A stretch of 64,000 bases of DNA. It comes from Euryodendron excelsum. Taxonomy: Eukaryota; Streptophyta; Magnoliopsida; Ericales; Pentaphylacaceae. Position numbers and translations under genes: made by a program. Every line of letters begins with the position of its first letter. Position 1 is the first letter of the stretch. Shown here piece after piece: positions 1 through 64,000 of this stretch. The stretch lies in contig CM065379.1 of assembly GCA_033060915.1 (NCBI GenBank), positions 32,425,818 to 32,489,817 on the forward strand, in the 5' to 3' direction. The notes beneath the pieces are model-generated. The model ran no database searches, was not told the origin of the DNA, and saw only the letters and a list, made by a program, of their open reading frames with translations.

Positions 1-1277
1 GATCTAGTTTCCTAAAGAGGAGATTGGGTTTGGTTTCCTAAATGGAAGATTGGGTTTGGTTTCCTAAAGGGAAGATTGGATTTGACATGGATTTGGAAAG
101 ATGGAGTTTTGGAAATTCTAGTTTTGGGAAGACTATAGTTTTGATGTAGAAAATAGGTTTTGGAAATATATATAGTTTTAATATAGAAAACAAGAGGTTT
201 TGGAAACCTAGGTTTTGAGGCCAAAATAACGGATTGGAAATCATGCTTTTGCGAAGAAAAATTAGGGTTTCCTAATTGTGGGTTCTTGGGTTTAACTTAG
301 ACACCAAGAAAAGGGATTTTTGGAAAGTAAGTTTTTTAGAAAAGGAGATTTTAGGAAGGAAATCCTAGAGAGGTGTTTTTGGAAAGTAAACTTGAAAAGG
401 GAATTTTTTTAAGAAAGAAGATTTTGGAAGAAGGTTATAGGAAAAAGTTGTTAGGAAAGAGATTTAGGGAGCATTCTTATAAAGTGAATTTTGAGGAGAG
501 TGTTTTGGAAAGAAGTTTTGAACAATAGATTCTTGGAGAAAGTTTTTAGAAAGGAATTTGAAGAAGGAGATTGGAGAGAGTTTTTGGAAAATATCTTGAA
601 AAAGAGATTTTTAGAATGAGGGATTTGAAAAGAGAGTTTTTAGAAAATATATATAAAATACCTCACTTTCCTAAAGCGATTCTAACCATAAGAAGGTTAG
701 AACCACTTTAAGATAGTGGTTTTGAAAACAACAATGTTTTGAAAATATGGACCATATTAGTCACTTTAAATGTAACACTTTCCTAAAGCAACCCTATCTA
801 TGAAAAGGCTAGAACCATCTTAGGATTGTGGTTTTGAAAACAAGTTTTGAAAAACAAATTTTTATACAATTTTGAAAAAGATGCTAATGCAAGCTTTGAA
901 AACGAGTTTGAAAACAAACTTTGGAAGAATGTAAGATCATGATATGTACAATGCAAAGAGGGTCGTGAACATACAAGCTTAAAGGCTTCACCACATAATC
1001 AAGGGGGCCGAACCCACGTGGTCTCTAGTTAGACTAAAAGAAAGCCCCCGACACGGTGACTCTCCAATAGCTTAATCCTACACATAGACCAGGAATTTCC
1101 TTGTTTCAAGTATGCAAGAAGGGGGGGGGGGGGGGGGAAGAAGAAGATGGGGGATTAAAATAGAAGAAAACCCAAGTGGGTTAGGGGAGAGAAGAGAGGG
1201 GGGAAGATGCGTAAACGTAAATAAGAAGCTTACCTTGTGTCTTCTCTATTTTGCTTAGCTTTGCATGCTTTGCTATG

Positions 1278-1948
1278 TGTCACGAGCTACCCTTCAAGGC
1301 TGGGCCCATGCCCTCATTTTCCAGCCTCGTGTCAACTCTGTAATGTCTGTACATATTGTATAGAGTGTAGAAATGTAAGTTTGGAGTCGGATGCACGTGT
1401 AGATTTTCCCATGTCAAGGTGTGCGGCATCCAAGTTAGTTGTGTCCTAGCCCTATCGAGGAGAGGTGTTGTAATTTTTCCGAAAGGCTTGAAAATTAGTT
1501 TAGGGTCATATATAGCTGTATGTAAAAGGGTTTTGTCAAATTTCTTGTAAATATTTTTGTAGACTCATTATGACTCCTCAAGGGGGTGTAATGTTTGCTT
1601 ATGTCAGTTTAGAAATGGCTCAAAAAGCATATATAGGGGAGAATAGTAAGGTGAGTCCAAAGTCCCTAGTTGTTGGTTGTTGGCAAACTGAACTCCCCAC
1701 CTAATTGTAGTCTGGAATTGCTTTGTATATGCAATAAAAGTAATCTTATTGCTTGCAAATTGTGTGCCCATTGCCTTCGTTGTTGCTTTAAACGTTCTTA
1801 GCTTGTTGCTTCCAAATTGCTTACTTGTGCACCTTCGGGTGTGTGTGTTGGCTTTCATTTGTGAGGTGCCCATTTGGCTGACTTGTCTGGTGCCACCCAC
1901 GACAAGTGCCACACGGCCTAATCCACTTGAAAGTGACGGACTGGGACA
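1278..1948 (+). repeat. 5' LTR of chromovirus B
   Basis: 671 bp, starts TGTCACGAGCT and ends GGGACA. A TATATAG promoter-like box lies at 1630-1636 and an AATAAAAG poly(A)-like signal near 1733. It differs from the 3' LTR at about 20 positions, mostly transitions. Confidence 0.95.
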
Positions 1949-1950
1949 TT

Positions 1951-1962
1951 TGGTATCAAAGC
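1951..1962 (+). other. Primer binding site of B (initiator tRNA-Met)
   Basis: TGGTATCAAAGC lies two bases after the 5' LTR end. It differs by one base from the usual plant iMet primer site TGGTATCAGAGC. Confidence 0.9.
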
Positions 1963-1991
1963 ATAGTGGTTGCTTGAAGGATCCGGGAACC

Positions 1992-3077
1992 ATGCCTCTA
2001 AAGAAGTCAGCACAAGACCGGCTCGACGAGATAGAGGTGGAAATAGAAAGGCTAGGAAGTGAGACGGTGGAAAGCTTGGCCCGGTTCGGTGATCGCCTAG
2101 ACCTAGTGGAAGTAAGCACGGCAGCTGATACGCCACGGGCTAGTGCCACCATTGGCGGGCTCGCTGACACGAAAGAGCTTCGGGATGAGGTGAAAGAGTT
2201 GAGAGGCGAGTTGGATGAAATCAACACCAAGCTAAACTTGCTAATGCGGGCAGTCGGTAACTCGGCCCCTCACACCTCAATCTTTGACACGGCAAAGGTA
2301 CGCATTCCAGAACCCCGCACCTACAGTGGAGCACGGGATGCCAAAGAGTTGGAGAACTATCTCTTTGACATGAATCAATATTTCAAGGCCGTCAAGGCCG
2401 ACTCAGAGGAGACCAAGGTCACCATGGCTACCATGTATTTGAGCGGTGATGCTAAATTATGGTGGCGCACAAGGCATGAAGAAATCCTACAGGGCCGCTG
2501 CACCATTGACACATGGGAAGACTTAAAAAGGGAATTGAAGGCCCAATTCTTCCCCGAGAACGTCGAGTACATAGCTCGGCGCAAGCTTAGAGATTTGAAA
2601 CACACGGGCACTGTGAGGGAATATGTTAAACAATTCTCCGGGCTAATGTTGGACATCCGGGACATGTCGGAGAAGGATAAAATGTTCTATTTCTTGGAAG
2701 GGCTAAAGCCTTGGGCGCATGCCGAGCTCCAAAGGCAACGTGTGCAGGACTTGGCATCCGCCCAGGTCGCGGCTGAGCGCCTGATAGACTACACCTCCGA
2801 AGCTTCATCCTCCTCCTCGAACAAGAAGAAGGATTCATCGAGTGGGTCAGGTGGAGGTGGTGGAAAGTTTGTCAAGGCAAACAAGGGACAAAGTGGGGGA
2901 GGCGACAAGGGATCTTCTTCCTCCAAGTTCCAACCAAAGTCCCGAGCGCCCAACATAGCAAGAGATAAGCCCAAGTTTATTAAATGCTTCTTATGTAGTG
3001 GTCCCCATAGGGTGTCAGAATGCCCCCATAGACATGCTTTAAATGCTTTACAAGCTTCTTTGTCTAGTGATGCATAG
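1992..3077 (+). pseudogene. gag: Chromovirus B gag (361 residues to first stop)
   Basis: Capsid/nucleocapsid protein that packages element RNA. The ATG at 1992 was chosen because it begins the typical chromoviral N-terminus (MPLKKS, then a charged helical stretch) just after the primer site; the frame is open upstream but that is LTR sequence. The retrotransposon gag domain covers about residues 140-265 (WW and LKRELKAQFFPEN motifs), then a Ser/Gly/Lys-rich linker. A CX2CX3HX4C zinc knuckle (C332 to C344) gives nucleic-acid binding. The TAG at 3075-3077 is in frame with protease, so it looks like a mutation inside a single polyprotein rather than a natural end. Confidence 0.92.
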
Positions 3078-3116
3078 GAGACAGACGAAGAAGAGGAAGT
3101 TGAAGGAGCCCCACGG

Positions 3117-3548
3117 ATGGGTGCCATGCGCTTGCTCAATGCCTTGAAGAAGCAAGCTGAAACAAAGAAGGCCTCGCCCAAAGGCCTAATGTTCGTGGAT
3201 GTGCACATCAATGGCAAGTTGACCAGGGCCATGATTGACACCGGAGCCACTCACAACTTCGTGTCAGACACAGAGGCAGCACGCTTGGGCCTAAAGCTAG
3301 ACAAAGACTCAAGCAAGATGAAAGTTATGAACTCGGCAGCTCGACCGATCCAGGAAGTAGCTAAATCGGTGCCAGTAAAGTTACAGAATTGGGAAGGGCA
3401 TGCCAACTTCACCGCTGTTCCTATGGATGATTTCCAAGTGATTTTGGGCATGGAATTTCTGCGGGACACCAAGGCCATTACAATGCCCTTTGCTAGCTCA
3501 TTGTGCTTAATGGGGGAAGACCCCTACCTTGTTCCCACCGTGGCTTAA
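3117..3548 (+). pseudogene. Chromovirus B aspartic protease
   Basis: Retropepsin that would cleave the polyprotein. The active-site motif is IDTGATHNFV, with the catalytic Asp at residue 41 counted from the ATG at 3117. It stays in the gag frame and is cut off by TAA at 3546-3548. The sequence between the gag stop and this point is acidic, as in related polyproteins. Confidence 0.92.
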
Positions 3549-3572
3549 TCCCCTCAAGAAAAGTTCCTCTCG

Positions 3573-4676
3573 GTGATGCAACTTAAGAAGGGGGTGAAGC
3601 ACAGTGAACCAACATTTGTGGCAGCTTTGTCGGTGAATGAGGAAATGGAACAAGGACCTGTGCCAGCAGCTATCAAAAGGGTTCTACGTGAATTTTTGGA
3701 TGTGATGCCCAAAGAACTGCCCAAAACTCTACCTTCACGGCGCCCGGTGGATCATGAGATTGAGTTATTGCCAGGGGTAAAGCCTCCTGCTTGTGGGCTG
3801 TATAGAATGGCCCCTCCTGAGCTCGCAGAGCTAAGGAAACAATTGAATGAGTTGATTGAAGCGGGCTTCATTCGCCCTTCTAAAGCACCATTTGGAGCCC
3901 CTGTCCTGTTCCAAAAGAAGCACGATGGGAGTCTGCGGCTGTGTGTAGACTATCGGGCTCTCAACAAGGTGACGGTGAAGAACAAGTATCCCATCCCACT
4001 GATCGTAGATCTCTTTGATCAGTTGTGCAATGCCAAGTTCTTCAACAAGCTCAATTTGCGGTCGGGCTATTATCAAGTGCGCATAGCGGATGGGGATGAA
4101 CCAAAGACCACTTGTGTGATGCGGTACGGGGCATTTGAGTTCTTGGTGATGCCTTTTGGCTTAACTAACGCCCCAGCCACCTTTTGCACATTGATGAACC
4201 AGGTGTTTCATGACTACCTGGACAAGTTTGTGGTGGTCTATCTAGATGACATAGTGCTGTACAGCTCTAGGCTCGAGAAGCATGTGGAGCACTTGAGGAT
4301 GGTGTTCAGAAAGCTACGGGAGAATCACCTCTATGTCAAGGAAGAGAAGTGCTCCTTTGCACAAGAGCGCATAAAGTTTCTTGGGCACATCATCGAGCAG
4401 CGACATATTCTGATGGACATGGACAAAGTGAAGGCAATTCAGGAATGGAAGGCCCCAACTAATGTGTCGAAGCTACACTCTTTCTTAGGGCTAGCCAATT
4501 ACTATCGGCGGTTCGTTGAAGGGTATTCAAGAAGGGCCGCCCCCTTAACAGACTTGCTGAAGAAAGATAAAGCCTGGGATTGGTCAAGGGAATGCCAAGG
4601 AGCATTTGCTGACCTGAAAGCGGCCGTGATGAGTGATCCAGTCCTGGCCTTACCGAATGTCTCAAAGCCCTTTTAA
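3573..4676 (+). pseudogene. Chromovirus B reverse transcriptase, motif A Asp lost
   Basis: RNA-dependent DNA polymerase domain, in the same frame as gag. Clear motifs: [12 protein letters not shown], then [23 protein letters not shown] and the catalytic YLDD (residues 223-226 from the codon at 3573). In family members the motif A position reads Asp (KLDLRSGY); here it is Asn (residue 161, codon AAT at 4053-4055), a GAT to AAT change that should abolish catalysis. TAA at 4674-4676 separates it from RNase H. Confidence 0.93.
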
Positions 4677-5024
4677 GTGCAAACCGATGCTTCAGATTTC
4701 GGCCTTGGTGGAGTGCTACTTCAAGAGGGCCATCCAGTTGCTTATGAAAGTCGCAAGCTGAGCGACGCCAAGAAGAAATACACTGCCCAAGAGAAAGAGC
4801 TGCTTGCGGTAGTACATTGCCTTCGAGTGTGGAGGCACTACTTGCCGGGGTCCAAGTTCATAGTGAAGACTAACAACGTGGCCGTTAGCCACTTCTTAAC
4901 TCAGCCCAAATTAACCCCAAAATAGACTCGTTGGCAGGGGCATCTTGCTGAGTTTGACTTCAACCTAGAGTACAAGGCGGGTTGCACCAATCAGGTGGCA
5001 GACGCACTGAGTCGCAGGGCTGAG
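4677..5024 (+). pseudogene. Chromovirus B RNase H
   Basis: RNase H-like domain that would degrade template RNA. Visible motifs: QTDASDFGLGGVL (first Asp), AQEKELLAVV (Glu), and KTNNVAV, where relatives have TDN, so a third acidic residue appears changed to Asn. It ends with the usual NQVADALSRR. In-frame TAG at 4923-4925 falls where relatives have Gln, consistent with CAG to TAG. Confidence 0.9.
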
Positions 5025-5990
5025 CTTGTTGCTATCAAGTTGGTGGCGAACCTCACGGCTAGCAAGGTCGCCACAAGTATGCGGGAACGGATCAAGGAGA
5101 ACTTGTTGAAAGATCCTATGGCCCAAACCATTGTGCAGCTAGCCAAAGAAGGGAAGACATGCCAGTTTTGGGTTGAGGATGACTTGCTTATGGCCAGAGG
5201 AAATCGGGTTTATGTACCCAAAGCTGGTGACCTACGAAGGGCGCTCCTGCGGGAGTGCCATGACACCTTATGGGCTGGCCACCCAGGGTGGCAGCGAACG
5301 TTGGCACTATTGAAATAGGGATACTATTGGCCTCATATGAAAGATGATGTGATGGATTATACGAAGACTTGTCTCACCTGCCAACAAGACAAGATAGAGC
5401 GAGCCAAGACAGCTGGGTTGTTAGAGCCACTTCCCACTCCGAGGAGGCCTTGGGAAAGTGTCTCACTTGATTTTATCAGCAATTTGCCAAAGGTTGGAGA
5501 TCTTAGCTCTATTCTGGTGATAGTAGACCGGTTCTCCAAATATGCCACATTCATCCCAGCACCAAAGTATTGCCCGGCAGAGGAGACAGCTTGTCTATTT
5601 TTCAAACACATTGTCAAGTATTGGGGCATGCCCCAAAGCATTGTCAGTGGCCGGGATTCTAGATTCACAGGGACCTTCTGGTCAGAACTCTTTAAGCTTC
5701 TCGGTTCACAGCTTGCCATGTTGTCTAGCTATCATCCACAAACTGATGGCCAGACGGAACGTTTCAACGGGCTACTTGAAGAGTATTTGCGCCATTTTAT
5801 CAATGCCAACCAGAGAAATTGGGTGCAATTACTTGATGTAGCTCAATTTTTTTCAATTCTCAGAAGAGTTCTTCCACTAACAAGAGCCCTTTTGAGATTG
5901 TTACAGGTCAGCAGCTACTGATGCCCCACACGGTGGATGAGCCTTACACTGGAAAGTCTCCGAGAGCCTACAACTTCACCAAAAGAATGG
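5025..5990 (+). pseudogene. Chromovirus B integrase, catalytic Asp replaced, frameshifted
   Basis: Strand-transfer enzyme. The N-terminal HHCC zinc site is seen (HDTLWAGH, then CLTC at 5370-5381) but is split by TAG at 5316-5318. In the core, counted from 5337, Asp45 (VSLDF) and Glu141 (QTERFN) are present. The second Asp, required by D-x35-E spacing at residue 105, is Gly (SGRDSRF, where relatives read SDRD). The frame is lost at a T tract near 5846-5852 and returns near 5990; the intervening codons make sense in another frame. Confidence 0.9.
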
Positions 5991-6542
5991 AAGCGGGGGA
6001 ATGAAGTAGCAAGAGCTTACTTAGAGAAGGCTTCCAAGAGAATGAAGAAGTAGGCAGATCAAGGAAGAAGGCCGCTCGAATTCTAAGTTAGAGACCTGGT
6101 GCTAGTAAAGTTGACGCCTGAACAACTCAGATTTCTTCGTAACCGTGACCGGCGCCTAGTGAGGAAGTACAAGGGACCTGTTCTGGTTGTTGCCAAGATT
6201 GGGAAGGCATCTTACAGGGTTGAGCCTCCAGTCTGGATGAAAGTGCACCCAGTGTTCCATGTGAGTTGTCTCAAGCCCTACCATGCAGATCAGGATGATT
6301 CAACTCGCAACATCTACACAAGAGCAGCCATCAACGCCAAGCCACTAGCGCCAAAGCAAGTTGAAGACATTCTCGCCGACAGAGTGGTCAAGGGAAGGCG
6401 CCCACGCCTGGAGTACTTAGTGAAGTGGAAGGATCTTGGAGATGAAGAGATCAGCTGGGAGAAGGCGGAAGAGTTGCAACCGTTCGTGGACAAGCTCGAG
6501 GAGTACCTTGCTTCAAAGTCTACGAGGACGTCGACTGCATAA
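5991..6542 (+). pseudogene. Chromovirus B integrase C-terminus with chromodomain
   Basis: Holds the GPY/F-like segment (YKGPVLVVAKIG, HPVFHVSCLKPY) and a C-terminal chromodomain at about 6361-6520 (ILADRVV, LEYLVKWK, ISWEKAEEL). In this clade the chromodomain is thought to steer integration toward marked chromatin. Two further stops, TAG 6051-6053 and TAA 6084-6086, lie upstream. It ends with TAA next to the polypurine tract, as expected. Confidence 0.93.
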
Positions 6543-6553
6543 GTGGGGGAGAG
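6541..6553 (+). other. Polypurine tract of B
   Basis: AAGTGGGGGAGAG directly abuts the 3' LTR; this is the expected primer for plus-strand DNA synthesis. Confidence 0.85.
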
Positions 6554-7224
6554 TGTCACGAGCTGCCCTTCAACGCCGGGCCCATGCCCTCATTTTCCAG
6601 CCTCGTGTCAACTCTGTAATGTCTGTACATATTGTATAGAGTGTAGAAATGTAAGTTTGGAGTCGGATGCACGCGTAGATTTTCCCATGTCAAGGTGTGC
6701 GGCATCCAAGTTAGTTGTGTCCTAGCCCTATCGAGGAGAGGTGTTGTAATTTTTCCGAAGGGCTTGAAAATTAGTTTAGGGTCATAAATAGATGTATGTA
6801 AAAGGGTTTTGTCAAATTCCTTGTAAATATTTTTGTAGACCCATTATGACTCCTCAAGGGGGTGTAATGTTTGCTTGTATCAGTTTAGAAATGGCTCAAA
6901 AAGCATATATAGGGGAGGATAGTAAGGTGAGTCCAAAGTCCCTAGTTGTTGGTTGTTAGCAAACTAAACTCCCCACCTAATTGTAGTATGGAATTGCTTT
7001 GTATATGCAATAAAAGTGATCTTATTGCTTGCAAATTGTGTGCCCATTGCCTTCGTTGTTGCTTTAAACGTTCTTAGCTTGTTGCTTCCAAATTGCTTAC
7101 TTGTGCACCTTCGGGTGTGTGTGTTGGCTTTCATTTGCGAGGTGCCCATTTGGCTGACTTGTCTGGTGCCGCCCACGACAAGTGCCACACGGCCTAATCC
7201 ACTTGAAAGTGACGGACCGTGACA
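6554..7224 (+). repeat. 3' LTR of chromovirus B
   Basis: 671 bp, same length as the 5' LTR, starting TGTCACGAGCT and ending CGTGACA, followed by the CTATG duplication. A TATATAG box lies around 6906-6912. Confidence 0.95.
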
Positions 7225-7490
7225 CTATGCTTATCTTGCTTCGGTCTTCACTTCAATCTTCAAGAGTTTGTCTTCAATCTTCAAAGCTTCATATTACAGC
7301 TCTTCAAGTCTTCAAAGGAGGCTTTGGAAGTTAGTGTATGAGTGTATAGAAGGCTAAGGTTTGTGTTTGGAGGCTAGCGTTTGGAAAACCTATGGAGATT
7401 AGGGTTTAGAGAGGCTACGAGCTCTGTATATCGAAAAGTAGGGTTTTTAAACTGAGTTTGCAGACCTCTTTTGCGCTGGAGGAGGCTCTG

Positions 7491-7612
7491 TATTTATAGA
7501 CAAAGAATGACCTGGCGCCTGTTGCAGTGGCGCCAGGCCAAAAATGCTTCTGGCGCCACTAGGAGTGGCACCAGGGCAAATATTGGCTTGGCACCACTTC
7601 TAGTGGCACCAG
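7491..7612 (-). promoter_or_regulatory. LTR A-left core promoter: TATA box with three GGCGCC palindromes
   Basis: On the minus strand TATAAATA (7491-7498) is preceded by three inverted repeats at 7511-7537, 7550-7574 and 7587-7612. The first pairs CCTGGCGCC with GGCGCCAGG around a 9-base loop. The same layout recurs in every LTR copy that covers this point. U3 is therefore about 1.6 kb and the transcribed part of the LTR about 3 kb. Confidence 0.7.
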
Positions 7613-9126
7613 TTAGTTAGGAAAGTTTTAAGGTCGGCAAACAACGTATCTTGAGAAAATTTGGGCACGTGTACTAGTGACTACCATGCAATTTTTAGCT
7701 TAGCTTCACTAGGAGTGACTTCGGAAGATCCGAGAAGCATTTAAGGGATCATGAATGGCCTAGAAGACCGAAAAAGGGTAGGAACCCTTAGAATAGGGTC
7801 TCAGAGGTATTTGACTTGAAAAAGGATGACAAAATGTGTTGGAAGGGTTGACCGAGCCATTAGGGGCAAAACGGTTAACCGGGCCGGAAAGCTGCCAGGA
7901 CGGCCTTAGAACGTCCCGGAAGAAGACTCGAGATTTGGAAACATTATTTACAATGTTCCCAAAGGCTACCAGTTTGATACCCAGAGCCGGTGTGGTCGAA
8001 AAAGGCGACCGACCCACCAAGGGCAAAACGGTCATTTTGCACCGGGTTTGCCAGAATTGACTTGGAATGATTCGGAAAGATAAAGGAAGGTCGGAAATAC
8101 TATAAAGAGCATTCTTGGGAGGTTACCAGTTTGATACCTAGAGCCAGAATGGTTCCCGGAGCGTTCAGATACCTAGGGGCAAAATGGTCATCTTGACCAA
8201 AAAGTCTCGGAATTGGTCCGAAACTGACTAGAAGGCACCTAATCATACCGAATCATCTCTAAGATGATTTTGGAAGGGTGGACTTACCGTTCTGAAGACT
8301 TAGGTGTGTTCTCGAGAAACGCGCCAAAAATGGCCCTAAGAGCAGTTTGGTCATTTTTCACCGAAGTGGGCTAGTAGACACCAATGTTAACCTGGGTTTG
8401 GAGTGTTTCCGCCACTCTGATGGCGATCTCGTGATACAGGGGTTTGTTGGCAATTTCCTATATTGACTTGTTTACAAGTATTTCTGCTACTCTGACGGTT
8501 GTGATGTTTGTGAGTATTTCCGCTACTCTGACGTTTCGCGATCATTACCCAGTCTGTCTGATCTCGGGAAGCTACTAAAGGGACTTAGCGCCTGAGAAGT
8601 CAACTTTCTCAGATGGCGTGCCGAAACGGACATTTCTGTATTGGCAGGCTAGCAGGCGCCAAAGGTGGACCATTCTACCATCTAGCGGAGTTGGGGTCTC
8701 GTCCCGGTCGACAGGTTTAAAAGGAATTACTGTTCCGAAGAGACTTTCTTCAAAAAATGTGCCAGATTGGATAGACTTACCGTCTCAGGGAATCAGCTTT
8801 CTCGAGAGAGGGATTAGAATTGGAATTGGAAAAAGGGGTTGGAAAGGGGACTTACCGTCTTCGGAAAGATGTGCCTATTGGAATTGGAAAGGGGACTTAC
8901 CATCTTTGTAAAGACGCGCCTGATTTGGAATTGGACCGAACAATACCCCTAAGGGCATTTCAGTCATTTTGCCTTTATTTGGGCCTAGTGGGCCTGCGAA
9001 GTGATGGACAGACGGGATTAGACTTTGAAAGTTGATTTGACTCAAAATATATCTACATTGACTTGAATACAAATCTGGACGGACTTTAGACAACCGAACG
9101 GTAAAAAATGGGGTGCTTACAGCTGG

Positions 9127-9138
9127 CCCTCTTTTTTT
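9127..9138 (-). other. Polypurine tract of element A
   Basis: On minus the sequence is a run of A followed by GAGGG, six bases from the 3' LTR start TGTAAG. The equivalent site in element H is almost the same. This fixes the coding strand as minus. Confidence 0.75.
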
Positions 9139-9491
9139 GTCTTTGCTTGTCAAAGACAGAAAACGATAAAGTAAAAGTCCCATGTTGACTGTGAGGCGGT
9201 CGGAGGGACGGACTTTGAAATTTTTTGACAACGGGGGTTCGAAAATGGATATTGGGCCCAAAAGGCCTTTTAAATCGAGTTTTGGCTAGGAAAAGGGCAA
9301 AACTACCCAGAATTGGCAATTGGCACCACTAGGAGTGGCGCCTTTGGTAAGTTTGGGTTGGCGCCAGGCTTGGGATTAAAACCAGAAAAATTCTAGTTCG
9401 AATACTTGCAGCATTTGAAGAGTTTTCAAAAAGTTGAAGAGTGTTTGTGGGGAAACTGACTTGAACCTTCAAGGAGCACTTCTTGGAGACC
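9139..9491. promoter_or_regulatory. Internal 5' region of the antisense PMD gene, with GGCGCC inverted repeat
   Basis: Between the polypurine tract and exon 1 of the plus-strand gene. At 9321-9342 an inverted repeat (TGGCACC ... GGCGCC) matches the LTR palindromes, with a further TTGGCGCCAGG at 9358-9368. Element H has the same arrangement. It may hold the promoter of the antisense gene, but no convincing TATA box was found. Confidence 0.4.
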
Positions 9492-9568
9492 ATGGGTGAT
9501 TGCCAGAAGGAGACCACGTCACCAGAAAAGTTGCCGGAAGAGAAGATTTTGCCGGAGAACTCCAAAAA

Positions 9569-10448
9569 GTGAGTTTACAAATTTCTGTTGATTTTAATGT
9601 GTAGAATTTCGTTTGAACCATGTAAATAGTAGAAATTGATATTTTGATATGTTTTGAACATTATGGTGATGTCATTTTTGCATTTTGGTGCTTGTTTGAT
9701 TGAATTTGAGTGATTTTACGTGATTATGTGAAGAGGGCTTTTTTGCAGAAATTGGGGGTTCGTTCCTACAGGCTTGGGTGTTGAATTTTTTGGCTAGATT
9801 TTTGTACAATGTGCCTTAGAAAAATGTGTTTAACAACTGTGTGAAGTTTCATGATTTTTTGAAAACTTGGTAAATTTTTGATGTTTTGAAAAATAGAAAA
9901 ATACCTAGAAAATTTAGGAAAATGGGAAATTGATGAAATTTTTAGAGTTTAAAATTTGGTAAAATTAGGAAATTTTTAGAAAACATTTGAAATGATTTTG
10001 AGAAATTTTAAGACATTTTTGAAAACCATTGATTTATTGGAAAAATAAAACATGTATTTTGAAAATTTTAAAAAATTGAAAAGTGTGCGTGGGTGCTGAT
10101 GTCATATGATTGTAACGTTGTGAAGTACACGGTTTGTGTTTTATGTTGATGCTGTGGGTGTTGTAGGAACCATTTTTAAACAAAACTCTGCCAAAATTTT
10201 TAGAAATTAGGGAAAGAGTTGAAAAAATTTTAGAAATAAAATCTTTTTGTAGGAAAAAGCCAGAAAACCCTTGTGATTTGACTTAAAGTTGGAAAATCAA
10301 AATGTGTAGGAATTTCGTTTTGATTTATCATTTGAAATCTTTTTATTATTATTCATTGTTTGTTTTTAGTATTTATTTACTTTATTTTATTATTATCTAT
10401 CAACATGCACCGTATATTAACACCTCTTACCTTAGCTTACCTTTTCAG
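9569..10448 (+). other. Intron 1 of PMD gene, element A
   Basis: 880 nt, AT-rich, starts GTGAGT and ends CCTTTTCAG. The matching intron in element H is 894 nt with the same ends. Exon phase across it agrees in both copies, which is the main support. Confidence 0.75.
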
Positions 10449-12115
10449 GATGGCAGATGCGGGTGATGATGGTTCTGAGAGGAGACGTCGCTCGGGGAAG
10501 GCAGCTCGGACAAATTCCACCAGCGGTTCCAGTCGATCTAGAGGTAGTCGACGATCTACCGGACGAGCCTCTTCTAGTCAGAGCGGACAGGGGAGTAGAC
10601 CACCTGTCGACCCCTTTCTTCCAGTTAAATAGGCCTTTGCAGAGGAGATTGGTGTTGAGGAGGAGGTACCGGGCCTTGGGGATCAGGTGACCGGTTATAG
10701 GAGAGCCTTCTCCAGACATAGGCAAACGGATGCTGACTTGGGTGACCTGGACGTACCAGACATCCCACCACTCAGGGACCTTGCTTATCACCCCAGCGTA
10801 TATTCTAGACAGCATTTGCCCCCTCCTTGAGTACACACAGGCTTTAGAGGGGCTGTTCATCAGGTCTTCGTGACCATGCAGCGGGCTGCTCCATCATGTC
10901 GTGCCTTCTTGGCTGAGATCGGATTCAGAGCCTTTATAGGATTATAGGCTAACCACCTGAACCGGTATTTGGTATTAGCGCTAGTTGAGCGGTGGATTGG
11001 AGAGACCAGGACCTTCCATTTTGTCGGCTTCGAGTTAGGTCCCACTCCCTTGGATTGGGCGATCATCACAGGGCTTTCCTTCGTTGGCCGGCGGATCACT
11101 CTACAGTCAGTCAATAGAGATGAGACATGCATTCTGCTGGACTTGCCTCCTCCTGAGCGTTCGCCTTCCCAGTCTCTTAGCTCAGTCAGGATGACCGTAC
11201 CTTTGCTACTGAGCCATCGCTTGCCAGGCGGGACATTATGAGACGGCGACTTGTTTTGTACATCATCTTTAGCTGCTTCTGCAACAACAAGTCGCTTGTG
11301 CCTTTTCTTTTGGTGAGCATAGTAGCTGATCTTGGGGCTTTGTCTGAGCTGAATTGGGGGTCCTTCTCCTTTGGCTGCTTCCTTCGGTCGATGCGGGTTC
11401 GGACTTCTTCCCGTTAGGGCAGCATGACTAGTTTCTTGCCCTTTCTTATCTGGTGGAACTATGTGTACCTGCCTGTCCATCGCCTTGTAGTTGTCGAGGA
11501 CGACCTTTATCCACGTGCATTGAGGTGGGCCCGTGACCAGGTGGCCCAACGATTAGAGATTACTGACTTTGTGATGCTACGGGCAAACCTGGAGTTGATT
11601 GAGGCGAGAGATGTGACTTAGCGGTCCTTCTTTGGATCAGTTCATTATGAGACTATACGGTACTTGGTCCCATTGTCCCTGTTGAGGGCTGCTTTTCTCA
11701 GTGATGATACTTACGAGTCCTATCTAGGAGAGCGACGCTGGCGACAGTTTCATGAGGAGTTTCGGTCAACAGGAGTTCCACCAGAGTATATGTTTGGGGC
11801 CTTGGTGGCGGGAGTGCCTATCCCTATCAAGAGTAGTAGTCGGGTGCCGATTTCTTGCTTCTTCCGAATACAGATTATGCTGCGCACTTTGGGGTTCATT
11901 TTGTCGGTGCCTTCACCCGATTTGAGGTAGTAGTTGGCGGGTACGCTGTGGGCCAGGAGGTGGTTGACTTGTGGCGCTGAGCTAGAGGATATATGCCCCA
12001 ATCTGAGTTTAGTGCTATGAAGGATCAGAGGGATTGATACCAGATAGAGCGAGATCAGTACTAGGCCGAGGTAGCTTCCCTGACGGCTTGGATAGCTCAG
12101 ATGGGAGGTGGTGGG

Positions 12116-12203
12116 GTATGTTGTCTTTCCTTCCCTTCTTTTTGCTCTACTATCATTTAGTTCTTCCTTCATGTGGCTGATTTCAGTTCTATCTTCTCTA
12201 CAA
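12116..12203 (+). other. Intron 2 of PMD gene, element A (acceptor damaged)
   Basis: Starts GTATGT after a Gly run, pyrimidine-rich. In copy H the acceptor is GCAG before GATGG; here the aligned bases are ACAA before GATGT, so the original AG is lost and the nearest AG is one base downstream, which would shift frame. Confidence 0.65.
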
Positions 12204-12290
12204 GATGTTGGTGCTTCGAGTAGTTATCCGCCTCCTTCGATGCCGGGTTTTGAGGATTTCGATCCAGATCACATTTACTTTGACCTTTGA

Positions 12291-12818
12291 TAGATGCCCC
12301 TTGTGGAGACTCTGATCTTCCTTTGCCCCTATTCCTGAGATATATTTATGTTAGACAGTTTTATTTTGTAAGTTTTGTATAAAGATGGATATTTATGGTA
12401 TTTAGATGCATGGATAGACATATACATTTATGATCTTTACAGCTAGGCATATGATCAACTGTATGTGATGGATGATGATGTTATGTATCTATTACATGAG
12501 TTGATGTTGGTGACTTCTGTATTTACATGGAGTTGTGTCCTATGCGAAGCTTATACGATTTTTTTATTTTATTTTATTTTTATATGCACATATTAGAAAT
12601 ATATTAACTAACAGAATGACAAAGGGTGCTGTCGAACTCGATATCTTTGGAATGGTAACTCTTTCCTTTTCGAGGGGGCCTGGCCTCTCTGCTGGCTCAA
12701 TCTTACCTTGATTGGATGATAGCACTTCGTACCTTTCTCAACCTTTTGATCACCTTCGGCTCTCTGCCTCAGGGTTAGTGTATATGTTATTGGGCTGAAA
12801 CTCTCGACTCTCGGGGTT
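12291..12818. other. Non-coding stretch downstream of PMD gene (element A)
   Basis: AT-rich sequence with T runs and GATGATGATG-like repeats. It is conserved in element H at 47149-47749. No coding signal was seen on either strand; probably 3' UTR of the PMD gene. Confidence 0.5.
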
Positions 12819-13333
12819 TTAGCAACAGCTTTGCCGACCTTCAGCAGAGCGATAAGTGGCCAATCCTTTCAATCTGAGGAGACTTTGTTTGGGACCGTAA
12901 TGTAGGCTAGGTTGTGGGGCTTCAAAAACAACGGGATATATAGGCTCAAATTTGATATCTTCTTCAGTAGAGTTTAGATCCATACCGTCCTTGACTATTT
13001 TTTTTTCAATAGGGTTACCATCCTTCTTTAGCTTCGGCAGCGTGTCTAGCTCATTTAGATCAAGCAATCCATTTTCAATCAAAGTGGACTTTAGTAGGGT
13101 TGTAATGTAGGCCATGGTTTTGATGTTTTGCAAGAAAGGATAAGGCTCGAATCTATTATTTCTACTGGGTTTCTTTGTAACCTAGGATCACCTTTAAATT
13201 TCCTTCTTGCTTTTTCTATATACTTCTCAGGGCGAAAATGACTCTTTTCTTTCACCCTTTTTATATACTTTTTGAGATAAACATGACTCTCTTCTCTTTC
13301 GATCTTCTTATTATGCTTTTGAAGATGACTCAA
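12819..13333 (-). pseudogene. Unassigned minus-strand ORF remnant between gag and PMD gene (element A)
   Basis: Two overlapping open segments on the coding strand, with a Lys/Glu-rich stretch (SHLQKHNKKIEREESHVY) then TMAYITTLLKSTLIENGLL. Element H keeps both in one frame of about 140 codons (47750-48172), so A has a frameshift. There is no in-frame ATG at the upstream end (the first codon after a stop is TTG). I do not recognise a family; it occupies the place where protease would be expected, but no catalytic motif is visible. Confidence 0.4.
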
Positions 13334-14257
13334 TCATAGTTTTCTTCAGGCCTTTCCTTAGATTTTTTTTCTTTTTTTTCTTTTTTTTTTCGACCTCTTG
13401 CCCCTTGGCAACTCTTTTCCTTTGCTTTGTCCTTTTTATCTTTTTCCCTTCTATGGAATGAGTAATTCTACCATCACTTTTTCCTTTAGACCTTTTCCTC
13501 AGTAGTTCAATCTAACCCAATATGAGCGGTGATCCCTAGGTTGGGGTTTTCTTGGAAAAGATAAATGGCTCAACGGGTTTGACAAGGGGTTGCTTCCAAC
13601 TGTATGGGAAATGAAATGAGAGCCTCTCTTCACTTTGAGCTAGATTACTTGATCCATAGAGCTTTCAATGCTGCCTTAGCACAATAAAGGTGGATACCAT
13701 TCGTAGAGTTCTTAAATATTGTCTGCCCCAGTGTGGGGAGGACAGTCTTGGATCGGGGTTGACAAAGAAAATTTTTGCTTTCCGCGAGGCACTGGGGGTT
13801 AAGCAAAGGGAATATAAACACTTATTCTTTGACATAGGAAAATGAAAGGTGGCTCCTCTTCATTTTGATAATCTGGCCACGTATCGCTTAGCCTCAGTGT
13901 CTTGCAAGTGTTGCCTTTGGGTAGTTTCCTCACTCACCCTTATCTTCTCTCTCTTCAGAAAGCTGATTATTTGGCGAGTGGTTAACTCATGCTATCATCT
14001 CTTCAAGTTAATCCATTCCATGAGATAGATCATGCCCCTTTGCAAAGAAAGTAGTTACCATTCACAAGAGAAGATAAGACAACAGTGATGGAATAAAAGA
14101 CTATTATTTGATTATTATTATCATTTCTTATGGAAAGCATAGAGTTCTTGAGCAGTAAGAAAATGTAAACATCAATTTAAAGATAGGAAGTAAAAGGGAT
14201 ACAAAGAAAGTGGGTGAAAACAGCCCTCTCTTGTACGCTTTTGATAGGATTCCTATT
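13334..14257 (-). other. Spacer downstream of gag with long purine tract (element A)
   Basis: 13360-13400 is an almost pure pyrimidine run on plus, that is, purine on the coding strand. A further short frame (about 13555-13735 minus, SSPHWGRQYLRTL) is shared with element H at 48354-48563. Function unknown; poly-T tracts vary in length between copies. Confidence 0.4.
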
Positions 14258-16271
14258 TTAGTAAGGCCTCGGGACAATGCCCACATCTTCGATACTCCAT
14301 TCATGGTTCAAGTCCTTAGCCAAGGCAAGACAGGCGAAGGCTTCTGCTAGAACTCCGGATATGTCTGCAGTGATGATACAGTCAGTAGCTTCATTGATCT
14401 CTTTCTCGTTCTTTGCAACAATTCCTTCTGTAAATAGGGTGGCTATTTCACCTCCTTCTAACTCGAACGGCTCTATCTGTTCTCTTGGCTCTTCTAGCCC
14501 CCAAGCCATGTCTTCATAGTTGTACTCAGTTGCCGGCCAAGGGTTTTCCAACAAGTGACTTTCAGCTGTTGCATACTTCTGGTGTAGAAACTCATCACCC
14601 CATCCATCAGTAGTTATTCTTTTGATATGCTCTTCCTTCGGGAACATTGGCTCTTCAATGGGCCATTCAGAAGCCTCAGGCACCTCATCAGGGTTATAGA
14701 GATAAATCGGGCACAATGGGAGATCCTCCTCCCAGTCATCTTCTTCATTGGTCTCCCAATCGTCCTCACAACCTTCAGCCTTGAGCTCGTCGAACTCTCC
14801 CTCGTCTTCCATTTCTACTAATATCATGTTGACGGTGTGATTCGACAGAGGGTTAGTGGTCACATTGGGGGTCGGAGCAGGTTTTATCAGCTGCAGATCA
14901 ATGGTCTTGTTGTCGATCAAGTCTTAGATTTTGTGCCTGAGAGCGAAGCACCTTTCGGTGTCATGCCCTTGGCCACCTGAATGGTATTCACATGTAAGGG
15001 TGGCATTAAAGGTTGGGGGTAGAGGGCTTGGCAATGGGCGAGCAGGTATGGGCTTCAGGATATTATTCTTCAGCAAGTTATGGTAGGCGTTAGTCTGAGT
15101 GCAGGCTAAGGTGTCAAAGGTACGGATGTGTTGAGCAGGTCTATTAAAGTTGGGCCGTGCCCCGGCGGGGCCATAGTTAGAGGTTGGAACAGGCATTGTT
15201 AAGGTGGGTAAGGGCAGGACAGGGTGTGATTGTAGTGGTGGATAGTATTGGGGTGGTTGGCCAGGCAAGATGGCAGACACTTCGCTTTCCTTCCTGACTG
15301 TTCCTTTTGTAATAGCCACTCTCTTGGATATGTTGGTAGTACTTTTCCAGTCTTGGCGTAGGGGTCCGTAATCCTCTTTGTCTTGAGGCCATTTTCTATC
15401 ATCTCTCCTTGCATGATGAGCTCGGAGAAGCTTTTCCCTACACTTGTGCAGAGCTTCTCATAGTATATACCTTGAAAAGTGTGCACAAACAGTTGTACGT
15501 ACTCCTTCTCTTCCAATGGGGGATTGACTTGTGCGGCAGCTTCTCTCTATCTCAAGGCATACTTCTTGAAGCTTTCCTTTTCACCCTTCCTTATAGTCAT
15601 CAAGGACCATCGATTAGAGGTGAGATCAATATTGTGATGATATTGGGCTTTAAATGCATTGACCAGCTCGATCCAGGTTGTGATCTTCCATAGGTCCAGA
15701 CGAGCAAACCATCGTAAAGCAGACCCCGCGAGGCTGTGTTGGAATAGCTGCATGAGGAGCTTCGAATCGTTGCCGTGACCACTTAGCGCTCCAACATAGA
15801 GACGAAGATGAGCGACGGAGTTCCAGTGCCGTCATATTTCTGCAAGTCAGGCATTTTGAACCCAGGGGGTCTCGGGTGGTTAGGAAAGAAACATAACTCG
15901 TCATAGGAAGTGAACCCGTAAGTGTCGTGGCTATGGAGACTTCGTAGTGAATCTTCTAGCCCTTGGATTTTCAGACTGAGAGGGTCTAGAGGAGCCTTCT
16001 TTACGACAGATGAAAGTAATATGGTCTTGTCCTCTTCAGCGCTGATCCCTTTGGCATCTTCCTTATTCCTCCCCGCATTTTCAGATTGAAGCACAATCCT
16101 TGGATTAGCGAGTTCAGGGTCTTTTGACGAAGTCATACATGATGATGGGACTGCAACAATATCCTTCAAAGCCATAGTTTGAATGAGTTTGAGCATCTCA
16201 TCCATCTTAGTCCTCATTTCGTTGACCTCTTCCCAAGAGACTTGAGATGATTCTTAAAGGTTAGCAGCCAT
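14258..16271 (-). pseudogene. gag: Ogre/Tat-type gag with acidic tail, element A
   Basis: The ATG at 16271-16269 matches the gag start of copy H. Order on minus: charged N-terminus (MDEMLKLIQTMALKD); capsid-type domain starting FKMPDLQKYDGTG and including LAGSALRWFARLDLW, FKAQYHHNIDLTS and ESFKKYALRWREAA; Pro-rich linker; a CEYHSGGQGHDTERC zinc-binding-like motif; PNVTTNPLSNHTVNMI; then about 200 acidic residues ending VPRPY. The motif order is that of gag in the Ogre/Tat branch. Frame changes and stops (for example TAA after RHKI, from Gln) make it a pseudogene. No protease or polymerase follows. Confidence 0.85.
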
Positions 16272-17826
16272 TAGTGATGCTCTTTGTCAGGTGATAATGG
16301 GATCCCTAGGTGGATGTTGCCTCTTTTTGGGAGCAATATTGACTCAGTACAGGGTGACCTCTGTAAATAGAAATAAAAAGGAAGAAAGAAAAAGACAAAA
16401 ACACAAATCGCAAGTCAGTTTTTGATTTTTAGAGAGCTTTATGCAATGCATGTCCTAGGGTGCCCCTCTTTTAGGAGGGAAGCTAAGCATGATGTATTGG
16501 CTCACTTTTGGAGATAGGGGATTGCCACTGTATGCAGATGCCTTACCATCAGTTGGAAACCTTTCCTTCGTTCATGCATTTATTCACTCTCTCATTCGCG
16601 GAAAATGAAGAAATACATTTAACTTCAGGTTTATTATATAAAAGAATTGAAATACATTTTAACAAGGGGAGATGGAACATGTTTCTTTGGAATTTCTGCC
16701 TATCTAGTTTTACATGAGGAGTCCTAAACTACTCTTGAGTTTTCAGATCTGCCTTCCTTGGATTCAATGTTGAGGAGGTCACTGAGAGACCTTGTTGACT
16801 GATTGCTCCTTGTCTTCTTGACAATCCTATCTCCGTGAGTATAGAGGGATTGGGGCCCCTCTTATGAAATGAATTGATGTGCATGCCGTGAGTCATTAAG
16901 GTTACATGGGAACCCTTAGGGTTTAGGTAGGTTTAATGCAAGGGAGAGTGAACTAGGTGTCACTCTCGATGGGTTGATCATATGTATGAGAATGCAGTGA
17001 CTTGAGTTATTTGGAACTCTTGTCTTGACATGGAATATGGAATACATGAAAATGGATGCATAGAGTATAAGGAAAGAGAATACAATTGAAGTACATATGC
17101 TTGTATGAGCTGTTAGATAGTCATTATAACAGTAGGAATACAGTCATTATAACAATAGGAATAGACAGGTATAAATAAAAATAAGAGCAATCGCCCTTTC
17201 CTCCATGGTTTTGAAAAACGGTGTGCATGTCTTAAATCCGGCAGAGGTTTGGCTATGCAAGGTGTCTATATGAGCATGAGGTTGAGGGTTGACTAACGCA
17301 TCCTAAAAAGGCTCGGTCCCCAGATCTTCAAACCTAGGCCCACGCTCCGAGGTGGTGCCATGATCGGTTGGTGATCTAAGTGGGGGAACCATCAAGAGGC
17401 CGTAGGTGAAGAAACTGACATAACATCTTTCTCACAACCAATATACCACTCCCTCTTTCTAAATAGAAATGTCATATCAAGGTAAAAATGCAAGTATGCA
17501 GAATGCAAGTGCACATGCAGTGTGTGTGTGATTTTTGAAAGCGAAGGAAAGAACCCAACAACTCCCATCCATCCTGTTCATCACATTCATGCATGGCAGT
17601 TAATAAAATTTAAACAAAAATGTCGCACCTACAAAACAAAGATGCAAGAGTTAGTATGTAGATGGCAAACTTAATACAAGGTAATATGAATAAATGCATG
17701 TTTTTTTGAAAATAATTTTGAAAATTTGATTTTGAAAATTTAAAGTGAATAAGATTGAACAAGTTAATTGAAGACTCTACATGGGTGAAGGATAAAGAGA
17801 CATGATTACAGCCAAACCCTTTAAGT
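16272..17826 (-). other. 5' leader of element A (primer site to gag)
   Basis: About 1.55 kb without a convincing ORF on either strand, clearly conserved in element H (51076-52623). Such a leader is the usual place for RNA dimerisation and packaging signals; no specific signal could be identified. Confidence 0.5.
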
Positions 17827-17845
17827 GTCCCCAGTGGAGTAACCA
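17827..17845 (-). other. Primer binding site of element A
   Basis: On minus the sequence is TGGTTACTCCACTGGGGAC, two bases after the 5' LTR end. Element H has TGGCGAGTCCATTGAG at the same place. The consensus appears close to TGGCGACTCCACTGGGG; I did not assign the tRNA. Confidence 0.7.
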
Positions 17846-17847
17846 GC

Positions 17848-20800
17848 TATCGCGCCCAGATTTTTTGCACTCAAAGAATACACACACAAGCGGGAAAAAT
17901 ATTGTACTCTCTCGTTAGAACTCACCCTCCTAGAAGAATGAGTGCGACTATGTTTGAATTGAAAATTAGTTTGAATAAAGGGCTTTTGGAAAAAATCTGG
18001 AGTCGCCACCTAAAAACTAAGCATAATCCGAAGACTACACTTAGGGTATTTGAAAACGGTTTTGAAAATATTACCTCAAGAGAGGGTTTTTAGGAAAACA
18101 GGTTGCTTAGCAACCTTTAGAAAACATTTAAGCCCTTATTGAAAATAAACTCCATTTTGATCCTTGAAAATAGTGATCCTAAGTTCGGAGGTTGGTTATG
18201 TGTAGGGAAGACGCACTAGGTCATCACCCTACCCCGCCCTTGCAGTACCTACATGTCTATTTACCCTAAATTCACCTATGAGAGTCTTCAACTAACAAAT
18301 GTTCAATCCTATTCACTTTAGAAAAGAAATGTTTAAAAAGAAATTTAACATGATGCATGATATGCAAGTGTAAGAAAAGAAAGTTGAAAAATAGATTTGG
18401 AAAGAAAATGATTTGATTTAAAAGAGATTTGAAAAGAATTAGGGAATTGGAAAGTTTTAGAAATTGGAAATAGAGATTTGGAGTTGGAAGTTTGAGATAG
18501 ATCATAGAATTAGAAACTTGAAGAAGATTGTAGAATTGAAGATTGGAAAAAAGTTAGGGAATTAGAGATTGGAAAAGATTGTGGAATTTGAGATTGGAAA
18601 AGATTGTGACCGCACCCATGAGTGGTTGCCTACGTATCTTTTTTGAGGAATCAGGTCAGTCGTAGTTCGAACAAGAGTCCGATAGAAAATAGAAGGTTTA
18701 ATTGGAAAAAAAAATTGAATTAAAATTTGGATTTGGTTTTAATTTAGAATAGAAGATTGGAATTTGAAATGGAAGAATAGAGACCCTAGACCTAGGAAGA
18801 TAGGATTTAGAAAGGACTCGAGATTCAGAAAGATTTGACTCGAATGTTGGACTTGGAAGACCGAAGAAAGATTGGATTTAGGAAGGGTTCAAATTAGGAA
18901 AGGTTTAATTTAGGAAAGTTCAAAATAGGAAAGTGTAATTTTTGGAAAGTTTCATTTTAGGAAAGTTTCAATTTAAGAAACTGTTGGATTAAGAAAGTTT
19001 TGAAATAGGAAACATTTTGTTTTAAGAAAGTTTTAAAATTGGAAAGTTTTGAATTTAGAATGTTTTGAAATAGGGAAGTTTTGAAAGTTGGAAAGTTTAG
19101 AATTTAGAAAGTTTTAGATTTGGAAAGATTTGAAGTTTAGGGAACTTTAGAATTTTAGAAAGATTCAAAATTTGAGTTTTAGAAATTCTTGAAATTAGGA
19201 AATGTTTTGAGTTTAAGAAAGGTTTGAAAACTTAGATTTAGAAAGTTAAGATTTGAAAATGGATGGAATTAAGAAAGGTTTGAAAGCTTAAAGTTTAAGG
19301 AAAGATTCAAAAGTTTAAGTTTAGGAAACTTAAGGTTTAGAAAAGTACTAGATTAGGAAAGAGTTGAATTAGGAAAGACTTGAGTTTGGAAGGATTGAGA
19401 TTCCTATTTCCTAAAACAAGGGATGAGATTTTGTTTCTAAAAAGAGATGTTTTGATATTGTTTCCAAAAACGGAGGATTGGATTTAGTTTCCTAAAGGGG
19501 AGATTGGGTTTGGTTTTCTAAAGGGAAGATTGGATTTGGTTTGTTAAAGGGATGATTGGATTTGACATAGATTTGGAAAGATGAAGTTTTGGAAATTCTA
19601 GTTTTGGGAAGACTATAGTTTTGATGTAGAAAATAAGTTTTAGAAATATATATATAGTTTTGATGTAGAAAACAAGAGGTTTTGGAAACCTAGGTTTTGA
19701 GGCCAAAATAAGGGATTGGAAATCATGCTTTTAGGAAGGAAAATTAGGGTTTCCTAATTGTGGGTTCAAGGGTTTAACTTGGACACCAAGAAAAGCGATT
19801 TTTGGAAAGTGAGTTTTTTAGAAAGGGAGATTTTAGGAAGGAAATCCTAAAGAGGAGTTTTGGAAAGTAAACTTGAAAATGGAGTTTTTTTTAGGAAAGA
19901 AGATTTTGGAAGAAGGTTTTAGGAAAGAGATTTAGGGAGCATTCTTAGAAAGTGAATTTTGAGGAGAGTGTTTCGGAAAAAAGTTTTGAAAAATAGATTC
20001 TTGAAGAAAGTTTTTAGAAAACAAATTTAGAAAGGAATTTGAAGAAGGAGATTGGAGAGAGTTTTTGGAAAGTATGTTGAAAAAGAGATTTTTAGAAGGA
20101 GGGATTTGAAAAGAGAGTTTTTAGAAAGTATATATAAAATACCTCACTTGCTTAAAGCGATTCTAACCATAAGAAGGTTAGAACCATTTTAAGACAGTGG
20201 TTTTGAAAACAAAAATGTTTTGAAAATATGGACTATATTAGTCACTTTAAATGTAACACTTTCCAAAAGCAACCCTAGCCATGAAAAAGCTAGAACCACC
20301 TTAGGATTGTGATTTTGAAAACAAGTTTTGAAAAAGAAGATTTTGATGCAATTTTGAAAATGATGCTAATGCAAGCTTTGAAAATGAGTTTGAAAACGAA
20401 CTTTGGAAGAATGCAAGATCATGATATGCACAATACAAAGAGGGCCGTAAACATACAAGCTTAAAGGCTTCACCACATAATTTAGGGGGTCGAACCCACG
20501 TGGTCTCCGGTTAGACTAAAAGAAAGCCCCCGACATGGTGACTCTCCAATAGCATAATCCTACACATGGACCGGGAATTTTCTTGTTTCAAGCATGCAAG
20601 AAGGGGAGAAAGAAGATGGGGGATTAAAATAGAAAAAAACCCAAGTGGGTTAGGAGAGAGGGAGGGGGGAAGATGCGTAAACGTAAATAAGAAGCCCACC
20701 TTGTGTCTTCTCTATTTTGCTTAGCTTTGCACGCTTTGTTTTGCTTGTCTTGCTTCGGTCTTCACTTCAATCTTCAAGAGTTTGTCTTTAATCTTCAAAG

Positions 20801-22626
20801 CTTCAGATTGTTGCACTTTAAGTCTTCAAAGGAGGCTTTGAAGGCTTGTGTATGAGTGTATAGAAGTGTATGTGAGTGTATAGGAGGCTAGGGTTTGTGT
20901 ATGGAGGCTAGGGTTTGGAAAACCTAAGGAGACTAGGGTTTAGAGAGGCTACGAGCTCTGCATATCAAAAAGTATGGTTTTTAAACTGAGTTTACGGGCC
21001 TCTTTCGCGTTGGAGAAGGCTCTGTATTTATAAACAAAGGAATGACCTGGCGCCTGTTGCAGTAGCGCTAGGCCAAAAATGCTTCTAGCGCCACTAGGAG
21101 TGGCGCCAGGCCAAATATTGGCTTGGCACCACTACTAGTGGCGCCAGCCAGTTAGGAAAGTTTTAAGGTAGGCAAACAACGTATCTTGAGAAGATTTGAG
21201 CACTTGTACTAGTGACTACCATACCATTTTTAGCCTAGCTTCACTAGGAGTGACTCCGGAAGCTTCGGGAAGCATTTAAGGGATCGGGAATGGCCCAGAA
21301 GGCCGAAAAAGGGCAAGAACCCTTAGAATAGGATCCCGGAGATATTTGACTTGAAAAAGGATGACAAAATGTGTTGGAATGGTTGACCAAGCCATTAGGG
21401 GCAAAACAGTTAACCGGGCCGGAAAGTTGCCGGGACAAACTCAGAACGTCTCAGAAGAAGACTTGAGATTTGAAAACATTATTTAGAAGGTCCCCAAAGG
21501 CTACCGGTTTGATACCTAGAGCCGGTGTGATCAGAAAAGGCGACGGGCCCACCAGGGGCAAAACGGTCTTTTTGCATTGGGTTTGCCAGAATTGACTCGA
21601 AAAGATAAAGGAAGGTCAGGAATACTTTAAAAAGCATTCTTGAGAGGTTACCAGTTTGATACCCAGAGCCGGTATGATCCCCGGGGCGTTCGGATGCCTA
21701 GGGGCAAAATGGTCATCTTGACCAAAAAGTCTCGAAATTGGCCCGAAACTGACTAGAAGGCACCTAATCATGCCGGATCATCTCCAAGATGATCTTGGAA
21801 GGGTGGAATTACCGTTTTGAAGACTTAGGTGTGTTCTCGAGAGACATGTCGAAAAATGGCCCTAAGGGCAGTTTGGTCATTTTTCACCGAAGTGGGCTAG
21901 CAGGCACCGGTGTTGACCTGGGTTTTAAGTGTTTCCGCCACTCTAATGGCGGTCTTGTGATATAGGGGTTTGTTGGCAATTCCCTATATCATCCTATTTG
22001 CGAGTATTTTCACTACTCTGATGGTTGCGATATTTGCGAGTACTTCCGCTACTCTGACGGTTTGTGATCATTCTCGAGACTGCTTGATCTTGGGAAGCTG
22101 CTAAAGGGACTTAGCACCTAAGAAGTCAACATTTCTGCATTAGTGGGCTAGCAAGCGCTAAAGGTGGACTATTTTACCATCTAGGGGACTTGGGGTCTCG
22201 TCTCGGTCGACAGGTTTAAAGGGACTTACCTTTCCGAAGAGAATTTTTTGAAAAACGTGTCGGATTGGATTGACTTACCGTCTCGTGGAATTAGCTTTCT
22301 CGAGAGAGGGATTGGAATTGGAATTGGAATTGGAAAAAAGGGGTTGGAAAGGGGACTTACAGTCTTTAGAAAGACGTGCCTATTGGAATTGGAAAGGGGA
22401 CTTACCGTCTTCGGAAAGATGCGCCTGATTTGGAATTTGACTGAACAATGCCCCTAAGGGCATTTCAATCATTTTGCCTCCATTTAGGCCTGGTGGGCCC
22501 GTGAAGCGATGGATAGACAGGATTAGACTTGGAAAGTTGATTTGACTCAAAATATGTCCGCATTGACTTGAATACAAGTCTGGACGGATTATAGACAGCC
22601 GAGCGGTCAAAAATGGGGTGATTACA
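17848..22626 (-). repeat. 5' LTR of element A
   Basis: 4779 bp. The left edge reads TATCGCGCCCAG, a one-base change from TGTCGCGCCCAG; the right edge is TGATTACA, changed from TGCTTACA. It contains the AGGAAAG-rich block (18890-19400), the CCACGTGG region near 20495 and the palindrome promoter. It is much more diverged from its partner LTR than B's LTRs are from each other, so A is older than B. Confidence 0.9.
21025..21148 (-). promoter_or_regulatory. LTR A-right core promoter with three palindromes
   Basis: TATAAATA on minus at 21025-21032, followed upstream by inverted repeats at 21046-21073, 21085-21110 and 21123-21148. The middle one pairs CTAGCGCCACT with AGTGGCGCCAG. Confidence 0.7.
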
Positions 22627-22760
22627 AAAAGCAATTTGAGTTTGCTTACCCATTTGACAAGCATCACAAACACTATCTTTGTCAAATTTGATTTTTGAAA
22701 ATCCTTTGACCAAATCATTTTTAGGAACCTTTGACAGTATGCTCATACTAATGTGATCAA
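22627..22760 (-). pseudogene. Copia G GAG-pre-integrase fragment
   Basis: Reads SILSKVPKNDLVKGF then CDACQMGKQTQIAF, the HHCC-type zinc region (its CxxC half) that precedes copia integrase. It is cut by the insertion of A. A tyrosine-to-stop-free frame remains for only about 40 residues of real copia sequence. Confidence 0.8.
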
Positions 22761-22835
22761 GTCTTCTATGCCATAATCAACTTTCATTACTATTCATAGT
22801 AGCAAGGCATTCAACTTTGCGAGAAGCCAAGTCAT

Positions 22836-23168
22836 TTAGATAAATAAAAAAATGTATATATTGCATTGTCTATGCCCAGTGAGAATAGTTTTGTTACTGT
22901 TGATGTCAATCACATCACATTTAGAGGATTCAAATACAACCTTATATCCTTTGTCACAAAGTTGACTAATGCTCAAAAGATTATGTTTGAGTCCTTTAAC
23001 AAGCAAGACATTTTCAATAGAAGTGGAAGAATTCTTACCAACACTTCCTATACCAATGATCTTTCCTTTGCTATTGTCTCCAAATGTGACAAGTCCTCCA
23101 TCCTTCAGTGAGAGAGATATGAATTGTGCTTCATCTTCTGTCATATGTCTTGAGCATCCACTATCCAA
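22836..23168 (-). pseudogene. Copia G aspartic protease
   Basis: Begins LDSGCSRHMT, the copia protease active-site motif, and continues with VTFGDNSKGKIIGIG and LKHNLLSISQLCDKGY, all standard for the family. The first residue is encoded by TTG, so this is an internal polyprotein segment, not a start. A frame break separates it from gag. Confidence 0.88.
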
Positions 23169-23219
23169 GTACTAATGGTATTTCTTGGATTTTGCTTGAA
23201 GGCACACCTATAAAAGAGT

Positions 23220-23920
23220 TTATTTGACTTTAGGTACCCAAACCATCTTGGGTCCTTGAGGGTTAGTCCTCAATAGCCTTCTTAGGACCCATGCATTGTT
23301 AGGTGCAATATATTTTTGCCTGGCATAACACCTACTAGCAATATGTCCTAATTTTTTACAATAGAAGCATGAAATTTGTGGTTTACCAGTGGAAGAACCA
23401 AATCTAGTTTTTGAAAATTTTCTCCTTTTGAAGAGATTAAAACCAAGTCCAGCTTTATCAAGTGAACACTTTTTTTTCCAAGAATAGCATCCAATTTCTC
23501 TTTTCCATTTACACATTTAAAAAGAGTTGTTTTTAAGTGTTTAACTTCTTCTCTCAAAACTTGATTTTCCTTTGAAAGTGAGGAATCCTTTTGAAAAGAG
23601 TTTTCCTTAACTCTATCTTTCAAGACACAAATTTCATTTTTCAAATCTTCATTTTTTTTTTGTTGTAAATCCTCATTTTCTTTAGTTAGAGTAGAAATCA
23701 TCTTTTTGAGAAGACCATTTTTAATTTTCATCTTTTTAAATTCAATAATTAAATCATTAAAAGCATCTTGCAGTTCATTGAAAGTAAATTGAGAAGAATT
23801 AGGAGATGATATCTCATTCTCTTCCTCATGAGAAACGAGACATAGATTATCCATTTCTTGAGGTTCGGTTTCTTCTTCGAAGCTAGGTTCTTCATCATCA
23901 CTCCAAGTCATAGTAATCAT
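23220..23920 (-). pseudogene. gag: Copia G gag C-terminal half: coiled coil and zinc knuckle
   Basis: Acidic stretch (WSDDEEPSFEEE), then a long Lys/Glu/Leu coiled-coil-like segment (NENDLQQKK-type, about 23500-23750), then a canonical CX2CX4HX4C knuckle (CFYCKKLGHIASRC, about 23325-23366). Two frames overlap near 23350-23516, showing a frameshift. Confidence 0.8.
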
Positions 23921-24900
23921 TGCCCTCTTCGCTTGGTCTTTCTTTCTTTCTTTTTAAGTATGGGGCATTCTGCCTTTATATGGCCATGCTTTTTATATTC
24001 ATAGCATATAATAGTTAATTCTTTTCGAAAACCCCCTTTGGCTTCATGCTTCTTTCAACCCTTTAATTTTCTCTTCATGAATCTTTTAAATTTTTGTGTG
24101 ATAAGGGCAATTTCTTCATCATCCTCATCACTTGTTGATTCATCTTCTTGGTTGGTGCACTTGAATGCCATTGACCTCTTTTTTTTTTTTCTTCCTTTTT
24201 TGGGGCATGTTGCTTTTGAATAAGCTTATATGTCATGAGGGAGCGCAAGAGTTTTTCAAGAGGCAAGATGTTGAGGTCCTTTGCTTCTTGGATGACAGTA
24301 ACCTTGGCTTCCTAAGTCTTTAGCAAAGACCTGAAAATCTTTCTAACATATTCATTGTTAGGATAAAATTTTTCAAGAGACGTCAAGCCATTAATAATAT
24401 CAGTAAATCTTGTGAACATTTATGTGATTGAACTAAAGTATTGATTTTAGATTCCTTGACTTGATTAGTACCGGTTTCATCTTAAACAATTCATAGTTAT
24501 GAACTAAAGTATTGATTTTAGATTCCTTGACTTGATTGGTACCTTCATGGGTTATCTCAAGTCTATCCCATATTTCCTTGGCCGATTCACAAGTAGAGAT
24601 ACGATTAAATTCGTTAGGATCAATGGCACAATATAAAATGTTCATGGCTTTAGCATTAGATTGCAACATTTTCAAATCATCTTCATCCCATTTGGATTCG
24701 GGCTTAGGGACATCAACCCTTTCAACTCCTTTAGTAGGAGTCTTGGGACCATTTACTATAATCCTTCACAATTCATAATCAATAGATTGAATATGTATTC
24801 TCATTCTATTCTTCCAATAGTTGTAATTGGTGTCATTAAACATAGGTGGTCTATTGGTGGATTGACCCTCACCTAGAGAACTTTCAAAGTTGGTTGTCAT
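23921..24900 (-). pseudogene. gag: Copia G gag N-terminal half (UBN2-type)
   Basis: ATG at 24900-24898 follows the primer site. Segments such as NAKAMNILYCAIDPNEF and AKEIWDRLEITHEGT are typical of copia gag (UBN2). A 43-bp segment occurs twice (24430-24472 and 24501-24543, 71 bp apart), a small tandem duplication that disrupts the frame. Several other stops and shifts are present. Confidence 0.82.
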
Positions 24901-24938
24901 GGATCAATTCCAAAGATGTTAAGCCAAATATAGGAATA

Positions 24939-24953
24939 CAAGCTCTGATACCA
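24939..24953 (-). other. Primer binding site of copia G (initiator tRNA-Met)
   Basis: TGGTATCAGAGCTTG on minus, two bases from the LTR end ...GGCCAACA. It is a perfect match to the common plant copia primer site. Confidence 0.93.
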
Positions 24954-24955
24954 AT

Positions 24956-26262
24956 TGTTGGCCCAAAAGGCAACTTAAGAGAGGGGGGGGGGGTGAATTG
25001 GGTTTTCAAAAATGATTGCAATTAAGACTAGTTAAAAGTAATCTAAGTAATGAAATAGTAATTCAAGGTATGTGTGATGCAAAATAATCAAGATTGAATT
25101 AAAGCAAATCACAAAGAAAGACACCAAGAATTACCAAGGTTCAACCATAACTTGTGGTCTACATCCTTACCCCAAGATTCCTTTGAAGTCTTCTTTCACT
25201 ATGCAATGTTCAATTATAAAGTAAAGGCTAATTGAAGTGCCTAGTTCACTCTCCTTGAAGCTTACACCCAAGCTTCAATGCTACAAGAATTTTATCCAAG
25301 CTTTCTCAAACTTACAAGTGTTTTTCTTCCACTAGAGAACGCTCAAACTCTAACTCACAAGTGTATAAGAGATATACAAGTTAATTACACACTCTCTATA
25401 AAGAGTAGATAAGAATGGAATAACTCATTAAAATGCCAACCCTAGAGGACAAATGAGATTTTTCAGAGAGTGTAAGTAATTGTCAGCTCTTGATGATCAA
25501 AGGATGGAATAATCTTATATCTCTTGTCCATAAATGTATTTGGAAGCTTGCATATAAAGCCCTAAATTTAATTCACCCATTAGTGGTAGTTGTGGACTCA
25601 TTTAATGCGAGTTCAGACTAATATAATGTTTAAAAGTATAGCCGTTAGTCTCCAAGTGTTGACACCTCTATTTCATGTGTCGACACTTCATGTTTACATC
25701 CTCCAACTCTTGTTCTTTGTTTCCATATGTCGACACTTCAAACTCGTGTGTCAACACTTGAACATTCATTTCTCAAACTTTGGCATCTGTCTTCATGTGT
25801 CGACACTTCTGCCCAGAATATTTCTTCCATGCTTTTCTTGATCAACTTAGTTTCAAAGCATTTTAAGATTTTCAAGGAGCCTTCTCTTTGGGGTATAATG
25901 ATATTTCAAAACCTTCAATCCAATGCGGTTACTCAAGAATGTCTCCAATTCAATTTGGATTGAATTCATTTTGATTTCTTCAAAATCTTCTCTTAGATTC
26001 TTCATTGAGTCTTCACAAACTTGATAAGCTATTCTTTTGAACACTTTCAATATCTTTGAATTCAAATTATTGATTTGATGTTTGAATAGCCGCCATTTAT
26101 TTATTTTGGTGCATTGTTCAATCTTTAACTTGTTGTGCATCCATTTTGACATACATTAAGTTTTAGGTTTAAAACATATTTCTCATTGATCTGCACACTA
26201 GTTAAATTTATTAGTAAACTAACACAATGTTTAGTTATCATCAAAATCAAGACATGGAGTCA
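24956..26262 (-). repeat. 5' LTR of copia G
   Basis: About 1.3 kb. The plus-strand left edge TGTTGGCCC is adjacent to the primer site. The outer edge is approximate: sequence matching the LTR family resumes by about 26263. A G run occurs at 24982-24992. Repeated TGTGTCGACACTT-like motifs at 25660-25810 form a small array. Confidence 0.75.
25660..25812. repeat. TGTCGACAC palindromic motif array in copia LTR
   Basis: The motif TGT(C/G)(G/A)ACACTT recurs about every 35-55 bp (near 25662, 25677, 25737, 25762, 25798). TGTCGACA is itself palindromic. It lies in the LTR, possibly a promoter element array. Confidence 0.5.
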
Positions 26263-26767
26263 AAATTATTTTCGAAGTGGATAGTATTGGATATTTGTTA
26301 ATCGAAAATTCTAATTGAGTGAGCCTAGGGTGATAAGACAAGTAGGTACCACAAAGGAAGGGATAGGGTGATAGCCTAGTGCATCTTCCCTATACATAAC
26401 CAACCTCCGAACCTAGAATCACTATTTTCAAGGACAAAAAATGGAGTTAGTTTCAAAAATGGCTTAAATCTTTCCAAAGGTTGCCAAATAACCTATTTTC
26501 TCTAAACACTCTCTCTTGAGGAAGTTTTTTAAAACCCTTTAAAAAATCCTAAGTTTAATCTTCAAATTGCACTTAGGTTTAGGTGACCTAACTCACCTTA
26601 ACAAAGTTAGGTGGCGACTCTAAATATTTTCCAAAAGTCCTTATTCAAATCAATTTTCAATTCAAACTTAGTCACTCTCACCCTTCTAAGAGGATGAGTT
26701 CTAACGAGTGAATACTGTGTTTTTCTCACTTATATTTTCTCGAGTGTTGAAAATCGGGGCGTGACAC
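26263..26767 (+). repeat. LTR E: 3' end of a plus-coded long LTR
   Basis: This is the reverse complement of the start of the other LTRs and ends GGGGCGTGACA. It contains the GGTAGGTACC... ATAGGGTGATAG block and AGGTGGCGACTC. Its left part is separated by copia G. At 26768 Ogre-like sequence follows without a primer site, so E is either a solo or terminal LTR inserted in J (predicted TSD CTTAC), or J's own 5' LTR with the leader deleted. Confidence 0.75.
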
Positions 26768-26825
26768 TTACGTCCTAAAGGGGCCAGAATACCAAGACCA
26801 AACCTTCGTCACCATACAACTTCAC
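26768..26825 (+). pseudogene. Fragment of Ogre/Tat internal region J, left of solo LTR D
   Basis: 58 bp between LTRs E and D. It ends TTCAC, which pairs with CTCAC at 37354-37358 as D's target duplication, so it joins directly to the J sequence after D. Confidence 0.55.
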
Positions 26826-27690
26826 TATTGCACCTCAGTTTTTAACCAAGCCCTCTTGGCTCTGAAAAAAAGCACGATACTCTTTCATTAGAACTCATCC
26901 TCCTAGAAGGGCGAGTGTGACTAAGTTTGACCTTGAAATTGATTTGAACAAGGATTTTTGAAAAAAGTTTGAAGTCGCCACCTAACATAGTTAAAGATGT
27001 GTTAGGTCACCTAAAACTAAGTATAATCTGAAGACTAAACTTAGGTTTTTCGAAATTATTTTGAAAATGTCTTTCTTAAGATGGTTTTTGAAAAAGAGGT
27101 TTTTAGCAACCTTTTAAAATGTTTTAAAGCCCTTTTGAAAACGTGACTCTAGTTTGGTCTTTGAAATAAGGAGTCTATGGGCCGAGGGTTGGTTACGTAT
27201 AGGAAAGACATCCTAAGATCATCACCCTACCCTACCCTTTCAGTACCTACATGTCTAATCTCCCTTAATTCACTTACTTGAATAACCGGTTACTAATATC
27301 CACTCAATATCTACCTTAGAATTTTGAAGGGATTTGAGATAGAAATCTTGAATTGATAAAAAATTTTGAAAAGGGATCTTGGGTTGAAATAAAGGTTATG
27401 ACCACACCATTTTAGGTTACCTACATATCTCATTTGGCGAGAATTAGGTCATTTATAATTCGGGCCAGAGCTCAATAGAAAATAGGTGCATTGAGGCCAT
27501 TGAAAGACACATTGGGGTCTAGATTTGAAAAGTAAGCACATTAGGGCCTTCAGAATGGTTTGAAGACACATTAAGATCCTTGAAAAAAGAGACCTTGAGA
27601 GTTTAGAAAGATGCCTTTGAAATAAGACATGAGATGTTTGAAGTGTTTTTGAAATTGAGTCCGAAAATGATTTTAAATATTTTTTAGATT

Positions 27691-27820
27691 AACTCAAGAG
27701 ATTTTTGAAATGTTTTTGAAACAACTCAAAGGAGTTTTTGGAAGTGCTTTGAAATAACTCGAGGGAGTTTTTGGAAGTGTTTTGAAACAACTCAAGGGAG
27801 TTTTGAAAATGTTTTGAAGT
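27691..27820. repeat. 33-bp tandem repeat in LTR D
   Basis: Four imperfect units begin AACTC at 27691, 27723, 27756 and 27789. The 33-bp period is a multiple of three and creates a spurious open frame on minus. Confidence 0.8.
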
Positions 27821-28559
27821 CTTGTTTTGAAAATTTTAGAGGTAGAGTTTGGGTTGAAAATATTCTTATGAACTTGTCTTCGAAAATCTTTTGAAAGTAA
27901 TTTTTTTTTTAGATACCTCAATAAAGGCGTGTTTAATGTTTCATCACCTTTAAGAGGTTAGTCATCGAAGAACTAAATGTTTTTTGGGCTATAAGTTTTG
28001 AAAACATATTTGGAAAAGGGGCTAGAGACTTCCTTTTTGGTTTTAAAACTTTGGGGGTTATAAAACCCTTCTTGAATATCTCATTTATTCTTGAATAATC
28101 GCCACTATGGAAGGATTAGGGTTACTTCAAGAATGTGATATTTGAAAATCATTTTTGAAGAGAGCTTTTGAAAACACTTAGGGTTTTGGAACCCTAATAT
28201 GGACAACCTTGAAGGTTGTATTTAATGTATCACCTTCCATTGGAATCCCTTATAATAAGAGTTAGGGATACTTTAGGGTTGTGAGTTTTTGGAAATATAT
28301 TGAAAATAGTTTTTGAAAAATATTTAAGTGTCTAGCCATTTTAGTCGAGACAAGTGTAAGAGAATTTCTTGGAAGCATTTTTGAAGATAGAGTATGGAAG
28401 TATTTGAAAAGATTTTGGAGTTGACTTTTGAAATCTTAAGAGAGTATGATATTTTTAAAAGTATGCTATGACAATGGTGTTGAATTGAAAGATCATTTGA
28501 AAAGGTGTCTTTGAATTAGAGTCTTGAAGCTTACTCTAACCTTTGCTGGGTGGACCTAA

Positions 28560-28795
28560 GGTTAACTTACTCGGATTAGGTTAACCTAGGGTTGGACAAC
28601 TAGGGTTAGGTTGGACTAGGGTTGGATTGACCTAGGGTTAACTAACTAGAGTTAGGTTAACCTAGGATTAACTAACTTAGGTTAGGTTAATCTAGTGTTA
28701 AGGTGACCTAGGGTTAACTAACTTGGGTTATGTTAACCTAAGATTGGACAACTAGGGTCAAGTTAACCTAGGGTTGGAAGGTGGTTTTGAACTAG
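28560..28795. repeat. GTTAACCTAGGGTTA-type imperfect repeats in LTR D
   Basis: Many TAGGGTT and GTTAACCTAGG motifs in irregular units of roughly 30-36 bp. They resemble degenerate telomere repeat but lack the exact plant TTTAGGG period. Confidence 0.6.
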
Positions 28796-30301
28796 GGTTT
28801 GGGCCTAGTGGTTTTGGAAAGGTGGTTTTGTGCATGCACTTTGAAAATGGGTTTTGAAAACCATGCTATAAATGTAGAGAACTTGGAAAAAAAATTCAAG
28901 GAATTATGCAAGTTTAAAGAAGATCATTTTCATGAAAATTGGCTCTAGTAAGTGTATGGTTCATAAGGTCAAGAGTAGGGAGCCATTCCAAGGAAGGCTT
29001 CATAGGGACCATTTTAACCTTTAACTTAAGAGAGTGAAAACTTTAAAAATCAATATGGAAATGATGATTTTGGAAAGCCATTTTTATGCAAAATGAAGAG
29101 AATGAATTTTGAAAATCTTACTTAAAAGGAGTGTTTTAGAAACCATTATTTGGGTGTAGAAAACTCAACCTAATGAGCTAGACCACTCAAGAGAGGGCTC
29201 CATGGGGGCCATTCCAATCTTACAACTCAAAAGAGTCAAGTCTTAGAAATTCATATAGAAAGAGAGAGGTCAAAAGCCATTTTAACAATAATGAAAACAA
29301 ATGCCCTTTTGAAAATCTCTCTTGGAGAGAGTTGTTTTAAAAACCAACCTTAGGGTGAAGAAGACCAACTCTAATGAACTAGGGTTCATATGGTCAAGAT
29401 AATGAGAGAAAATCACTCAATAGAGGGTTCTAAGGGACCATTTCAACCACAAAGCTCAAGTGAGTAAATTCTTTAAAAAAAATTAATATAGAAGAGAAGG
29501 TTTGAAAGCCATTTTAATGCAACTTGAAAATTAATGAAATGTAAGGATGCAAAATGAGGCTAGGGATAAAAGGGAAGCTTCTTAAGGAATGGAAGTCTAG
29601 GGTTTATCCTTAAGCTTCAAGAAACGAAATCTTAGAATCTTTTTAAGGGAAATGCTTGAATATGGTGTTTGAGAAAGACATAGAAATAGAAATAGTGAAA
29701 ACTTTTGAAAAATGATGATGAACGTGAAAATGGAGCCAAGCATGCAAGACATGAACATGGTAACCATATGCAAAAATGGGGTCATGAAATCATACAAGGC
29801 TAAGAGGCCACACCACATTGTAAGATGCTTCAAGGCCATACCATCTCAAAGTAAGCTTGTGAGAGATCCTCCTACACGGTGGCCCCCGCAAGCTTTCCTC
29901 TAGGCATGACCTAGGAGCTCTCTTATTTTAAGCATACAAGAAAGGAGGATAGAAGATGGGAGTTAAAAGAGAAGAATAGTCCAAGTGGACTAGGAGGGAG
30001 AAGAGAGAAGTGGGAGAAACATAAATCAAAAGGGAATACCATATTTATCTTCAAACCATTTTCAAGCTTCCATAGATGACTTGTCTTGAACTTGAATAAT
30101 CTTGGAGAGGTTGAGGGGGCTAGAAATGGCACTTTTATGGCATTGAAGGCTTTGTAGATAGAGTGTATAGGTTAGAGAGAGGTTGAATCTAACTTAGATG
30201 CTTGGAGGGTGAGGTGTATAGGATATTTCGGAGTTCTAAGGCTATTTTTGCAAAGTTTTGCTACTGTTTTCAATCCTAGAATATGCAACAGGGGAGACAT
30301 G

Positions 30302-30388
30302 TATTTATAGGCAATTTGCTGGGAGCTGGCGTATGTGCTACATGCGCCTAGGCAATTTTTGCCCTAGCGCATGTAGCACATGCGCCAG
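30302..30388 (-). promoter_or_regulatory. LTR D core promoter with a diverged palindrome pair
   Basis: TATAAATA on minus at 30302-30309. At 30326-30388 two palindromic units occur: CTGGCG/ATGTGCTACAT/GCGCC and a second with GCGCATGTAGCACATGCGCC. TGTGCTACAT bases replace the CACTAGTAGTG core of other LTRs while the pairing is kept. Confidence 0.65.
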
Positions 30389-33300
30389 TACTATTCCATT
30401 GGTTGAATACCACATGGCACACTTCGTACTGACTCAACTTGGGGAGCAAGAAAAGTTTTAATTGATCTGATCACAATCTGGTCACATGTAACATACGTTC
30501 CGCCGCTGAAAACTTTCGTATAAACTTTGTCTTGATAATTGTGTAATTTGAAAAAGATTCAAGAAAATCGGTCACGTCTATAATGTTCTCCTATTATTTT
30601 TCAAAAATCAGGAACTTCTGGGAAGCTTCAAAGGTGTTCAAAAGAGTGAGATATTACCTTGAAAAGCATGTATGAAAACAAACTTTTGTGGAGCGTCTGT
30701 GATACGCTTCGCGGATGTTCAAAAGTAACGATCTTTGGGCCACGTGATTAGGACCTTTAGGGGATGATCTCTCTGATCGGACCATACCGATGGAACGTGC
30801 TCTAGAAATACTTTCGGAAATTTCCTAATTGATGCATTACTCAAGTCATTTGATCTTGCGTTATAATTAGGGAATCAAAGGAAAAGACAACCCTAGCGGA
30901 GTGTTTATGAGACGCTCTAAGGGTTTTTGAAAGTGGCAATTTTTGAGCCATGTGATTAGGGGCTTCAAGAAGCAATCTATTCAATTGAGCCGTATCAATG
31001 GAAAGACCTATGGACAGGCTTCTAGGAATTCCATAATTTACGCATTTCTTAAGTCGTTTGATAATGCATTATAATTAGGGAATCAAGAGAAAAGATAACC
31101 CTAGCAAAGCGTTTGTGAAACGCTCCAAGGGACTTTCATTGATTTGTAAGTGTTTAGAGTTGCAAGACTTACCTTGGATTGGACATGAGCACATAATAGG
31201 GTATGTCGGTTTGATACCTAGAGCCAGTGTGGTTTCGAGGCATACTTGAACTACCAGGGGTAAAATGGTCATTCTGATTAGAATTGGTCGAAAAGAGTCA
31301 GGATGGTTTAGAATGGCATATTAAGCATGCCAGACTGTCTGGGGAGGATCCTGGAAAGTGTATTTACCATCCGGAGGGATTTGTGTTGTATTGGTGTGCC
31401 CGGGGATAAAATGGTATTTTTTATAGAAATTAATCAGAATGAGACCAGAATTGGTCAGGATGGTGTATTGAGTACGCCTACCTGTCTGGGAATATTTTGG
31501 AAGGGTGAACTTTCCATCTTGAGGGATTTTGAACTTTCTCAAAGACGTTCGTGGTGGCCCAAGGAGCAGGTTTGGTTATTTTTTACCGAGTTGGGCTAGT
31601 AAGCGCCGATGTTGACCTAAGTGTTGGTTCCCGAGACTGCCCGGTCTCGAAAAGCTACCTGTGCGATGTTGGTCCCTGAGACCACCCAATCTCAAAGAGC
31701 TACTTGTAGGGTGGTTGTCGCGCCCAGATTTTTCGCACTCGAGGAATACTCACCCAAGCGAGAAAAATGTTGTACTCTCTCGTTAGAACTCACCCTCCTA
31801 GAAGAATGAGTGCAACTAGGTTTGAATTGAAAATAGGTTTGAATAAAGGGCTTTTGAAAAAGATTCGGAGTCGCCACCTAACTTGGTTAAGGTGAGTTAG
31901 GTCACCTAAAAACTAAGAGTAATCCGAAGACTACACTTAGGGTTTTTGGAAAACGATTTTGGAAAACATCCTCAAGAGAGGGTTTTTTAGGAAAAATGGG
32001 TTGTTTGGCAACCTTTGGAAAACATTTAGCCCTTTTTTAGAAAAATAACTCCTTTTGGTCCTTGAAATCAGTGATCCTAGGTTCGGAGGTTGGTTACGTG
32101 TAGGGAAGACGCACTAAGCTATCACCCTACCCCGCCCTTTCGGTACCTACATGTCAATCTACCCTAGATTCACCTATGAGAGTCTTTAATTAACTATAGT
32201 TCAACCCCATTCACTTTAGAAAAACAATGTTTGAAAACTAATTTAGCATGATGCATGATATGCAAGTGCAAATTAAGAGAATTGAAAAATAGATTTGAAA
32301 AGAGATTGATTTGAAATTGATTTGATTTGAAAATAGACTTAAAGAAATAGAATTGAAATTGGAAAGTTTGAAAATTTAAAGTAGAAGTTTGAAAATAGAA
32401 ATTTTGGAATTGAAATTTGAAAATTGATTGGAATTTGAGATTTGAAAATAGATTTTGAAAACCGCACCCATGAGGGTGGAATTGAAAGTTTGAAAAGCAT
32501 TGTGACTGCACCTATGAAGGTTGCCTACGTATCCCTTTGGGGGAATCAGGTCAGTCGTAGTTCGGACCGGAGTCCGATTGAAAAGGGATTGATTTGAAGA
32601 GAGAGATTGGATTGGAAGATTGAGAGATTGAATTGAAAATTGAGTTTGATTTGAAATTGGAAGAGGAGATTGAAAATTGAAATTGAGAAGATTGGATTTT
32701 GATTTGAAAAGATAGATTTGGACTTGTTTTAGAAAGATGAAGGTTTAGGAAACCTAGACTTGAGATTAAGAAAGATTGGATTGGAATGTTGGACTTCGAA
32801 GATTTGGAAAGATTTGGAAACTTGGAATTTAGGAAAGATTTGGATTAGGAAAGTTTCACTTTTGGAAAGTTTTGAATTAGGAAAAGTTTAGGTTTAAGAA
32901 AGTTTCAACTTAGGAAAGTGTTGTTTTAGGAAAAGTTTTGAAATTAGGAAGTTTTGAAAATTGGAAAGTTTCGTTTTTGGAAAGGTTTGAAAAAGGGAAG
33001 TTTTAAACTTAGGAAATGTTTGAATTAAGAAAAAGAAAGTTTAGAGTTTAGAAAGTTTTAAATTAAGAAAGTTTTGAGTTTAGAAAAGTCTTAGATTTGG
33101 AAAGATGTTGAAGTTTTGGAAAGTTTAGAGTTTAGAAAGTTTTAGGTTTAGAAAAATTCAACTTAAGAAAGTTTCAAATTTAGAAAGTTTTGAATTTAGG
33201 AAGCTTAGAATTTTAGAAAGATTTGAAATTTAGAAAGTTTAGGATTTAGAAAGTTTTAGAGTTTGAATTTTAGAAAGTCTTGAAATTAGGAAAGGTTTGA

Positions 33301-35183
33301 ATTTAGGAAAGGTTTGAAAGCTTATATTTGAAAAGTTAAGATTTGAAAAGAGGATAGAATTAGGAAAGGGTTGGATTAGGAAAGATTTTTATGTTCAAGT
33401 TTTGGAAACTTAAGATTTAGGAAAGTGAAAGTTTAGGAAGGATTCGAATTTAGGAAAAATTTGGATTTTGAAACTTAAGGAAAGATTTGAAGTTTAGGTT
33501 TAGGAAACTTATGGTTTAGGAAGGTATTGAATTAGGAAAGGTTTGGATTAGGAAGGGATTGGATTTGGTTTCTAAAAACAAGGGTTTGATTTTGTTTCCA
33601 AAAACGGAGGATAGGATCTAGTTTCCTAAACGGGGAGATTGGATTTGGTTTCCTAAAGCAAAGGTTTGATTTTGTTTCCTAAAGGGAAGATTTGATTTGG
33701 CAAGGATTTGGAAAGGGAGATTCTAGAAACCCTAGATTTGAAAAACCATAGTTTTGACGTAGAAAATAGGTTTTGGAAACATGTATAGTTTGGATGTGAA
33801 AACAAGAGATTTTGAAAACCTAGGTTTGGGGCAAAGTTTGAAAATCATGTTTTTTGAAAGAAAATTAGGGTTTCCTAATTGTGGGCTCTAGGGCTTGACT
33901 TGGGCTCTAAGGAAAGAGTTTTTGGAAAACGCGTTTTTGGAAACGAAGGTTTTCTAAAAGGGAATCCTAGGGAGGAGTTTTTGGAAAGTGTGTTTTTGGA
34001 AACATAAATTTTGGAAGGAAATCCTAAAGGGGAATTTCTAGAAGGGAGATTTTGAAAAAGAGAGTTTTTGGAAAGATTTTTTAGGGAGCGTTTTTAGAAA
34101 GTGAATTTTTAGGAGAGAGAGTTTTGGAAAGGAGTTGAAAAAAGGGGGTTTTGAAAAATAGATTTTTGAAGGGAGTTTTTGAAAACCATTTTGGAGAGGA
34201 GAGCTTTAGGAAAGTATGTTGGAAAAGAGATTTTTAGGAAGAGATTTTTAAAGAGAGTTTTTAGAAGGTGTAAAAACATCTCACTTTCCTAAAGCAATTC
34301 TAACCATAAGAAGGCTAGAACCACTTTAGGAAAGCGGTTTTGAAAACAACAAGATTTGAAAATATAGACCAAAAGGTCACTTTTAATGTAACACTTTCCT
34401 AAAGCAACCCTAGCCATGAAAAGGCTATAATCACCCTAGAATTGTGATTTTGAAAACATGTTTTTGAAAAAGAGCTTTTGATGCAATTTTGAAAACAAGT
34501 TTGAAAACGATTTTTGAAAACAACTTTTTGAAAACGAATTTTGGAAGATGCAAGACTATGATATGCACAATGCAATTTGGGGTCGTGAACATACAAGGTC
34601 AAGGCTTCACCACATAATCAAGGGGGCCGGACCCACGTGGTCTTTGGTTAGACTAGAAGAAAGCCCCCGACACGGTGACTCTCCAATAGTCTAATCCTAC
34701 ACATGGACCGGGAGTCCCCTTGTTCCAAGCATGCAAAGAAAGGGGGGGAAAGAGATGGGGGATTAAAATAGAGAAAACCCAAGTGGGTTGGAGAGAGAGG
34801 AGAGAGGGGGGAAGTGCGGAAACTTAAATAGGGAGCCTACCTTGTATCTAGTTTATTTTGCGCGTCGTGCAGTCTTCGGTCTTCGGTCTTCGGTCTTGAT
34901 CTTCACCTTCAGTCTTCAAGGGTTGTCCTCAAGCTTTGGATGGTAGCTCTTCAAATCTTCAAAGGGTGGTTGAAGGCTAGTGTATGAGTGTATGGGGGAG
35001 TGTATGAGTGTATAGGAGGCTAGGGTTTGTGTATAGTGGCTAGGGTTTGGAGAACCTAAGGAGGCTATGGTTTTGGGAAAACCTAGGGAGGCTAAGGTTT
35101 TGGAGGTGCTCGAGTTCTGTATATCGAAATATGAGATTCTTAGGTTAAGTTTTCAGACCCCTTTCACGTTGAACGAGGCTCTA

Positions 35184-35306
35184 TATTTATAGAGGAAGGA
35201 CAAACCTAGCGCCTGTTGCAGTGGCGCCAGGCTAAATTATACACTTGCGCCACTAGGAGTGGCGCCAGGCCATTTTTTGGCTTGGCGCCACTACTAGTGG
35301 CGCCAG
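35184..35306 (-). promoter_or_regulatory. LTR C core promoter with three palindromes
   Basis: TATAAATA on minus at 35184-35191. The third palindrome (35283-35305) is perfect: 11-base arms TGGCGCCACTA and TAGTGGCGCCA around one base. The other two lie at 35205-35231 and 35245-35269. Confidence 0.75.
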
Positions 35307-36137
35307 CCATTTAGGAAACAATTGAGGTCGGCAAGCAACGTATCTTTGACTAGATTTGGGCGCCTGTACTAGTGACTACCATGTAAACTTTAGCCTAGCT
35401 TCATTAGGAGTGACTCCGGAAAGTCCGGGAATTAGTTGAAGAAGTCGGGAATGACCCAGAAGGCCAGAAAGGAGCAAGAACACTCAAAATAGTGTCCTGG
35501 AGGTATTTGACTTGAAAAATAAAGATAAGGTGAGTCGGAAAGGTTGACCGGGCCTTTAGGGGCAAAACGGTCAATCGGACTAGGAAACTGCCGGGGCGAA
35601 CCTGGATTGTCCCGGAAAAAGACTTGGGATCTGGAAACATTATTTAGAATGTTCCCAGAGGTTGCCGGTTTGATTCCCAAGGCCGGCGTGGTCAGAAATG
35701 GAGACCGGCCCACCAGGGGCAAAACGGTTATTTTGTACCGGGTTTGCTGGAACTGACTCGGAATGGTGCGGAAAGGTAAAGGAAGGTCGAGAACACTATA
35801 AAAAGTATTCTCGGGACATTACTGGTTTGATACTTAAAGCCGGTATGGTCGAAGAAGGAGACCGGCCCTCTAGGGGCAAAACGGTCATTTTGTACCGGAT
35901 TGGCCAGAACCAACACGAAATGATTCGGAAAAGTAAAGGAAGATTGAGAATACTATAAAAAGTATTCTCAGGACATTACCGGTTTGATACCCAGAGCCGG
36001 TGTGGTTCTCGGGGCATTCGGATGCTTAGGGGCAAAATGGTCATCTTGACCGAAAAGTCTCAGAAAAGGGTCCTAAAGGCAGTCTGGTCATTTTTCACCG
36101 AAGTGAGCTAACAAACATGGGTATTGACCTAGGTTTT

Positions 36138-36655
36138 GAGTGTTTCCGCCACTCGGACGGGGTTGAGTATTTCCGCTACTGGGACAGGGTTGAGTATTTC
36201 CGCTACTCGGACGGGGTTGATGATTTGTGAGTATTTCCGCTACTCTAACGGCTCTGTGAGTATTTCCGTTACTCTAACGGTTCTGTGAGTATTTTCGCTA
36301 CTCTAACGGTTGAGTGAGTAGTTTTGCTACTCGGACTGTCTCGAGGAATAAACTGTCTCGAGAGAGGGATTGGAAAGGGGTCTTACCGTGTCCGAAGAGA
36401 CGTGCCTGGATTGGAACCGTCTCGAGGAATAAACCGTCTCGAGAGAGGGATTGGAAAGGGGTCTTACTGACTCCGAAGAGACGTGCCTGGGTTTTGAATG
36501 TTTCCGCCACTCTAACGGTGTGAGTATTTCCGCTACTCTTAACGGTTTTGTGAGTGTTTTCGCCACTCTAACGGCTTTGTGAGTATTTCCGCTACTCTAA
36601 CGGTTCTGTGAGTATTTCCGCTACTCTAACGGTTTTATGAGTAGTTTTGCTACTC
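36138..36655. repeat. Minisatellites in LTR C
   Basis: Repeats of about 30 bp with GAGTATTTCCGCTACTC occur at 36138-36330 and 36500-36655. Between them are two copies of an 81-bp unit (starting 36336 and 36417, through 36497) that begins C(C/T)GTCTCGAGGAATAAAC. I has five copies at the same place. Confidence 0.85.
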
Positions 36656-37353
36656 GGACCGTCTCGAGGAATAAACTGTCTCGAGAGAGGGATTGGAATT
36701 GGAAAGGAAATGACAATGCCCCTAAGGGCATTTTGGTCATTTTGCCTCTATTTGGGCCTGACAAGCCCGCGAAGCAATGGAAAGACGGAATTTGGACCTA
36801 GAGGGTTGGATTCGATAGGAATATGCCCAAAATGACTTGAAAACAAGTCTGGACGGAGTGTAGACTGCCGAGCGGTCAAAAATGGGGTGCTTACAGTGGT
36901 GTTAGTTTCTGAGATCGCCCGATCTCAAAAAACTACTTGGAGGGTGGTGTTGGTTCTTGAGATTTCCCAATCACAGAAAGCTACCTGTAGGGTGGTGTTG
37001 GTCCACAAGATTGCCTGGTCTCGGAGAGCTACTAGATAATGAACATTCTACATTGGCGAGCTAGCAGGCGCCAAAAGTGAACTGTCTAGAATTTGATACC
37101 CGAAATAACCCGATCTCGAGAAGCTACCTGGATGGCGCCAGTTTCGGAGACTGCCTAGTCTTGGAAAGCTGCCTGAAGTGTCTAAGGGCAATATTGTCTT
37201 TTCAACTTTAATGGGGCCTTGTGGGCTTGGAAAGTGACCAGTCGATTGGATTAGAGTTTGAAAGAGTCGGTCTGGGCTCAAACGCGTTGTGATGTTATAA
37301 CTGAACTCGGTCGAGTTGAAGATTCCTGAGTGACCAAAAATGGGGTGCTTACA

Positions 37354-37990
37354 CTCACCAATCCAACATGAACCTTACTGTCAAAACTCTACTCGATCCC
37401 CCTTATTACCAGCTTATTCTCAATCCTTTGCCTAAACATAAACCCACGGTTACTATGGCCGGGTTCAAACCCCAAATCGACACCTAGAGAGCTATGCGGC
37501 CTCTATTACCCTTGGTTCCATCAAAGAAACTAACTACTCCCACCACCCTACCCATCCTCGCAAATCTTCCATCTGTAGTAGTCCCTTTGCCCGTACACCC
37601 GAAGGTAACTCTTCCTGTCATGACTCAATTACCAATATTCAGTCTCCATAATGTCCTGTGGAATTATCCCCCTAACAAAGCTCAAAGCACTGAAGAACCC
37701 GTAGAGAAAATAGGAGGGATGGCCCGGTTAGGGCGACTTTGCACCTCTGCTGAAGTAGAAAGAAGGAGGATAGGGAAAGATAAAGAAGAAGAAAGCTCTA
37801 ACCTACCAACAGATCAGGAGATATCATAATTCACCAAAGCTCTGGGGAAAGTTGACTATGACATCATAGAACAACTCAAAAAAGCCCCAGTCTATATCTC
37901 CATGTTAGGCTTGCTACTCACCTTTGAGGTACGCATGGATGTTTTGCTTAGGATTCTTAATGATGTGCATGTTAAGCCCCAACTCTAAAC
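37354..37990 (+). pseudogene. Ogre/Tat internal region J: gag C-terminal / pre-protease segment
   Basis: Begins at D's target duplication. About 37830-37975 reads FTKALGKVDYDIIEQLKKAP then ISMLGLLLTFEVRMDVLLRIL, a segment that precedes protease in Ogre/Tat polyproteins (relatives read SEYSVVEQL..TPARISLLSLLL). Stops interrupt it at about 37484 and 37827. The part upstream is Pro-rich and poorly recognised. Confidence 0.72.
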
Positions 37991-38330
37991 GTTTTCCCGT
38001 ACTCCATTCTAGAAAGGCTTGGAATGAACAAAATCTATTTGAACAATAGCAACATGGTCATCCACGCCTTTGATGGCTCCTGAAGAGAAACCATAAGAGA
38101 AATTGAAATGTCAATCAAGATCAAACCTGTAACCTTCACAATCAAATTTCAAGTCTTGCACATTCTGGTTTTTTACAACTTATTGTTAGGGTGACCCTGG
38201 ATTCACTCGGCAGGCTCAGTCCCTGCTAGCCTCTATCAAACAGTCAAATTCATTATAGGTTCCAAATTAATCTATGTTTTTGCCCAAAAGGAGTTTAGCG
38301 TATATAAAGCTGACACCATCTCACCTGACG
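37991..38330 (+). pseudogene. Ogre/Tat internal region J: protease, active site deleted
   Basis: Reads LNVFPYSILERLGMNKIY, MVIHAFDGS and PWIHSAGSVPASLYQTVKF, all typical of the retropepsin of this branch. The segment holding the catalytic Asp, just before LNV in relatives, is missing: sequence jumps from the VHV motif of the previous domain to LNV, a loss of very roughly 80 codons. Stops follow at DGS and LLG. Confidence 0.82.
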
Positions 38331-38940
38331 CAGAATTGGCCTCTTTCTGCATTCAGTCATTCGAATATGTCACAGTCACACAAAAAGAAGATCAAGTAGA
38401 GCCAAAGTATTCTCAAAATTCCCAGATGATAACTCACTACTTTAAAAAAAAAAACGGTTTTCATTTGGGTAAAGGCTTAGTGAAGAACTTGCAGGGAAAG
38501 CCTGAGATCGTAGAAATACCATCAGCCGAACCCACCTTCGGGCTAAGGTATGAGCCTACCAGAAAAGAGTAGAGAGAAGTAGCCAAGAAGAAAAGGGCTA
38601 ACAGGAAAGTAGCTATGGAGCTCCTTGATCGATTCAACCGATTAGATGTGGGAAAGGTAGTGTTTGCATCAAGTAAAAGTTTGAAGAAAAAGGAAAATTC
38701 AAGAAGAAGCACCTGTCGTGACGACGGATGCCAAAATAACTCAAGATGGGTCCATCTGAGCCACTCTCTTAAGCAAAAACTTCATGACTAGGCCAGCAAG
38801 GACTTCATTCACACCTGCAAGTTTTATTACAAAGCTCGCTAAAGCAAATCTCAAACCACCAAACTCGTCACAAGAGAATCCTATCTTCATAAACTATTTG
38901 TTTTAGCTTTCAATTCAGTTAATTATATTAGACATACCAA
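38331..38940 (+). pseudogene. Ogre/Tat internal region J: G-patch-like segment after protease
   Basis: ASFCIQSFEYV, then YFKKKNGFHLGKGLVKNLQG and FGLRYEPTRKE resemble the glycine-rich G-patch-like segment between protease and reverse transcriptase in Ogre/Tat elements. A stop follows EPTRKE (about 38570) and the frame changes near 38705. The recognisable sequence ends where LTR F starts, so no reverse transcriptase is present. Confidence 0.72.
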
Positions 38941-39488
38941 TGTAAGCACCCCATTTTTGACCGCTCGGCAGTCTATAGTCTGTCCAGACTTGAGTTCAAG
39001 TCAATATAGACATATTCTAGAATTCTAGTCCTAATCTAGTCAACTCATCGCTTCGTAGGCCCACCAGGCCCAAATAGAGGCAAAATGACCAAAATGCCCT
39101 TGTGGGCATTGCCCGGTCCAATCCCATAGGCACGTCTTTCCGAAGACAGTAAGTTCCCTTTCCAATTCCAATAGGCGCGTCTTCCCGAAGACGGTAAGTC
39201 CCCTTCGAATCTCGTAGGCACGTCTTCCTAAAGATGGTAAGTTCCCTTTTCCAATTCCAATTCCAATCCCTCGCTCGAGAAAGTTGGTTCCTCAAGACAG
39301 TAAGTCAATCCTTTCTAGCACAGTTTCCGAAGAAAGTTTCTTCGGAATGGTAAGTCCCTTCAAACTCGTCGACCGGGACGAGACCCCAAGTCCTCGAGAT
39401 GGTAGAACGGTCCACCTTTGGCGCTTGTTAGCCCACTAATGCAGAAATGTCTATTTCAGCACGCCTTCTGAGAAAGTTGGTTCTCAGG

Positions 39489-42400
39489 TGTCGCGCCTAG
39501 ATTTTTCGCACTCGAGGAATACGCACACGAGCGGAAAAAATACTGTACTCTCCCATTAGAACTCACCCTCCTAGAAGAATGAGTGCGACTAGGTTTGAAT
39601 TAAAAATTGATTTGAATAAAGGGCTTTTAGAAAAGATTTTGGGTCGCCACCTAACTTGATTAAGGTGAGTTAGGTCACCTAAAAACTAAGGGCAATCCGA
39701 AGACTACACTTAGGGTTTTTGGAAACAATTTTGAAAATACTTACTCAAGAGAGGGTTTTCATGAGAATAGGTTATTTGGCAATCTTTCGAAAACATTTAA
39801 GCCCTTTTTTGAAAATAAACTCCATTTTGGTCTTTGAAAATAGTGATCCTAGGTTCGGAGGTTGGTTACGTGTAGGGAAGACGCACTAAGCCATCACCCT
39901 ACCCCTCCTTTACGGTACCTACATGTCTATTTACCCTAGATTCACCTATGAGAGTCTTCAACTAACAAATGTTCAATCATATCCACTTTAGAAAATAATT
40001 TTGAAAAAGAATGATACATGATATGCAATTATAAAAGAAAGAGAGTTGGAAAATAATGGAAAATAGATTTGAAGAGAGATTGATTTGATTTAAAAAGAGA
40101 TTTGAAAAGATAGATTTGAAATTGGAAAGTTTTAGAAATTGGAAATAGAAATTTTAAAAATAGATTTTTGGAATTGGAAACTTGAAATAGATTATGGAAT
40201 TAGAGATTTGAAAAGAGTTATGGAAATAGAATCTTAAGAAAGATTGTGGAATTTGAGATTTGAAAAAGGTTGTGACCACACCCATAAAGGTTGCCTACGT
40301 ATCCCTTTGGAGGAATTAGGTTAGTCGTAGTTCGGACAAGAGTCCGATAAAAAACAAAAGAATTGATTTGAAAAAGGAGTTGAATTGGGATTTGGATCGG
40401 AAGATTGGAATTTGGATTGGAGAAGATTGGACTTTGAAGAAAGATTGAGAGTTGGGAATCCTAGATTTAGGAAGATAAGATTTGGACTTGAGATTAAGAA
40501 AGAATTGACTTAGAAAAGATTTTTGAAAAGATTTGACTCGAATGTTGGACTTGGAAGATTAGGGAAGGTTGGATTTAGGAAGGGTTTGAATTAGGAAAGG
40601 TTCTGTTCTAGGAAAGTTCATTTTAGGGAAGTTTCGACTTAGGAAAGTTTTCGACTTAAGAAAGTTTCGGATTAGGAAAGTTTTCAAATTAGGAAATTTC
40701 AACTTAGGAATGGTTTGGATTAAGAAAGTTTCATTTTAAGAAAGGTTTTGAAATAGGAAAGTTTTGAATTTGGAATGTTTTGAAAGTAAGAAAGTTTTGA
40801 GTTTAGAAAGTTTTAGATTTAGAAAGATTTTAAGTTTAAGGAAGTTTAGAATTTGGAAAGGTCAAGATTAGGAAAGATTTGAAGATTAAAGTTTCAAGGA
40901 AAGATTTGAAAGTTTAGGTTTAGAAAACTTACGATTTAGGAAAGTATGAGATTAGGAAGGAGTGGATTAGGAAAGATTTAGACTAGGAAAGATTGAGATT
41001 CCTATTTCCTAAAACAAGGGATTGGACTTTGTTTCTAAAGAGGTGTTTTAATTTTGTTTCCAAAAATGGAGGATAGGATCTAGTTTCCTAAATGGGAGAT
41101 TGGATTTGATTTTCTAAAGAGAGGATTGGATTTGGCATGAATTTGGAAAGATGGAGTTTTGAAAATCCTAGTTTTGGGAAGACTATAGTTTTGATGTAGA
41201 AAATAGGTTTTGAAAATATATATATAGTTTTGATGTAGAAAATAAGAGGTTTTGGAAACCTAGATTTTAAGTCAAGAGTGGAAATCATGTTTTGAGAAAG
41301 GGAATTAGGGTTTCCTAATCGTTGGCTCTAGTGTTTAACTTAGGCTCTAAGAGATTTTCGAAAGTGAGTCTTTAGAAAGAAAGATTTTTGGAAGGAAATC
41401 ATAGAGAGGAGTTTTTAGAAGGGGAGTTTTGAAGAGAGAGTTTTTGGAAAGAATTTTGGAAGGAGATTGTTGGAAAGAGTTTTTAAGAAAGAGATTAGCG
41501 AGCATTTTTAGAAAGTGAATTTTTAGGAGAGTAGTTTGGAAAGGAGTTCAAAAAAAGAGTTTTGAAAAATAGATTTTTAGAAAGAAATTTTGAAAAGGAG
41601 ATTGGTGAGAGTTTTTAGAAAGTATGTTGAAAGAGAGGTTTTTAGTAGGAGAGATTTGAAAAAAGAGTTTTTAGAAAGTATATAAAATATCTCACTTTCC
41701 TAAAGTGATTCTAACCATAAGAAGATTAGAACCACTTTAGGACGGTGGTTTTGAAAACAATGATTTTGAAAATATGGACCATATTGGTCACTTTAAATGT
41801 AACACTTTGCCAAAGCAACCCTAACCATGAAAAGGCTAGAATCACCCTAGGATTGTGATTTTGAAAATAAGTTTTGAAAAATAGGATTTTGATGCAAATT
41901 TGAAAACAAGTTTAATGCAAGTTTTGAAAACGAGTTTGAAAACGAATTTTAGAAGAATGCAAGATCATGATATGCACAATGCAAATTGGGGTCGTGAACA
42001 TACAAGATTAAAGGCTTCACCACATAATCAAGGGGTCGAACGTGGTCTCCGGTTAGACTAAAAGAAAGCCCCCGACACGGTGACCCTCCAATAGCCTAAT
42101 CCTATACATAGACTCGGAAGTCCCTTGTGTCAAGCATGCAAGAAAGGGGGGAAAGAAGATGGGAGATTAAAATAGAAGAAAACCTAAGTGGGTTAGGAGA
42201 GAGAAGAGAGGGGAAAAATGCGTAAACTTAAAGAGAAAGCCTACCTTGAGTCTTGTTTATTTTTCTTTGCTTTACACGCCTTGCTTCTCTTGCTTTGCTT
42301 CGGTCTTCACTTCAGTTTTCGTCTTGATCTTCGAGAACTTCAGTTTGCAACACTTCAAGTCTTCAATGGAGGCTTTGGAGGCTAGTGTATGAGTGTATGT

Positions 42401-43956
42401 GAGTGTATAGGAGGCTAGGGTTTGTGTATGGAGGTTAGGGTTTGGAAAACCTAAAGGAGCTAGGATTTACGGAGGCTACGAGCTCTATATATCGAAGAAT
42501 AGGGTTTGTAGACTGAGTTTACGGACTTCTTTCACGCTGGAGGAGGCTCTGTATTTATAGGGGAAGGGATGATCTAGCGCCTGTTATAGTGGCACCAAGC
42601 CAAAATTCCTTCTAGCACCACTAGGAGTGGCGCTAGGCCAAATATTGGCTTGGCGCCACTACTAGTGGGGCCAGCCAATTAGGAAAGTTTTAAAGTCTGC
42701 AAGTAACGTATCTTGAGAAGATTTGGGCGCCTGTACTAGTGACTACCATGCAATTTTTAGTCTGGCTTCACTAGGAGTGACTCCGAAAGGTCAGGAAAGC
42801 ATTTAAGGGACCAAGAATGGCCCGGAAGGCTGGAAAAGGGCAGGAGCCCTTAGAATAGGGTCCCGGGGTTAATGGACTTGAAAAAGGATGACAAGAATTG
42901 TCAGAAAGGTTAACTGAGCCATTAGGGGCAAAACGGTTAATTAGGCCGGAAAGCTGCCGGGACGAACTCAGAATGTCCCGGAAGAAGACTCAAGATTTGA
43001 AAATATTATTTAGAATGTTCCCAAAGGTTACGGTTTGATAGCCAGAGTCGGTGTGGTTCCTGGGGCGTTCGGATGCCTAGGGGCAAAATGGTCATCTTGA
43101 CCGAAAAGTCTCATAATTGGCCCGAAACTGACTAGAATGCACCTAATCATGTCGGATTGCTTTTAAGACAATCTTGGAAGGGTGGACTTACTGTTATGAG
43201 GACTTAGGTACTTTCTCAAAAAACATGTCAAAAAAGGCCCTAGGGGCAGTTTGGTCATTTTTCACCGAAGTGGGCTAGCAGGCACTAGTGTTGACCTGGG
43301 TTTTGAGTGTTTCTGCCACTATGACAGCGGTCTCGTGATATAGGGGTTTGTTGGCAATTCCCTATATCGACCTATTTGCAAGTATTCCCGCTACTCTGAT
43401 GGTTGCGATGTTTACAAGTACTTTTGTTGCTCTAACGGTTCGCGATCATTCCTGAGACTGCCTAATCTCGGGAAGCTGCTAAAGGGACTTAGCGCCTGAG
43501 GAATCAACTTTCTCGGAAGGCGTGTCGAAACAAACATTTCTGCATTGGCGGGTTAATAGGCGCCAAAGATGGACCATTCTACCATCTAGGGGACTCTAGG
43601 TCTCATCCCGGTCAACGGGTTTGAAGGGACTTACCGTTCTAAAGAAACTTTCTTGGGAAAACATGACGAACAGGATAGACTTACCATCTCGAGGAATTAA
43701 CTTTCTCGAGAGAGGGATTGAAATTGGACTTGGAAAAAGGGACTTACCGTCTTCGGGAAGACGTGCCTACAGGATTGGACCGAACAACGCCCATAAGGGC
43801 ATTTTGGTCATTTTGCCTCTATTCGAGCCCGGCGGGCTTGCGAAGCAGTTTAATTAACGAGATTAAGACTAGAATTCTAGAATATGTCCATATTGACTTG
43901 AACTCAAGTCTGGACAGATTGTAAACTGCCGAGCAGTTAAAAATGGGGTACTTACA
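39489..43956 (-). repeat. 3' LTR of element H
   Basis: 4468 bp, TGTCGCGCCTAG to GGGGTACTTACA. It contains conserved islands at 39855-39930 and 40268-40345 and the AGGAAAG-rich block at 40570-41000. Confidence 0.92.
42552..42680 (-). promoter_or_regulatory. LTR H core promoter with palindromes, partly decayed
   Basis: TATAAATA on minus at 42552-42559. Three inverted repeats follow at 42574-42597, 42612-42636 and 42650-42674; the third has GGGGCC where others have GGCGCC. Confidence 0.65.
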
Positions 43957-43960
43957 GTTG

Positions 43961-43973
43961 CCCCTCTTTTTTT
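43961..43973 (-). other. Polypurine tract of element H
   Basis: On minus a run of seven A then GAGGGG, four bases from the LTR start TGTAAG. It is nearly the same as in A. Confidence 0.78.
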
Positions 43974-44327
43974 GTCTTTGCTTGTCGAAGATAGAAAATG
44001 ATTGAGTAAGAGTCTCATGTTGACCGTGAGGCAGTTGGAGGGACAGACTTTGGAAATTTTAGAAGATGGGATTGTAGAAATGCATATTGGGCCCAAAAGG
44101 CCTTTGAAATCGAGTTTTGGCAGGAAGAAGGGCAAAGCTGCCTGGAATTTGGAACTGGCGCCACTAGGAGCGGCGCTTTTGGCAAATTTAGCTTGGCGCC
44201 ACTGCTTTGGCAAATTCCTGCAAACTGCTGGTTCGACGCTGCTACGGGATTTAATGAGTTTTTCATAAAACCAAGAGGCATTACGAGGAAACCGACTTGA
44301 ACCTTGAAGAGGCACTCCTTGGGGACC
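43974..44327. promoter_or_regulatory. Region upstream of PMD exon 1 in H, with GGCGCC inverted repeat
   Basis: An inverted repeat at 44155-44176 (CTGGCGCCACT with AGCGGCGC) and TTGGCGCC at 44193-44200 resemble the LTR promoter palindromes. Same position as in A; possible promoter of the antisense gene. Confidence 0.4.
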
Positions 44328-44404
44328 ACGGGTGATTGCTATAAGGAGACCACGTCGCCGAAAAAGCCGCCGGAAGAGAACATTTCGCCAGAGAACTTCG
44401 AAAG

Positions 44405-45298
44405 GTGAGTTTTCTATCCTATGCTGATTTTAATGTGTAGAACTCCGTTTAGGTCGTGTGAACAGTGGAAATTGATGTTTTGTATGTTTTGAACACTATG
44501 GTGATGTTATTTTTGCATTTTGATGTTTGTTTGACTGAATTTAAGCGATTTTGCGTGATTATGTGAATGGGGTTTTTGTAGGAATTGGGAGTTTGTTCCT
44601 ACAGGCTTGGGTGTTGAGTTTTTTGGCTAGATTTTTATATTGTGTGCCTTAGAAAAATGTGTTTAACAACCATGCAAAGTTTCATGATTTTTTGAAAACT
44701 TGGTGAATTTTTGATTTTTTGAAAAAATAGAAAAATACATAGAAAATTAGGAAAATTAAGAAAACTTAAGAAATTAATGAAATTTTTAGAGTTTAAAGTT
44801 TGAAAAAATGTAGGAATATTTTAGAAAACATTTGAAATGATTTTGAGGAATTTTAGGACATTTTTGAAAACCATTGATTTATTAGAAAAATAAAACATGT
44901 GTTTTAAAAATTTCAGAAAATTAAAAAGTGTGCACGGGTGCTGATGTTATGTGATTATGACGTTGTGAAGTGCACGATTTGTGTTTTGTGTTGATGTCAT
45001 GGGTGTTGTAGGAACCATTTTTAAACGAAACTGTGTTGAAATTTTTTTTTAGAAATCAAGAAAAGAGTTAGAAAAGGTTTAAAAATAAAATCTTTTTGAA
45101 AGAAAAAGACAGAAAAGCCTTGAGATTTGACTTGAAATTGGAAAATCAAAAGGTGTAGAAAATTCGTTTGGACTTATCATTTGAAATCTTTTTATTATTA
45201 TTATTTTGTTTGCTTTTATTGCTTATTTACTTTATTTTATTATTATCTATCTGCATGTACCATATATTAACACCTCTTACCTTGGCTTACCTTTTCAG
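44405..45298 (+). other. Intron 1 of PMD gene, element H
   Basis: 894 nt; GAAAG/GTGAGT donor and TTTTCAG/GATGG acceptor. Splicing joins AG to G, giving an in-frame codon before ATGGCTGATGCG. Confidence 0.8.
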
Positions 45299-46970
45299 GA
45301 TGGCTGATGCGGGTGATGATGGTTCTAAGAGGAGATGTCGCTCGGGGAAGGCGGCTCGGACAGACTCTACCGGTGGTTCCAACCGATCCAGAGGTAGCCA
45401 ATGATCTACTGGACGAGCCTCTTCCAGTTAGAACGGACAAGGGAGTAGACCACCTGTCAACCATTTTCCTCCGGTTGAGCAAGCCTTTGCAGAGGAGATC
45501 GGTGGAGAGGAGGAGGTACCGAGTTTGGATGACTAGGTCATCGGTTATGGGAGAGCCTTCTCTAGACATAGGCAGACAGATGCTGATTTGGGTGACCTGG
45601 AGGTACCAGACATCCCGCTGCTTGGGGATCTTGCTTATCACCCTAGTGTATACTCTAGACAACATTTGCCCCCTCCTCGGGTACACACAGCTTTTAGAGG
45701 GGCTGTTCATCAGGTCTCCGTGACCATACAACGGGCGGCTCCATCATATTGTGCCTTCCTGGCTGAGATCGAATTCGGAGCCTTCATGGGATTACAGGCT
45801 AATAGCTAGAATTGGCATTTGGTACTAGCGCTTATTGAGAGGTGGTTCAGGAAGACCGGAACCTTTCATTTTTTCGGCTTCGAGTTAGGACCCACTCCCT
45901 TGGATTGGGCCATCATCACAGGGCTTTCCTTTGTCGTCCGGCGAATTACCTTATGGTCAGTCAGTAGAGACGAGGTCTGCCTTCTGCTAGACTTGCCCCC
46001 TCCTAAGCATTCTGCCTTCCTAGTCTCTTGGATCAGTCAGGATGACTGTACCTTTGCTGCTGAGCTATCGCCTGCCAAGCGGGACATTATGAGACGGCAA
46101 CTTATTTTGTACATCATCTTTAGCTGCTTCTGCAACAACAACAAGTCGCTTGTGCCTTTTCGGTTAGTGAGCATAGTAGCTGATCTTGGGGCTTTATCTG
46201 AGCTGGATTAGGGGTCCTTCTCCTTTGGCTGCTTCATTCGATCGATGCGGGTCCGGACTTCTTCCCATTGGGGCAGCATGACTAGTTTTTGACCCTTTCT
46301 TGTATGGTGGAGCTATGAGTACCTGCCTAATCGTCGCCCTGTAGTTGTCGAGCACGACCTTTATCCTCGTGCTTTGAGGTGGGCTCGTGATCAGGTGGCC
46401 CAGCGATCGAAGATTATTGACTTCGTGACGCTACGGGCGAACGTAAAGTTGATTGAGGTGAGGGATGTAACATGGCGGCCTTTTCTCAGGTCAGTTCATT
46501 ATGAGACTGTATGGTACTTAGTTCCGTTGTCCCTGTCACGGGCTACTTTTCTCAGTGACGATACTTGAGAGTCCTATTTAGGATAGCGACACTGGCGGTA
46601 GTTTCATAAGGAGTTCCGATCAGCAGGAGCTCCACCGAAGTTTATGTTTGGGGCCTTGGTAGCGGGAGTGCCCATCCCTTATCAAGAGCGCCAGCCAAGT
46701 GTCGAGTTCTTGCTTCCTTCCGATACAGACTATATTGTACACATTGGGGCTCATTCTGTCTGTGCCTTCACCCGGTTTAAGGTAGTAGTCGGTGGGTATG
46801 CTGTTGACTAGGAGGTGGTTGACTTGTGGCACCGAGCTGGAGGATATGTGCCCCAAGCTAAGTTTACTGCTGTGAGAGACCAGAGAGATCAGTACCAGAT
46901 GGAGCGGGATCAGTACCAAGCCGAGGTAGCTTCCCTGACGGCTCGGTTATCTCAAATGGGCGGTGGCGGG

Positions 46971-47061
46971 GTATATTATTCTTTCTCTACTTCTTCCGTT
47001 CACTCTGCTATTATCTAGTTATTCATTTATCTTGCTGATTCTGGCTGTGCCTTCTTCGCAG
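46971..47061 (+). other. Intron 2 of PMD gene, element H
   Basis: 91 nt; starts GTATAT and ends CTTCTTCGCAG with a strong pyrimidine tract. Both exon ends lie on codon boundaries. Confidence 0.78.
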
Positions 47062-47148
47062 GATGGCGGTGCTTCTAGTAATTATTCACCTCCTCTGATG
47101 CCGGGTTTCGGGGATTTCGATCCAGATGACATTGGCTTTAACCTTTGA

Positions 47149-47749
47149 TGGATGCCCCTTATGAAGACTTCGATCTACCTTTGCCCCTATTCCTGAGATG
47201 TATTTATGTTAGATAGTTTTATTTTGATGGATATTTATGGTATTTAGATGTATGGATAGGCAGAGACATTTATGATTGATTGTTTTTTTAGCTAAATATA
47301 TGATCTGATGCATATGATGGATGATGATGTTGTGTATCTATTATATGAGTTGATATTAAACTGTTATGGGTGACCTATGTATGCAAAGCTCCTGCTGTTT
47401 TTTTTTTTTTTTTTTGAAAATGTATGCACACATTAGAAATATTCTAGTTAATGGAATGACAAAGGGTGTTGTCCCACTTAATATCTTTGGAATGGTAACT
47501 CCTTCCTTTTTGGGGGCCTAGCCTCTCTTTGGCTCAATCTTACCTTGACCGAATGATGGCACTTCATAACTTTCTCAACCTTCTGACCCTCTCCAATTCT
47601 CTGTTTCAGGGTTAGTGTATGGGGTTATTGGGCTGAAACTCTCGACTCTCGAGGTTTTAACAACAGCTTTCCTGACCTTCAGGAAAGCGATAAGCAGCCA
47701 GTCCTTTCAATCCGAGGAGACTTTGTTTAGGATCATAATGTAGGCTAAG
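47149..47749. other. Downstream region of PMD gene, element H
   Basis: AT-rich with a T run near 47399-47416. No gene seen. It corresponds to 12291-12818. Confidence 0.5.
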
Positions 47750-48172
47750 TTATGGGGTTTCAGAAACAACGGGATATGTAGGTTCAAATTTGATGTTGTT
47801 TTCAGTAGGGTTTAGATCCATACCATCTTTGACTATTTTTCTTCTAGTAGGGTTAGCATCTATTCTTGGCTTTGGCAGTGTGTCCAGCTCACTTAGATCA
47901 AGCAATCCATTTTCAATCAGACTGGACTTTAGTAGGGTTGTAATGTAGGCCATGGTTTTGGGGTTTTGCAAGGAATGGTAAAGGTTCGAACCTATTGTTT
48001 CTACTGGGTTTCTTTGTAACCTAGGATCACCTTTAAATTTCCTTCTTGCTGTTACTATACACTTCTCAGGGTGAAAATGACTCTTTTCTTTCATCCTTTC
48101 TATATGATTTTTGAGATAAACATGACTCTCTTCTCTTTCGATCTTCTTATTATGCTTTTGAAGATGACTCAA
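47750..48172 (-). CDS. Unassigned minus-strand ORF between gag and PMD gene, element H
   Basis: 140 open codons: Lys/Glu-rich (SHLQKHNKKIEREE, IERMKEKSHFHPEK), then RLQRNPVETIG, TMAYITTLLKSSLIENGLL and PTYPVVSETP. No ATG at the upstream end. It corresponds to 12819-13333 with conserved protein-level features. Family unknown; could be a remnant of a polyprotein segment or a spliced exon. Confidence 0.4.
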   Translation of the reverse strand: MSHLQKHNKKIEREESHVYLKNHIERMKEKSHFHPEKCIVTARRKFKGDPRLQRNPVETIGSNLYHSLQNPKTMAYITTLLKSSLIENGLLDLSELDTLPKPRIDANPTRRKIVKDGMDLNPTENNIKFEPTYPVVSETP

Positions 48173-49074
48173 TCATAGTTTTCTTCAGGCCCCTTTTTTT
48201 TTTTTTTTTTTTTGGCCTCTTATCTCTTGGCAACTCTTTTCCTTCACTTTTTTTTTTCTTTTATCTCTTTTCTTTCCAAACCATTCTACAACCCTTTTTT
48301 TTCTTAGACTTTTTCCTTAGTAGTTCAATCTAACCCAATGTGGGCGGTGATCCCTAGGTTGGGATTTTTTCGAAAAAGATAAATGGCTCAACGGGTTTGG
48401 CAAGAGGTTGCTTCTGATTGTATGGGAAATAAAATGAGGGTTTCTTTTCACTTTGTACTAGATTGCTTGATCTATAGAGCTTTCGATACTCTCCTAGCAC
48501 GATAGAGGTGGATACCATTCCTAGAGTTCTCAAATATTGTCTGCCCCAGTGTGGGGAGGACAATCTTAGATCGGGGTTAACAAAAAAAATTGTTGCTTGT
48601 TGCGAGGCTCTAGGGGTTCAGCAAGGGGGATATAAGCATTATTTATTTATTTATATGTGGGGTTGTGAAAGATGGCTCCTCTTCATTTTGATAAACTGAC
48701 CACAAATCGCTTAACTTCAGTGTCTTGCAAGTGTTGCCTTTAGGTAGTTTCCTCACTCATCCTTACCCTCTCTCTCTCTGGAAAGCTGATCATTTGGCGA
48801 GTGGTTAACTCGTCCTATCATCCCTTCAAGTCAAATTGACCTTTAAGATAAACCATGCCCCTTGTGTAAAAAGTAATTATCATTCACAAGAGAAAAGAAG
48901 GCAATAGCGATGAATAAAAAGATTTAATCATTTTATTTTATCCATGAAAAGCATATAGTTCTATTTTAAAGAAACAAAAATGCAGATATTAATTTAAGGA
49001 CAAAAATATAAAAGGGATAGAAAGAGGGTGGGTGAAAACACCGCTCTCTTGTACGCTTTTGAAGGGAACCCATT
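48173..49074 (-). other. Spacer downstream of gag, element H
   Basis: Has a long T run on plus near 48190-48213, another around 48248-48262, and a 69-codon minus frame at 48354-48563 (SSPHWGRQYLRTLGM) shared with A. No function could be assigned. Confidence 0.4.
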
Positions 49075-51075
49075 TCAGTAAGGCTTTAGGTTAATGCCCA
49101 CATCTTTGATGCTCCATTCATGATCCGGGTCCTCGGCCAAGGCGAGACAAGTAATGGCTTCTTCTAGAGCCCCGAACATGTTGATGTTGCTGGCACAGTT
49201 GTCAACCCCCTTCTTGTTCTTTGCAGTAGGTTCTTCTGTAAATAGGGTGACTAGTTTACCTCCTTCTAACTCGAACGGTTCTATCTGTGCTCTTGGCTTC
49301 TCTACCCCCCAGCTCATTTCTTCATAGTTGTACTCAGTCCCGAGCTAAGGGTTCTTTAGTAAGTGACCTTCCAATGCGGCATACTTTGGATGCAGAAACT
49401 CAGCGCCCCATCCATCAACAGCTATATTTTCAGCAAGCTCTTCTTCCGGAAACATTGGCTCCTCAACTGGCCAATCAGAACCATCAAGCACCTCATGAGG
49501 GTTATAAGATCGGGCATAATGGGAAGTCTTCCTCCCAATCATCTTCTTCATCAATCTCCCAATTGTCCTTATAATCTTCAGCCACGGGCTTGTCGAACTC
49601 TGCCTTACCTTCCATTTCTACTAGTATCATGTTAATGGTATGGTCTAGCAGAGGATTGGTGGTCACATTGGGAGTAGGAGCCGGCTTTACTGGTTGCAGA
49701 TCAATAGTTTTGTTGTCTATCAGGTCGTGAATTTTATGCTTGAGAGAGAAGCAGCTTTCAGTGTCGTGCCCTTGGCCACCCGAATGGTATTCACAAGTAA
49801 AGGAGGTATTGAAGGTTGGGGGTAGAGGGCTTGGCAATGGACGAGCAGGTATGGGCTTCAAAATATTATTCTTCAGAAGGTTGTGGTAAGCCTTGGTTTT
49901 AGTGCAAGCTAAGGTATCAAAAACACGGGTGCGTCAGGCAAGCCTATTAAAGTTGGGTCGTGCCCTAACAGGGTCGTAGTTAGGGGTTGGAACAAGCATG
50001 GTTAAAGTGGGTAAGGGCAGGATAGGGTGTGATTGTAATGGCAATCGGTATTGGGTTGTTCGGCCAGGCAGGATGGCAGACACTTTGCTTTCCTTCTTGA
50101 TTGTTCCCCTTGTAGTAGCCACCTTCTTGGCTATATTGGCGGTATACTCTCCAGTCTTGGCATAGGGGTCCATAATCCTCCTTGTCTTGAGGCCGTTTTC
50201 TATCATCTCCCTTTGCATGATGAGCTCAGATAAGCTTTTCCCTACACTTGTGCAGAGCTTCTCAGAGTATATACCTTGAAAAGTGTGCACAAATAGTTGT
50301 ACATACTCCTTTTCTTCCAGCGAGGGATTGACTTATGCAGCAGCCTCCCTCCATCTTAGGGCATACTTCTTGAAGCTTTCCTTTTCACCCTTGCTCATTG
50401 TCATCAGGGACCATCGGTCAGAGGTGAGATCAATATTGTGACGATATTGAGCTTTAAATCCATTGACAGTTTGATCCAAGTTGTGATCTTCCTTAAGTCC
50501 AAACGAACAAACCATTATAGAGCAGACCCCGTGAGGCTGTGTTGGAATAGCTACATGAGGAGTTTTCGATCGTTGTCGTGACCACTTAGCGCTTTGGCAT
50601 AGAGACGAAGATGAGCGACGGGGTTACCAGTGCCGTCATATTTTTGGAAGTCAGGCATTTTGAACCTAGCAGGTCTTGGGTGGTCAAGAAAGAAACATAA
50701 CTCGTCATAGGCAGTGAAACCGTAGGCGTCATGGCCATGGAGACTTCGCAGTGAATCCTCTAGCCCTTGGATTTTCATACTAAGAGGGTCTAAGGGGGCC
50801 TTCTTTACGACAGGTGAAAGTAATATGGTCTCACCCTCTTCAGCGCTGATCCCTTTGGCATCTTCCTTATTCCTCCCAGCATTGTCAGACTGAAGCACGA
50901 TCCTTGGATTAGCAGGTTCAGGGTCCTTGGATGAAGTCATAGATGATGATGGAACTGCAGCAGTATCCTTCATAGCCATAGTTTGAATAAGTTTGAACAT
51001 CTCATCCATCTTGATCCTCATTTCTTTGACCTCTTTCCGAGAGACTTGAGATGATTCTTCAGGATTAGCAGCCAT
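49075..51075 (-). pseudogene. gag: Ogre/Tat-type gag with acidic tail, element H
   Basis: 2001 nt from ATG 51075 to a TAA after the NLKPY end. Starts MAANPEESSQVSRKEV; capsid-type domain from FKMPDFQKYDGTGNP with HLRLYAKALSGHDND; then QGIYSEKLCTSVGKSLSEL; zinc-like CEYHSGGQGHDTESC; PNVTTNPLLDHTINMI; acidic tail with EEDDWEEDFPLCPI. The frame moves in the middle (about 50515-49502) and returns, so two compensating indels. Better preserved than A but still inactive. Confidence 0.86.
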
Positions 51076-52623
51076 CAGTGATGCTCTTTATCGGATGATA
51101 ATGGGATCCCTAGATGGATGTTGCCCCTTCTTGGGAGCAATGTTGACTCAGTGCAGGGTGATCTCTGTAAATAAAAAGGAAAAGACAAAAACACAAAAAC
51201 ACAAATCGCAAGTCAGTTTCTGGTTTTTAAAGAGCTTTATGCAATGCATGTCCTAGGGTGTCCCTATTTAAGAGGAAAACTAACCATGATGTATTGGCCC
51301 ACTTTTAGAGATAGGGGATTCACCCCTGTATGTAGATATCTTACCGTCAGACGGGAAACTTCATCCATTTGCATATTCATCCATCCATTTGCTCAAGGAA
51401 AATAAAGAAATACATTTAACTTTGGATTTTAGATACAAAAGAATTGAAATACATTTTAACAGGGAGAGGGAACATGTTTCTTTAGGATTTCTGCCTATCT
51501 AGTTTTACATAAGAAGTCCTAAACTACTCTTGAGTCTTCGGATTGGCCTTCCTTGGATTTGATATCGAGGAGGTCGCTGACAGACCTTTTTGATTAATTG
51601 CCCCTTGTCTTTATGGCAATCCCATCTTCGTGAGCATGGAGTGATTGGGGCCCCTCCTATGGAATGAATTAAGGTGCATGCCATGAGTCCTTAGGGTTAC
51701 GTGGGAACCCTTAGGGTTTAGGTAGGTTTAATGCAAGGGAGAGTGAACTAGGTGTCACTCTCTTTGGGTTGATCATATGCATAAGAATGCAATGACTTGA
51801 GTTACTTGAAACTCTTGTCTTCACATGGAATATGGGATACATGAAAATAGATGCATAGAGTATAAGCAAAGAGAATACAGTTGACGTACATATGCATGTA
51901 TGAGCAATTAGATAGTCATTATAACAGTAAGAATAAACTCATTATAATAACAGGAATAAATAGATATAAATGAAAGTAAGAGAAGTTGCCCTTTTCTCCA
52001 TGGTTTTGAAAACAGTGCGCGTGTCTTAAATCTGGCAGAGGTTCGGCTATGCAAAGTGTCTATATGAGCATGAGGTTGAAGGTTGACTAATGCATCCTAA
52101 AAAGGCTTAGTCCCCGGATCTTCAAACCTAAGCTCACTCCCCGAGGTGGTGCCATGATCGGTTGGTGATCCGAGCAGGGGAACCATCAAGAAGCCGTAGG
52201 CAAAGAAACTGACACAGCATCTTGCCCATAACCAATATACCATTCCCTCTTTCTAAATAGAAGGGTCATATCAGGGTAAAAATGCAAGCATGCAGAATGC
52301 AAGTGCACGTACAGTGTCTGTATGATTTTTGAAAGCAAAGGAAATAGCCCAACAACTCCCATTCATCTTGTTCATCACATTCATGCATGACAGTTAATAA
52401 AATTTAAACAAAAAGTGCACCTACAAAACAAAGATGCAAAAGTTAGTATGCGGATGGTAAGCTTAATACAAGATAATATGAATAAATGTATGTTTTTTTT
52501 TTAAAACAACTTTAAAAATTTGGTTTTGCAAATTTAAAGTGAATAAGATTGAACAAGTTAATTCAAGACTCTACATGGGTGAAGGGTAAAGAGACATGAC
52601 TATGGCCTAACCCTCTAAGTTTT
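51076..52623 (-). other. 5' leader of element H
   Basis: 1.55 kb without ORFs, alignable to A's leader over its full length. Confidence 0.5.
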
Positions 52624-52639
52624 CTCAATGGACTCGCCA
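52624..52639 (-). other. Primer binding site of element H
   Basis: TGGCGAGTCCATTGAG on minus, two bases inside the 5' LTR end. Confidence 0.72.
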
Positions 52640-52641
52640 GG

Positions 52642-54621
52642 TGTTACGCCCAAATTTTACGCACTTAAGGAATACACACACAAGCGACAAAAATACTATA
52701 CTCTCTCATTAGAACTCACCCTCCTAGAAGAATGAGTGCGACTAGATTTGAATTGAAAATTGATTTGAGTAAAGGGCTTTTAGAAAACATTTGGAGTTGC
52801 CACCTAACTTGATTAAGGTGAGTTAGGTCACCTAAAAACTAAGCGCAATCCGAAGACTACATTTAGGGTTTTTGGAAACAATTTTGAAAATACCTCCTCA
52901 AGAGAGGGTTTTCAAGAAAACAGGTTGTTTGGCAACCTTTAGAAAACATTTAAACCCTTTTTTGAAAATAAACTCCATTTTGGTCTTTGAAAACAGTGAT
53001 TCTAGCTTCGGAGGTTGGTTACGCGTAGGGAAGACGCACTAAGTCATCACCCTACCTCACCCTTGTGGTACCTACATGTCTATTGACCCTAGATTCACCT
53101 ATGAGAGTCTTCAACGAACAAATGTTCAATTCTATCTACTTTAGAAAATAATTTTGAAAAAGAATGATGCATATATGCAATTATAAAAGAAAGAGAGTTG
53201 AAAAATAGATTTGAAGAAAGATTGATTTGATTTAGAAAGAGATTTGAAAAGATAAATTTAAAATTGGAAAGTTTTACAAATTGGAAATAGAAATTTTAAA
53301 AATAGATTTTTGAAATTGGAAACTTGAAATAGATTATGGAATTGGAGATTTGAAAAGAGTTATGGAAATAGAATCTTGGAAAAGATCATGGAATTTGAGA
53401 TTTGAAAAAGGTTGTGAACGCACCCATGAGGGTTGCCTACATATCCCTTTGGAGGAATCAGGCCAGTCGTAGTTCAGACAAGAGTCTGATAGAAAATAGA
53501 AGATTTGATTTGAAAAAGGAGTTGAATTGAGATTTGGATCAGAAGATTGGAATTTGGATTGGAGAATATTGGACTTTGAAGAAAGATTGAGATTTGGGAA
53601 TCCTAGACTTAGGAATATAAGATTTGGCCTTGAGATTAAGAAAGACTTGACTAAGAAAAGATTTGGCTCGAATGTTGGACTTAGAAGACTAGGGAAGGTT
53701 GGATTTAGGAAGGGTTCGAATTAGGAAAGGTTCTGTTTTAGGAAAGTTCATTTTAGGAAAGTTTCGACTTAGGAAAGTTTTCGACTTAAGAAAGTTTCAG
53801 ATTAGGAAATTTTTCGAATTAGGAAAGTTTCAACTTAGGAAAGTTTTGGATTAAGAAAGTTTCATTTTAAGAAAGGTTTTAAAATAGGAAAGTTTTTAAT
53901 TTGGAATGTTTTGAAATAGGGAAGTTTTGAAAGTAAGAAAGTTTTGAGTTTAGAAAGTTCTAGATTTAGAAAAATTTTAAGTTTAAGAAAGTTTAGAATT
54001 TAGGAAGTTTAGAATTTGGAAAGATCGGGATTAGGAAAGATTTGAAGATTAAAGTTTTAATGAAAGATTTGAAAGTTTAGGTTTAGGAAACTTACGGTTT
54101 AGGAAAGTATGAGATTAGGAAGGAGTGGATTAGGAAAGATTTAGACTAGGAAGGATTGAGATTCCTATTTCCTAAAACAAAAGATTGGACTTTGTTTCTA
54201 AAGAGGTATTTTGATTTTATTTTCAAAAACGGAGGATAGGATCTAGTTTCCTAAATCGAAGATTGGATTTGGTTTCCTAAAGGGAGGATTAGATTTGGCA
54301 TGAATTTGGAAAGATGGAGTTTTAGAAATCCTAGTTTTGGAAAGACTATAGTTTTGATGTAGAAAATAGGTTTTGGAAATATATATATAGTTTTGATGTA
54401 AAAAATAAGAGGTTTTGGAAACCTAGATTTTAAGGTAAGAGTGAAAATCATGTTTTGAGAAAGGGAATTAGGGTTTCCTAATCGTTGGCTCTAGGGTTTA
54501 ACTTACACTCTAAGAGATTTTGGAAAGTAGGTCTTTGGAAAGGAAAATTTTTGGAAGGAAATCCTAGAGAGAAGTTTCTAGAGTAAAAAGAATGATGCAG
54601 GTCAAAAATGGGATACTTACA
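52642..54621 (-). repeat. 5' LTR of element H, internally deleted
   Basis: 1980 bp against 4468 in the partner. It follows the partner up to about 54580 (equivalent to about 41412), then jumps to the last 25-30 bases (GTCAAAAATGGG...TTACA). The loss removes the TATA and palindrome promoter, so this copy could not start transcription of H today. Confidence 0.88.
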
Positions 54622-57600
54622 TCAGGCACTAGGTCCCTTTCGCAGCTTCTCGGGATTGTCGCGCCCAGATTTTTCACACTCGAGGAATACTCACCCAAGT
54701 GGGAAAAATGTTGTACTCTCTCATTAGAACTCACCCTCCTAGAAGAATGAGTGCGACTAGGTTTGAATTGAAAAATTGATTTTGAATAAAGGGCTTTTGA
54801 AAAACATTTGGAGTCGCCACCTAACTGGATTAAGGTGAGTTAGGTCACCTAAAAAACTAAGCATAGTCCGAAAACTACACTTAGGGTTTTTGAAAAATAA
54901 TTTTGAAAATATCTCCTCAAGAGAGGGTTTTTAAGAAAAACAGGTTGTTTGGCAACCTTTGAAAAAAATTTAGCCCTTTTTTGGAAAAATAACTCCTTTT
55001 GGTCTTTGAAATCAGTGATCTAAGTTCGGAGGTTGGTTACGTGTAGGGAAGACGCACTAAGCTATCACCCTACCCCGCCCTTTCGGTACCTACATGTCAA
55101 TCTACTCTAGATTCGCCTATGAGAGTCTTCAACCAACTATAGTTCAATCCTATTTACTTTGAAAAACAAATGTTTAAAAACTAACATGATGCATGATATG
55201 CAAGTGCAAGTTAAGAGGATTGGAAAATAGAAACTGATTTGAAAAGAAATTGATTTGATTTGAAAATAGATTTGAAGAAATAGAATTGAAATTGGAAATT
55301 TTGAAAATTTGAAAATAGAAATTTGAAAATGGAAAGTTTGAAAGTAGACGGGAATTTGAGATTTGAAAAGATTTTGGAAACCGCACCCATGAGGGTGGAA
55401 TTGAAAGTTTGAAAAGTATTGTGACCGCACCTATGAAGGTTGCCTACGTATCCCTTTGGGGGAATTAGGTCAGTCGTATTTCGGACCGGAGTCCGATTGA
55501 AAATAGAACGTTTGATTAGAAGAAAAAGATTGAATTGAAAACTAGATTTGATTTGGGATTAGAAGAGGAGATTGGAAATTGAAATTGAGAAGATTGGACT
55601 CGCTTTGGAAAGATTGATTTTGGAAAGACTTGGTTTTAGGAAACCTAGACTTAGGGAAGATTTGACTCGACTCGGAAGGTTTAGGAGATTTAGGAAAGGT
55701 TGGATTTAGGAAATGTTTGAATTAGGAAAAGTTCGATTTAGGAAAGTTTAATTTTTGGAAAGTTTTCAAATTAAGAAAGTTTTCAAATTAGGAAAGTTTT
55801 AGGTTTGAGAAAGTTTCAACTTAGGAAAGTGTTGTTTTAGGAAAGGTTTTGAAATTATGAAGTTTTGAAAATTGGGAAGTTTTGAATTTAGAAAGCTTTG
55901 AGTTTAGAAAGTTTTGAATTAAGAAAACTCCATTTTAAGAAAGGTTTTGAAAAAGGAAGGTTTTGAAAATAAAGAAGTTTTGAAAATAGGAAAGTTTTGG
56001 ATTTGGAAAGATGTTGAAGTTTTGGAAAGATTTAGAATTTAGAAAGCTTGGAAGTTTAGAAAGATTTAACTTAAGAAAGTTTTGAATTTAGGAAACTTTG
56101 GATTTGAAAAGATTTGAAATTTGGAAAGTTTAGGATTTAGAAAGTTTTAGAGTTTGAATTTTAGAAAGTCTTGAAATTAGGAAAGGCTTGAATTTAGGAA
56201 AGGTTTTGAAAACTTGGATTTGGCAAGTTAAGATTTGGAAAGGGGTAGAATTAGGAAAGGGTTGAAGTTGAAAGTTTTAGGAAACTTATGGTTTAGGAAG
56301 GTGGAAGTTTAGGAAGGATTTGAATTAGGAAAGATTTGGATTTGGGAAGGGATTGGATTTGGTCTCTAAAAGAAAAGATTTGATTTTGTTTCCAAAAACG
56401 GAGGACGGGATCTAGTTTCCTAAACGGAGAGATTTGATTCGGTTTCCTAAAGGGAAGGTAGGATTTGGCTAGGATTTGGAAAGGGAGATTCTAGAAACCC
56501 TAGATTTGGAAAATTATAGTTTCGGCATAGAAAATAGGTTTTGGAAACGTGTATGGTTTGGATGTAGAAAACAAGAGATTTTAGAAACCTAGGTTTGGGG
56601 CAAAGTTTGAAAATCATGTTTTTGGAAAGAAAATTAGGGTTTCCTAATCGTGGTTTCTAGGGCTTGACTTGGGCTCTAAGGAAAGAGTTTTTTGGAAAAC
56701 GCATTTTTCGAGAACGAAGGTTTTCTAGAAGGGAATCCTAGGGAGGAGTTTTTGGAAAGTGAATTTGGAAAGAGAGTTTTTGAAAAGATTTTTGGAGAAG
56801 GAGTTTTGGAAAGTGTGTTTTTAGAAATAGGTTTTTTGGAAGGAAAATCCTAAAGGGGAATTTCTAGAAGGGAGATTTTGAAAAAGAGAGTTTTTGGAAA
56901 GATTTTTAGAGAGCGTTTTTAGAAAGTGGATTTTGGGAAGAGGATTTTGGAAAGGAGTTGAAAAAGGGAGTTCTGAAAAATAGATTTTGGAAGGGAATTT
57001 TTGAAAACAGTTTTGGAGAGGAGAGTTTTAGGAAAGTATGTTGAAAAAGAGATTTTTAGGAAGAGATTTTTTAAGAGAGAGTTTTTAGAAGGATTAAAAA
57101 CATCTCACTTTCCTAAAGTAATTCTAACCATAAGAAGGCTAGAACCACTTTAGGAAAACGGTTTTGAAAACAACAAGATTTGAAAATATAGACCAAAAGG
57201 TCATTTTTAATGTAACACTTTCCTAAAGCAACCATAGCCATGGAAAGGCTAGAATCACCCAAGGATTGTGATTTTGAAAACATGTTTTTGAAAAAGAGCT
57301 TTTGATGCAATTTTGAAAACAAGTTTGAAAACGATTTTTGAAAACAACTTTTTGAAAACGAATTTTGGAAGATGCAAGACTATGATATGCACAATGCAAG
57401 GTTAAGGCTTCACCACATAATCAAGAGGGCCGGACCCACGTGGTCTTTGGTTAGACTAGAAGAAAGCCCCCGACACGGTGACTCTCTAATAGCCCAATCC
57501 TACACATGGACCGGGAATCCCCTTGTTTCAAGCATGCAAAGAAAGGGCGGGAAAGAGATGGGGGATTAAAATAGAGAAAACTCAAGCGGGTTGGAGAGTG

Positions 57601-57974
57601 AAGAGAGAGGGGGAAAGTGCGGAAACTTAAATAGGGAGCCTACCTTGTATCTTGTTTATTTTGCGCATCGTGCTGTCTTGGGTCTTCGATCTTGATCTTC
57701 GTCTTTCATCTTCAAGAGTTGTCTTCAAACTTCGGGTTGCAGCTCCTCCAGTCTTCAAAAGATGGTTGAAGGCTAGTGTATGAGTATATGGGGGAATGTG
57801 TAAGTGTATAGGAGGCTAGGGTTTATGTATGATGGCTAGGGTTTAGTGTAGGGTGGCTAGGGTTTGGAGAACCTAAGGAAGCTAGGGTTTTTGGAGGTGC
57901 TCGAGCTCTGTATATCGAATTGTGTGATTTCTAGGTTAAGTTTGCAGACCTCTTTCACGTTAAATGAGGCTCTG

Positions 57975-58098
57975 TATTTATAGAGGGAGGACAAACTTGG
58001 CGCCTGTTGCAGTGGCGCCAGGCCAAATTCTACACTAGCGCCACTACGAGTGGTGCCAGGCCATTTTTTGGCTTGGCACCACTACTAGTGGCGCCAGC
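57975..58098 (-). promoter_or_regulatory. LTR I core promoter with three palindromes
   Basis: TATAAATA on minus at 57975-57982; inverted repeats at 57997-58023, 58036-58060 and 58073-58098. Confidence 0.7.
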
Positions 58099-58924
58099 CA
58101 ATTAGGAAAGATTTAAGGTCGGTAAGCAACGTATCTTTGACTAGATTTGGGCGCCTGTACTAGTGACTACCATGCAATTTTTAGCCTGGCTTCACTAGGA
58201 GTGACTCCGAAAAGTCCGGGAATGATTTGAATGAGCCGAGAATGACCCAGAAGGCTGGAAAGGAGCAGGAACACTTAAAATAGTGTCCTGGAGGTATTTG
58301 ACTTGGAAAGTGAGGATAAGGTGGGTCGGAAAGGTTGACCAGGCCTTTAGGGGCAAAACGGTCAATCGGACCGAAAAACTGCCGGGGCGAACCCGGATTG
58401 TCCCGGAAAAAGACTTGGGATCTGGAAACATTATTTAGAATGTTCCCAGAGGTTGCCGGTTTGATTCCCAGAGCCGGCGTGGTCGGAAAAGGAGACCGGC
58501 CCACCAAGGGCAAAACGGTTGTTTTGTACCGGGTTTGCCAGAACTGACTCGGAATGGTCCGGAAAGGTAAAGGAAGGTCAAGAACACTATAAAAAATATT
58601 CTCGGGACATTACCGGTTTGATACCCAGAGCCGGTGTGGTCGAAAAAGGAGACCGGCCCTCTAGGGGCAAAACGGTCAATTTGTACCGGGTTGGCTGGAA
58701 CTGACTCGGAATGATCCGGAAAGGTAAAGGAAGGTCGAGAACACTATAAAAAGTATTCTCAGGGGGTTACCAGTTTGATACCCAGAGCCGGTGTGGTTCC
58801 CGGGGCATTCGGATGCTTAGGGGCAAAATGGTCATCTTGACCGGAAAGTCTCGGAAAAGGTCCTAAGGGTAGTCTGGTCATTTTTCACCGAAGTGAGCTA
58901 ACAGACACGGGTGTTGACCTAGGT

Positions 58925-59165
58925 TTTGAGTGTCTCCGCCACTCTAACGGTGTGAGTATTTCCGCTACTCGGACAGGGTTGAGTATTTCGGCTACTCGGA
59001 CGGAGTTGATGATTTCCGCTACTCGGACGAGGTTGAGTATTTCCGCTAATCTAACGGGGTTGATGATTTGGGAGTATTTCCGCTACTCGGACGAGGTTGA
59101 GTATTTCCGCTACTCAGACGGGGTTGAGTATTTCCCTTACTCTAACGATTTTGTGAGTAGTTTTG
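58925..59165. repeat. About 30-bp minisatellite in LTR I
   Basis: Units with GAGTATTTCCGCTACTC followed by (G/T)(G/A)ACGGGGTTG or CTAACGG. It is the same family as in C but with different unit order. Confidence 0.8.
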
Positions 59166-59174
59166 CTACTCGGA

Positions 59175-59579
59175 CCGTCTCGAGGAATAAACTGTCTCGA
59201 GAGAGGGATTGGAAAGGGGTCTTACCGTCTCCGAAGAGGCATGCCTGGATTGAAACCGTCTCGAGGAATAAACTGTCTCGAGAGTGGGATTGGAAAGGGG
59301 TCTTACCGTCTCCGAAGAGGCGTGCCTGGATTGGAGCCGTCTCGAGGAATAAACTGTCTCGAGAGTGGGATTGGAAAGGGGTCTTACCGTCTCCAAAGAG
59401 ACGTGCCTGGATTGTAGCCGTCTCGAGGAATAAACTGTCTCGAGAGTGGGATTGGAAAGGGGTCTTACCGTCTCCAAAGAGACGTGCCTGGATTGTAGCC
59501 GTCTCGAGGAATAAACTGTCTCGAGAGTGGGATTTGGAAGGGGTCTTACCGTCTCCAAAGAGACGTGCCTGGATTGTGA
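59175..59579. repeat. 81-bp tandem repeat, five copies, in LTR I
   Basis: Units start CCGTCTCGAGG at 59175, 59256, 59337, 59418 and 59499. CTCGAG palindromes occur twice per unit. Because 81 is a multiple of three, frames stay open on both strands across the array; these are not genes. Confidence 0.92.
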
Positions 59580-60817
59580 GTGTTTCCGCCACTCTAACGG
59601 TTTTGTGAGTGGTTTTGCTACTCAGACCGTCTCGAGGAATAAACTATCTCGAGAGAGGGATTGGAATTGGAATAAGAAAGAATAATGCCCCTAAGGGCAT
59701 TTTGGTCATTTTGCCTCCATTTAAGCCTAGCAGGCCCGCGAAGCGATGGAAAGACGGAGTTTGAACCTAGAGAATTGGTTTCGATTGGAATATGCCCAAA
59801 ATGACTTGAAAACAAGTCTGGACGGAGTGTAGACTGTCGAGCGGTCAAAAATGGGGTGCTTACAGAGATCATGCAGTCTCAGGAATGATCACGAACCGTC
59901 AGAGTAGCGAAAGTACTCGCAAACATTGCAACCGTTAGAGTAGTGGAAATACTCGCAAACAGGTCGATATAGGGAATTGCCAACAAACCCCTGTATCACG
60001 AGACCGCCATCAGAGTGGTGGAAACACTCAAAACCCAGGTCAACACCGGTGCCTGCTAGCCCACTTTGGTGAAAAATGACCAAACTACCCCTAAGGCCAT
60101 TTTTCGGCACATTTCTCGAAAAAATACCTAAGTCCTCAAAACAGTAAGTCCACCCTTCCAAGATCGTCCTAGAGATGATCCGGCATGATTAGGTGCCTTC
60201 TAGTCAGTTTCGGGCCAATTTCGAGACTTTCTGGTCAAGATAACCATTTTGCCCCTAGGCATCCAAGCGCCTCGGGAACCACACCGGCCTTGGGTGTCAA
60301 ACCGGTAACCTCACGAGAATGCTTCTTATAGTATTCTCAATCTTTCATTATCTTTCCAGATCATTTCGAGTCAATTTCGGCAAACCCGGTGCGAAATGAC
60401 TGTTTTGCCCCTGGTGGACCGGTTGCCTTTTCTAACCACACTAGCTCTAAGTATCAAACCGGTAGCCTTTGGGAATATTCTAAATAATGTTTCCAAATCT
60501 CGAGTCTTCATCCGGGACATTCTAAGTCCGTCCCGGCAGCTTTCCGACCTAATTGACTGTTTTGCCCCTAATAGCCCAGTCAACCCTTCTAACAATTCTT
60601 GTCATCCTTTTTCAAGGCTAATACCTCGGGGACCCTATTCTAAGGGTTCTTGCCCTTTTCCAGCCTTCCGGGTCATTCCCAGTCTCTTAAATCCTTCCCG
60701 AACCTTCTAGAGTCACTCCTAGTGAAGTCAGGCTAAAAATTGCATAGTAGTCACTAGTACAGGTGCCCAAATCTTCTCAAGATACGTTGCTTGCCGACCT
60801 TGAAACTTTCCTATCTG

Positions 60818-60941
60818 GCTGGGGCCACTAGTAGTGGCGCTAAGCCAAATATTGGCCTGGCACTACTCCTAGTGGCGCTAGAAGGATTTTTGGCATAGCA
60901 CCACTGCAACAAGCGCCAGGTCATTCCTCTCTCTATAAATA
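60818..60941 (+). promoter_or_regulatory. LTR F core promoter with palindromes (plus strand)
   Basis: Inverted repeats between 60818 and 60920 (for example GGGGCCACTAG with TAGTGGCGCT) precede TATAAATA at 60934-60941. This is the same layout as in the minus copies, in mirror image. Confidence 0.65.
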
Positions 60942-63900
60942 CAGAGCCTTCTCCAGCATGAAAGAAGTTCGCAAACTCAGTCTAAAAACCCTATTCTTCG
61001 ATATACAGAGCTCATAGCCTCCCTAAACCCTAGCTTCTTTAGGTTTTCCAAACCCCAGCCTCCATATACAAACCCTAGCCTCCTATACACTCATATACAC
61101 TCACATACACTCACACACTAGCCTCCAAAGCCTCCATTGAAAACTTGAAGTGCTGCAAACTGAAGTCCTCGAAGATCAAGATAAAGACTGAAGCGAAAAC
61201 TAAAATAAACAAGACACAAGGTAGGCTTTCTCTTTAAGTTTACGCATCTCCTCCTCTGTCTTTTCTCTTAACGCACTTGGGTTTTCTTCTATTTTAATCC
61301 CCCATCTTCTTCCCCCCCCCCCCTTCTTGCATGCTTGAAACAAGGGATTTTCCGGTCCATGTGTAAGATTAGGCTATTGAAGGGTTACCGTGTCGGAGGC
61401 TTTCTTTTAGTCTAACCGGAAACCACGTGGGTTCAGCCCCCTTGATTATGTGGTGAAGCCTTTAACCTTATATGTTCACGACCCCAACTTGCATTGTACA
61501 TATCATAATCTTGCATTCTTCCAAAATTCGTTTTCAAACTCGTTTTCAAAACTTACATCAACATCGTTTTCAAACTTGCATCAAAACCTTCTTTTTCAAA
61601 ACTTGTTTTCAAAATCACAATCCTAGGGTGGTTCTAACATTTTCATGGTTAGGGTTGCTTTAGGAAAGTGTTACATTTAAAGTGACCAATATGGTCCATA
61701 TTTTTCAAAACATTGTTGTTTTCAAAACCACTATCTTAAAGTGGTTCTAACCTTCTCATGGTTAGAATCGCTTTAGGAAAGTAAGATATTTTATATACTT
61801 TCTAAAAAATCTCTTCTCAAAAATCTCCTCCTAAAAATCTCTTTTCCAACATGCTTTCCATAAACTCTCTTTAAATTCCTTTCCAAAATTGTTTTCAAAA
61901 GCTCCCTCCAAAAATTTATTTCTCAAAACTTCTTTTTAAACTCCTTTTCAAAACAAGCTCTCTTCAAAATTCCTTTCCTAAAAACGCTCCCTAGGTCTCC
62001 TTCCTAGAAAAACTCTTTCCAAAAATCCCCTTTCAAAAACTCTCTCTTTTCAAATTCCCTTCTAGAAACTCCTCTCTAGGATTTCCTTCCAAAAATCTTT
62101 GTTTCCAAAAACGCGCTTTCCAAAATCTAGAGCCAACGATTAGGAAACCCTAATTCTCTTTCTCAAAACTTGATTTCCACTCTTGCCTTAAAATCCAGGT
62201 TTCCAAAATCTCTTATTTTCTACATCAAAACTATATATATTTCCAAAACCCCTTTTCTACATCAAAACTGTAGTCTTCCCAAAACTAGGATTTCCAAAAC
62301 TCCATCTTTCCAAATTCATGCCAAATCCAATCTTCCCTTTAGGAAACCAAATCCAATCTCCCCTTTAGGAAACCAAATCGAATCTTCCCATTTAGGAAAT
62401 TAGATCCAATCCTCCGTTTTTGGAAACAAAATCAAAACACCTCTTTTTAGAAACAAAATCCCATCCCTTATTTTAGGAACTAGGAATCTCAATCCTTTCT
62501 AGTCTGAATCTTTCCTAATCCACTGCTTCCTAATCTCATACTTTCCTAAACTTTAAGTTTCCAAAACTTGAACTTTCAAATCTTTCCTTAACTTTAAGCT
62601 TCTTAATCTTTCCTAATTCCAACCATTCTTAATTCCATACCTTTCTAAATTTCAACTTCCCAAATCTAAATCTTCAAATCTTTCTTAAACTTAAACCTTT
62701 CCTAATCTTAAGATTTTCTAAAACTCAACCTTCAAATATTTTCTAAATCTAAAACTTTCTAAACCCAAAACTTTCTTACTTTCAAAACTTTCCTATTTCA
62801 AAACATTCTAAATTCAAAACTTTCCAATTCCAATACTTTATTAAAATGAAACCTTTTCCTATTTCAAAACCTTTCTTAAATCGAAACTTTCCTATTTTGA
62901 AACTTTCCTAAAACAGAACTTTCCTAAAACGAAACTTTCCACTTTTGAAACTTTCCTAAAATGGAACTTTCCTAATTCGAACCCTTCTTAAATCCAATCT
63001 TTCCTAATCTTCCAAATCCTTTCAAGTTGAGTCAAATCTTTCTTAAACCTCCAGTCTTTCCTAAATCCCACATTTCCTAAGTCTAGGTTTCCTAAACCTC
63101 AATCTTTCCAAAACAATTCCAAATTTTAATTTCCAATAATCTATTCTAAGTTCAAATCAATTCCTTTTTACAATCAAAATCTCTTTTTTAAATCAAACAT
63201 TCTATTTTCTATCAGACTCTTGTCCAAACTACGACTGACCTGATTCCTCAAAAAGGATACGTAGGCAACCCTCACAGGTGCGGTCATAACCTTTTTCAAA
63301 TCTCCAATTCCATAATCTTCTTCAAGTTTCCAATTTCCTAATCTCTTCCAAGCTTCCAATCCCATGATCTATTTCAAATTTCTATTTCTAATTTCTGAAA
63401 CTTTCCAATTTCAAATCTATCTTTTCAAATTTCTTTTTAAATCAAATCTATTTTCCAACTCTCTTCTATTACACTTGTATATCATGTATCATGTATTTTT
63501 AAACGTTCTTTTTTTAAAGTGGATAGGATTGGACATTTGTTAGTTGAAGACTCTCATAGGTGAATCTAGGGTAAATAGACATGTAGATACCGCAAGGGCG
63601 GGGTAGAGTGACGGCTTAGTGCGTTTTCTCTACACGTGACCAACCTCTGAACCTAGGATCACTATTTTCGAAAGACCAAAACGGAGTTATTTTTCTAAAA
63701 AGGGCTTAAATGTCTTTCAAATGTTGCTAAATAACCTATTTTTCTAAAAACCCTCTCTTGAGGAAGTATTTTCAAAATCGTTTTCAAAAACCCTAAGTGT
63801 AGTCTTCGGATTGTGCTTAGTTTTTAGGTGACCTAACTCACCTTAATCACGTTAGGTGGCGATTCCAAATGTTTTCCAAAAGCCCTTTATTCAAACCAAT

Positions 63901-64000
63901 TTTCAATTCAAACCTAGTCGCACTCATTCTTCTAGGAGAGTAAGTTCTAACGAGTGAGTACAGTATTTTTTCTGTTTGTGTGTGTATTCCTCGAGTGCGA

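Follow-up and report, generated by a model that had tools for sequence, protein, structure and literature searches.

An antisense, probably spliced plant mobile domain gene formerly under purifying selection in a gag-only LTR retrotransposon family of Euryodendron excelsum

Self-comparison of the 64,000-nt window (the whole stretch of DNA analysed here) revealed two minus-strand elements, A and H, with a common internal region; their features are listed in Table 1. Element H is complete, with both LTRs and the 5-bp target duplication CCTGA on either flank, and its TG..CA LTRs, target duplication, primer binding site and polypurine tract identify it as an LTR retrotransposon. The two LTRs of H are 0.927 identical over 1912 aligned bases, and those of A are 0.936 identical over 1241 bases and 0.887 identical over 1856 bases. 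The 3' LTR of A is cut by the start of the window and interrupted by a nested Ty3/gypsy element. Ty1/copia domains also adjoin A, ending at its edge. A search of Rfam over positions 38000-56000 returned no matches.

Table 1. Positions of the features of elements A and H in the window (-, minus strand; +, plus strand;., no strand assigned).
Feature	Position	Strand	Basis or remarks
Internal region of A	9122-17843	-	
PMD gene of A	9492-12290	+	Alignment to H; decayed, second acceptor mutated
Parts of the PMD gene of A	leader 9492-9568; intron 9569-10448; exon 2 10449-12115; intron 12116-12203; exon 3 12204-12290	+	
gag of A, decayed	14258-16253	-	Retrotrans_gag, 33.7 bits
5' LTR of A, ~4.8 kb	17844-22626	-	
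Target-site duplication of H, distal to 3' LTR	39480-39484	.	CCTGA on the minus strand, same as 54622-54626
3' LTR of H, ~4.5 kb, TG..CA	39485-43956	-	Self-BLAST and termini
Internal region of H	43957-52637	-	
Polypurine tract of H, adjoining 3' LTR	43957-43973	-	A/G run before TGTAAG; counterpart in A
Putative non-coding leader exon of H (exon 1)	44328-44404	+	Followed by invariant GTGAGT; ATG in 1/11 copies, in-frame stop in 7/11
Putative leader intron of H (intron 1)	44405-45298	+	Donor GTGAGT 11/11; AG no more than 1 nt before start codon 11/11
Main coding exon of the PMD gene in H (exon 2)	45299-46970	+	ATG at 45300; PF10536; third-position bias; 10 in-frame stops
Putative second intron of H, 91 nt	46971-47061	+	GT 10/11, AG 10/11
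Putative last exon of H (exon 3)	47062-47148	+	TGA 47146-47148; terminal TGA in 10/11 copies
Spacer of H, gag to PMD gene	47149-49077	-	No pol domain found
gag of H, decayed	49078-51087	-	Codon-position bias; Retrotrans_gag detected in A
Primer binding site of H, adjoining 5' LTR	52619-52637	-	CTGGCGA-type sequence at LTR end
5' LTR of H, internal deletion	52638-54621	-	TG terminus kept
Second target-site duplication copy of H	54622-54626	.	

The gag domain was identified by Pfam in A; the three minus frames of H gave no Pfam match to gag, and H aligns to the gag of A with an identity of 0.859. Between the two elements gag exhibits a w of 0.23 over 492 codons and of 0.47 over the last 173, with no shared stops. 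As the earlier note on this DNA had claimed, the family appears without pol: neither reverse transcriptase nor RNase H nor integrase was found by Pfam in the six frames of A or the three minus frames of H, stops being translated as X in these scans. Pfam also returned no match to the spacer in the three minus frames of each element, and pol remnants in the spacer were rejected on this ground. An ORF at 47753-48172 was rejected as a coding region, its own frame having a w of 0.93 and the other frames values of 0.64 and 0.43 with 13-14 stops.

At least 40 copies of the A/H family are present in the genome (1,059,474,997 bases in 39 contigs). In each DNA search of this genome the best 40 of 4032-8355 first-look candidates were scored, and statements about the family as a whole rest on these best-scoring copies; element A itself is absent from the best 40 for the full gene probe. 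A 3.2-kb layout probe, running from the 3' end of the plant mobile domain (PMD) gene through the spacer into gag, matched over its whole length and with a similar genomic span in 18 of the best 40 copies, H included, nearly whole in three more, and as two adjoining pieces in another three. In a further seven, homology stops near the gag 3' end and a gag piece resumes 449-542 bp on. In all, 31 of the best 40 copies could not accommodate pol between gag and the PMD gene, the remaining nine being uninformative. A and H, with gag and no pol found, belong to a family of LTR retrotransposons that is gag-only and pol-less. Such terminal-repeat retrotransposons are known as TR-GAG elements; A and H resemble these in their LTRs, primer site, polypurine tract, target duplication and gag, with pol not found, and differ from them in that the family carries a second, antisense, selected gene.

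In A as in H this second gene lies antisense to the element, with gag on one side and the polypurine tract on the other, which agrees with the earlier note. In H, the plant mobile domain PF10536 was detected on the plus strand at ~45804-46598 with a score of 58.7 bits (E 7.3e-16; cut-off 34.9, the gathering score) in a conceptual translation that gives stops as X; in A the domain is divided between two frames, with scores of 30.9 and 19.4 bits, each under the same cut-off. Read along H, the gene consists of 77 nt, GTGAGT, an AG directly before the ATG at 45300, 557 codons, GTATAT, CAG, 28 codons and TGA. The earlier note is right on the length of 77 nt for the first segment, on the joints being in phase (44404/45299 and 46970/47062) and on the 557 codons of exon 2 in H. 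An 11-copy alignment was assembled from A, H and nine copies of full gene length chosen among the best-scoring of the 40 listed. The ATG at 45300 is present in all 11 copies. An ATG in exon 1 occurs in A alone, with ACG in eight copies and ACA in two, and the supposed exon 1 frame contains a stop in seven of the 11, indicating that exon 1 is non-coding. At most, exon 1 would be a leader exon, which would make intron 1 a leader intron, and the original model of three coding exons was rejected. A host gene interrupted by an inserted element was rejected as well: in A and H alike the gene is flanked by gag and the polypurine tract, and 31 of the 40 best copies have it next to gag.

The features of its two interruptions suggest that the antisense PMD gene is probably spliced. 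Donor 1 is GTGAGT in 11/11 copies, beside the 77-nt segment in which only 27 columns are invariant, and by the general splice consensus it scores best among the 174 GT sites of H and the 177 of A. By the same consensus, acceptors 1 and 2 of H tie for first among 190 AG sites, and donor 2 of H falls outside the ten best GT sites. Acceptor 1 reads CAGG, TAGG or CAGA in six of the 11 copies and CAAG in the other five, shifting the AG by one base, and an AG is found within one base of the expected place in every copy. Donor 2 is GT in 10 copies and acceptor 2 is an AG in place in 10. Both putative introns are T-rich (T 0.40 and C 0.09 in intron 1). The neighbouring plus-strand element described below carries, from the corresponding position, a stretch with ~70% identity to intron 1, and the counterpart of donor 1 there is AG followed by GTAAGT.

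The case for intron 2 is weaker than that for intron 1. In 10 of the 11 copies a frame continued into intron 2 closes 14-15 codons later, so that the 3' end may be used unspliced. Speaking for the intron, exon 3 contains no stops in 307 codons over the 11 copies, compared with 4.5 expected at the exon 2 rate (P 0.012), and has a mean divergence over 55 pairs of 0.136 versus 0.225 for intron 2, a difference that is also seen between A and H alone (Fisher p 0.013). Speaking against it, the two gap events in exon 3 among the 11 copies are both frame-shifting; the shared variants of exon 3 (3/4/7 by codon position) decide nothing.

Among the 40 best-scoring genomic copies, 34, H included, span the whole gene, introns and all, in matches of 2.74-2.83 kb, with the caveat that a copy without introns might rank below the best 40 through its lower score. 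A 159-nt probe of joined exons 1 and 2 detected no spliced genomic copy among the best 40 of 4032 candidates. One of these 40 matches stops within a few bases beyond the joint. The claim that an RNA-propagated family has retained two GT-AG interruptions is thus upheld as to their presence in most of the best copies, and the word "spliced" is to be read as probable.

An unlikely alternative accepts a genuine PMD protein that was under selection but denies that intron 1 is an intron, in which case transcription would start in the T-rich stretch without a leader exon and the single long ORF alone would be expressed, with or without exon 3. Such an arrangement would account for an exon 1 with an ATG in one of 11 copies and a broken frame in seven, for the one-base alteration of acceptor 1 in five, and for the greater mean divergence of exon 1 than of intron 1 (0.206 versus 0.117 over 55 pairs, the reverse of what the earlier note would have had), but against it stand the invariance of GTGAGT beside so variable a 77-nt segment, the first rank of donor 1 among 174 and 177 GT sites, the retention of the donor consensus as GTAAGT in a related element and the AG no more than 1 nt from the start codon in 11/11 copies. 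The reading in which intron 1 is a leader intron is preferred here.

The earlier note called the two-intron structure intact, but neither A nor H is intact. Exon 2 of H contains 10 in-frame stops, and A contains 11 stops and, relative to H, two 1-nt deletions and one 3-nt deletion, in addition to its mutated second acceptor. No stop is common to A and H in 606 codons compared. The 11 copies contain 3 to 13 stops each, and all 11 are dead. In exon 2, 89 stops are distributed over 52 of the 61 stop-capable codons, and 26 positions carry a stop in two or more copies, compared with 26.9 expected if the copies decayed independently. This recurrence is at the chance level, such that no stop need be inherited, and inherited stop codons were rejected.

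The PMD protein was under strong purifying selection while the family spread, and decay followed. Between A and H, exon 2 exhibits a dN of 0.105 and a dS of 0.346, a ratio of 0.302, and the mean pairwise w of exon 2 over the 55 pairs of the 11 copies is 0.341. A neutral model with LTR-derived trinucleotide rates predicts a dN/dS of 0.704 or 0.713 from the two starting copies, and 0 of 1000 simulations from either copy gave a value as low as 0.302. When the rates are taken from internal non-coding parts, a set that includes intron 1, the predictions are 0.694 and 0.719, and the lowest values among 500 runs each were 0.476 and 0.483. The modelled decay after insertion amounts to a dN of 0.099 and a dS of 0.133, leaving a dN of ~0.006 and a dS of ~0.213 for the active period. 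In the 11-copy alignment, exon 2 variants found in at least two copies are distributed over the three codon positions as 108/76/165 (p=2.6e-10), versus 136/157/151 for private variants (p=0.34). Shared variants may include recurrent transitions; purine-pyrimidine changes, which are less prone to recurrence, when taken alone give 8/1/28 for shared (p=8.5e-8) and 45/60/51 for private variants (p=0.3). Intron 1 is without a codon-position pattern in either class (shared 52/48/47, private 59/69/64). Distinct gap events occur at 3.0 per kb in exon 2 versus 42.5 per kb in intron 1 among the 11 copies, an excess in the intron that may partly reflect A/T-rich runs.

The comparison of exons with introns proposed in the earlier note gave a divided outcome: conservation of exon 2 is supported by these codon-level and indel tests, and not by plain identity, which between A and H is 0.845 for exon 2, 0.872 for intron 1 and 0.670 for intron 2; the mean divergence of exon 2 over the 55 pairs is 0.142, which likewise exceeds the 0.117 of intron 1. 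Relative to the change expected from the LTRs, the observed change is 0.83 in the gag leader, 0.88 in intron 1, 0.93 in exon 2, 1.00 in exon 3, 1.08 in exon 1 and 2.18 in intron 2. The total divergence of exons 2 and 3 is not clearly below the neutral expectation, and intron 1, being at or below it, is not free-running sequence. The codon bias in the PMD gene and the low w in gag together indicate that both genes were kept by selection while the family moved.

Selection on amino acids is not predicted by a role of the RNA only, and it is very unlikely that the antisense transcript rather than the protein is what matters, by regulating the sense RNA or feeding small RNAs, as has been proposed for other antisense ORFs (PMC7264820) and as seen in tea, where 175 phased siRNA loci are reported at PMD genes (PMC10673657). 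An RNA role and a protein role may nevertheless coexist. Chance capture of a host PMD gene fragment as a functionless passenger, already disfavoured, is scarcely credible in view of the third-position bias in shared and not in private variants, the w of 0.30 versus a neutral 0.70 and the place beside gag kept in 31 of the 40 best copies, even though gene transduction by plant retrotransposons is known (PMC7264820) and all 11 copies are dead.

The account of a gag-only family with a selected, antisense, intron-bearing PMD gene and later neutral decay is, taken as a whole, likely to be correct. The sense strand would supply gag, and reverse transcriptase and integrase would come from another element. 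The antisense accessory gene would comprise a non-coding leader exon, a leader intron of ~890 nt, a long PMD exon with the start codon, a second intron of ~90 nt and a short last exon, with the introns presumably removed from the antisense transcript. An intron in antisense orientation is not recognised when genomic RNA is spliced, and those of A and H would on this account outlast reverse transcription, as judged from their strand and the established rules of splicing. After insertion each copy would decay neutrally, mostly by transitions. The PMD protein would most likely act in the nucleus on element expression or on host silencing in which related host PMD proteins take part; this is the weakest step of the account, and is drawn by analogy from MAIN and MAIL1, host PMD proteins active in silencing (PMC5418596, PMC7156037), and from the nuclear antisense protein of maize Grande (PMC7264820).

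PF10536 has at least 192 matches in this genome (114 of 7154 candidates scored) and none in the 14 control genomes. Eight ORFs were tested at loci from the best PMD matches, of which three contain a MULE transposase domain and two a PMD. Against 28 loci of the genome, the best matches of the A/H PMD protein are ~27% identical over 155-182 residues. The first 20 stretches examined came from the best PMD matches, and none of the 28 loci has a DNA match to any exon or intron of H, nor to its spacer, gag or leader. A protein search of a large collection gave nothing at E 0.001 among 7997 candidates scored, viral contigs contained no relatives of two queries, and solved structures gave no matches.

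Extra antisense ORFs and the occurrence of PMDs in transposons were, as the earlier note stated, both in print (PMC11963269, PMC6317226). The PMD (pfam10536) has been reported from 57% of Ogre elements; among non-chromovirus elements, LTRs of up to ~5 kb are frequent (PMC6317226). The A/H family, with its PMD gene and long LTRs, resembles these Tat-type Ty3/gypsy elements and is probably of Tat/Ogre type; A and H are without pol, however, and the lineage is thus unreadable from them. The Tat arrangement of a second RNase H before integrase is seen in the neighbouring element with related LTRs. The primer site of Ogre is complementary to tRNA-Arg (PMC9289625). Antisense ORFs are located between pol and the 3' LTR in Retand, which is similar to A and H in having an antisense accessory gene before the 3' LTR and some non-autonomous members, but whose domain is Transposase_28 (97% of clusters); the terms "intron" and "mobile domain" are absent from the text of that paper (PMC11963269). 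Only Gypsy elements are said to encode PMD-A1 and A2 (PMC5418596), and the likeness of the A/H gene to these proteins and to host MAIN and MAIL1 is known at the level of the common Pfam domain. Plant LTR elements are generally without introns, with Ogre and EVADE given as exceptions in a 2025 review (PMC12786077; see also PMC6317226); the introns of Ogre and EVADE are in the sense RNA, whereas those of A and H are in an antisense gene. A survey of extra ORFs in plant retrotransposons used getorf with ORFs of at least 250 codons, so introns would have escaped modelling, and questioned the function of such extra genes because they are so variable (PMC6317226).

The neighbour is an apparent plus-strand element with related LTRs that extends from window position 59858 into the adjoining stretches L029 and L030. 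Reverse transcriptase, RNase H, a second RNase H and integrase were identified in it (L029), with the reverse transcriptase match beginning ~420 bp past the LTR end, and gag was detected neither by tblastn with the gag pieces of A and H nor by Pfam in the three plus frames. Its 3' part contains the polypurine surroundings and the intron-1-like stretch, with no PMD found there by tblastn or a two-row profile. A weak antisense match to DUF7745 (18.9 bits, cut-off 26) is also present in the 3' part, and a related LTR is nested inside the element. The A/H family and its neighbour thus have the LTR type, polypurine surroundings and leader-intron donor in common. The pol domains of this one element, its short distance from LTR to reverse transcriptase and its undetected gag raise the doubtful idea of a split retrotransposon, with one partner carrying gag and the antisense intron-bearing PMD gene and the other carrying pol; a simple deletion in the neighbour would fit the missing gag too. 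If the split reading were true, selection on the PMD in a pol-less family would mean that the protein mainly helps the copies encoding it, possibly by shielding them from host silencing by MAIN/MAIL1 relatives.

The PMD domain, antisense placement and gag-only elements are each already in print; a description of an intron-bearing antisense PMD gene was not found in the open-licence literature searched. In the A/H family, selection on the protein can be read directly from inherited versus private mutations. If its introns are spliced, this family would be a natural mobile element that carries introns through RNA by means of an antisense gene, a gene structure that single-ORF surveys would miss. 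It also raises the question of why a polymerase-less element keeps a gene related to host silencing factors.

The predicted first intron of the plant mobile domain (PMD) gene of element H diverges less than exon 2, and among 11 aligned copies (those of the pol-less elements A and H and nine from elsewhere in the genome) it retains invariant runs of 18, 13 and 12 nt. A stretch ~70% identical to this intron is found in the neighbouring Tat-type element, where the donor reads GTAAGT; no gag was detected in this element.

Feature coordinates in and around elements A and H
Feature	Position	Strand	Remarks
Nested Ty3/gypsy element	1277-7224		Within 3' LTR of A
Ty1/copia gag and GAG-pre-integrase matches	22627-31714	-	Stop next to 5' LTR of A
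Probable solo LTR, related family	31715-36896		~5.2 kb; ACCAC at both flanks, read by eye
Predicted intron 1, PMD gene of H	44405-45298	+
Tandem array	58935-59577		Units of ~81 bp
Tat-type element	59858-64000, on into genome stretches L029 and L030	+	pol and two RNase H domains

Element A appears to have inserted at the Ty1/copia domains, and itself carries a nested Ty3/gypsy element whose LTRs are 97% identical over 672 bp. Long open frames of the nested element match gag at 71.8 bits and reverse transcriptase at 122.3 bits, and its final ORF, judged by eye from the sequence, looks chromodomain-like. Long ORFs also arise on both strands of the tandem array, and these are probably spurious.

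Elsewhere in the genome, the stretches chosen from the best PMD matches (L009-L028) hold high-scoring PMD loci, several with uninterrupted frames, and ORFs from L009, L026 and L027 contain a MULE transposase domain.
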